Shown: piece after piece, positions 1-33,954 of the stretch | Numbering within the stretch: position 1 is the first letter of the stretch | How the letters are laid out: every line of letters starts with the position of its first letter | Program-made: the position numbers and the translations under genes | Assembly (NCBI GenBank): GCA_003645645.1 | Contig: QNBH01000010.1 | Span: 1 to 33,954, forward strand | From: Spirochaetota bacterium | GTDB lineage: Bacteria; Spirochaetota; Spirochaetia; SPDA01; B32-G16 | Reading direction: 5' to 3' | DNA length: 33,954 nt | The notes under the pieces: model-generated | What the model was told of the DNA's origin: nothing | Database searches by the model: none | What the model saw: only the letters and a program-made list of their open reading frames with translations

Positions 1-738
1 TCATCAACCATAGTTTTTAATTTAATCTCATCTGAAGCCAGTCTTTCTTTCGTTTCCTCCAACGCCCTCATTCCGCAAAAGGCAATTGTTTCCAGAAGCC
101 AGATAATCAGGATCAACAAAAAAACGGAAACCCATGACCTGATCATTATTCTCCGGTTCATTATTTCTATTTGCCTGACATCTTTCTCTCTTCGTCCTTC
201 GAGTTTTTTCGATCTCTCCGATTTTTGAATCGAAACTATTGATGATATCTCTCCCCTCTATATTCTTTGCAAATACAAATATTTTTCTAAAATCCCTGAT
301 ATCCATATTTGTTCCGGTGAGTCTTCGTGAAGCCTGGATTTGGGGAAGTGCTGTATTTTTGTACCATTTTTGTTCAACAGAATTACATTCGGTAAGTTTA
401 TTCATGAGCAAAGCGTCGTCGGGAAATCCGCTTTCAATGCTTCTGTGTATATCCTTGAATTTTCTCTTCTCTTCATCCAGTTTCTGCAGATATACATCCT
501 CTCCTGTAAACAGGAAATCCTTGAATGCATTTTCCATCTCAAAAAAAGCGTTTTCCAGCTCCGATACAAGCAGCTCTTCCCTGTAACGCTTTATCCCGAT
601 CTCATAGGACTTACTATCTAGTTTTTTTATATCCGTATGACTCCAGTATGTGAGAAGGAAAATACAAATGGTCGAAATGCCTAAACTTAAAAGAATTATT
701 TTAGATTCTCTTGGAACGAAAAGCTTCTGCAGGCTCAT
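1..738 (-). pseudogene. CHASE3-type membrane sensor, N-terminal part, frameshifted and cut by window edge
   Basis: The gene starts at 738 and runs off the left edge. Residues 13-31 form a first membrane helix. The following extracytoplasmic helical segment, with an E-x-A-F-x-x-M-E-x-A pattern and an FLFTGE stretch, resembles CHASE3 sensor domains of histidine kinases and chemoreceptors. The open frame ends at 28 in a low-quality tail. Skipping one base at the T6 run 204-209 (A6 on the coding strand) restores a frame reading a second membrane helix (SWVSVFLLILIIWLLE) and then a charged linker that continues to the window edge. I read this as a sensor kinase or receptor with a +1 frameshift between its sensor domain and TM2. 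The effector domain lies outside the window. Either true decay or a homopolymer sequencing error is possible. Confidence 0.6.
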
Positions 739-877
739 CTCTTTTTCCCTTCTTTTTTTAAGCTTAAAATACCACCCAATTCTTACAGGAGTATTTCCCG
801 AACATTACAGATATTTAATCTTTCTTTAAGATAACTGAAAGAAATTATTTTTATTTTTTAGTAATATAGGAGTCAGC

Positions 878-896
878 ATATCCCGTTTTAGGATAT
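878..896. promoter_or_regulatory. Small dyad upstream of the response regulator
   Basis: ATATCC at 878-883 and GGATAT at 891-896 form a perfect 6-bp inverted repeat with a 7-bp spacer. It lies in the divergent intergenic region, about 40 bp before the regulator start at 937. Its position would suit an operator, but this rests only on symmetry and location. Confidence 0.2.
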
Positions 897-936
897 CTAC
901 AAATGGTAAAAATTGAATTTTCGGCGGAATAAATTA

Positions 937-1614
937 ATGAGGATTTTGATTGTAGAAGATGATGAGCTGATTGCCTCCTTCCTCGAAAAGGGACTGAAAC
1001 AGGCAGGTTTTGCCGTTGACTCCGTTACGTGCGCAGAGGATGGTCTGGGAATGATCCTTTCGACTTTCTACGATGTCGCAATCATTGATCTTATGCTTCC
1101 CCAGATGGACGGGCTCACTTTAATCGAAAATATAAGGAGAAAAAACAATCATACTCCTGTTCTTATTCTAAGTGCAAAAAGATCGGTTGATGACAGGATA
1201 ACAGGATTACAAAAAGGTGGGGACGACTATATAACCAAGCCGTTTTCTTTTTCAGAGCTCCTGGCAAGAATGCAGGCTTTAATAAGGCGTGCCGGTATGA
1301 AACCTTTTGCAACTACCGAGCTTGAAGTTGCAGACCTTACCATGAACTTGATGACCAGGAAAGTCATCTAAGGGAGGAAGGAAATAGAATTAAATGTTCG
1401 GGAGTTTTCCCTTCTTGAATATTTGATGCGAAACAAGAGAGTGGTACTATCAAAGACAATGGTACTGGAGCATGTCTGGGACTATCACTTTGACCCTCAA
1501 ACAAATATTGTAGATGTGTTGATACACCGGTTACGAAATAAAATCGATAGGGGATTCGTTGTTAAGCTTATTCATACCATTCGGGGAGTTGGGTATGCCC
1601 TTCGGAAGTCTTAA
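937..1614 (+). pseudogene. OmpR/PhoB-family response regulator with in-frame TAA
   Basis: The receiver domain starts at ATG 937 (MRILIVEDDEL) behind a GGCGG stretch; in-frame codons upstream look non-genuine. It has the acidic pocket, the phospho-acceptor Asp in IIDLMLPQMDG, and the KPFSFSEL switch lysine. The C-terminal winged-helix DNA-binding domain (REFSLLEYLMRN, DVLIHRLRNKID, IRGVGYAL) continues in exactly the same frame to 1614. A TAA at 1369-1371 interrupts it between the receiver and the recognition domain, where relatives read a short linker. Everything else is well preserved, so this looks like a recent nonsense mutation, a sequencing error or, less likely, readthrough. The downstream kinase start at 1595 overlaps it, as in normal regulator-kinase operons. 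Confidence 0.8.
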
Positions 1615-2110
1615 AATAATTACCCGTTCTACAAATTTTAAGCTTGCCTTTTTGTTTACAGGAGTTTTTTTCTGATCTCAGTATCCCTTTTTGTTATAAT
1701 CTACTTTATTCTGGATACATTTTTAAAGAATGAGATTCAGGAAGAAATGCGATTTAGACTTCTGTGAACCTTTGGGGGTGCGCGCGGCTGTCTGCACACC
1801 AGACCGTGGGTTTAGATTTATTAAAAAAAATAATATGGAGAAAAATATCTCAGGTAACGAGATTTTCTTTGTCAGGATTGCAGACAGAGAGAATAATACC
1901 CTTTTTATTGATATGCCTGAAGAGTGGTTAAAGTAAAGAAGTTATCGTAAAGCATTCACTCACGAAGAAACTCTACGAATACTGACACAAGGAGACGAAC
2001 GGATACGACCCCGTCTCATTCTGGGACTGCAGAATCTATATGAGATTTTTTGGCGGCCGGCCTGTTACAATCACCATAACGCCCGAGGGAAATAGCTTTT
2101 AGTAGGTAGT
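1595..2110 (+). pseudogene. Sensor histidine kinase remnant
   Basis: An ATG at 1595 overlaps the end of the response regulator by 20 bp, the usual regulator-kinase coupling. It reads a short basic start, then a membrane helix that hits TGA at 1673-1675. Adding one T at the T7 run 1665-1671 restores a full helix (LISVSLFVIIYFILD) and a following amphipathic segment. Another stop follows near 1764. A later fragment in a different frame (NEIFFVRIADRENNTLFIDMPEEWL, in part, near 1840-1935) looks like the periplasmic part of such kinases. No dimerisation or ATPase domain is present before the next gene. The gene is therefore both frameshifted and truncated. The right boundary is approximate. Confidence 0.55.
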
Positions 2111-2193
2111 ACTTCTTAAGGTCAACTTGCTTACAATTATCCATTGCAGGATTAAAGCAGGAAGAAAACATTACCATTATTTTCTCATTTATC

Positions 2194-2222
2194 TTGTATC
2201 GAGACTCAAATGAGTATATTAT
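2194..2222 (+). promoter_or_regulatory. Possible sigma70-type promoter of the HD-GYP gene
   Basis: TTGTAT at 2194-2199 and TATTAT at 2217-2222 are separated by 17 bp. The -10 box lies only about 10 bases before the ATG at 2233, so the transcript would be nearly leaderless, which fits the absence of a clear ribosome-binding site. Based on consensus match only. Confidence 0.3.
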
Positions 2223-2232
2223 TTAATAGTGC

Positions 2233-3468
2233 ATGGAAGAGAATTTTAAAAACCTAACATTCGGATCAGGGGCTCGAAATGTTGAAAGTCTTTTTAACAT
2301 TATCGAATGGATTTATCGGATTCAGGAACTTGATGTATTACTCGAACATGTTCTTCTCGAAGCAAGAACCTTTCTTAATGCAGATGCAGGTACACTCTAT
2401 TTAAAGTCAAAGGGAAGATTATACTTCAGCTTTATTCAGAACGATACGCTCTTTACCTTGGATAGGGCCGAGACCCGCTATGTATATTCCAGCAGAAACC
2501 TGCCCCTGGATAAGACCTCCCTCGCCGGATATGTGGCTACAACAGGAGAAAGCCTGCTGATAGATGATGTATACGACATTCAGAGTAATGTTGATTACTC
2601 TTTCAACCCGAATTTTGATCAGAAGACCTCGTATCATACACAGTCAATGTTAATTGTTCCGTTAAAGACAGGGAGCGGTACGGTAGTGGGGGTGCTGCAA
2701 CTTATAAATGCAAAGGACCCTGCAGGCAATGTGATACCATTTTCAAGGAAAGATCAGCTATATCTGAATCAGTTTGCCAGGCATGCCGCAAATGCAATTG
2801 AGAAGTCGAGGCTCAGCAAGGAAATGGTATTACGGATGGTAGAGATATCCGAACTCAGAGACCCCTACGAAACCAGTCAACATGCAAAACGGGTAGGTGC
2901 TTATGCCGTTGAGTTGTACGAAAAGTGGGCCACTTTAAAGGGTGTTTCCCAAGCGAGAATAAGAAAAGTGAGGGAAGTTCTTAAGACCGCAGCCATGATA
3001 CACGATATAGGTAAGGTGGCTGTGAGCGATATTATTCTTAAGAAAAAATCCTCCCTTTCACCAGGGGAGATCAATCAGGTAAAGTTACATACAGTTTACG
3101 GCAGCCGTCTTTTTAGACACACCGATTCACAGTGGGATTATCTGGCCTCCGAAGTAACGCTTAATCATCATGAACGATGGGACGGCAAGGGGTACCCCGG
3201 AAAGATAGATAGAGTGAGTTTAAAAAATATTCGATTCGGTCCCGGGAAAAAAGGTAAGGAGACACACTGGAGTGCCCGTATAGTGGCTATTGCCGATGTC
3301 TTTGATTCGCTTCTCTCGAAAAGAGCCTATAAAGAGCCCTGGCCTAAAGAGAGAGTAATCAATTACTTGAAAGAAAATGCCGGGAAACATTTCGATCCTG
3401 AGCTTGTAAGAGTATTTTTATCCATACCGAATGTTTTAGAATCGATACAGCGGAAGTACTCCTACTAG
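2233..3468 (+). CDS. GAF-HD-GYP cyclic-di-GMP phosphodiesterase
   Basis: This is a 411-residue cytoplasmic protein with no membrane segment. Residues about 25-195 form a GAF sensor domain (NADAGTLYL, SLAGYVATTGE, MLIVPLK). Residues about 200-400 form an HD-GYP domain. The metal and catalytic signatures are all present: HDIGK with the HD pair at 257-258, HHE at 312-314, and GYP at 320-322, followed by the ADVFDSL and HFDPELV motifs. Such proteins degrade cyclic di-GMP in response to a GAF ligand or redox signal. The N-terminal style (IQELDVLLEHVLLEARTFLNADAG, in part) is very common in spirochaetes. It stands alone between a decayed two-component region and convergent genes. It is the only intact cyclic-di-GMP gene in the window. 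Confidence 0.9.
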   Translation: MEENFKNLTFGSGARNVESLFNIIEWIYRIQELDVLLEHVLLEARTFLNADAGTLYLKSKGRLYFSFIQNDTLFTLDRAETRYVYSSRNLPLDKTSLAGYVATTGESLLIDDVYDIQSNVDYSFNPNFDQKTSYHTQSMLIVPLKTGSGTVVGVLQLINAKDPAGNVIPFSRKDQLYLNQFARHAANAIEKSRLSKEMVLRMVEISELRDPYETSQHAKRVGAYAVELYEKWATLKGVSQARIRKVREVLKTAAMIHDIGKVAVSDIILKKKSSLSPGEINQVKLHTVYGSRLFRHTDSQWDYLASEVTLNHHERWDGKGYPGKIDRVSLKNIRFGPGKKGKETHWSARIVAIADVFDSLLSKRAYKEPWPKERVINYLKENAGKHFDPELVRVFLSIPNVLESIQRKYSY

Positions 3469-3478
3469 GTAACTTCCC

Positions 3479-3937
3479 CTATTTTATCCTGTAGACAATT
3501 TCTATCTCTACCGGTGCGTTAAGAGGAAGTCCTGCGGCTCCTACTGCAAACCTGGCATGTTCGCCTGCTTCACCGAATATTTCTTTAAGGAATAAAGAAG
3601 CCCCATCTATGACTTTGGCAAAATCGTAAAAGCCTTCTGCTGCATTTACGAACCCGTGAACCTGAAGCACTCTATCGATTTTATCGAGATCCCCCAGTAT
3701 ACTCTTCGCTGCAGCCAGGGAGTTTATTGCACAGATCCTTGCAGATGTGCGGGCTTGCTCCAGAGTTACCTGGGTTCCTACCTTTCCTTCGTACTGGAGT
3801 TTACCCTCCGTTACAGGTACCTGTCCGGATGTATAAAGAATATCACCGGAAGTCACGGCAGGGACATAGGCAGCTACAGGCTTGGGTGCCTGTGGAATAG
3901 AGATACCGAGTTCTTTAAGTTTTTCAGTTACACTCAT
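3479..3937 (-). CDS. Rid family (YjgF/YER057c/UK114) protein
   Basis: A 152-residue protein of the YjgF/YER057c/UK114 superfamily. Canonical members hydrolyse reactive enamine/imine intermediates released by PLP enzymes. Visible signatures are the GDILYTSGQVP strand near the N-terminus, the EQARTSARICAINSLAAAKSILGDL helix region, and the C-terminal HARFAVGAAGLPLNAPVEIEIV stretch, where the conserved Arg and subunit-interface residues of the family lie. At about 150 residues it matches the longer subgroup rather than the 128-residue RidA proper, so I do not assign the ridA symbol. The start is set by AAGGAGG just upstream (complement of 3943-3950). It lies downstream of the Mth938-like gene on the same strand. 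It ends 10 bp from the convergent HD-GYP gene. Confidence 0.88.
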   Translation of the reverse strand: MSVTEKLKELGISIPQAPKPVAAYVPAVTSGDILYTSGQVPVTEGKLQYEGKVGTQVTLEQARTSARICAINSLAAAKSILGDLDKIDRVLQVHGFVNAAEGFYDFAKVIDGASLFLKEIFGEAGEHARFAVGAAGLPLNAPVEIEIVYRIK

Positions 3938-3956
3938 CTTTAACCTCCTTGTAAGT

Positions 3957-4064
3957 GTCAGGTCTCCCGCTACGAGCCTTTATTTTGGTTAAAAGCGCGA
4001 TCTTCATGGAACCATAAAAGCATAAGTAAGTATAATCATAAATTGTCAAATTTCAAGACCTGAC
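3957..4064. repeat. Separated 9-bp inverted repeat (GTCAGGTCT / AGACCTGAC)
   Basis: GTCAGGTCT at 3957-3965 and its exact complement at 4056-4064 bracket a non-coding gap between the Rid gene and the Mth938-like gene. The right arm sits in an AAGACCTGACCCC context. From memory this resembles short palindromic ends seen beside REP-associated (Y1) transposases. No transposase lies between the arms, so it may be a relic or a MITE-like insertion. Confidence 0.35.
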
Positions 4065-4070
4065 CCCATT

Positions 4071-4415
4071 TTAGCAGGTTAGATGCAGGGCAGCGACAAC
4101 TTTCTCCTTTTTCTCCAGTTGATTGTATATTTCTACTACATTACCCGTTTTATCCACAAATAGTTTTATGCTCCTGTCCCTTATTGCTTTTTTAAGGTTT
4201 TCCGGTACTCGCATAACACCATAGCTACCGGTTCCGATTACAAGGACATCCGGTTTGAATTGTAGTATATCTTCAAGATCTTCCGGAGAAAGATTATGCC
4301 CTTCCTTCCGCCACCATGAATCATCTACCCTATCCGGGTAGATGATTACGTCTGATGTATAGGTTTTCTCTCTTACGGTGATTCTGCCGAAAGAATAGGA
4401 ATCAATCATAATCAT
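4071..4415 (-). CDS. Mth938-like (DUF498) domain protein
   Basis: A 114-residue protein covering the whole Mth938-like fold. The pattern is an N-terminal IDSYSFGRITV strand, a central DVLVIGTGSYGVMRVPENL segment with the Gly-rich turn, and the family's usual AALHLTC end. Bacterial and archaeal members are single-domain proteins without an agreed biochemical role; eukaryotic relatives include NDUFAF3-type complex I assembly factors. Two ATG codons lie at the start (4413-4415 and 4407-4409) and either could be used. The gene runs in the same direction as the Rid gene but is separated from it by 133 bp containing an inverted repeat, so co-transcription is uncertain. Function here is not predictable. 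Confidence 0.75.
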   Translation of the reverse strand: MIMIDSYSFGRITVREKTYTSDVIIYPDRVDDSWWRKEGHNLSPEDLEDILQFKPDVLVIGTGSYGVMRVPENLKKAIRDRSIKLFVDKTGNVVEIYNQLEKKEKVVAALHLTC

Positions 4416-4575
4416 ATTATACTCGATTTTTCTGGTGATTTCTATCCTTTTAGAAGGTGGCAGTGTGGCAGATATTACTGAAGTGTAGATTTTATTATCG
4501 GCACTCTGTCCTGTTGTAATTTATCAATAATTTCTATAAACTTACGCTGAGACAGGAAAAAAGGAGATAGCTGTT

Positions 4576-5334
4576 GTGGACATCAATTCTATTAAACTGA
4601 CCGTACTCTATGACAATACAAGGGCTTCGAGCAATCTGCTTCCTGGATGGGGTTTTTCTATTCTTGTGGAAGCTTCCGGACGGAAGATTCTTGTTGATAC
4701 GGGTGCAGATATAATGATACTTGAACATAATATGGAAAAACTTAAGATAAAACCAAAAGAAATAGATATGCTTTTTCTTACCCACAGGCACTGTGATCAT
4801 ATCGGAGCATTATCTGCTATTCTCTCTAATAAGAAAAAGGGCCTAAGGGTCTGTATACCGGATTCGTTCTGCCACGATATTAAAGAGAGGATAGAGGTCT
4901 CAAAGGCGGAGATAGTAATTGTGAGAAGAGAAGAAGAGCTGCTCAAAAATGTCTACACTACCGGAGAACTTGCAGGTGAGTACTTAGGGATAAAAATTGC
5001 CGAGCAGAGTATGCTTTTGAATACTAATGAAGGAATTGTCGTAATAGCCGGTTGCGCCCACTCAAAGATAGAAAATATAGTAAAAAAAGCAAAAGAACTT
5101 TTTGGAAATAGAATCCTACTTGCAGTTGGCGGATTCCACCTTTCCAATAAAAAGAAGCGGGAGGTAGAAGAGACGATTACCTTTCTCGATCCGCTGGTCG
5201 ATAAAATAGCACCTACTCATTGTACGGGGAAAAAGGCGATGGAGCTTTTTAGCTCCTGCTTTAAGGATAGATTTATCTCCTGCGGTGTGGGAAAGGTTAT
5301 AAGTCCGGCGGAAATTGGGCTTCTAACAGGATAA
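4576..5334 (+). CDS. MBL-fold metallohydrolase, dihydropterin-synthase-like subgroup
   Basis: A 252-residue metallo-beta-lactamase-fold protein. The N-terminus (LTVLYDNTRASSNLLPGWGFSILVE, in part) and ILVDTGAD match the subgroup named after the archaeal 7,8-dihydropterin-6-methyl-aminobenzene-phosphate synthase. The metal site is clear: the THRHCDHIGAL motif near residues 70-80, the AGCAHSKIENI motif (second metal ligand region) near 155-165, and GGFHL and PTHCTG further on. The start is a GTG at 4576, chosen because GGAG at 4563-4566 is 9 bases upstream. The substrate is unknown; many bacterial members lack pterin context. It converges on the acetyl-CoA cluster with 43 bp between stops. It is not part of that operon. 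Confidence 0.82.
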   Translation: MDINSIKLTVLYDNTRASSNLLPGWGFSILVEASGRKILVDTGADIMILEHNMEKLKIKPKEIDMLFLTHRHCDHIGALSAILSNKKKGLRVCIPDSFCHDIKERIEVSKAEIVIVRREEELLKNVYTTGELAGEYLGIKIAEQSMLLNTNEGIVVIAGCAHSKIENIVKKAKELFGNRILLAVGGFHLSNKKKREVEETITFLDPLVDKIAPTHCTGKKAMELFSSCFKDRFISCGVGKVISPAEIGLLTG

Positions 5335-5356
5335 GGGTATTTATGGGAGTCCCTGC

Positions 5357-5379
5357 ACCTCAAGCCGAGAGGTAGTTTT
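5357..5379 (+). terminator. Weak hairpin between convergent genes
   Basis: ACCTC (5357-5361) and GAGGT (5369-5373) can pair around a 7-base loop. They are followed by AGTTTTA on the plus strand. It lies between the stop of the MBL gene and the end of the minus-strand operon, so it could end transcription from the MBL gene. The stem is only 5 bp. Confidence 0.25.
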
Positions 5380-6151
5380 AAGGGAGAATCTCTGCAGAGC
5401 GAGCCCACTCTCTGTGGTATTTATCCAGTTCATCCAAGGTTTTCATTTTGTACAGGATGATATTATCACCCTCACCTATATAGATACCGTGGTTTATTAT
5501 CTGGTAACCGAACTGCTCTACGTGTGATCGGTCGAGAGTTTTCGTCATTTTATTCGTAATAGTCTTAACTTCGTATATGCATGATTTAAGATGTTCTATA
5601 TGTCTGTCGTAGCGTGCGCCTATGTTCCCGGTCTTCTCGGGATTGTCGAAGTCTATTACCTTAAGATCCGCAAAAACGATTTTGGGTACAAAAATTTTTG
5701 CATCCGGGTTGGTGATAAACACAGCAAACTCTTTCGGTTTCAAGGTGCTCACTACAAGAGGAGTGATGGGGCAGAGTTCCTGGTAAAGATAGTAACCCTT
5801 GTCTTCGGCAGGTGGAGAGTACTCTTCGGGTTTAAGTTCCAGAGATCGTCCGTCTCTTGTTGTAAGATACATGGAACCGAGAACATTTAAGTCGGTGTGT
5901 TCAAGGGTTCTGTAAACAGAAAGGTACAGTGTGTGTTTGGGCGCTCCGTCTTCGTGGGGTATACATTTCTCCCTTGCATATTGCCAGTCAAAATAATCAC
6001 CGAACTCTTCTTTTACCTGGATAAAAATAATCCTCTCAGATGCACCTTTAACCGAACCCAGAGCCATATAGGTGGCAAACTCCTCGGGCTCCAATTGTGA
6101 AGCTATCAACGCTTCTATAGGAAAAACCGAGAAATAATAGTATCTGTCCAT
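5378..6151 (-). CDS. Uncharacterised 257-residue protein, last gene of the acs operon, internally duplicated
   Basis: I do not recognise this family. It has no signal peptide, membrane helix, metal-binding cysteine cluster or nucleotide motif. Residues 5-47 and 120-164 are clearly related to each other. Both read Y-Y, then P-I near the seventh position, then S-x-L-(E/K)-P-(E/K)-E-F-A, then two hydrophobic strands ending in (I/V)-F-x-(Q/D)-(V/L)-K. Each copy is followed by a charged region, so the protein looks like two diverged copies of one alpha/beta unit. The start has AAGGAG about 10 bases upstream. It begins 15 bp after acsE and shares its strand, so it is very probably co-transcribed with acsE. 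A role in the methyl branch, in assembly or in regulation is possible but only inferred from position. Confidence 0.85.
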   Translation of the reverse strand: MDRYYYFSVFPIEALIASQLEPEEFATYMALGSVKGASERIIFIQVKEEFGDYFDWQYAREKCIPHEDGAPKHTLYLSVYRTLEHTDLNVLGSMYLTTRDGRSLELKPEEYSPPAEDKGYYLYQELCPITPLVVSTLKPKEFAVFITNPDAKIFVPKIVFADLKVIDFDNPEKTGNIGARYDRHIEHLKSCIYEVKTITNKMTKTLDRSHVEQFGYQIINHGIYIGEGDNIILYKMKTLDELDKYHREWARSAEILP

Positions 6152-6166
6152 AAGCTTATATACTCC

Positions 6167-6949
6167 TTACTTTCTGAATGCCTCCAGATATGCGTCTGCA
6201 TATATTTCTTTGTTCATGACAAGTTCTGCCGTCAAAATAGCATTTACAAGTTCTTCATCAAGCACATCACATATTACAGCATCCATCCCGTTTGCTATCA
6301 TCATAACGGCAAAAGTTCTGTTTATGAGTCTTTTATGCTTTGCACCGTTGGAGATGTTGCTTAACCCGCAGACAACATGACAGGGAGGATCGGAGAAGAG
6401 CTGGAATTGGTTTGCGGCACTTAAAATCTCTTTGGCTTGATCCTGCATGTATTTAAGAGGCATTACTATGGGATCGAGGTAAAGCCTATCCGGTGTTATG
6501 TCGTACTCCATGGCTTTTGCAACGATCTTGCCCGCATTTTCTACTCTTTTATCTGCGCTTTTCGGACTTCCCGCTTCATCCATAACCAGCCCAATTATGG
6601 ATGCCCCGTGTTCTGCTATTATTGGAAGAATCTCGTCCAGCTTTTCCTCCACTGCGGTGGTGGAGTTAACCAGGGGTGGTTTTTTGCACACAGGGATAGC
6701 CTCTTTGAGCATGGAAGGCTTATTGTTATCTATGGAGATGGGTACATCCACCTCCTTCTGTACCTGTTCTATCATCCAGCATAGATCTTCGGCCTTGTTG
6801 GAGGCAGTACCGAGATTAACATCTATATAACTGGCCTTACCATCGGCCTGTTTTCTCGCCCATTCTCTTATTACATCCCCGTCTTTATTTACAATTGCTT
6901 CTTTGATATCTTTGAATCCTGCGTTTATTCTTTCACCGATTAATATCAT
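6167..6949 (-). CDS. acsE: Methyltetrahydrofolate:corrinoid/iron-sulfur protein methyltransferase
   Basis: A 260-residue TIM-barrel enzyme that moves the methyl group from 5-methyl-tetrahydrofolate to the cobalamin of the corrinoid iron-sulfur protein. The length matches the Moorella enzyme (262). Pterin-binding signatures are present: GERINAGF at the N-terminus, IDVNLGTASN, ISIDNNKP, PLVNSTT, LDPIVMPL with its conserved Asp, and CGLSNISNGAKHKRLIN, whose Asn takes part in methyl-donor activation. The start is supported by AAGGAG 7 bases upstream. The gene follows acsD by 12 bp and precedes the uncharacterised 257-residue gene by 15 bp, so all three form one transcript. It is intact, with no missing key residue seen. 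Confidence 0.96.
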   Translation of the reverse strand: MILIGERINAGFKDIKEAIVNKDGDVIREWARKQADGKASYIDVNLGTASNKAEDLCWMIEQVQKEVDVPISIDNNKPSMLKEAIPVCKKPPLVNSTTAVEEKLDEILPIIAEHGASIIGLVMDEAGSPKSADKRVENAGKIVAKAMEYDITPDRLYLDPIVMPLKYMQDQAKEILSAANQFQLFSDPPCHVVCGLSNISNGAKHKRLINRTFAVMMIANGMDAVICDVLDEELVNAILTAELVMNKEIYADAYLEAFRK

Positions 6950-6961
6950 TTAAGCTCTCCT

Positions 6962-7918
6962 TTATTCTGTTTTTTCTATTATTTTTCTCACAATACTTAT
7001 GGCTTCAGGATGTGCCATCACCAGAATATCCGCACCTGCATGCATATATACGCCTGCACAGGTTGCTTCCCACAACGGACCGCGCTTCGAGAGTTTACCC
7101 CAGCCGGGTAGAATGTCCTCGTCAGCAACGGCTTCTTTAACTCTCCATACTTCACCGCCTACATCACATATCTGGGGCATAGCCATGAGGTTATCCCCTT
7201 TAAGCCCCGCTATTCTAGCCCTTTCCAGGATGGTATAGACGTAGTCGAATCCGTAGCCCAGTGCAGCGGTTGTCTGAAACATTACAACATCTTTAAGATC
7301 GAAACCTGCATCCTGTAATAGAATGTTGACCTGTTTTCCTATATTGATATCCACAGGCGCCTCGGAGATAATCTTATGTTTATCTGCTTTACAGAGAGCT
7401 ACTATTGTCATGTAGTTTGTCTCTTTAGCCGAACCGATAAGACAGTTTTCTCCCTTTGCAGCCTGCGAACATTCTGGCAAAATATGATTGTCTTTCTCAT
7501 CATCACCACATCCCCAGATAATAAGCGGTACATCAACAGCCTTTAACACATCCTGAACGACTTTTGAGCATTCTTCCGGAGATTTGTCCTTTACAGCCGG
7601 ATCGGCACCGATGAGTCTAAGGCTTATCAGATCAACTCCGAACTCCTCAACGGCCTTTTGCGCCCACTCTACAGGGGAGTTTATCTCTTTACCTATGGCA
7701 TCTTTAAGAACATCGGGCCAATTGGGGAGTGTATCCGCCACATAGCCGGCAATTACGGTTTTATGGGGAGATTCCCCTTCGAATGAGAGAAAGGGAAGAG
7801 TAGACTGCCCGCCTACCGTTATTGTCTTTGACCTCGTTCCACCTTGCTCACTGGTAGCACCTATTGTAACTTCGTTTATTCGGGATACCCATTTCTCTTT
7901 TACATCAGGAATTTGCAT
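6962..7918 (-). CDS. acsD: Corrinoid/iron-sulfur protein, small subunit
   Basis: A 318-residue TIM-barrel subunit that pairs with AcsC to form the corrinoid iron-sulfur protein, the methyl carrier between AcsE and acetyl-CoA synthase. Family features include the start VTIGATSEQGGTRSKTITVGG (in part), PFLSFEG, SPVEWAQKAVEEFGVDLISLRL, IIWGCGDDEKD, and the C-terminal GPLWEATCAGVYMHAGADILVMAHP stretch, which faces the corrinoid. The length is normal for the family. AGGAGG lies 5 bases before the start, inside the end of the upstream ATPase gene; the two coding regions overlap by 14 bp, indicating translational coupling. It is followed closely by acsE. Confidence 0.96.
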   Translation of the reverse strand: MQIPDVKEKWVSRINEVTIGATSEQGGTRSKTITVGGQSTLPFLSFEGESPHKTVIAGYVADTLPNWPDVLKDAIGKEINSPVEWAQKAVEEFGVDLISLRLIGADPAVKDKSPEECSKVVQDVLKAVDVPLIIWGCGDDEKDNHILPECSQAAKGENCLIGSAKETNYMTIVALCKADKHKIISEAPVDINIGKQVNILLQDAGFDLKDVVMFQTTAALGYGFDYVYTILERARIAGLKGDNLMAMPQICDVGGEVWRVKEAVADEDILPGWGKLSKRGPLWEATCAGVYMHAGADILVMAHPEAISIVRKIIEKTE

Positions 7919-8672
7919 TTAAACCTCCTACTTTGTTTATGATTTCATCTATATGATCCAGTATTGGAGAATTGTTTAATTCTTTTACCGTCTCACCCTT
8001 ATAAATCAGCTCTTCCAGCTCAGGATCGAAGGGGATATCACAAAGCAGTTCAATACCGATGTCGGAAAGACGATCGTGGATTACAGGAAGCCTATGGTCC
8101 TGAACCATGTTGGCAACCAGATAACGGTTCTTTATTCTGGTATCAAGGCTGTCGGTAATTTCCTCAATTTTTTTTGCGGAATGAAGGGAAAGGGGGTTAT
8201 CGCTTACAACGATCAGAAGAGCGTCTATATTAGAGGTGGTTCTTCTGCTTATATGCTCCAACCCTGCCTCATTATCTATTACAACCCAGGAATAGGATGG
8301 TGTTAGATCATCGGAGAACTTTCTTATCATGTTGTTAAGAGAGCAGTAACAGCCCGCCCCTTCTCCTCTACCCATTGTTATAAGGTCGAATCCGTCTGCT
8401 TCCTCTATTATTTGATGAAGCCCGGCCTCCACATATTGAGGTTTTGACATTCCCGGAGGAAAGTTTTTTATTTCCTGAAGTATCTCCTCCCTGAGATCGC
8501 CTATTGATTTTCTTGAGTTCAAACCCAGAAGGGGGGCAAGATTCGAATCTGGGTCTGCATCGATTGCGAGTACGGGAGTTTGTCCAAGCCTACACAGCCT
8601 GGTAATCAGCAGAGCAGCGATGGTTGTCTTGCCTGTACCGCCCTTCCCGGAGACGGCTATGCTCTTAGCCAT
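7905..8672 (-). CDS. acsF: CooC/AcsF-type nickel-insertion ATPase
   Basis: A 255-residue P-loop ATPase of the MinD/CooC group. The deviant Walker A motif GKGGTGKTT is at residues 9-17. The DADPDSN switch is at 38-44. A C-x-C pair (C108, C110; GAGCYCSLNN) corresponds to the metal-binding pair of CooC dimers. Family members load nickel into the C-cluster of CO dehydrogenase or the A-cluster of acetyl-CoA synthase. Since a second, distinct CooC lies upstream of cooS, I assign this acs-embedded copy to acetyl-CoA synthase maturation (acsF), by context. It overlaps acsV by 16 bp and acsD by 14 bp, so all three are translationally coupled. A role shared between both enzymes is the alternative. Confidence 0.85.
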   Translation of the reverse strand: MAKSIAVSGKGGTGKTTIAALLITRLCRLGQTPVLAIDADPDSNLAPLLGLNSRKSIGDLREEILQEIKNFPPGMSKPQYVEAGLHQIIEEADGFDLITMGRGEGAGCYCSLNNMIRKFSDDLTPSYSWVVIDNEAGLEHISRRTTSNIDALLIVVSDNPLSLHSAKKIEEITDSLDTRIKNRYLVANMVQDHRLPVIHDRLSDIGIELLCDIPFDPELEELIYKGETVKELNNSPILDHIDEIINKVGGLNANS

Positions 8673-10558
8673 GCAGGCCCCCTCCTGAAAAGCTCTATAT
8701 CCGTATGGGGGAGAAAGAGTGCCTTCTGGAACTCCTCAACAAAGTCGTTTGCCCCCATGAGATCGTAATAGGTACAATTCTCACGGATATGCTCTATTTT
8801 ATAGAAAGCTTCTTTATAAAATGCTACCATTTTGGCACCTTCTATGGAAGTATTACCTACAAACTTGATTCTCTCTCTCGGAATAGGGGGAATTAAGCCG
8901 ATTGCAACAGCATTCTCCACATCGATGTAATTTCCGAATGCTCCGGCGATATAAAAGTGCATAATATCGGAGAACTTTAACTCCAACCTTTCGAGAAGAA
9001 TTTTGGTAGCTGCAAAAATTGCCGCTTTTGCGGTAATAATATTTTCTATATCTGATTCTGTTATGTAAATAGGTTCTTTACCATTTGAACTTTCCCGTTC
9101 TGCAAGAATAAAACGCCTTATTCCGTTTTCCTCTGCTATTCGATGGGAGCTGTCGGAGACAAAGAGACCCGAACGATTTATTATTCCCGCATCGAGAAGT
9201 ACCGCTACAAGGTCTATGATACCGGAACCGCATAAACCTCTCGGTGGCTTGTCCCCTATGGTAACATATTTTATCTCGTCGCCTTCCCTGTATACCTTTT
9301 CTATGGCACCTCTTTCCGCTCTCATCCCGCACTCCACACTGGCACCTTCCAATGCCGGTCCAGCGGAAGCGGAGCAGGATATAAGCCAGTCCTTGTTTCC
9401 GATGATGATTTCCCCGTTTGTTCCTATATCTATCAAAAGGGATAGCTCCTCGGCTTCACTCATGCCTGTTGCCAGTATCCCGGCAGTAATATCGCTTCCT
9501 ACCCAGCCGCTAATTCCGGGAAGTGAGTATAGGAGACCTCTTGGGCATATTTTAATACCTACTTCTGCAGCCCTTAAAGGAGGTGGTGCCGTAGAGGTAG
9601 GAACATAGGGAGAACGTCGAATATAGTCTGTGGGTAAACCCAGAAGAAAATGACCCATTGCGGTGTTCCCTGCACAAACAACTGCCGTTATGTTCTTTAA
9701 GCTTATGTTGTTGTCTTTAGCTAACCCTTCTATTAGTTTATTGATATCCTCAACAAGGAGCCTTTGAAGCTCCTCCACACCCTTTTTCTCCGCCATGATC
9801 ATTCTGCCGGTTACCTCCCGGCCGTATATACCACCCGAATTGAAGCATGCCTTGGCATCCAGTGTATCGGTTGTATTCGCATCCACAAGATGTGCTACTA
9901 TGGTAGTTGTACCCATATCGACCACTACCATGTAGTTTTTATTCTCAAAATTCCCACCTTCGATATTCATTATTTCTGCTATGTCCCTTCTTAAGCCAAC
10001 GGTGGCCGTAACCCTGTAATTGCTTTCACGCAATATTTGGGGAAGTGTACGCAGGATTTTAAGACCCATCTGCATGGAGCGGTATTTGAGTTTTTTCTTT
10101 ACCTCGTCGCTGACCCTCTGATGATCGGAGGTGTTGTTTTCCAGGGTAGGTTTTTCAAGTTCAAGGTATATTTTGGTTACCAGGGGTGAGGAAGTGAATC
10201 CTTCTCTTTCTGCCAGTCTTTTCTGGAAAACCCTGAACCTCTCCGCTTCTGTGTCTGCGACCACCTTTTCGGTAGCCAGGGTCTCTTCCGGAATTTCTAC
10301 TTCGAGATCGCTAAGTATGTATGCCATGCAGGCAAGAACATAACTCTTCTGGATCTCTTCACGGGTAAGCTTTCCTGAGACTTTTGCATTGATGTTACCG
10401 TTTTTTACGATCATCTTGCAGCGACCGCAGATACCATCCCCGCCGCAGATATTGTTGATCGTTATATCCGCTGCATGGGCTGCTTCCAGTAGCGTAGTTC
10501 CCCTATTTACGGTAACGGTTTTGTTTTGCGGCTGAAAGACTACCCTGCATTGGTCCAT
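8657..10558 (-). CDS. acsV: ATP-dependent reductive activator of the corrinoid protein (RACo)
   Basis: A 633-residue protein that reduces accidentally oxidised cob(II)alamin in the corrinoid iron-sulfur protein at the cost of ATP. The N-terminal plant-type ferredoxin has the expected [2Fe-2S] ligands C38, C44, C47 and C77. A linker follows. The remainder is an ASKHA-fold (DUF4445) ATPase with MVVVDMGTTTIVAHLVD, CAGNTAMGHFLLGL, SLLIDIGTNGEIIIG, GLCGSGIIDLVA and a C-terminal FYIAGAFGNYID segment. The length is as in characterised RACo proteins. It lies 17 bp after acsC and overlaps the downstream ATPase by 16 bp. The ribosome site is weak (GAGGGA), so translation may depend on the upstream gene. 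The electron donor could be a ferredoxin or the adjacent diaphorase module (inference). Confidence 0.94.
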   Translation of the reverse strand: MDQCRVVFQPQNKTVTVNRGTTLLEAAHAADITINNICGGDGICGRCKMIVKNGNINAKVSGKLTREEIQKSYVLACMAYILSDLEVEIPEETLATEKVVADTEAERFRVFQKRLAEREGFTSSPLVTKIYLELEKPTLENNTSDHQRVSDEVKKKLKYRSMQMGLKILRTLPQILRESNYRVTATVGLRRDIAEIMNIEGGNFENKNYMVVVDMGTTTIVAHLVDANTTDTLDAKACFNSGGIYGREVTGRMIMAEKKGVEELQRLLVEDINKLIEGLAKDNNISLKNITAVVCAGNTAMGHFLLGLPTDYIRRSPYVPTSTAPPPLRAAEVGIKICPRGLLYSLPGISGWVGSDITAGILATGMSEAEELSLLIDIGTNGEIIIGNKDWLISCSASAGPALEGASVECGMRAERGAIEKVYREGDEIKYVTIGDKPPRGLCGSGIIDLVAVLLDAGIINRSGLFVSDSSHRIAEENGIRRFILAERESSNGKEPIYITESDIENIITAKAAIFAATKILLERLELKFSDIMHFYIAGAFGNYIDVENAVAIGLIPPIPRERIKFVGNTSIEGAKMVAFYKEAFYKIEHIRENCTYYDLMGANDFVEEFQKALFLPHTDIELFRRGPAWLRA

Positions 10559-10575
10559 CTACTTTTTCCCTCAAA

Positions 10576-11913
10576 TCATTGTTTCGCCATTTTTTGAAGG
10601 AAAGCCGGAATCTCTCTGGCGTTTTCAGGACCTATTATCACTTCTTCCCATTCGGATGTATCTTCTATCTCTGCCCTGAAAATCGGAAGCAGTCCCGGAA
10701 TAATGAGTTTCCTGTGCTTTACCTTCTCCACTACTTTTTGTTCCTGCAGAGTCTTAACGACCTTTTCTGCAGAAATCTTATCGCCTGCGTATGCGTTGAG
10801 CACGCCGAGTCCCTCTGTATCCACCACACATATATAAGCGGGGACTTTGCTTCTCTCCACTTCCCCTGCCACGCTGAAATAAGTTAAGGAGAAGTTGGTA
10901 GTAAACATTACGGGTGAGTTTTCGGCTACATTGCCGATTTCGTAAAGCTTGGCTTCTACAGTATTTGGAACCTGAGGATTGGTGTAAACATCCTGGATGG
11001 TGGTAAGTATAGGGAGAATCTCCCATGGCTCTGAACCATTGATCAGGACGATAGCGCTGTACTTGGCAGCATAAATCGCTCCCAGAACCGTCTCCTCTTC
11101 CAGAGGTTCCGCCGTTATCTCTGTCATGGCAGGATAGCCGAACTCCCTGAATCTCTGTCTGAGTGCTGCTCTTCTGGCTATGGTAAGTGAACGGAGAGTG
11201 TCCCCCAGGTTATCTGTTTTAAAAGAGAGAATCAGGTTTTCGGCACCCTTCTCCCTGGCTTTGTTAGTAAGGTCAGCCAGTTCTTCCAGATTGGAGCCTC
11301 CCACAGCCAGAGGCAGTTTTGTGCTTGCCGACAGTTCTGCCATGGTATCGATATTGGAAGATTCGGCTCTGTAAAGTAGAGGATTTTTATGTTTGATTGT
11401 CTCTGCTGCGGATTTCATCTTTCCGGCATCCCTACCAATAAGGATAACCGGTACCTTGCTGTTTTCGGCTACAAGTTTTGCCCTCTTTCCGGGATCATCC
11501 ACCCCGTCCACTTCAACCGCAGAAAAGGAAACCTTTATGGTATCACCTACCCTGACCCACGCGCTCTTATTTATCTTTTCCACGAGGGCTGTTGCTTCCT
11601 CGTCGGAAAGAGAAGATGGTATCCTTACCGCTATACCGGTGCGTCTGTGGAACTTCTCCTCGTGGCGAAACATAACGGTCTCCTGCCCGATCTCGTAGCT
11701 GTTCTCTCCGATACCGATCTTTATCAGCTTCATTGGAGGAGCCGAAGCTTCTGCAAGACTCTCAGAAGCCTCTTCACTTATATGTGGACAATCGGAGAGA
11801 GCGCGCTGTTTTGCCGCCACCTGCATTGCAAAAGCCATACAGGTAGGAAGACCACAATCCTTACAGTTTGTTTTAGGAAGATTTTTGTATATCTGCATTC
11901 CGGTTAAAGCCAT
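10576..11913 (-). CDS. acsC: Corrinoid/iron-sulfur protein, large subunit
   Basis: About 445 residues. The N-terminal domain carries a [4Fe-4S] cluster; counted from an upstream GTG, its ligands are C19, C22, C27 and C44 in the NCKDCGLPTC motif, which reduces the cobalt. A TIM barrel follows, and then a C-terminal cobalamin-binding domain (VFTTNFSLTYFSVAGEVE, YAGDKISAEKVVKTL). The open frame begins at a GTG (11919), but I prefer the ATG at 11913 (MALTGMQIYKNLP). GGAG is then 8 bases upstream, and relatives start with the same M-x-L-T-G-L/M-x-I-Y pattern. The protein is the methyl acceptor of AcsE and the methyl donor to AcsB. It is separated from acsB by about 136 bp, the largest gap inside the operon. 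Confidence 0.95.
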   Translation of the reverse strand: MALTGMQIYKNLPKTNCKDCGLPTCMAFAMQVAAKQRALSDCPHISEEASESLAEASAPPMKLIKIGIGENSYEIGQETVMFRHEEKFHRRTGIAVRIPSSLSDEEATALVEKINKSAWVRVGDTIKVSFSAVEVDGVDDPGKRAKLVAENSKVPVILIGRDAGKMKSAAETIKHKNPLLYRAESSNIDTMAELSASTKLPLAVGGSNLEELADLTNKAREKGAENLILSFKTDNLGDTLRSLTIARRAALRQRFREFGYPAMTEITAEPLEEETVLGAIYAAKYSAIVLINGSEPWEILPILTTIQDVYTNPQVPNTVEAKLYEIGNVAENSPVMFTTNFSLTYFSVAGEVERSKVPAYICVVDTEGLGVLNAYAGDKISAEKVVKTLQEQKVVEKVKHRKLIIPGLLPIFRAEIEDTSEWEEVIIGPENAREIPAFLQKMAKQ

Positions 11914-12049
11914 AAACACAACTCCTTATATCACGGATTTAATTTTCCACTCCACATACCGCATGCTGGAACGGATATTTGCTTCTATTGATCTATCTTA
12001 CCGCAAGCCCTCTTGGACATTGTCTGTGCCGGCTATCGGACTTGTGCTT
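11914..12049. other. Intra-operon gap between acsB and acsC
   Basis: About 136 bases without a gene. It contains the acsC ribosome site (GGAG near 11922-11925 on the minus strand). I see no convincing hairpin, promoter or small gene in the rest. It could separate translation or allow transcript processing between acsB and acsC. Confidence 0.4.
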
Positions 12050-14266
12050 CTACATAATCGCTTCCATCTGCAGAGCAGGATGTCCTATCTTCTCCAGGTA
12101 CTGAAGAAGGGTTTCCGGATCTTCTGCTTCTTCCTCTGTGGCGATTTTATCAAACAGATCGGATATCCCCTGCCTTTCGAGTTCGGCTTTAAGCCTGTCA
12201 CCCACCTCTTCTTTGAGTTGTTTGGTCATCCACACGATCCGCTTCTGTCCGCCCTCCGCGGAGATGAACTTGGGACTGCTTATGTAGAGTTTACCTATTC
12301 CGACAAATCCGGGAGTCTGCACTCCTCCTCCTATCTGACCTGCAAGGGTGGAGAAGGTCATCCCAACGGGAGTCATGCCCGTATAGTCCCTGTCTACAAT
12401 CATGACTCCGTTGGCTTCGGGTACAATGGCCGCAATGCACTCGAAACAGCCGCAGGAGGTCATAGGGTCTTCCATCATGGAGTAGGCATTGAACCGCTTG
12501 AGGTTACCGTTGGACTTAACCTCTATGTAGTCGTTTATGTTCTTCCACATCCCCTTTACCGGATCGAGGCACTCTCCCTTGGCAACCGGCTCGTTCGGCC
12601 CGTGAGGGTCGATCTGATGAGAAGCCTTGCAGTCAAGCCATGTATAGGCGCCGCACAGCCCAAGCCTCTGCGGAGTAACTATACAGACATGGTTGGGAGC
12701 ATAGGACTGACAGAGGGTGCATGAGTAGTACTCATCTACATCTTCGTCTGTCATTCCGCCGATCTTGTCATCCCTCTGGCTGTAAACCTCTTTTGCCTCT
12801 TCTATAAGTTTTGCAACCTTTTCCTTTTCGGTGTAGAGCTTAACCTGTACCCTATCTACAATTTTGGAGAACTCTTCATGCATTCGGGCAAGAAGAATCT
12901 CACCGAAGTGCTTGATCTTAAAGCCCTTTGCATGGGCCTCTTTACTTATACGTACCCAGATGATATTTCTCTGACCCATGTGGAAGATTCCGTTGGCACA
13001 GGAGATAAACTCATGGATCCTTCGTTCGAGCACACTTTCAAAATCTTCCTGGAAATCCCTTCCAGCAACCTCAACTACTATACCCAGGGGATAGGCTTCC
13101 CCTTCTTTCATTTCATCTATCTCCTGCCCGATTACCTCTATCTTTCCGTCTTCAACTTCCTCCATGGGTTTCATCCGCAGAAGCTCAAAGGCATCGGTAT
13201 ATTTACCACCGAACTGGACGTACATGTTCTCCTTTCGCACCCTTTCGCCTTCGAAACCGGCTCCATAGGGTACAGGAATTGGTATTTTCTCTATCTTTAT
13301 GGTAAGTCCTCTTAACTCTATGGCTCTGCTTATTATCTCTTCGAGCCTTATCCCGGAGATCACATGCTCGTAGGTGCATATTCCGGTGGGAAGAATCTGG
13401 GGGATTTTTACATCGGCTATAACCGGGAATCCGAAGTTGATCGCTCCTGCTGCTGTAGCATACTTGTCGTCGGTGATAAGCTGGCTGTCCTCTGCAGCCT
13501 TATCGGCTCCCAGAGCCATTACAAAGGCGTGCACCCGGTCCTTGTTGTATAGAAGAATCTTGCGGGCAGCATCCATATCACCCGGCTCTATGCCTCCAAA
13601 TGTCATGGCAGAACGAGCTGCAAAGTTAAGGGCATGTACCGCTGCGGTTATCTCCTTCCCGTAGGGTACAAGGAAGGTATCCCAGTTCATTTCGATGTTC
13701 TCCTCGGCCAGTTGTTCTGCAATCGCCCGGCCATTGGTATGACCGGCCATGAATACAAGTATGTTTCTCTCCTGCAATCCTCTGACCAGCTTAACCGCAT
13801 CCTCATTCTTTTTGGTGCAGCCCACTATTGCTGCAAACCCCGGCATCCTGCCGTCTACCAGTTTAATCCCCTGAAGCCTTAAGATGTTGTCGGGGGTAAA
13901 ACCCAACCAGATACCTTGTACAGGGTTTTGCTCTCCGAGATATTTAAGCGCCTCTATTGTTTCCTCTGCAATGAGGGTCGCCACTCCCGAATCAAGTGTA
14001 TCTCCCAGGTAAGGAAGCCAGAGCTCATCCGAGGGGATATCTGCAAGAAGCTTTTTTGCCTCCTGCATACTCTCCTCCAGGTCTCCCAGCTTCTGAACTT
14101 TCTGCCCCAGAAAAAGATACATAATAGGCAGATAGTATGCGGTGTTGGGATAATCAACCGGATGTTCCTTGCCGTATTTATCTATTGCTTTCTGAAGCTC
14201 CACTTCCGCCTGACCTACAAGCTTGTGGGCGCCTCTAATTGCAGCGGTTGCTATGATTTTAGACAT
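12050..14266 (-). CDS. acsB: Acetyl-CoA synthase catalytic subunit
   Basis: A 738-residue enzyme that assembles acetyl-CoA from CO, the methyl group on AcsC/AcsD and CoA. All A-cluster ligands are found. C516, C519, C528 and C538 hold the [4Fe-4S] part (motif SCTLCQSYAPNHVC). C605 and C607 (the CGC motif) with C519 hold the two nickel ions. Each is offset by exactly ten from the Moorella numbering. The N-terminal domain that forms the CO tunnel with CO dehydrogenase is present, so this is the bacterial-type long form. AGGAGG precedes the start. In most acetogens acsB directly follows acsA/cooS; here four genes (a ferredoxin and three diaphorase subunits) lie between them on the same strand. 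Confidence 0.97.
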   Translation of the reverse strand: MSKIIATAAIRGAHKLVGQAEVELQKAIDKYGKEHPVDYPNTAYYLPIMYLFLGQKVQKLGDLEESMQEAKKLLADIPSDELWLPYLGDTLDSGVATLIAEETIEALKYLGEQNPVQGIWLGFTPDNILRLQGIKLVDGRMPGFAAIVGCTKKNEDAVKLVRGLQERNILVFMAGHTNGRAIAEQLAEENIEMNWDTFLVPYGKEITAAVHALNFAARSAMTFGGIEPGDMDAARKILLYNKDRVHAFVMALGADKAAEDSQLITDDKYATAAGAINFGFPVIADVKIPQILPTGICTYEHVISGIRLEEIISRAIELRGLTIKIEKIPIPVPYGAGFEGERVRKENMYVQFGGKYTDAFELLRMKPMEEVEDGKIEVIGQEIDEMKEGEAYPLGIVVEVAGRDFQEDFESVLERRIHEFISCANGIFHMGQRNIIWVRISKEAHAKGFKIKHFGEILLARMHEEFSKIVDRVQVKLYTEKEKVAKLIEEAKEVYSQRDDKIGGMTDEDVDEYYSCTLCQSYAPNHVCIVTPQRLGLCGAYTWLDCKASHQIDPHGPNEPVAKGECLDPVKGMWKNINDYIEVKSNGNLKRFNAYSMMEDPMTSCGCFECIAAIVPEANGVMIVDRDYTGMTPVGMTFSTLAGQIGGGVQTPGFVGIGKLYISSPKFISAEGGQKRIVWMTKQLKEEVGDRLKAELERQGISDLFDKIATEEEAEDPETLLQYLEKIGHPALQMEAIM

Positions 14267-14306
14267 CTCTAAATACCCTCCTTGCCTGGTTTCCTTATTA
14301 TATAAT

Positions 14307-15086
14307 TTAATAACTCGATACCCTGAACTTTTTCCTTCTGCATTCAGGGCATAACTCGTATATTTTTTCGCTTACTCCTGATTTTCCGTTTAACCTTTTT
14401 AAATACTGTGATGAGACAAATCGTCTCCCGCAGGATTTGCATTCTATCATAGTGATCTCGAAATCGAACATTCTTTCGAACTTGATCCCTTTAGCAGTTT
14501 CTTTTATTTTTATTGCTCCTGTGGGACAGACGTATTCGCAGGCTCTGCATCCAATACAGTTGGAGCTTCCAACATTAAGGGGGGTTATAACCTCTTTCTC
14601 CACTCCCCGATAGGCCGAGCCAATTGCATGGGCTCCTATGATTTCATTACAGACCCGGTAGCACAATCCGCATAAAATACAATCGGGTTTTCCCTTATCG
14701 AGAGGCTCGAACCTGTCGGTCCTGGCTCCGTATTTCTCTGCAAGCTTGTGCAGAGACTCAGAGCCCGGTGCTCTAAGAAGAAGAAGCTCAAGGATAAGGC
14801 GCCGTTGACGGATAACTTTTTCCGAGTTTGTAAGAACCTTTAATCCATCACTAACCGGATAAACACAGGAAGCATCCAGCCAGCTTCTCTTCTTTCCGTT
14901 TTTTTCTATGCTTAGCTCGACAATGCAGACTCTGCATGAGCCCTGTGGAGGCAGAGCCTCGTGGAAACATAGGGTTGGAATGTATATACCAAGTTCTTTT
15001 GCTGCTTCCAGAACAGAACTGCCTTCGGGCATCCTTGTTTTTTTACCATCAATTTCGATCTCAATAATTCCGGATTCTTTTTTCAT
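14307..15086 (-). CDS. HoxU/NuoG-N-terminal-like iron-sulfur subunit of the diaphorase module
   Basis: About 259-260 residues; GTG and ATG occur in tandem at the start and I prefer the ATG. Counting from the GTG, a plant-type [2Fe-2S] domain uses C41, C52, C55 and C75. The region where NuoG holds a His-Cys [4Fe-4S] cluster (about 104-120) has lost its cysteines. Two [4Fe-4S] clusters follow: C137/140/143/147 and C178/181/184/188. The C-terminus adds two C-x-x-C pairs (217/220 and 247/250), like a zinc or rubredoxin-type knuckle. There is no molybdopterin or H-cluster domain, so the protein is an electron wire, not a catalytic subunit. It directly follows the NuoF-like gene and precedes acsB. 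HoxU of bidirectional hydrogenases is the nearest functional analogue I can name. Confidence 0.88.
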   Translation of the reverse strand: MKKESGIIEIEIDGKKTRMPEGSSVLEAAKELGIYIPTLCFHEALPPQGSCRVCIVELSIEKNGKKRSWLDASCVYPVSDGLKVLTNSEKVIRQRRLILELLLLRAPGSESLHKLAEKYGARTDRFEPLDKGKPDCILCGLCYRVCNEIIGAHAIGSAYRGVEKEVITPLNVGSSNCIGCRACEYVCPTGAIKIKETAKGIKFERMFDFEITMIECKSCGRRFVSSQYLKRLNGKSGVSEKIYELCPECRRKKFRVSSY

Positions 15087-15089
15087 CAC

Positions 15090-16952
15090 TTACACCTTTA
15101 TAACCGCATCGTAACGACACACATCGAAACAAATGCCACACTTGATACACTTCTCCTGTATAATCGAATGGGGTTGTTTTCTTTCACCTACAATAGCATC
15201 CTGCGGACATCTTTTCAGACACAGCATACATCCGGTACACTTCTCTTCTAAAATAGCAAAGTTAAAAAGGTTTTTACAAACCCCTGCAGGACATTTCTTA
15301 TCGGTTATATGCTTCTCGTACTCATCACGAAAATAACGGATGGTGCTTAAAACCGGGTTTGGTGCCGTCTTGCCAAGCGCACAAAGAGAGGCATCCCGAA
15401 CAGTTTCTGCAATCTCTTCTAAAAGCTCTATATCACCCTCTTTACCTTCACCCTCGGTGATACGGTTAAGTATCTGGTATAGCTGGTAATTGCCGTCTCT
15501 GCAGGGCGTACATTTACCACACGACTCCTCTACCAGGAAAGATAAGAAGTATCTGGCCACATCCACCATGCAGGTATCTTCGTCCATTACTATCATGCCG
15601 CCCGAACCCATCATTGAGCCAACCCTGGTAAGCTCATCGAAGTCGACGGGCATATCGAGTAGCTCTGAGGGAATGCATCCTCCCGATGGGCCTCCTGTCT
15701 GCACGGCTTTGAACTTCTTCCCTCCGGGAATGCCTCCGCCTATATCAAATATTATCTGTTTTAGTGTTATTCCCATGGGGACTTCAACCAGACCGGTATT
15801 TACAACCTTGCCTACCAGAGAAAATATTTTTGTCCCCTTACTGTTTTCGGTTCCGATACTTCTGTACCAGTCGGCTCCCCTGTTGATGATTATGGGTACA
15901 TTTGCCCATGTCTCCACATTGTTGAGGTTGGTAGGCCGTTCGTACAGTCCGCTTTCGGAGGTATGGATGTGCTTTGTTCTGGGCTCCCCAACTTTGCCTT
16001 CTATGGAAAGCATGAGGGCTGTAGACTCCCCGCACACAAAAGCACCCCCACCCTTTGAGATTTTAATATCGAAGGACAGGTCTGTGCCCAGGATATTCTC
16101 CCCTAAAAGTCCGTACTCTCTGGCTTTCTCCAGGGCTACGAGCAGGTTTTCAACCGCCAGCGGGTATTCATTTCTCACGTAAACATACCCCTGATTTGCT
16201 CCGATGGCATAGGCTCCTATTATCATCCCCTCGATAACAGAATGGGGATTACCCTCCAGCAGGCTTCTGTCCATATAGGCGCCGGGGTCTCCCTCGTCTG
16301 CATTGCAGATAACATATTTTATATCACCCTCTGCATTACGGGTAGAACGCCACTTCCTTCCGGTGGGGAATCCGCCTCCCCCTCTGCCTCTTAAGCCCGA
16401 TTTTTCTATCTCTTCGATTACCTGTTCCGGAGTCATTTCTGTAAGAACTTTCGCCAGGGCCGAATAACCATCTACACCGAAATAATCCTCTATGCTTCTG
16501 GGATCTATATGGCCGTTCTGACCAAAAACAAGACGCTTCTGCCACTTATAGAATGGAATCTCCTCTTCTTTTACGATCTGTTTCTTATCTTCCGGAAGTA
16601 CGTAGAGCAGGGACTCTATGATTTCGCCGGAGAGGATAGTTTTATCTACTATTTGTATTACATCTTCCGGTTTTACATGCTGGTAGAAAATGTTATCCGG
16701 TCTTATCACCACCAGCGGCCCCTTTTCGCATAATCCATGGCAGCCGGTTTCTTTTAGTACGATGTTCTCTTCTATATTTTTCTTTTTAAACTCTTCTTTA
16801 AAAGCTGATATGAGAGATACGGCCTTATTGGCTCTACAGCCTGTACCGGCACAGATTGCAACCGACTTTTCCCATTTCTCTTTTCTTTGAGAGTATTTCT
16901 TGTTAAGCTCGTACAACTCATCTATATTTTTTATTGCTGTTGCTGTTTTCAT
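15090..16952 (-). CDS. NuoF/HydB-type NAD(P)H-binding flavoprotein subunit
   Basis: A 620-residue subunit with the three-part HydB layout. The N-terminal thioredoxin-like [2Fe-2S] domain has C34, C39, C71 and C75. The central FMN and NAD(H)-binding NuoF core has [30 protein letters not shown] and [13 protein letters not shown]. Near its C-terminal side is the [12 protein letters not shown] site for a [4Fe-4S] cluster. A C-terminal bacterial ferredoxin tail (last 52 residues) carries two [4Fe-4S] clusters. The extra N- and C-terminal domains are typical of electron-bifurcating hydrogenases and formate dehydrogenases rather than of complex I. It overlaps the NuoE-like gene by the 4-bp ATGA. The partner catalytic subunit here is most plausibly CooS (inference from synteny). 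Confidence 0.93.
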
Positions 16953-17440
16953 TTTTTACTGTACTCTTTAAGTAATCTCGAAACTTTAGATGTTACCATA
17001 TTTCCGTGATACTCCCCGTTTACTACCATTATAGGACCCAGGGCACATGCCCCCAGACAGTTTACGGTTTCGAGGGAAAACTCCCCGTCCTCCGAGGTAT
17101 CCCCGCTTTTAATTCCTATCTGCCTTTCGATTTCCTCCAAAATTTGCTGAGCCCCCCTTACATGACAGGCGGTCCCCATGCATACCTGGATGATATTTCT
17201 CCCCTTGGGCTTTAATGAGAACGCCTTGTAGAAGGTAGCCACCGAATAAACCTGATGCAGTGGAATATCGAGGTATTTTGCTGTTTCGGAAACCGATTCC
17301 TGAGGGATATAATTGAATGTTTTTTGAATTTCCTGAAGGATGGCTATAAGGGATTCGGAAGTATTATGGAATTTTTTCAAAATGCCTTTTATATCTTTTA
17401 TATCTATGCCTGTTTTTTCCTTCTCCTGGATTTGTTCCAT
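16949..17440 (-). CDS. NuoE/HydC-type [2Fe-2S] subunit
   Basis: A 163-residue thioredoxin-like protein of the 24-kDa complex I subunit family. An N-terminal helical region (residues about 20-75) includes the [16 protein letters not shown] motif typical of the family. The [2Fe-2S] ligands are C87, C92, C128 and C132 (VCMGTAC and CLGAC). With the NuoF-like subunit it forms the NADH-oxidising tip. The stop overlaps the next start by 4 bp, so the two subunits are made in equal amounts. The upstream ferredoxin gene ends 9 bp before it. Nothing is missing relative to functional homologues. Confidence 0.93.
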
Positions 17441-17449
17441 GGTTACATT

Positions 17450-17965
17450 TTATCCTTTCTCAAGACTTACCTTGTATTTTCGAATACTCTCTTTTCGTTT
17501 TTCAAGGTTAAGTTCGGAAACTTCCACATATTTTATAGCCCCTGTAGGACAACCGGCAGCACATGCAGGATCTTTGCCCTCTTCAAGCCTCTCGTAACAG
17601 AGGTCGCACTTGGTGAGTGTTTTCCCGTCGGAATCGCGTTTTATAACCCCGAAGGGACACACAATTATACAGGCATTACATCCTATGCATTTATCCCTGT
17701 TGAGGATAACCGGGCTCTCTTCGTTGGGTCTGGACATGGCCTGAGTGGGGCAAACCGCAATGCAGGGTGCATCCTTGCAATGCCTGCAGTGGATGGGGAA
17801 AGTTTCGCTCTCCTCGTATTCGAGTATTATACGGGGAAAGCGTATTTCCTCTGCATTTACTGCGCTTTCGAGAGTTTTCTCTTCGGAATGGGCTGCGGCG
17901 CATTCCAGTACGCAGGTCTTGCATGCCATACATCTTTCGCTTCTTACTACGAGAATTTTATCCAT
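17450..17965 (-). CDS. Four-cluster ferredoxin, CooF/HydN-like
   Basis: A 171-residue polyferredoxin with sixteen cysteines in four groups: C12/15/18/22, C60/63/68/72, C93/96/99/103 and C120/123/135/139. This is the layout of CooF and other DMSO-reductase-type electron-transfer subunits, each cluster being [4Fe-4S]. It lies 11 bp after cooS and 9 bp before the NuoE-like gene, so it is positioned to carry electrons between the CO dehydrogenase and the diaphorase module. There is no signal peptide, so it is cytoplasmic. I leave the symbol empty because CooF proper is defined by its partner hydrogenase, which is absent here. Confidence 0.9.
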   Translation of the reverse strand: MDKILVVRSERCMACKTCVLECAAAHSEEKTLESAVNAEEIRFPRIILEYEESETFPIHCRHCKDAPCIAVCPTQAMSRPNEESPVILNRDKCIGCNACIIVCPFGVIKRDSDGKTLTKCDLCYERLEEGKDPACAAGCPTGAIKYVEVSELNLEKRKESIRKYKVSLEKG

Positions 17966-17976
17966 ATACTGTCCCC

Positions 17977-19902
17977 TTATTCTTCCGGTTTAAAAGCCTG
18001 CTTGTACATCATGGGTTTAAGTCTTAAAGCCTTTCTCTTTTTGTCTATGTGTCTGAGCATCTTGTGGGCTGCCTTAACAGGATCCGGTTCGAATGCCCAT
18101 TTACCGCCTACCTCTTTTTCTATGTCTTCTGTGAGGTACTTGTACACATTCTTGCTCCCTTCTATGGGGAGGGGATGATTTATCAAGGTATATACCCCGG
18201 AGGCCACAAAGTACATCCCTATGGCAACTGCCTTCTCGGACATCCACTCCGGAGCTGCCCCTGCTACAGGCAGGTCGGATATATCGTTACCCAGCCCCCC
18301 TTCTGCAACAACATTGGCCAGCACACGTAGAATCCTGCTGTTATCAACACATGATCCGAGGTGCAGAACCGGAGGTATGCCTACGGCTCTGCATATTTCC
18401 TGCAATCCTTCGCCTGCATATTTAAAGGCGGTTTCAGGCTGTAATAGGCCGTGTTTAGCACAGGAGATGGCGTTACATCCGGTAGTAACAACCAGGGTAT
18501 CGTTTTTGATAAGCTCTTTTACAATTGTTATGTGGTTTTCTTCGTACTCGGTATTGGGATTGGAGCAGCCCACCACACCTGCAGCCCCTCTGAGCCTTCC
18601 CTGAATGACAGCATCGTTTAGAGGACGGTAGGTAGATCGGTACTTACCTCCCAGAAATTGAAATACCGACTCGGTTGTAAAACCTGCCACAAGCTTCTCC
18701 GTATGTTCAGGAAGCAGTATGCCGTGACCGTTTCTATTGGCGAAGTTTTCGATTGCAGACTCTACTATCTGCCTGGCTATTTTTACGGCATCCTTCTCGT
18801 TGAACTCGATGTGCTCAACACCATCGATTTTAGCCTTTGGTGATGTTGTAATCAGCTTCGTGTGAAATCGTCTGGCCACATCCCTGAGACCGGGCATGAG
18901 GCACTGCACATCTATTACCATGAGGTCCACAAGACCTGTAACCATTGCAAGTTCCTGCTGTAGAAAACTGCCTGCAATGGGAATTCCCCGCCGCATGAGT
19001 ATCTCGTTGGCGGTACAGCAGATTCCTGCAACTCCGATACCGTCTGCGCCCTTTGCCTTAGCCTTTTCTACAAGCTCTTTATCCTGTGCCACTGTAGCGA
19101 TAATGTCTGAGAGCACAGGCTCATGGCCGTGTACTACCAGGTTGATTTTCTCTTTTTTAAGGATACCAAGGTTGGCCATGGATTTGATGGGGTTGGGTAT
19201 TCCGAAAAGCACATCCTGGAGCTCAGTGGCAATCATCGACCCGCCCCATCCGTCTCCAAGGGAAGCTCTCATCCCCTGTTTGATAACATTTTTATAATCT
19301 GCATCCACCCCCATGGTGGTGCGGTGCATGATCTCCACGATTTCTCTGTCTACAGAACGTGGGAATATCCCCAGTTCTCTCCATAGTTTTTGTCTTGCAG
19401 GAGGAGCTGTGGTTGCCATCACTATGGTGCCTTCCTGCCTGCCAAACTCTTCCATGGTTTTTCTGGCGACATCCTTTGCGATTTCTTTTATATCCCTGTC
19501 CTTGGTCTCAACTCCGTATATTTTGGCTACAGCCTTCAGTTTTTCTTCGTTTTTTATTTTATAGTCGCTGTCGGGATTCTCCGCCGCCATTAAGAGAGTA
19601 TGGGAGATATCCCGGCCGTGGTCGGAATGGGCTGCCGAACCTCCTGCTATCATCCTTACCAGATTTCTGGCTACGATTGTATCGGCATTGGCTCCGCAAA
19701 TACCAACCTGCGGCCCTTCCCCGAAGGGATCAATACGGCAGGGGCCCATGGTACATATTCTGCAACATATTCCCATGGTACCGAACCCGCACTGGGGTTG
19801 CATCTTTTCATACCTGTCCCATACCACCTCTATATTCTGTTCTGCTGCGTAAGCTCTTAACTGGCGAGATGCTTCGTCTGCAAACTTAAGTTCTTTGGCC
19901 AT
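17977..19902 (-). CDS. cooS: Nickel-dependent carbon monoxide dehydrogenase catalytic subunit
   Basis: A 641-residue enzyme that interconverts CO and CO2 (called AcsA when bound to acetyl-CoA synthase). D-cluster ligands are C38 and C46. B-cluster ligands are C47, C50, C55 and C69, each one position below the Carboxydothermus CODH-II numbering. The C-cluster ligand motifs are all present: VVHGHEPVLSD (His), GICCTANE, VQCLMPG, GVVGCSNPN, TTGCNAISC and HLGSCVDNSR. The start has GGAGG 5 bases upstream. It heads the operon on the minus strand and is separated from cooC by 385 bp with its own candidate promoter. Its neighbours suggest dual use, with AcsB and with the NADH-linked module, but the sequence alone cannot show which complex forms. 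Confidence 0.97.
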   Translation of the reverse strand: MAKELKFADEASRQLRAYAAEQNIEVVWDRYEKMQPQCGFGTMGICCRICTMGPCRIDPFGEGPQVGICGANADTIVARNLVRMIAGGSAAHSDHGRDISHTLLMAAENPDSDYKIKNEEKLKAVAKIYGVETKDRDIKEIAKDVARKTMEEFGRQEGTIVMATTAPPARQKLWRELGIFPRSVDREIVEIMHRTTMGVDADYKNVIKQGMRASLGDGWGGSMIATELQDVLFGIPNPIKSMANLGILKKEKINLVVHGHEPVLSDIIATVAQDKELVEKAKAKGADGIGVAGICCTANEILMRRGIPIAGSFLQQELAMVTGLVDLMVIDVQCLMPGLRDVARRFHTKLITTSPKAKIDGVEHIEFNEKDAVKIARQIVESAIENFANRNGHGILLPEHTEKLVAGFTTESVFQFLGGKYRSTYRPLNDAVIQGRLRGAAGVVGCSNPNTEYEENHITIVKELIKNDTLVVTTGCNAISCAKHGLLQPETAFKYAGEGLQEICRAVGIPPVLHLGSCVDNSRILRVLANVVAEGGLGNDISDLPVAGAAPEWMSEKAVAIGMYFVASGVYTLINHPLPIEGSKNVYKYLTEDIEKEVGGKWAFEPDPVKAAHKMLRHIDKKRKALRLKPMMYKQAFKPEE

Positions 19903-20149
19903 GATTTCCTCCGGTATTTTGATCGTATGTATATTGCGTTGAAAACTTACAGGGATAAGGGAATATTTTTAATAACATACCTCAGAGAGTTGGGCTTTGG
20001 CTTTTCTTCGTATTTTCTAATATAAATATATGGAAATATTGCAGTAGATAGCAAGGGAGCCAAGCTCGTATTAATACCCTTTTGCCCTGAAAGCTTAATA
20101 AGGCATTTTGCATGTAAAGCTTCATTGCTGTTATACAACCTTCGGCCTT

Positions 20150-20178
20150 ATTGTAGCAGTTCTTCTATTTCATTACAA
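20150..20178 (-). promoter_or_regulatory. Candidate sigma70-type promoter of the cooS-acs operon
   Basis: On the minus strand TTGTAA (20173-20178) and TACAAT (20150-20155) are exactly 17 bp apart, four and five matches of six to the consensus. Transcription would start near 20143, giving a leader of about 240 bases before cooS. This is supported by consensus and position only. Confidence 0.4.
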
Positions 20179-20253
20179 GTGGCAAGCATGAAAATTTTAA
20201 TAAGGTTCGGATTTATACACCAGATAGGTATAAAACCGTGGTTTTTTTAGTCC

Positions 20254-20284
20254 TAAAAAGTGTCAAAAAGGCTGGCCCGACACC
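20254..20284 (-). terminator. Probable intrinsic terminator after cooC
   Basis: Just after the cooC stop the minus strand reads GAGGTGTC, a 14-base loop, then GACAC and TTTTT. About ten pairs form if two G-U pairs are allowed, followed by a T run. This would separate cooC transcription from the cooS operon, at least partly. Confidence 0.45.
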
Positions 20285-20287
20285 TCT

Positions 20288-21043
20288 TTATAGTTTATGA
20301 ATGAGCTCTTCCACCTGTTGTAAAGGCCGTCCCTGAACTTCCATTGCCGTAATGATGCGAAGGTTGATCTTTTTTATTTCGCTGGAATACTCGATATGTC
20401 CAACCAGGGGTAGATCTCCAAGGTTCTCTTTCAGGAATTGAAGCTCCTCCTCGTCTTGAATTTTATTACCCACTACAGCAAGCTTCTTTATTCCTATGTC
20501 TCCTGCAAGTTTCTCTATCCGATGGGAGGTTTCCAGGCTTGCCCTGCTGGGCTCAACTACTATCAGCATTACATCTACACCCAGAGCCGTACCCCTTCCC
20601 AGATGTTCAATGCCTGCCTCCATGTCCAAAAGCACCCATTCTTCCCTTGCGATAACAAGGTGAGTAAGCAGGCTCTTGAGGAACGCATTCTCCGGGCAGG
20701 CACATCCCCCTCCGCCTCTGGATACGGTACCCATCACCAGGAGTTTTATCCCTTTGTGCTCAATACAGTACCGGTCGGGAATATCATCAACCTTTGGATT
20801 CATTGTGAAAAACGGGGCCGGCTGGCCCGGTTCTACACCAGTTCTTTCCGCTATCAGCTCCTTCATCTCCGAAATGGGGGTAATCTTCCGGTTTTCCGGA
20901 ACGCCGAGTATTCCGAAGAGGTTCATGTCGGGATCTGCATCGATGGCGATTACCCTGTCTCCCCTTTCGCTTATCACCCTTGCCATGAGCGCAACAAGGG
21001 TGCTCTTCCCCACACCTCCCTTTCCTGTTACGGCAATCTTCAT
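20288..21043 (-). CDS. cooC: CO dehydrogenase nickel-insertion ATPase CooC
   Basis: A 251-residue P-loop ATPase. The deviant Walker A motif GKGGVGKS is at residues 7-14, the DADPDMN switch at 35-41, and the metal-binding C-x-C at C114 and C116 (GGGCACPENAF). These cysteines match the CooC dimer site that binds nickel for insertion into the CO dehydrogenase C-cluster. AGGAG lies 5 bases before the ATG. It lies upstream of cooS on the same strand, as in many acetogens, but with 385 bp and a likely terminator between them. The second CooC-family ATPase inside the acs operon has a different loop sequence (GAGCYC), consistent with a division of labour between the two metal sites. Confidence 0.94.
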   Translation of the reverse strand: MKIAVTGKGGVGKSTLVALMARVISERGDRVIAIDADPDMNLFGILGVPENRKITPISEMKELIAERTGVEPGQPAPFFTMNPKVDDIPDRYCIEHKGIKLLVMGTVSRGGGGCACPENAFLKSLLTHLVIAREEWVLLDMEAGIEHLGRGTALGVDVMLIVVEPSRASLETSHRIEKLAGDIGIKKLAVVGNKIQDEEELQFLKENLGDLPLVGHIEYSSEIKKINLRIITAMEVQGRPLQQVEELIHKL

Positions 21044-21100
21044 GGTAGCTCCTCATTTTAACCCGGAATCAATAGGCCGATTCACGGTTTTAAGAATCTC

Positions 21101-21129
21101 AATATACAACAACATAAGGATAGAGGCAA
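21101..21129 (-). promoter_or_regulatory. Candidate promoter of cooC
   Basis: On the minus strand TTGCCT (21124-21129) and TATATT (21101-21106) are 17 bp apart. This would give a leader of about 50 bases before the cooC ATG. Consensus match only. Confidence 0.35.
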
Positions 21130-21199
21130 TCCTCTGTATGCATTGTTCGCCGGTTTTTGTCTCTTACCCTTTAGTCAGTAGTTTGTAAGCAGCTCCCGG

Positions 21200-21286
21200 A
21201 GGCCACTTGATTTTTGTACTTTTGACAGAAGCTCATTCGAGGCTCCTCGCAAAACCTTTTAACACGATCCCCCAGGCCACTTGATT
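21200..21286 (+). repeat. Direct repeat of AGGCCACTTGATT
   Basis: The 13-mer AGGCCACTTGATT occurs at 21200-21212 and again at 21274-21286, 74 bp apart, in the region between the divergent cooC and split-barrel genes. The flanks also share a few bases (CCC before, TT after). It could be a pair of regulator-binding sites or a duplicated relic. I see no gene in this 335-bp stretch. Confidence 0.4.
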
Positions 21287-21378
21287 CTTACCCTGAAATC
21301 GGGGTATGAAATCAGGAAGAAAGTGTCCTTTCTGCAAGCATACGTGGCCAGATTTTTTTTTATGGCAGGCGGGCTACA

Positions 21379-21858
21379 GTGAGACGTAAAGATAAAGAGA
21401 TAACCGAAAAGACTAAAATAGATTCAATTCTTAAGGAGAGCAGGATATGCAGGCTGGGAATGGTAGACGGCGACAGGGCCTATGTGGTACCTGTTAATTT
21501 CGGATACAGGAACAACAGCCTTTACATCCATTCGGCATCGGGGGGAAAAAAGATAGAGCTTTTAAAGAATAGTAAAGGTGTAACTTTTCAGGCCGATATT
21601 GATACTGAAATAGTAAGCGCAGAGAAGGCTTGCAGGTTTACCATGAAATACAGAAGTGTGATGGGTTATGGGAGGGTGGTTTTTCTTCAAACAGAAGAAA
21701 ATAAAAGGGAAGCACTGAATATAATAATGGAGAAGTATTCCGGAAGGAGGGATTGGGATTTCCCGGATAGGGAGCTTGCGAAGACGGTCCTTATCCGTAT
21801 CGATATAGATGAGGTAAGCGGGAAGATTTCTGGCTGGAAAGAGGAGGAAAATCCATAA
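21379..21858 (+). CDS. FMN-binding split-barrel (pyridoxamine phosphate oxidase-like / Nim) protein
   Basis: A 159-residue single-domain protein of the pyridoxamine 5-phosphate oxidase-like superfamily. It resembles the Nim group: an N-terminal helix, RICRLGMVDGDRAYVVPVNFGY, then SLYIHSASGGKKIELLKNS, and a C-terminal strand LIRIDIDEVSGK. The G-K-K-I-x-L-L stretch is the usual flavin phosphate-contacting region. Members bind flavin or haem, and many are of unknown substrate. The start is a GTG at 21379; the nearby ATG at 21362 is out of frame. The gene is divergent from cooC and stands alone. It is annotated by fold; a redox role in an anaerobe is likely but unproven. Confidence 0.8.
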   Translation: MRRKDKEITEKTKIDSILKESRICRLGMVDGDRAYVVPVNFGYRNNSLYIHSASGGKKIELLKNSKGVTFQADIDTEIVSAEKACRFTMKYRSVMGYGRVVFLQTEENKREALNIIMEKYSGRRDWDFPDRELAKTVLIRIDIDEVSGKISGWKEEENP

Positions 21859-22039
21859 TGCGGAGGCACTGCCGGCACTGTTTATCTGACCCTGTTACCT
21901 GTGGCCGGTGATGGAGAGGAGAACCGGAGAAGTTATAGGTCATTAACCGGAAGTAGACAACATCTGGATGGTTAAACTAAATTGACAAGAAGAGAAAAGT
22001 CTTTTATTTTATGTGTAGAGTATCGGCAGCAAAGGGAAA

Positions 22040-22693
22040 TTAAGCTCCACAGCAATATTTATACTTTTTCCCGCTGCCACAAGGACAGGGGTCATTTCGA
22101 CCAACTTTTCGGCCAGTATTATTTGTTATTGACCTGTTAGATTTATATTTACGTCGATAATTTAAATAAATTCTTCTAAAATTATTATGCCGATTCCTAA
22201 AAATATTATCAATATCTGGATTTTCTCTGTGTAATTTTTCAAATATTTTCTGAATTGAATACTTTGCTCTTTTATCTTCTCTTTTTATCTCCCTTTTCCC
22301 TTCTTTATAATCATAAACTATACTTGTTGCATCATAGCCATCTCTTATCCTATCTCCATTTTCAGGTATTTCAATAACACTCAAACCAGCATCAGTACAA
22401 TTACAGGTGGATGCCAGACAATATTGATCATAAATTAGATAAGTAATATTATCAAATTTAACTTTAAAGGTTTTACAATAAGGAAATATCTCTTGATAGC
22501 CACACATGTAACCTTCATTTTCTATTTTATATTCATTAGAAGAAAAGTCTATTTCAATATTATTTACATCTGGATTCTCAGATAATCCAGCTTTATAACT
22601 ATAAAAAAAATCTCTAAAATCTTTCCAGTTTTCTTCACTTAATTCAGAAATAAAGGCTTGATAAAACTCAAGCTTATTCCACAGGGCTTGCAA
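22040..22693 (-). CDS. AT-rich protein with C-terminal SEC-C zinc motif
   Basis: 217 residues. The C-terminal 20 residues are a textbook SEC-C motif ([18 protein letters not shown]), which binds zinc and is shared with SecA and many uncharacterised proteins. The rest is a tyrosine- and asparagine-rich alpha/beta region with scattered cysteines that I do not recognise. The gene is far more AT-rich than every neighbour, a sign of recent acquisition. The only start is a TTG at 22691-22693. Its first codons lie inside a remnant of the 192-bp repeat described elsewhere in the window (about 22681-22726), so the true start could be further in. There is no operon partner. Confidence 0.7.
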
Positions 22694-22726
22694 AGCCTTA
22701 GGCTTATCGGCGATTATTTACTTGCA
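22681..22726 (+). repeat. Partial, diverged copy of the 192-bp palindromic repeat (right end only)
   Basis: About 46 bases align without gaps to the right end of the full copy at 25076-25267 (bases 25227 onward), with about 8 mismatches. They keep the GCAAAGCCTTAGGCTT hairpin core and the degenerate right arm. The left part of the element is missing. The start of the AT-rich SEC-C gene overlaps it on the other strand. Confidence 0.6.
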
Positions 22727-22831
22727 TAGGGATTTAACAGCATATTTCCGGCCAACACCAGGGTTGCAATAACTATCACTCGGAGAATATACTTGGAAGG
22801 GAGGTCAACCGTATTTACAGGAGAGTTTCTT

Positions 22832-24058
22832 ATGACCGAAAAACTCTACTACGAAAATCCAGGACAAACCGAGTTCAGTGCCCGTATACTCGGAATCGAA
22901 AAGGATAAAAAAGGATGGAAGGTAGTTCTCGATCGTACCTGTTTCTACCCAGAAGGAGGAGGCCAGCCTGCAGACAGAGGTACTATAAACGGTATTTCCG
23001 TAATAGATGTTCAGAAAGAAAATGGCAAGATATTTCATTATCTTAATGATAAGCCTGAGAACGATCATATAACTGGAAAGGTAGATTGGGATCATCGTTT
23101 CGACTACATGCAGCAGCATACGGGGCAACATATTCTCTCCGGTGTTCTAAAGAGAATGGGAGATTTCGACACAGTTTCAGTTCATCAGGGTGAGGAGTAT
23201 ACCACCATCGAGATAGCTCAGCAGGAAATAGCCGAAGAGGAGATCTATCGAGCGGAAGATCTTGCAAATGAGATTATAAACCGAAATATACCTGTGGAGG
23301 CTGTCTGGACGACTTCGGATAAGCTTGACGCCTTTCCTCTGCGTCGTGAAGCAAAGGTTACAGGCAAGGTGCGGATAATTCGGATAGATGATATTGATTG
23401 TGTTGCCTGTGGGGGCCTGCATACGGCTACCACCGGAGAAGTGGGGCTTGTAAAAAATATTGGCACCGAGCGGATCAGGGGCAGGGTCAGGCTTGTGTGG
23501 AAGATAGGCAAAAGGGCTTACAGGGATTATCGTCAGAAAACAGAAATAATATCAAGGCTGATAGACATGTTTTCCGCCCGACTTGATGACCTTATAGAGA
23601 AGATAGAGAAACAGCAGGAGGAGTTAGTCAAGCGGGCAAGAACAATTTCGGAGCTGCAGAAACGTCTGGCAGAAATGAGTGCCGGTATTCTTTGTGAAAA
23701 GGCTGTGGAGACGCCATCGGGTAACAGGATTGTAGTAGGAAGGATGGACGATATTCCCATGGATTCCCTGCGGAAGGCAGCCATAAAGCTTGCAGAAGAG
23801 GATAGCGGCAAGGCAGTGGGCGTATATGTGTGTCTCCTCGGAATTGAGGGAGAGAGGCTAAACTGGTGCTTGAGCGTTTCGGAAGGCTTAGATCTTCCCT
23901 TTGACCGGATAAGAAGAGAGCTTCTCCCTGTAATAGGAGGAAAGGGAGGGGGGAAATATCCTCTCTGGCAGGGAATAGGTGAGAAGATTGAAGGGCTTAA
24001 TTTGTTTCTTGAAAACTTCAAAGAGATAATAAACTCGATGGAACGGGATAAGAGTTAA
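22832..24058 (+). CDS. Alanyl-tRNA editing protein (AlaX with DHHA1 domain)
   Basis: About 408 residues. It hydrolyses Ser-tRNA(Ala) and related mischarged tRNAs in trans. The N-terminal part has the FYPEGGGQPADRG motif of the AlaRS editing region. The editing domain has the zinc-binding H-x-x-x-H (H96, H100 in HTGQH) and C-x-x-C-x-x-x-H (C190, C193, H197) motifs. A coiled-coil region and a DHHA1-like C-terminal domain (GGKGGGKYPLWQG) follow. This is the long AlaX form. The open frame extends 13 codons upstream, but the ATG at 22832 is preferred because AGGAGAG lies at a suitable distance and MTEKLYYENP is the family's usual start. The Pcm-like gene follows after 16 bp, so the two are probably co-transcribed. 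Confidence 0.88.
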   Translation: MTEKLYYENPGQTEFSARILGIEKDKKGWKVVLDRTCFYPEGGGQPADRGTINGISVIDVQKENGKIFHYLNDKPENDHITGKVDWDHRFDYMQQHTGQHILSGVLKRMGDFDTVSVHQGEEYTTIEIAQQEIAEEEIYRAEDLANEIINRNIPVEAVWTTSDKLDAFPLRREAKVTGKVRIIRIDDIDCVACGGLHTATTGEVGLVKNIGTERIRGRVRLVWKIGKRAYRDYRQKTEIISRLIDMFSARLDDLIEKIEKQQEELVKRARTISELQKRLAEMSAGILCEKAVETPSGNRIVVGRMDDIPMDSLRKAAIKLAEEDSGKAVGVYVCLLGIEGERLNWCLSVSEGLDLPFDRIRRELLPVIGGKGGGKYPLWQGIGEKIEGLNLFLENFKEIINSMERDKS

Positions 24059-24074
24059 GAGTATCCGGGATAAC

Positions 24075-24857
24075 ATGTCCTGGGAATATATACTTCCGGA
24101 GGATGATTACAGGCTCTACAGAGAAAACATCTCTTTGCTGGAAGAGCAGGTGGTAAACCATTTTCCCGATATCTATAAGGCTCCGGAGATTCTATCTGCT
24201 ATCAGGAAAGTTCCCAGGCATCTTTTCGTAAATGAAAGCTATAAATATTTAGCCTATACCGATAATGCCCTTCCTACATACAGAGGGTTAACCACTTCGG
24301 CGCCTTCGGTAATTGCAGAGATGATTTATAATGTAGGTATATCCGGTGGGGAGAAACTCCTCGAGATCGGTACCGGAATGGGCTATGAAGCTGCTGTGCT
24401 TTCCGAGATGGGGGTGAGGGTTTTCACCATAGAAATAGATGGCGGTCTTGCTCTAAAAGCAAATAGAGTTCTGGTGCTGTTGGGCTACAAAGTCGATAGG
24501 ACCCTTATAAGCGAAACTGAAAAACGAAAGAATGTGGTAAGGTACGGTAAAATAAGAAAGTTTTCCCCCCACAGAGGGACTATCGATCTTTTCATGGGAA
24601 ACGGTCAAAGGGGACTCAAAAAATATTCCCCCTTTAAAGGAATTATACTGGCTGCTTCGGTTTTTAGTTATAAGGATATTGCCTGTTTGACATCCCAGTT
24701 GTCAGAGAACGGAGGAAAGCTTGTAGTACCTGTAGGAGGCAGGCACGAACAGTACCTATACACGTTTGAAAGGAGAGAAGGAAAGATGAATGTTTCTGTC
24801 CTTAAGGGAGTCACCTTCGACTTTGTCCGTCTTGTGGTATCCTCTGAAGTGGAATAA
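24075..24857 (+). CDS. Protein-L-isoaspartate O-methyltransferase-like protein
   Basis: 260 residues of the Pcm family. There is an N-terminal helical lead with IRKVPRHLFV. The substrate loop region reads PTYRGLTTSAPSVIAEM, where classical Pcm has GQTISQP. The SAM site reads LLEIGTGMGYEAAVLSEMG, then an acidic strand end (TIEID). The C-terminal strand reads GGKLVVPVGG. The Thr-Ser-Ala-Pro loop differs from the canonical one, and an inserted basic segment (about 140-165) is unusual, so the target may not be isoaspartate. The gene begins 16 bp after the AlaX gene on the same strand. The pairing suggests a quality-control operon (editing plus repair), by inference. Confidence 0.78.
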   Translation: MSWEYILPEDDYRLYRENISLLEEQVVNHFPDIYKAPEILSAIRKVPRHLFVNESYKYLAYTDNALPTYRGLTTSAPSVIAEMIYNVGISGGEKLLEIGTGMGYEAAVLSEMGVRVFTIEIDGGLALKANRVLVLLGYKVDRTLISETEKRKNVVRYGKIRKFSPHRGTIDLFMGNGQRGLKKYSPFKGIILAASVFSYKDIACLTSQLSENGGKLVVPVGGRHEQYLYTFERREGKMNVSVLKGVTFDFVRLVVSSEVE

Positions 24858-25075
24858 ATGCCCGATCTCTCTATCGAAGGGAATGCACGTTACTCCATAG
24901 ATACCTTCTGCTACTGTTGCCAGAAGCATGTTTACTATGCAACACCTTATCGAGGCAATCATGTTTTTTTATTATCTCCATTTTTCCAATTATGCTTGCC
25001 AAATATGCCGGAGTATGATACAATTATTCTATCCGCCGTTTGTGTTGCGCAATCTGTCATTTAAAATAGTCTATA
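24858..25075. other. Gene-free stretch before repeat copy A
   Basis: About 218 bases between the Pcm-like stop and the 192-bp repeat. Short open frames exist on both strands but show no family signature and no good ribosome site. I see no tRNA-like fold and no terminator. A TATAAT at about 25072-25077 abuts the repeat but lacks a well-spaced -35 box. Confidence 0.35.
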
Positions 25076-25267
25076 ATTTTACTACGAAAGAAAGCTTTGT
25101 ACCTATTGCGGTGGTCCATCAGTCTTCTAGCTGGGGGACACACTGCAGGCTATGCCCGCTGGCTTTCTTTCGGCGCAAACAACCACCTAAGTAGTTTCCG
25201 CTTAAGCGGAAACTACTTAGCCCTTACAGGGCTCGCAAAGCCTTAGGCTTTGCCGGTGGTTGTTTAC
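25076..25267 (+). repeat. 192-bp structured repeat, copy A
   Basis: This matches copy B (30771-30962, opposite strand) over 192 bases with 16 differences and no gap. It contains a 10-bp stem (25086-25095 with 25162-25171). An 11-bp outer stem (25177-25187 with 25255-25265) encloses three hairpins. These are a perfect 34-bp palindrome at 25187-25220 centred on CTTAAG, AGCCCT-TAC-AGGGCT at 25219-25233, and GCAAAGCC-TTA-GGCTTTGC at 25235-25253. Drawn out, the right half is a cloverleaf. It ends about 50 bases before the TTG start of the chemoreceptor gene. It may be a MITE-like element, a structured RNA, or both. Confidence 0.85.
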
Positions 25268-25300
25268 TTTTAAATTTCTCTTTCCGGGTACTTTAACTTA

Positions 25301-25309
25301 AAAGGAGGT
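25301..25309 (+). promoter_or_regulatory. Ribosome-binding site fixing a TTG start
   Basis: AAAGGAGGT lies 8 bases before TTG 25318-25320. It is the strongest Shine-Dalgarno match in this region and decides the non-ATG start of the chemoreceptor gene. Confidence 0.75.
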
Positions 25310-25317
25310 AGGAGTAT

Positions 25318-27015
25318 TTGAACGAGGAATATCGAAGCGAACTACTTTCACAGCTGGATGCATTGAGATCGCTTCAGCAATCTTTGTCGAGTCATATATG
25401 GAGCATGATCTCGGTATCTGAGCTTAATACAGCCTATGTGCGTGAGATGATAGCCTCGAATGAACAGAATGTTGAGGCAATCTCCGGAGTACATGAAGAG
25501 CTCGGGAAAATCACCGAGTCTTCTGAAAAAATAGTCAGATACACAGATTCCTCTCTCGAGAAGCTTGAGGAAAGTAAGCAGGCTTTTAACAATACCCAGG
25601 AGACGGTTACAGACTTTGCACATGCTTTAAAAGATATGGATGCAAGATTTGAACGTTTTCGAAGGCTCTTCTCACAATTTGAAGAGGCGAGCGAAAGAAT
25701 CTTTGAAACCGTCAGGGCAATTGAGGATGTCTCGGTTTTAAATAATCTGTTGGCACTGAACGCTGCTATCGAGGCTGCTCGGGCAGGTGAGCTTGGCAAG
25801 GGTTTTCGAGTTGTGGCCGGTGAGGTTAAGAAACTGGCCGAACGTAGTAAAGGTCTTACCGATACCATTACAGGCTTGCTTAAAGCATTGAGAGAAAACT
25901 TCACTGCCAGCTTTCAAAGCCTGAAGGAGTATGAGGCGATTGAGAATCAAATTTCAGAGAAGATTAAGTCTACAGAGAGTGAGCTAATTACATCGATCAA
26001 GGCTTTGGGACGGGTGGATGAAGAGATGCATAAGATCTCCGATGCAGTACGCAGTCAATCAACCAATACCGAGCAAATATACGAACATGCGGGTAAACTC
26101 AAACAGTCGGCCAATGTGCTTAAGGATAGTTCAAAGCACATCATAACCAGTCTCGAATATCAATCTCAATCGTTGAGAGAACTGGGGAGGCTCGATCGTG
26201 ACAGCAAGAGGCTTATTACGATTCGAGAGCAGAAGCTCCAGGAACTTGGTATGATAAGCGCACAGGAATCCTCGATTACTGTGGGACACGATATTGCCTA
26301 TCCGCCATGGGTACACATAAGCGGTGGCTCCTCTACCGGTCTTAGTGTGAAAATTATGGATCTTCTGGCAGGGCAACTGGGAGTGCGAATAAGGTATAAC
26401 GCCAATCAGTTTGAAGAAGTACTTAAGGATTTTTTTGAAGGCGATACAAGGATTATTTTAAACCTTGGTTGGCCCAACCCCGTATTTGATGGCCGGCCTG
26501 TGGTTGTAAGCAAATCCTATGCACAATTTGAACCAGTAATTTTTGTACACAAAGCTTCCCTCTTAGAGGATGGAGTTACCTTAAGCGCGGAAGATTTTCG
26601 GGGAAAGAGAATTGCCGCCCAGCGGGGTTCCTATGCTGCAGACAGTCTTAAGCCGTACAATTGCCAGATAATTTATGTGGATAACGACATCCAGGGGATT
26701 GCCAAGCTAATCTGGCGAGAGGTGGAAGGTGTAGTTACCGAAAAGAATGTAGGCCTTTATTTTTCCAGGCAGTTTTTTGGGGGTGAGATTGTGCCTGCCA
26801 CAAGAGCGGAGGTGCTCCTCGATGTGGTGATGGTGTTTCGGGAGGATGATAAGGAGTTACGGGATGGGATCAATCGCCTGCTCGATGACCCGACAATCCG
26901 CACAGAAATTGAGAAGATCTTGAGCAAACAATGGAGAAGCTACGAGGATTCGATTACACATAATGTAGCACAGACTGCCGAGTGCACCATGGGTTCGTTC
27001 GTAAGCGATCCATAA
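25318..27015 (+). CDS. Soluble methyl-accepting chemotaxis protein fused to a solute-binding (SBP family 3-like) domain
   Basis: 565 residues with no signal peptide and no membrane helix. Residues about 1-310 are a long helical chemoreceptor signalling region with the conserved hairpin tip ([23 protein letters not shown], in part, residues 137-175), which docks CheA/CheW. Residues about 318-545 look like a family 3 periplasmic amino-acid-binding fold ([39 protein letters not shown]). Such domains normally sit outside the cell, but here the domain follows the signalling region and must be cytoplasmic, a reversed order. The protein would sense an intracellular solute or partner. The start is the TTG at 25318, set by the strong ribosome site. 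Methylation-site glutamates cannot be assigned with certainty. Confidence 0.85.
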
Positions 27016-27016
27016 A

Positions 27017-27041
27017 CCCCACCCTGTTTAACAGGATGGGG
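27017..27041 (+). terminator. Hairpin directly after the chemoreceptor stop
   Basis: CCCCACCCTG (27017-27026) pairs with CAGGATGGGG (27032-27041) with one mismatch and a 5-base loop, starting 2 bases after the TAA. No T run follows, so it may be an mRNA 3-prime stabiliser or a Rho-assisted end rather than a simple intrinsic terminator. Confidence 0.4.
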
Positions 27042-27293
27042 TAAGCAGTATCTCTTGAGTAAGATTTTTAAGGCAGGAGAGTTTCCTACTGTCCTGTCTC
27101 TTCTACGTATCGAAATCTCCGATCGCATCTGTAGACGTATTACGATGCGCTATTGTTTAAGGTAGATTTTGTTTTTTCGCGTTTAAGAGTTTAGGTAAAA
27201 AAATAAAATCTCGACTCTAAATAGTGTATAGTTAACCGCCCTGCCTAAAGCAAGAGAAACTCCATTGCCGAGACACCACCCCCCTAGACTTTA

Positions 27294-27374
27294 CTATACG
27301 GTTATAGGCTTCATACGGGTAAGCCCGCTTTGCTTCCATGTTTCTACATGCTTAATCCAATGTTTTCTCTCCAT
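27294..27374 (-). pseudogene. IS66-family accessory (TnpA-like) N-terminal remnant
   Basis: An ATG at 27372-27374 with GGAGGAGG upstream opens a 26-codon frame (MERKHWIKHVETWKQSGLT then a non-matching tail and a stop). The W-x-x-H-V/I-E-x-W-x-x-S-G-L-T pattern is the usual beginning of the small helix-turn-helix accessory protein of IS66-type insertion sequences. No other IS66 gene follows, so this is the trace of a deleted or decayed insertion sequence between the two signalling genes. Confidence 0.5.
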
Positions 27375-27529
27375 TTACGATTCCTCCTCCGAAAATTTAA
27401 TCCGCCCTGTTCTGGCTGGTAATTTTCATCGTTTTGATTGTCCAATGGGGTCGTGTAGACTCATTTAAAAATATTTTAAGCAATCATGGAGTAATATTGA
27501 CCTCATTTACAGGTGGGTTTATGAAGCGC
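27375..27529. other. Gene-free stretch near the end of the GGDEF-EAL gene
   Basis: Together with 27042-27293 this makes up the 0.5-kb gap between the two convergent signalling genes. Apart from the hairpin and the IS66-type remnant I see no gene, RNA or repeat. The sequence is AT-rich and may be further insertion-sequence debris. Confidence 0.3.
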
Positions 27530-30500
27530 TTACGAACCGAGCTGCTTTTTGAAACCCCCTTTTAAAAACTCCTCGAACTCATCAGCAGGGAGGGGTCGGC
27601 TTAAGTAATATCCCTGAATCATGTCGCATCCCTGGTAGCGTAAAAACTTAAGCTGCTCTTCGGTTTCTACGCCTTCGGCTCCAGTTTTTTATATTAAGAT
27701 TATGCGCCATTGAAATGATAGCATTTACCACAGAAACAGCCTCCCTGTCATGAGGAAGGTCGTCTACAAAGGATTTGTCGATTTTAAGGGTATCTATTGG
27801 AAACCTTCTCAAGCAGGATAGCGATGAGTAGCCGGTGCCGAAATCGTCCAGAGTGATCATGATGCCGGCCTCGTGTAAGGCATTTAGTATGGAAACTGCC
27901 CTTTTTATATCCCCTGCAAAAACACTCTCAGTTACCTCGAGTTCCAGCAATTTCCTGGGAAGTTCTGTTTCTTCCAGTACAGATAAAACGAGTTCCACTA
28001 TATCCTGCTCCCAGAATTGCACTGCCGATATGTTTACAACTACTCTAAGATCGGAATATCCCTGTTTAAGCAAAAGCCTTGTTCCTCGACACGCCTCCTG
28101 CAAAATCCACCTTCCGAGAGGGATTATAAGTCTTGTTTCCTCGGTCAGCGGGATAAAGGAACCGGGAGAGACCAGTCCCATTTCAGGGTTATTCCAGCGT
28201 ATTAAAACCTCCATTCCGGATATATGGCCGTTATTTAAGTCCGCTTTAGGCTGATAGTAGACAATAAACTCTCTCCTTTCCAGAGCCAGACGCAGTTTAT
28301 TCTCGAGTAAAAGCCTCTTCTGCATTTTGCTGTCAATCTCTTTTTTGTAATGACTGAAGGTATTTTTGCCGTACGATTTTGCCTGGTACAGAGCAATGTT
28401 GGCATTTTTAATGAGTTCTTCGAAAGTTTCTCCATCCCCCGGAAAGATGGCAATACCCGCACTGGTAGTCAGGTAATATTCGCCCTTGTCAATTTTAAAA
28501 GGTTCTTTCATCAGATCGAATATTCTTCTTACTACAGTAACGGACTCCTCGGGGTTATCGGCCTCCTGAAATAGCAGTAAAAACTCATCTCCTCCGGGCC
28601 GGGATACAGTTACACCGTCTTTGAAGGAAGAAGAGAGCCTTTTTCCCATCATTTTAAGAACTTCATCGCCTGTGAGAAAACCCAGAGTTTCATTCAAATT
28701 TTTAAAATTATCAATATCCATGGATATTACTATAATACTTTTCTGAGAGCGTTTTGAATGACCCTGAGCTGTATTCAAATGATCTATAAACAGATTACGG
28801 TTGGGAAGACTTGTTAAGGCATCATGATAGGCTTGATACTCCAGTTGTTCTTCCTTGTTTCTTATATCCGTGCGGTCGTGAAAAACTCCTACGTACTTAG
28901 TGGTTTCTCCTGAGCTATCCTTAATTGCACTTATGGCAAGCCATTCCGGGCAGGCTTCTCCCGATTTACGACGGTTCCAGATCTCCCCCTCCCAGCATCC
29001 TTTCTCAACCCGTGCTTCCCACATTTGCTGGTAAAAGTCTCTGTCATGCTTATCGGATTTAAGAATACGAGGTGTTTTCCCTATGAGTTCCTCTGCAGTA
29101 TATCCCGTTATGCTTGTAAAGCATCGGTTGATACTCAGTATAGTCCCCTTTGTATCGGTAACAACCACCCCCTCCAATGCATTCTCGAAGACCTGACTTG
29201 CAAGCTCAAGCTGATCTTCCGCCTTTTTACGCTCGGTAATATCCCTTATAGAGCCGACTGCAAAAAATCTTCCTCCTGCTTCAACCGTTCTTACCACCAT
29301 CTCTACCGGAAATTGTTCGCCGTTTTTTCGTACTGCAATACATTCCTGTAGATGTCCCGTGATTTTACCGCTTCCGACCCGCCGAAAGGACTCCATCGCT
29401 CTTTGAGTCTTCTTAAAAAACCTCCGGGGAGCAATAAGTGAGTGAAGTTCCTGACCTCGCATCTCCTCTTCCGTATAACCGAATATGCTTTCTGCAGTGT
29501 TATTCCAGAAAATAGTCTCCCCTCTGTCGTTTATGAGTGCGACCGCATCGGGAAGGGAGTTTAATACCAGACGGAACTTTTTCTCACTTTCTCTGTGTTT
29601 CCGACGGGCTTCGGTCCACCACAATACAATCAAAACAAGGAAAGAGAGAAAACCGGTACCCATTATGATAGAAAGATTTAACCAGGGAGGAATAAGACTT
29701 TCTTTCGGCATGAATGAGAGAATCTTCCAGCTTTCAGCCCATTCTACTGTGATTGGCTCGCCCGAGGCATGCGGGAAGGGCGCTTCCGGAGAGAGGGGTT
29801 TAAAAGTAAATAGACCTCGTCTGGTTATAAACTGACCTTTTTCCATCTCTGAGATCTTTCTCCACTCTTCGGGGAAGAGTCTTTCCATAGACTGAGATTT
29901 TCTCTCCTCCAGCATAAAACCCCATTCAGCTTCGTGTTCCGGGCCCGGGAGCCAGTACCCTTCGGTATTGATAAGGAGAATCTTCCCTTCGGAGCCCTGA
30001 GCGATTCTCCCGAGACGATCAAGAATGACATCGCCCAGAAAGTTCAGTACCACCACTCCAAGCCTTTCTCTTTCAACCTCTCCTTTAAAAACCGGCGCCA
30101 CAATTCTTGTTACCGGTTTAAAGGGTCTTTCCACTTCCCCATGCTCAACATTTAAATCAAACTGTGATACCCAGCGCGGCATAGCCGCAACCAAATAAAA
30201 AATTTTGTTAAAATAACAAAATCCGGGAATTTAATAGCATAGAGCGTTGCCTCTGTTTCCATCCCTCTAACAAAATAGGGGCGGGCAACTTTATTCTGAA
30301 GATCCTCTTCCGGAACAACGACGGGTCCCGCCTCGGTTAAATCGATCTGCATAGTTTCTTTTCCATTTTTATCTATAAACATCACCTGGTCGTAAACACC
30401 TCTGGCTTCGGTGAAATAAAAGAACTCTTCTACAAGCTCAGGGTAGATTCCGTACCTTCTTTTATCATCGTCTATCTATAAGCCTGTAAGGCTGCACAGA

Positions 30501-30720
30501 AATACTGCATCGGAGATATGTGTAGAGAGGATTGTTTCTATATACTGAGACTCCCTTTTAAGAAAATCTTTCTGGTCTGTACGCAGCGATATTCTGTAAT
30601 TCCTCAACTGCATCAATACTACCAGAGCAAAGACGGCTACAAGCAAAGCAGCCAGGGAAATAAATAGTCTTAGAAACCCTCTTATAAACTCACCCTTTTG
30701 TTTCTCTATATAATCCCCCT
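27530..30720 (-). pseudogene. dCache-PAS-PAS-GGDEF-EAL sensor protein with one stop and two frameshifts
   Basis: The gene begins near 30700 with a membrane helix (FLRLFISLAALLVAVFALVVL, in part), then an extracytoplasmic dCache-like domain. Lesions are: TAG in frame at 30476-30478; a frameshift near the A6 run 30197-30202, where adding one base joins the domain to WVSQFDLNVEHGE; and a frameshift at the T6 run 27687-27692, where skipping one base restores AEGVETEEQLKFLRYQG and the normal end at 27530. The intact 848-codon middle has the rest of dCache, a second membrane helix, two PAS domains, GGDEF (RPGGDEF intact) and EAL (EVL variant, DDFGTGYSSL intact). It would both make and break cyclic di-GMP. 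No clear start codon is visible, and the left limit is approximate. Confidence 0.78.
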
Positions 30721-30770
30721 TAGTAGGGTGTCTCCATCCTGTTTGCGCCTGGCAGTGCAGGATATTTTAA

Positions 30771-30962
30771 GCAAACAACCACCTGCAAAGCCTAAGGCTT
30801 TGCGAACCCTGTAAGGGCTAAGTAGTTTCCGCTTAAGCGGAAACTACTTAGGTGGTTGTTTGCTCCGAAAGAAAGCCAGCAGGCACAGCCTGTAGTGTGT
30901 CGCAAAGCTGGAAGACATAAGGACCACCGCCATAGGTACAAAGCTTTCTTTTGTAGTAAAAT
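30771..30962 (-). repeat. 192-bp structured repeat, copy B (inverted relative to copy A)
   Basis: This is the reverse complement of copy A with 16 substitutions and no gap, about 92 percent identity. The 34-bp palindrome and the outer arms are unchanged. One difference in the AGCCCT/AGGGCT hairpin turns a G-C pair into a G-U pair when read on the element's own strand. It starts 17 bp after the stop of the 684-residue gene and ends about 50-80 bases before the start region of the dCache-GGDEF-EAL gene, the same placement that copy A has before the chemoreceptor gene. Confidence 0.85.
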
Positions 30963-30979
30963 CTCAGCCAGAAATAGGC

Positions 30980-33034
30980 TTAAATTAAAAACTTCTTAAG
31001 CCCATTTCTTACACTTGACTCATCGAGGCTGTTCACCCGCCGGACAAACTCCTCCCATTGTGCTCTTTCTTGCATCCATCTTTCCCGAACAAACCCACCG
31101 TCTATTTGCACCCTAAGTTCTCGCAGTTCTCTCCGTCCATCGGTAAGAAGATAAAGAGCTTCCCCCCGCCTGCCCTCAGAGAGAAGCTTAAGCGAGCGGT
31201 GTAACAGCCTGAAAAAGACCTGGGCTCGGGCCAGCCTGCTCGCAAATATACCGGGCATGGGATCTATTTCTTCTTTTACGTTTATAAACTCTGTAAGGTG
31301 AGTAAAGAGGATGAGTCTGTACATGTCTCCCAGAAAACGGCTGGTTTCGGTCCTTTTTTCCGCCGAAGCAACTTTTCCTTTATAATGGGCTATGCGTAAG
31401 TCGGGATGGAAAATGCCTCTTATCCCAAAGTGTAAACCTGTGGCATAGAACTGTTGATCTTCTGCTCTCCCAACCTGGGAGTAAGCAAAGGGGACGGCAT
31501 CTCTAAGTCCATCGTTGGTAATACCATAGCCACCGCCTTTTACCACCGGATGGGATATGTGATCGGAGAGTTTTTCGAACTTGTTATAAAGAGCAGTGGC
31601 TTTCCCATGAGCGTACTTTTTATTGAAAAAAATATCTTCTCCCACAAAAGAGGTAGGAACAGCCACATCGGGTTTTCGAAATGCGTCTTCATATCCCAGT
31701 CGTTCTATGTCTTTCTGATTTATATACTCACCCTCGTTTACGGCAAGGGTAACTTCCCTACCTTTCCAGTCTCTGGCAGTGCCCCCCCAAAGCTCATGAC
31801 AGAGGGTCTGAAACCAGGTCTTCCCGCTAACCATGTAAAGGTCGCGGGAACGGATCCCCTCATCGGTATCCAGCTTGAATCCAGCCCGGATGCCGTAAGC
31901 TTTCCCCAGTAAAAGCTGAGTGTACTTAAGCGCATTAAAATGTACGGCGTACTTGCCGAAAACACTGTACACGGAGAGATCACCCCCCAGGAGCATCTCC
32001 TTGATCCGCCTAACAGAGTCCTCTGTAAGCATAATTAACCTAATATTTCGGTAGTTTTTACAGCATAGTAAGGATTTGATCCATTTCCCTGCAATCTCAT
32101 CGAGCCCTTCATGGGTAACGGATATCGACAGTATGACCATGACCCGATGGTCTTCCGGAAGCACTCCCATCTCTTTTTCAAAAGCCAAGTCCCGGTCCAG
32201 CTCGTCAAGGCAGTTTAGAAGCTCGTGCTGCTCGTCCTTCTCGAAAAGGGGCACCGGATGATCGTAGTCTGCAAGCTTTTTGCCCGGATGCAGCCTGGCG
32301 GGCTTCTCTCTCCCCGGCTCTTCGGATCTTTCCATTAAACCGTTGGATCCCCCTGAAATCCCATCAGGCACCCCCTTTCCCAGCGTCTTCGCCATCTTCC
32401 CGGACGCCTCCTCTTCCAGCTCTTCCGGCGCTTCATCCGGAATTGTATACAGTGCGTTCAACTGTATGGCCACCTCTGTCGGTTTTATAGGATCAGGAGC
32501 GGGTTTGACTTCGGTCAGTTTCCATCTGGCAAGAATCTCCTCTTCCGGTATGGATAGTTCGGGAACCCAGATTTTGGATACAATTTCTGCCTTTTTTTCG
32601 GCAGTCAGGTCTTTCCGGTTCAGCTCTTCCAGCGCTTTCCGGGCCAACTCCGCCTGTTGCGGTTCGGAATAGTACCGACAGAAAATCTCTTTTGCCTCTT
32701 TTGCCTCCAATAAAAGCTCTTTTTGCAAATCAGATAATGTATGCTCGCCGAGTAAAGGCAATTCCATGCCTGCAGCGCGATTCCCGGTGGAGCAGCCCCG
32801 AACATCACATCCGCCCTCATGCCATCCATCCAGTACGCATATGTGGAAAATCCTGGATACAGCACGGTAGAGCATATTGGCTTCCTCACCTGCATTCAGC
32901 CCCTTCCCCAAAGACGCCGCTTCTCCTTGCTCTACTTGTATGCCACCTAAAGGAGTTGAACAAGAATCAAAGCCCGTGATAAGGGCTATCGTTCTTTTAA
33001 AGAGTTTCTCTGCAACCGTTTGTAAACTCAACAA
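30980..33034 (-). CDS. Uncharacterised 684-residue protein with glycosyltransferase-A-like C-terminal half
   Basis: I do not recognise the family with certainty. Residues 1-170 are helical and charged. Residues 170-290 are rich in Pro, Glu and Lys and probably a flexible linker. Residues about 295-560 look like a GT-A fold: VMVILSISVTHEG strand, IRLIMLTEDS strand, GFKLDTDEGIRSRDLY with a D-x-D type metal site (389-391), GRAEDQQFYATGL (524-533) like the E-D-x catalytic motif, and RIAHYKGK with a possible metal-binding His (550). The C-terminal 120 residues are helical. The start is TTG at 33032-33034 (or the next TTG codon), behind AAAAAGGAG. There is no signal peptide or membrane helix, so it is cytoplasmic. 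It may modify surface glycans or flagellin; this is inference. Confidence 0.72.
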   Translation of the reverse strand: MLSLQTVAEKLFKRTIALITGFDSCSTPLGGIQVEQGEAASLGKGLNAGEEANMLYRAVSRIFHICVLDGWHEGGCDVRGCSTGNRAAGMELPLLGEHTLSDLQKELLLEAKEAKEIFCRYYSEPQQAELARKALEELNRKDLTAEKKAEIVSKIWVPELSIPEEEILARWKLTEVKPAPDPIKPTEVAIQLNALYTIPDEAPEELEEEASGKMAKTLGKGVPDGISGGSNGLMERSEEPGREKPARLHPGKKLADYDHPVPLFEKDEQHELLNCLDELDRDLAFEKEMGVLPEDHRVMVILSISVTHEGLDEIAGKWIKSLLCCKNYRNIRLIMLTEDSVRRIKEMLLGGDLSVYSVFGKYAVHFNALKYTQLLLGKAYGIRAGFKLDTDEGIRSRDLYMVSGKTWFQTLCHELWGGTARDWKGREVTLAVNEGEYINQKDIERLGYEDAFRKPDVAVPTSFVGEDIFFNKKYAHGKATALYNKFEKLSDHISHPVVKGGGYGITNDGLRDAVPFAYSQVGRAEDQQFYATGLHFGIRGIFHPDLRIAHYKGKVASAEKRTETSRFLGDMYRLILFTHLTEFINVKEEIDPMPGIFASRLARAQVFFRLLHRSLKLLSEGRRGEALYLLTDGRRELRELRVQIDGGFVRERWMQERAQWEEFVRRVNSLDESSVRNGLKKFLI

Positions 33035-33062
33035 TCGATCTCCTTTTTACTGATTTTAAACC

Positions 33063-33081
33063 AGCCGGGAATCCCCCGGCT
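33063..33081. promoter_or_regulatory. Perfect 7-bp hairpin upstream of the 684-residue gene
   Basis: AGCCGGG (33063-33069) and CCCGGCT (33075-33081) pair with a 5-base loop, about 30 bases before the TTG start. It could be a leader hairpin or the end of an upstream transcript. No T run follows on either strand. Confidence 0.3.
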
Positions 33082-33261
33082 ATAAAGCTGAAAGTAATAA
33101 CGGAGGTAATACCTCAAAAAACTCATTGCTAAATCATACCCACAAATACTTAGTGCCATTCCAAATATAATCTAAGCGTTACTCTTTATCAAGATACGTG
33201 ATTTTTTACATTAACGCTAAAAACACCCCTCCTGATAATCGGTTTTTCATTTTACACGGTT

Positions 33262-33453
33262 TTATCTCTCACGGGTTTCGATGTGGGGAGCAAGGTCGAC
33301 AATCCTACAGGAATCCCGGCAGAGAACGAGGTAAATCTCATCCGGATGGATAAAGTATGCCTCTGGGGTGGCATGAACATCGGAGAGCACTTTTATCTGG
33401 CAGCCCGGGGAAGCTGCATGCCCAGTATACAGAAGCAGGGTTTTCCGGCACAC
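33262..33453 (-). other. Short open frame with coding-like composition, possible gene fragment
   Basis: About 63 codons reading CQIKVLSDVHATPEAYFIHPDEIYLVL, in part, and ending at 33262. Its codon use resembles the real genes here, but it lacks a good start and ribosome site and is closed upstream by stops in all frames. It may be the C-terminal end of a deleted gene; a TOBE-like or other beta domain is only a guess. The rest of 33082-33735 holds nothing I can support. Confidence 0.25.
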
Positions 33454-33735
33454 TCATTCCCTCTCTGTACCGGAACGGTTGCTTCTACCTGGGTACAAGA
33501 AAAACACTCTCGTCAATTTAACCGAGGCAAGCTATTCCATCAAACCTCTCTCAGCTCCGGGAGAAACATTTCTTGAAACCCAGAGGGAAACAGCTTTCTC
33601 AGGTCGTTTTGAGCTCTCGTATAGTTTTTAGTGTTTAAAAAGGATATGATGGTAATACTCGGTTTGCTTTATGCCTTCATGAAAAAATGGTATATTAAAA
33701 ATGATAATGATAGGATCAAGTTTTGGATTTATTAT

Positions 33736-33954
33736 ATGCCAACTGTTAAAGGTATTCCAGGACCTTATCGTTTTTTTTCCCAGTTTTGACTGCGAGGTAC
33801 GATAAGTGTACCCTTGGCATGGTCTTGGCGGTTATCGGAGGCTACCGAAGAACAGAGGAATTACTATGAATTTATAGGTGAAGGTATCGGGGTTAATTGG
33901 CCCGATATCGATGAGGATATTAGTGCCCAGGGGATGTTGACTGGAACTCCCGCA
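33736..33954 (+). pseudogene. Chimeric DUF4160 / DUF2442 remnant
   Basis: ATG 33736 opens the typical DUF4160 start (MPTVKGIPGPYRFF). Removing one T at the T8 run 33771-33778 continues it as PSFDC before a stop. From about 33788, in another frame, the sequence reads the C-terminal half of DUF2442: R-G-T-I-S-V-P-L-A-W, then EEQRNYYEFIGEGIGVNWPDIDEDI (in part), running off the window edge. The two families normally occur as adjacent full genes in toxin-antitoxin-like pairs. Here a deletion joined the first 20 or so codons of one to the last part of the other. The pair is therefore broken. Confidence 0.6.

Follow-up and report, generated by a model that had tools for sequence, protein, structure and literature searches.

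A question raised by this locus is why a complete bifurcating-type NAD(H) module should lie inside an operon for CO dehydrogenase/acetyl-CoA synthase (CODH/ACS). According to reviews, only reduced ferredoxin can drive this enzyme because the CO2/CO potential is low (PMC7793690), and the CODH/ACS type of Moorella and Clostridium autoethanogenum is usually presented as depending on ferredoxin alone (e.g., PMC7793690). The window (the whole stretch of 33,954 nucleotides analyzed here) belongs to the draft genome of an uncultured Spirochaetia bacterium (380 contigs, 97% complete) and contains the following genes:

20288..21043, minus strand: cooC-like nickel-insertion ATPase (MinD/ArsA-type P-loop ATPase; syntenic upstream of cooS in relatives)
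17977..19902, minus strand: cooS, catalytic Ni-CODH, 641 aa (NCBIfam TIGR01702, CO_DH_cata, 686 bits vs a cut-off of 478)
17450..17965, minus strand: four-[4Fe-4S] ferredoxin, CooF/HycB/WorS-like, the 'S' subunit (Fer4_11)
16949..17440, minus strand: NuoE/HydC/BfuC, [2Fe-2S] (2Fe-2S_thioredx)
15090..16952, minus strand: NuoF/HydB/BfuB, FMN and NAD(H) site, N- and C-terminal extra clusters (Complex1_51K, NADH_4Fe-4S, Fer4, 2Fe-2S_thioredx)
14307..15089, minus strand: HoxU/BfuA, Type 2, C-terminal four-Cys extension, GTG start (Fer2_4 and two 4Fe-4S)
12050..14266, minus strand: acsB, acetyl-CoA synthase of bacterial type, 738 aa (NF040764, CODH_ACS, 1035 bits, cut-off 800)
10576..11919, minus strand: acsC, corrinoid protein large subunit (NF003195, 500 bits, cut-off 306)
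8657..10558, minus strand: acsV, corrinoid activator (NF040756, 599 bits, full-length, under the cut-off of 800)
7905..8672, minus strand: second cooC/acsF-like ATPase (syntenic in relatives)
6962..7918, minus strand: acsD, corrinoid protein small subunit (syntenic homologues)
6167..6949, minus strand: acsE, methyltetrahydrofolate:corrinoid methyltransferase (syntenic homologues)

The genes run in the order cooC, cooS, ferredoxin, NuoE/BfuC, NuoF/BfuB, HoxU/BfuA and acsB-acsC-acsV-cooC-acsD-acsE, with successive spacings of 11 bp, 9 bp, a 4-bp overlap and 0 bp from cooS to HoxU and 40 bp from HoxU to acsB. An earlier sequence-only reading had placed a diaphorase of four genes behind cooS in a tightly packed run lacking any H-cluster, NiFe-hydrogenase or molybdopterin gene; the coordinates of the five genes, which share one strand, and the absence of such genes between cooS and acsB were both borne out. 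Its assignment of the module to an operon also stands, but the extent that it gave was too small, as the unit spans about 5378–21043, from cooC through the last acs genes. The carbonyl-branch set of CODH/ACS (CooS together with AcsB, AcsC, AcsD and AcsE) is thus complete in a single operon. No Pyr_redox_2 NAD(P)/FAD oxidoreductase (FNOR) gene adjoins cooS/cooF in the window operon, a promoter/terminator scan gave counts not above those in shuffled sequence, and an Rfam search of the cooC-cooS gap returned no match.

The cofactor sites of the module proteins indicate what kind of module this is. In CooS, the Cys and His residues presumed to bind the D-, B- and C-clusters are invariant in 16 Bfu-linked relatives, as are the 16 Cys of the four-cluster ferredoxin in 18 relatives. 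The closest solved structures to this ferredoxin are HycB3 (7qv7_A) and WorS (9mqx_E), its AlphaFold model (mean pLDDT of 72, poor global superposition) having served for identification only. BfuC has a thioredoxin-like [2Fe-2S] domain, is closest to HydC among solved structures (8a6t_C, 7p5h_C, 7t2r_C and 9mqx_C), and its gene adjoins that of BfuB, as the Bfu family requires. BfuB combines an N-terminal thioredoxin-like [2Fe-2S] domain, an FMN domain, NADH_4Fe-4S and a C-terminal 2x[4Fe-4S] region, which matches the InterPro set of Schut et al. 2022, with SLBB at 22.9 bits slightly below the Pfam cut-off of 27. The ligands of its extra clusters (C34/39/71/75, C478/481/484/524, C554/559, C572-582 and C602-612) are present and nearly all invariant in 16 relatives.

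These extra clusters bear on a simpler possibility, in which CooS electrons, relayed by ferredoxin and HoxU, would reach no acceptor but FMN and NAD(P), as they do in a Hox hydrogenase or an NAD-dependent formate dehydrogenase. The NuoE/F/HoxU building plan is identical in such enzymes, and the FNOR alternatives found in the same position in relatives are simple NAD(P)/FAD enzymes. However, the non-bifurcating homologues lack the extra BfuB clusters (Schut 2022, PMC9304861), while the window protein retains the [2Fe-2S] site at its N-terminus and the two [4Fe-4S] sites at its C-terminus, and its four best solved matches (7t2r_B, 9mqx_B, 7q4v_B and 8a6t_B) are all bifurcating enzymes. A purely non-bifurcating diaphorase thus appears very improbable, and the suggestion of a bifurcating-type core in the sequence-only reading gains support.

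BfuA is also informative. Its best PDB match is 9mqx_A (residues 9-255, E 4e-51), against which the AlphaFold model gives TM values of 0.75/0.78, the next chain reaching 0.58. All of its 16 Cys, invariant in 17 sequences, are accounted for by one [2Fe-2S] cluster, two [4Fe-4S] clusters and a four-Cys extension. The A3 motif HxxxCxxCxxxxxC was not found in BfuA, nor was a catalytic domain, and the catalytic CooS and the polyferredoxin are encoded as separate upstream genes, which corresponds to Type 2 Bfu, whose BfuA is defined by the lack of A3 (and A5). The four-Cys extension occurs in 9mqx_A and in 18 of 18 CODH-type BfuAs that span the region (one of them encoded on a truncated contig that shows no CODH), and it is absent from BfuA homologues of the orphan, Nfn/Stn and Hox types. 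In a tree without the Firmicutes Codh-Bfu (clade 49), the window BfuB lies, with modest support, nearer to the Wor-Bfu protein 9mqx_B and MetVF-linked BfuB than to the NiFe-Bfu protein 7t2r_B.

Which catalytic enzyme the module serves can be approached from the host genome, where the window cooS is the sole full-length copy and where FTHFS and RnfC are also encoded. A fused ferredoxin-CooS ORF of this lineage lies on contig C252. The [FeFe]-hydrogenase H-cluster domain PF02906 is absent from this genome (a Thermotoga maritima control was positive), and NiFe hydrogenase, formate dehydrogenase and Nfn each have separate NuoF/HoxU copies. A hydrogenase diaphorase is ruled out in the host genome, as PF02906 is missing and Hox has its own HoxFU, and so is a diaphorase shared with formate dehydrogenase or Nfn, both of which have their own NuoF homologue. 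The NAD(P) linkage of CODH proposed initially is likewise predicted by our analysis, since the other catalytic partners are provided for and no [FeFe]-hydrogenase domain exists. A separately encoded hydrogenase or formate dehydrogenase relying on these same genes, named in advance as the outcome that would speak against this linkage, did not appear in the host genome.

A survey of cooS neighborhoods, proposed in the sequence-only reading, revealed that at least 16 further Spirochaetota genomes share the order cooS-ferredoxin-NuoE-NuoF-HoxU-acsB, with a contiguous cooS-to-acsB run in 9 of them; because of this recurrence, the module order is not due to chance. Among 23 cooS-bearing genomes of the class, the cooS-acsB slot is occupied by the Bfu module in 13 and by a Pyr_redox_2 FNOR in three, and is empty in others. 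Where this ferredoxin follows an acs-type cooS, the CooS proteins group in a single clade (support 100/98) comprising 15 Bfu-linked members, 3 FNOR-linked members and 1 with neither. Two genomes of one genus (G128 and G211 of genus g70) share identities of 83, 88, 77, 78 and 81% for cooS, acsB, acsC, acsV and acsD, respectively, vs 43, 36, 58 and 39% for the ferredoxin, NuoE, NuoF and HoxU. Given this discrepancy (77-88% for CODH/ACS genes, 36-58% for the cassette), the ferredoxin and BfuABC appear to have been swapped as a single cassette. BfuB proteins encoded in acs operons fall into more than one clade of the best tree, although a one-clade constraint was not rejected (AU p 0.316). Scanning genome contigs with BfuA mostly recovered betaproteobacterial HoxU, and the two best matches come from Cloacimonadota genomes that encode no clear CooS and lack a cooS next to BfuA. 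A further relative (G585) carries a stand-alone ferredoxin-CooS-NuoE-NuoF-HoxU unit without ACS, its acs operon lying elsewhere without Bfu.

For CODH and Bfu, sharing an operon is not proof of a complex. BfuABC might instead be an independent enzyme (a hydrogenase diaphorase, a ferredoxin:NAD oxidoreductase or a transhydrogenase) that is merely encoded in the same operon, as gene proximity does not equal membership. Orphan BfuABC clusters without a nearby catalytic gene, one in the host genome and others in the class, some of them (in relatives and in the host) near Rnf genes, imply that the trimer may have other uses. We nevertheless give this possibility the least credence, considering that an H-cluster protein is lacking and other catalytic partners own their NuoF/HoxU, that the CooF-like ferredoxin is exchanged along with BfuABC, that the CODH-type BfuA extension is missing from the orphans, and that CooS and Bfu stand alone together in G585. 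On balance, the four-gene stretch flanked by cooS and acsB likely encodes a bifurcating-type BfuABC plus S module serving the CODH of CODH/ACS, i.e., a Type 2 Codh-Bfu.

The sequence-only reading named no characterized arrangement of this sort, but the arrangement is not unrecorded. 'Codh-Bfu' was predicted from four Firmicutes sequences (Schut et al. 2022, PMC9304861), NuoE/F/G-like COGs were listed in Wood-Ljungdahl CODH neighborhoods (Inoue 2019, PMC6344411), and nuoEF was noted beside CODH/ACS in NPL-UPA2 (Suzuki 2018, PMC6305446). As in the Codh-Bfu of Acetohalobium arabaticum and Clostridium cellulovorans, with a CODH gene, extra Fe-S subunit(s), BfuA without A3, BfuB and BfuC, a CODH gene and an Fe-S subunit cluster with BfuABC in the window and at least 16 relatives. 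In the text of PMC9304861, however, Codh-Bfu is confined to Firmicutes, the CODH genes lie between BfuB and BfuA, CO oxidation is proposed and ACS is not discussed, whereas the window locus is from Spirochaetota, has the order CooS-Fd-BfuC-BfuB-BfuA and lies within an acs operon. Wor-Bfu (WorABCSL of Acetomicrobium mobile, PDB 9mqx) shares the BfuA four-Cys extension, BfuB, BfuC and a four-cluster S subunit, and the S-L-C-B-A order of the G585 locus is the 'type 1' WOR operon order (PMC13328260); in place of CooS it uses a tungsten aldehyde oxidoreductase for catalysis, and it has no ACS link. CODH-FNOR clusters (CooS-CooF-FNOR), which fill the same slot in three relatives, share CODH, a CooF-like ferredoxin and an NAD(P) module, but the latter is a single Pyr_redox_2 flavoprotein without a bifurcating core. 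The bifurcating HydABC, HytA-E-Fdh and StnABC share the BfuB/BfuC core and differ in the catalytic unit (H-cluster, formate dehydrogenase or NADP domain), none of which is fused or adjacent in the window. The CODH/ACS of Moorella and C. autoethanogenum shares bacterial-type AcsB, acsC, acsV, acsD, acsE and CooS. To our knowledge, no Bfu genes lie between CODH and ACS in these organisms.

The module probably couples NAD(H), ferredoxin and CO2/CO, with NADH and ferredoxin confurcated toward acetyl-CoA. NAD(H) and ferredoxin would trade electrons with BfuB (FMN and B clusters) and BfuC, and the electrons may then travel along the BfuA clusters (one [2Fe-2S] and two [4Fe-4S]) to the CooF-like ferredoxin with its four clusters, this ferredoxin presumably being docked via the BfuA C-terminal four-Cys extension. 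From there they would reach the D-, B- and C-clusters of CooS, where CO2 and CO could be interconverted, CO being channeled to ACS. We infer complex formation, bifurcation, a preference for NAD over NADP and the reductive direction from these features. The homologous Wor-Bfu is reported to reduce neither ferredoxin nor NAD without the other (Schut 2021, cited from PMC9304861).

Since ACS pulls CO, the effective CO2/acetyl-CoA couple may be of middle potential, at an estimated -0.2 to -0.3 V, and NADH and reduced ferredoxin could therefore jointly drive CO2 reduction; the use of NADH would spare ferredoxin for Rnf. We tentatively propose, short of calling it probable, a confurcating CODH/ACS in which NADH and reduced ferredoxin jointly fund the conversion of CO2 to acetyl-CoA in one BfuABC-polyferredoxin-CooS-ACS assembly, the ferredoxin-Bfu cassette being a plug swapped in place among lineages. 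Such an enzyme would run against the rule that this step depends on ferredoxin alone. The potential of CO2/free CO is -520 mV. Should the true intermediate be free CO and not the ACS-bound form, confurcation of NADH and ferredoxin would have to run uphill, leaving the enzyme to act only as a CO oxidase. Operation toward CO oxidation, as proposed by Schut et al. themselves for Firmicutes (PMC9304861), would agree with the strength of CO as a donor (-520 mV), with the stand-alone unit of G585 and with the FNOR-type CODHs, linked to CO oxidation in the literature, that fill the same slot in relatives. It seems rather unlikely here, as the module shares its operon with acsB-acsE in the window and most relatives and serves the genome's sole full-length CooS, whose biosynthetic partner is ACS. 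The reaction is reversible, and thus both directions may hold.

With a full NAD(H) module of the bifurcating type inside an acs operon, and with this module apparently swapped in place or substituted by a different NAD(P) module, the ferredoxin-only rule can be tested directly. Schut et al. left open why Bfu enzymes should serve low-potential reactions; the confurcating reading suggests an explanation, namely that coupling to ACS would shift the effective potential to between those of NADH and ferredoxin. A soluble NADH/ferredoxin-driven complex converting CO2 to acetyl-CoA would, if true, be useful in gas fermentation. For the organisms themselves, the operon suggests that NADH, beside ferredoxin, may fund part of the fixation of CO2 into acetyl-CoA, and if NADH pays half of the electrons, the calculated ATP yields of such autotrophs would change.

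The operon belongs to a draft assembly (3.98 Mb in 380 contigs, the window being one piece) of an uncultured member of the class Spirochaetia, and is arranged as follows.

21043 to 5378, minus strand: acs/Bfu operon with cooC, cooS, the gene for a four-[4Fe-4S] CooF-like ferredoxin (Fd), NuoE, NuoF, HoxU, acsB, acsC, acsV, a second cooC, acsD, acsE and a last gene with no family assignment

The five genes claimed in the sequence-only reading (cooS, ferredoxin, NuoE, NuoF and HoxU) were found at precisely the positions assigned to them. From cooS to HoxU the spacings are 11, 9, -4 and 0 bp, followed by 40 bp to acsB, and the largest spacing in the operon (385 bp) separates cooC from cooS. The closing gene (5378-6151, minus strand) encodes a conserved-looking 257-aa protein with no Pfam or NCBIfam match; a 684-aa ORF elsewhere in the window (30980-33034, minus strand) has no Pfam match at E 1e-5.

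BfuB (NuoF) contains the FMN/NADH domain, an N-terminal [2Fe-2S] domain, NADH_4Fe-4S and a C-terminal 2x[4Fe-4S] domain, and it is by such extra clusters that Schut et al. 2022 (PMC9304861) tell bifurcating from non-bifurcating homologues. Its top four solved relatives are all bifurcating enzymes, namely 7t2r (NiFe-HydABCSL), 9mqx (tungsten aldehyde oxidoreductase), and 7q4v and 8a6t (HydABC). BfuA (HoxU) has neither an A3 motif nor a catalytic domain, which places it in Type 2, where catalytic and polyferredoxin subunits are separate. Its top PDB match, covering almost the full length, is 9mqx_A, the BfuA chain of an entry described as an electron-bifurcating tungstopyranopterin aldehyde oxidoreductase with NADH; the predicted BfuA model (mean pLDDT 82) gave TM scores of 0.75/0.78 on this chain and 0.58 on the next. 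The CxxC...CxxC extension at the C-terminus of 9mqx_A recurs in all CODH-type BfuA whose sequence extends that far and is absent from the orphan, Nfn/Stn and Hox types, a single pattern match (L132) lying in an unrelated context; this four-Cys extension may be where the polyferredoxin 'S' subunit docks. All 16 Cys of Fd are invariant, and the protein resembles HycB3 and WorS. In CooS, none of the presumed ligands of the D, B and C clusters is missing, the clusters being assigned by analogy with known CODHs.

Competing catalytic partners for the module were sought in the host genome. A domain search (positive for the Thermotoga maritima control) detected no [FeFe]-hydrogenase domain there, and the other candidates each have a separate NuoF: a HoxFUYH-type NiFe hydrogenase (contig C79), an Nfn-type NuoE-NuoF with GltD-fused BfuA (C38) and a formate dehydrogenase carrying a fused HoxU domain (C196). 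An orphan NuoF-HoxU on C349 (locus L119) adjoins a polyprenyl synthase gene; it and L134, L136, L137 and L138 are BfuABC-like clusters without any catalytic gene, with NuoF, a 200-aa HoxU lacking the four-Cys extension, and rnf-like, NuoE, CBS/DRTGG, PHP and HATPase genes as neighbours. Both FTHFS and RnfC occur in the host genome, and its only full-length CODH is the CooS of the window. On C252, a 506-aa ORF (L160:1299-4058, minus strand) joins the N-terminal half of a CooF-like Fd in frame to a CooS without its first 165 residues, followed by a gene for FNOR (Pyr_redox_2 NAD(P)/FAD oxidoreductase). This is an Fd-CooS-FNOR locus that either has undergone an internal deletion or was misassembled.

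The same gene order is conserved in relatives, as the survey proposed in the earlier reading revealed. Among 395 genomes of the class, 23 had a CooS match; several of the operons in these draft genomes are divided between contigs. The order cooS-Fd-(PAS-SpoIIE)-NuoE-NuoF-HoxU, followed by acsB wherever the contig extends that far, was found in 13 of these and the Bfu type in four further genomes of the phylum (G401, G434, G442 and G454); the remainder comprised cooS-Fd-FNOR-acsB (three), cooS-Fd-acsB (one), an acs operon without Fd or NAD module (four) and FNOR-type CODH only (two). A SpoIIE-phosphatase gene, mostly with a PAS gene, lies between Fd and NuoE in at least 10 genomes and is missing from the window; this operon subtype is seen in L128:8881-10541, L143, L145, L147, L149, L152, L164, L168, L169 and L171. 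In the CooS tree, acs-type CooS followed by Fd form one clade (support 100/98; 15 Bfu, three FNOR, one neither), and the other acs-type CooS sampled fall outside it in groups of 10, 8 and 4 rows.

Two other kinds of Bfu cluster were observed. Genome G585, whose acs operon has no Bfu, carries a self-contained Fd-CooS-NuoE-NuoF-HoxU cluster (L186:4216-9736) distant from that operon, ordered S-L-C-B-A like the type 1 operons for bifurcating WOR and offering a compact expression candidate. In loci L126 (4850-16216), L129 (1-9430) and L193, MetF/MetV-like and HdrC/MvhD-like genes are grouped with those for NuoE, NuoF and a HoxU-GltD-like protein of 1080 aa (Stn/Nfn type), possibly encoding a Bfu-linked methylene-THF reductase; this type co-occurs with Bfu-linked CODH/ACS in two genomes (G044 and G001).

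Two genomes of one genus, G128 and G211, share 77-88% identity in cooS, acsB, acsC, acsV and acsD, versus 43% in Fd, 36% in NuoE, 58% in NuoF and 39% in HoxU, and only one has the PAS/SpoIIE pair. The simplest reading is that the four-gene cassette Fd-NuoE-NuoF-HoxU was replaced as a unit between their lineages. That Fd appears to have been exchanged with BfuABC and not with CooS is, of all the genomic evidence gathered, what argues most strongly for Fd and BfuABC constituting a single functional plug serving CODH. Acs-linked BfuB occupy three places in the BfuB tree, although a tree that unites them is also compatible with the data (AU p 0.316).

The sequence-only reading knew of no characterised example of this arrangement; enzymes of this kind are indeed uncharacterised, but they had already been predicted, Codh-Bfu having been proposed by Schut et al. 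2022 (PMC9304861) on the basis of four sequences from Firmicutes, with CO oxidation as its suggested role. Suzuki 2018 (PMC6305446) recorded nuoEF near CODH/ACS in NPL-UPA2. In addition, Inoue 2019 (PMC6344411) listed NuoE/F/G-like COGs for the Wood-Ljungdahl group of CODH neighbourhoods; NADH modules and bifurcation are absent from the main text of an eLife 2026 study of such neighbourhoods, and the name Codh-Bfu was not found beyond Schut et al. 2022 in the literature searched. New here are the placement of Bfu between cooS and acsB, an architecture conserved in Spirochaetota, and the alternation of FNOR and Bfu in one operon slot, together with the Type 2 assignment at ligand level and the apparent exchange of the Fd-Bfu cassette.

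Beyond the parts, ligands, order, conservation and exchange observed, NAD(H) and ferredoxin would react at BfuB/BfuC, and electrons may then pass from BfuA through the polyferredoxin to CooS. Wor-Bfu provides a precedent, with strict coupling of NAD and ferredoxin (Schut 2021, as cited in PMC9304861) and three WorSL units acting as nanowires that supply one WorABC 'plug' (PMC13328260). The direction of CO oxidation would be downhill. In aceticlastic methanogens, acetyl-CoA cleavage with ferredoxin costs approximately +41 kJ/mol, which on our estimate puts the effective potential of the CO2/acetyl-CoA couple at about -0.2 to -0.3 V in the biosynthetic direction. Considering that NADH lies at -280 mV and ferredoxin at -500 mV, with a mean of -390 mV for the mixture, an NADH/ferredoxin mixture would thus be sufficient for CO2 reduction to acetyl-CoA, and by the same estimate the use of ferredoxin alone would waste energy.

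Follow-up and report, generated by a model that had tools for sequence, protein, structure and literature searches.

The repeated cloverleaf in this stretch of DNA (33,954 nucleotides of contig QNBH01000010.1 from a Spirochaetota bacterium, here called the window) is a known kind of mobile element, abundant and with unusually elaborate ends. Very probably it is a non-autonomous, transposase-free element of the PATE (palindrome-associated transposable element) type that a one-tyrosine (Y1) HUH transposase of the IS200/IS605 class mobilizes in trans, in single-stranded form. The element is noncoding and is built like IS200/IS605-type (PATE) elements.

The exact repeated unit is 190 bp long and was found as copy A (25078-25267, plus strand) and copy B (30771-30960, minus strand), which share 92% identity. 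It starts with TTTACTAC, ends with GTGGTTGTTTAC, and carries TTTAC at each end, the right end of copy B being TTTGC. The initial annotation had described a colinear repeat free of indels, and this was borne out for an inverted pair on opposite strands (194 nt, 92% complementary, no indel). In copy A, the mobile element proper (TACGAAAG...TTTAC, 185 bp) occupies 25083..25267 (+) and is preceded by TTTAC (25078..25082, +), the left flank and target sequence; the corresponding positions for copy B are 30771..30955 (-) and 30956..30960 (-). The left module of copy A (25086..25171, +) consists of a closing stem, GAAAGAAAGC/GCTTTCTTTC, enclosing rearranged inner hairpins. At its 5′ base stands AAAG (25087..25090, +), a candidate guide (G_L) that is the same tetranucleotide in the same kind of position as the G_L of IS608 (PMC5934647). 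The right module (25175..25267, +) was matched by a covariance model and folds as had been described, a stem (GCAAACAACCACC/GGTGGTTGTTTAC) with three hairpins, the first of which is the reported perfect 34-bp palindrome (25187..25220, +; 30818-30851 in copy B). The module finishes with an element-borne TTTAC (25263..25267, +), the candidate right cleavage site (C_R). A "separate 10-bp stem" noted earlier is real, but it is the closing stem of a second cloverleaf that is intact in a sister subfamily and rearranged here. The reported remnant (22670..22721, +) is also genuine and comprises the final 52 bp of a right end, terminating in TTTAC; it reads AAGCTTATTCCACAGGGCTTGCAAAGCCTTAGGCTTATCGGCGATTATTTAC, the right end of a four-hairpin variant known from contigs C199, C331, and C348. 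An extra hairpin inside the right module (CCCTGTGGAATAATCGCC...TTATTCCACAGGG) was seen in C348, C199, C331, and C217 (L211, L212, L210, and L175) and may itself be a small insertion.

To count copies, we searched the organism's own genome (3.98 Mb, 380 contigs). A DNA search returned 40 copies or partial copies, about half of them at 86 to 98% identity and most others at 76 to 80%. Matches to two covariance models (R1, right module; R2, left module) were then merged, giving at least 84 dispersed places, with 55 full-length, 22 left-only, and 7 right-only matches; several of the partial copies sit at contig ends. In deletion forms of ~36 to 60 bp, both ends survive, with the left motif, a hairpin, and the TTTAC terminus.

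The copies split into two subfamilies, the "A-type" of the window and a better-preserved "B-type." B-type elements fold as two cloverleaves in tandem, both near-perfect, in each of which a stem bears three hairpins. The left module is closed by GAAAGAAGG...CCTTCTTTC and contains the hairpins CCACCACC-TAT-GGTGGTGG, TCCACCGGTC-GAAA-GACCGGTGGA, and GACGGGC-TTAA-GCCCGTC; the right module is closed by ACAACCACC...GGTGGTTGT and contains three more. A-type elements retain the right module and the left closing stem, with the left inner hairpins rearranged. A related element with a different interior, e.g., TTTAC followed by TACGAGAATAACACCACCGG...AGCCACCTGCAAGCAGGTGGCTTTTAC, was also observed (C176:1440 [L187] and C20:9475 [L305]) and is nearer to the element of another genome of the class, G124.

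Insertion site and element ends

In an alignment of 40 copies, the boundaries are sharp: the flanks of different copies are unrelated up to the left TTTAC and beyond the right TTTAC. TTTAC was present at the left of 47 of the 55 full-length matches and at the right of 46, and five copies end in TTTGC. The ends were fixed by empty sites in repeat H, an unrelated second high-copy repeat (TACAGTCGAGATTTTGTTTTTTTACCTAAATTTTTAAACGCGAAAAAACAAAATCTACC...; at least 40 copies, L215-L244) that forms a long AT-rich hairpin and often lies at contig ends. In a comparison among repeat H copies of this one genome, the empty site reads ..GTTTTTTTAC-CTAAATTTTT.. (at longer reading, ..GATTTTGTTTTTTTAC-CTAAATTTTTAAACGCG..), the hyphen marking the insertion point, and the filled site reads ..TTTAC-(TACG...)-CTAAATTTTT.. 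(..TTTAC-(TACG...)-CTAAATTTTTAAACGCG..). The left TTTAC is thus native to repeat H, and the overall conversion is from TTTAC-C to TTTAC-(TACGAAAG...TTTAC)-C. Variant C35 has TATAC as its right pentamer, base-paired within the element's own stem, which assigns the right pentamer to the element and the left one to the target; since the right pentamer changes with the element, it is not a target duplication. Tandem copies (C16 and C8) have one TTTAC in common.

A pyrimidine immediately follows the insertion site in 45 of 50 cases, compared with 56% at other TTTAC sites (P = 1.8e-7). Repeat H is a preferred target of the element: at least six insertions lie in its TTTAC, at the mouth or loop of its predicted hairpin, against an expectation of 0.28 (P = 4.6e-7), although amplification of a composite copy could raise the number of insertions artificially. 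The copy of repeat H in the window (27120..27219, -) is uninterrupted. It lies within ~540 bp enclosed by 23-bp inverted repeats (26997-27019 and 27515-27537, 91% complementary), which could be the ends of another element.

The element itself reads TACG-AAAG-hairpin after the flanking TTTAC, with a pyrimidine at +1. We propose that, when one strand becomes single stranded, the left and right modules would fold as cloverleaves whose bases hold the termini, and their hairpins would be bound by the transposase. The AAAG beside the left stem would pair with the left-flank TTTAC (TTAC), and the right-end cut would be made at the element's own terminal TTTAC. This TTTAC is partly within the stem in the commonest right module, where a right-end guide is not obvious. 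Excision would yield a single-strand circle, which would reinsert 3′ of another single-stranded TTTAC, preferably one with a pyrimidine next.

The mobilizing enzyme

The element encodes no Y1 HUH transposase, and four Y1 genes were found in the genome: two degenerate IS200-like genes, one RAYT, and one long RAYT-like gene, none within a copy. The initial annotation had advised looking for a full-length transposon with the same ends; none of the 103 places matching the left-end motif TTTACTACGAAAG proved to be an ORF-bearing element with these exact ends. The IS200-like genes of the class point to the IS200/IS605 group by their ends. Their left-end hairpin, CCACCGCCTATGGCGGTGG compared with CCACCACCTATGGTGGTGG in the element, takes forms such as CCACCGCC-TRT-GGCGGTGG, including at the two relics in the same genome, and resembles the element's first hairpin. 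Right ends of the form AAAG-CCACC..-N-TTTAC were found at these relics (L041 and L044) and in G104; variants with TTGAC or TTGAT occur elsewhere. No TTTAC closely precedes the left hairpin of the relics, and their left boundary could not be placed.

Within the same explanation, the enzyme could be a RAYT (REP-associated tyrosine transposase) and the element an oversized REP/REPIN-like repeat instead of an IS200-derived PATE; the single-strand chemistry would be unchanged, and the transposase would be chromosomally fixed. We regard this version as possible but somewhat doubtful. In its favor, 5 of the 6 genomes that have a left cloverleaf contain a RAYT of one clade (own copy L043, C68:2001-2510), as against 25 of the 142 that lack it (P = 0.0013, kinship ignored); IS200-like TnpA shows no such association (1/6 versus 10/142 genomes). 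The left module is also flanked by CTAC/GTAG and GGAG. However, no cloverleaf was found close to any of the 33 Y1 loci scanned, RAYT loci included, and one genome, G006, has the cloverleaf without a RAYT of this clade. CTAC 5′ of a hairpin is the reverse of the GTAG-hairpin layout of REPs, which at 20 to 40 bp (PMC3733652) are far smaller than the element, and the terminal hairpins and TTTAC fit the IS200-like genes better. A motif, GGGACGGAGG, precedes the RAYT genes of three genomes (L043, L253, and L261) and is possibly the RAYT's own end or a REP-like sequence.

Fold, gene context, and remaining alternatives

Copies A and B fold far below dinucleotide-shuffled sequences (z scores of -10.6 and -7.7), and in the covariance analysis, 17 pairs were changed on both sides, compared with 10.0 ± 1.6 in shuffles. 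These data support a fold that is maintained, but they do not argue for an RNA, because quasi-palindrome correction also yields double changes of the kind seen in some of these pairs. Folding of single-stranded DNA for transposition, together with quasi-palindrome correction, explains the covariation without an RNA function.

The initial annotation had offered a structured 5′ regulatory RNA, or an element that became one, as an explanation and had placed both full copies just upstream of a signal transduction gene. For copy A this holds: an MCP-like signaling ORF with an SBP_bac_3 domain (25318..27015, +), a neighbor only, starts 50 bp downstream, and copy A is probably in the leader of this gene and may affect it incidentally. 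For copy B it is less apt: another ORF ends 19 bp before this copy, and the called start of the PAS-GGDEF-EAL ORF (27648..30194, -), likewise a neighbor only, is 576 bp away. Across the genome, there is no such pattern. When copies flanked by called genes on either side were considered (n = 62), the next gene downstream was sense in 32 cases and antisense in 30; 39 sites lie between codirectional genes, 14 between divergent genes, and 9 between convergent genes. All four gene arrangements are seen. Gene distances are approximate because ORF calling was simple (80 amino acids or more). This neutral context refutes a general regulatory role, of which nothing gives a hint.

The very stable fold, the both-side changes, and the position of copy A are what a riboswitch-like leader of signaling genes would have to recommend it, and we consider such a leader, or an element turned into one, improbable. 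Beyond the neutral orientation, neither Rfam threshold gave a match to the element, its two strands fold about equally well, and a search for wobble bias (G-T versus A-C) that could single out an active strand revealed no clear asymmetry. Copy length ranges from ~36 bp to full, with differing inner modules, and some compensatory pairs reflect two changes within one copy of a family that is ~95% identical, which fits quasi-palindrome correction.

Two further features of the window were noted. On the minus strand at 30195-30700, a stretch of membrane segments that looks in frame after copy B hits a stop codon ~290 bp from copy B; the PAS-GGDEF-EAL ORF seems to be without its start, and therefore the gene may be disrupted. 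At 6100-21100, also on the minus strand, ORF translations alone indicate a compact gene region resembling the Wood-Ljungdahl pathway (CODH/acetyl coenzyme A synthase, a corrinoid protein, and hydrogenase-like subunits).

The element had also been called MITE-like. That is right in substance, given many dispersed copies, sharp ends, and empty sites, but it is not a classical MITE, since it lacks terminal inverted repeats (left end, TACGAAAGAA; reverse complement of the right end, GTAAACAACC) and the one pentamer found at both ends is an invariant TTTAC, of which the right copy is element borne. A conventional MITE of a DDE transposase, duplicating a fixed TTTAC as a 5-bp target site duplication, would account for the TTTAC that bounds most copies on both sides, and is nevertheless quite improbable: the right pentamer varies with the element and belongs to its stem, as the TATAC of C35 and the five TTTGC ends illustrate, and we saw no DDE gene bounded by ends of this kind. 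A stand-alone guide (omega) RNA or the end of a TnpB/IscB element, with TTTAC as the target-adjacent motif, is the least credible reading; IS605-type ends with a TTTAC flank resemble a TnpB/IscB arrangement, but the strands fold alike, the mini-forms retain the ends only, and we dropped it because the TnpB-type domain (PF07282) is absent from the genome.

Relatives and known systems

A DNA search of 60 relatives gave no match beyond the organism's own genome, and relatives of the element emerged only with the covariance model. An exact 17-base left-end pattern matched 52 times in the genome collection, about the chance expectation, and 7 times in the viral collection, in no case with a right end. 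The left cloverleaf, with the same hairpin order and a TTTAC-like sequence before it but different stem sequences, was recovered from G001, G002, G006, G093, and G124, which belong to five further families within the class; in G124, the middle hairpin is weak. AAAG or AGAAG is present in all five. A complete element was delimited in G002 (TTTAC followed by TACAAAAG...GTCGTTTAC), and the right end in G124 reads AAAG-CCACCTGCTCTGCAGGTGG-TCTTTTAC.

PATEs were defined in Haloquadratum walsbyi (PMC3119063) by palindromes near both ends, no terminal inverted repeats, no target duplication, and a length too short for a transposase. The definition fits the element on every point tested: its two ends differ, without terminal inverted repeats; palindromes lie close to both termini; it inserts beside a 4- to 5-bp left target without duplicating it, as empty and filled copies of repeat H demonstrate; and it is too short for a transposase, no longer ORF-bearing version having been found. 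In its terminal palindromes, too, it is similar to IS200/IS605-type transposons found in the host group (the left-end hairpin and the AAAG-hairpin-TTTAC right end), the weakest of the five points because the similarity is short. Core-deleted mini-forms and occurrence inside other mobile elements are further features in common with the Haloquadratum PATEs. Those PATEs were described as having near-terminal palindromes; the present element, by contrast, has a cloverleaf at each end, modular right ends, and bacterial hosts.

IS608 inserts 3′ of a TTAC that is retained in the left flank. The AAAG guide that reads this TTAC sits at the 5′ base of the hairpin on the left, and the IS608 transposase favors a pyrimidine at +1 (PMC5934647). 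The element likewise has TTAC kept at the left, AAAG as a candidate guide at the 5′ base of its left hairpin structure, a +1 pyrimidine, and subterminal hairpins. It differs in having neither tnpA nor tnpB, in its right cleavage site, which would be TTTAC instead of TCAA, in the distance of the candidate guide from the cut (5 to 8 nt, versus about 15 to 18 in IS608), and in its hairpins, which are compound where those of IS608 are simple.

REP/REPIN sequences and their RAYTs (PMC2817692, PMC3116915, and PMC3733652) provide a second parallel, as high-copy, mostly intergenic palindromic repeats tied to a Y1 transposase, with the co-occurring RAYT clade here. REPs carry GTAG or CGTC at one end; the element is larger and of another layout, no copy flanks a RAYT here, and the element has IS200-like ends and a defined target, TTTAC. 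Borrelia plasmids carry free-standing IS605 stem-loops (PMC2775950), which are also IS605-type end hairpins without a transposase gene and with compensatory changes, but they are single and tied to lipoprotein genes, with no element boundaries or target site established.

The ends of IS200/IS605-type elements are usually drawn as a single small hairpin each. Tentatively, and as a view that may well need revision, we suggest that the element belongs to a distinct lineage of single-strand transposition substrates, in which compensatory change has maintained compound cloverleaf ends (a guide-bearing stem plus three hairpins) in no fewer than six families of a single bacterial class, right ends have been swapped as modules, and TTTAC exposed in the loops of other repeats' hairpins is preferred. 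A transposase-free element with two four-way-junction ends has reached at least 84 copies in this genome. Its ~36- to 60-bp forms, reduced to the guide-like motif, a hairpin, and the TTTAC terminus, constitute a natural deletion series of transposase requirements, and its preference for loop targets makes the single-strand-target model testable in genomes.
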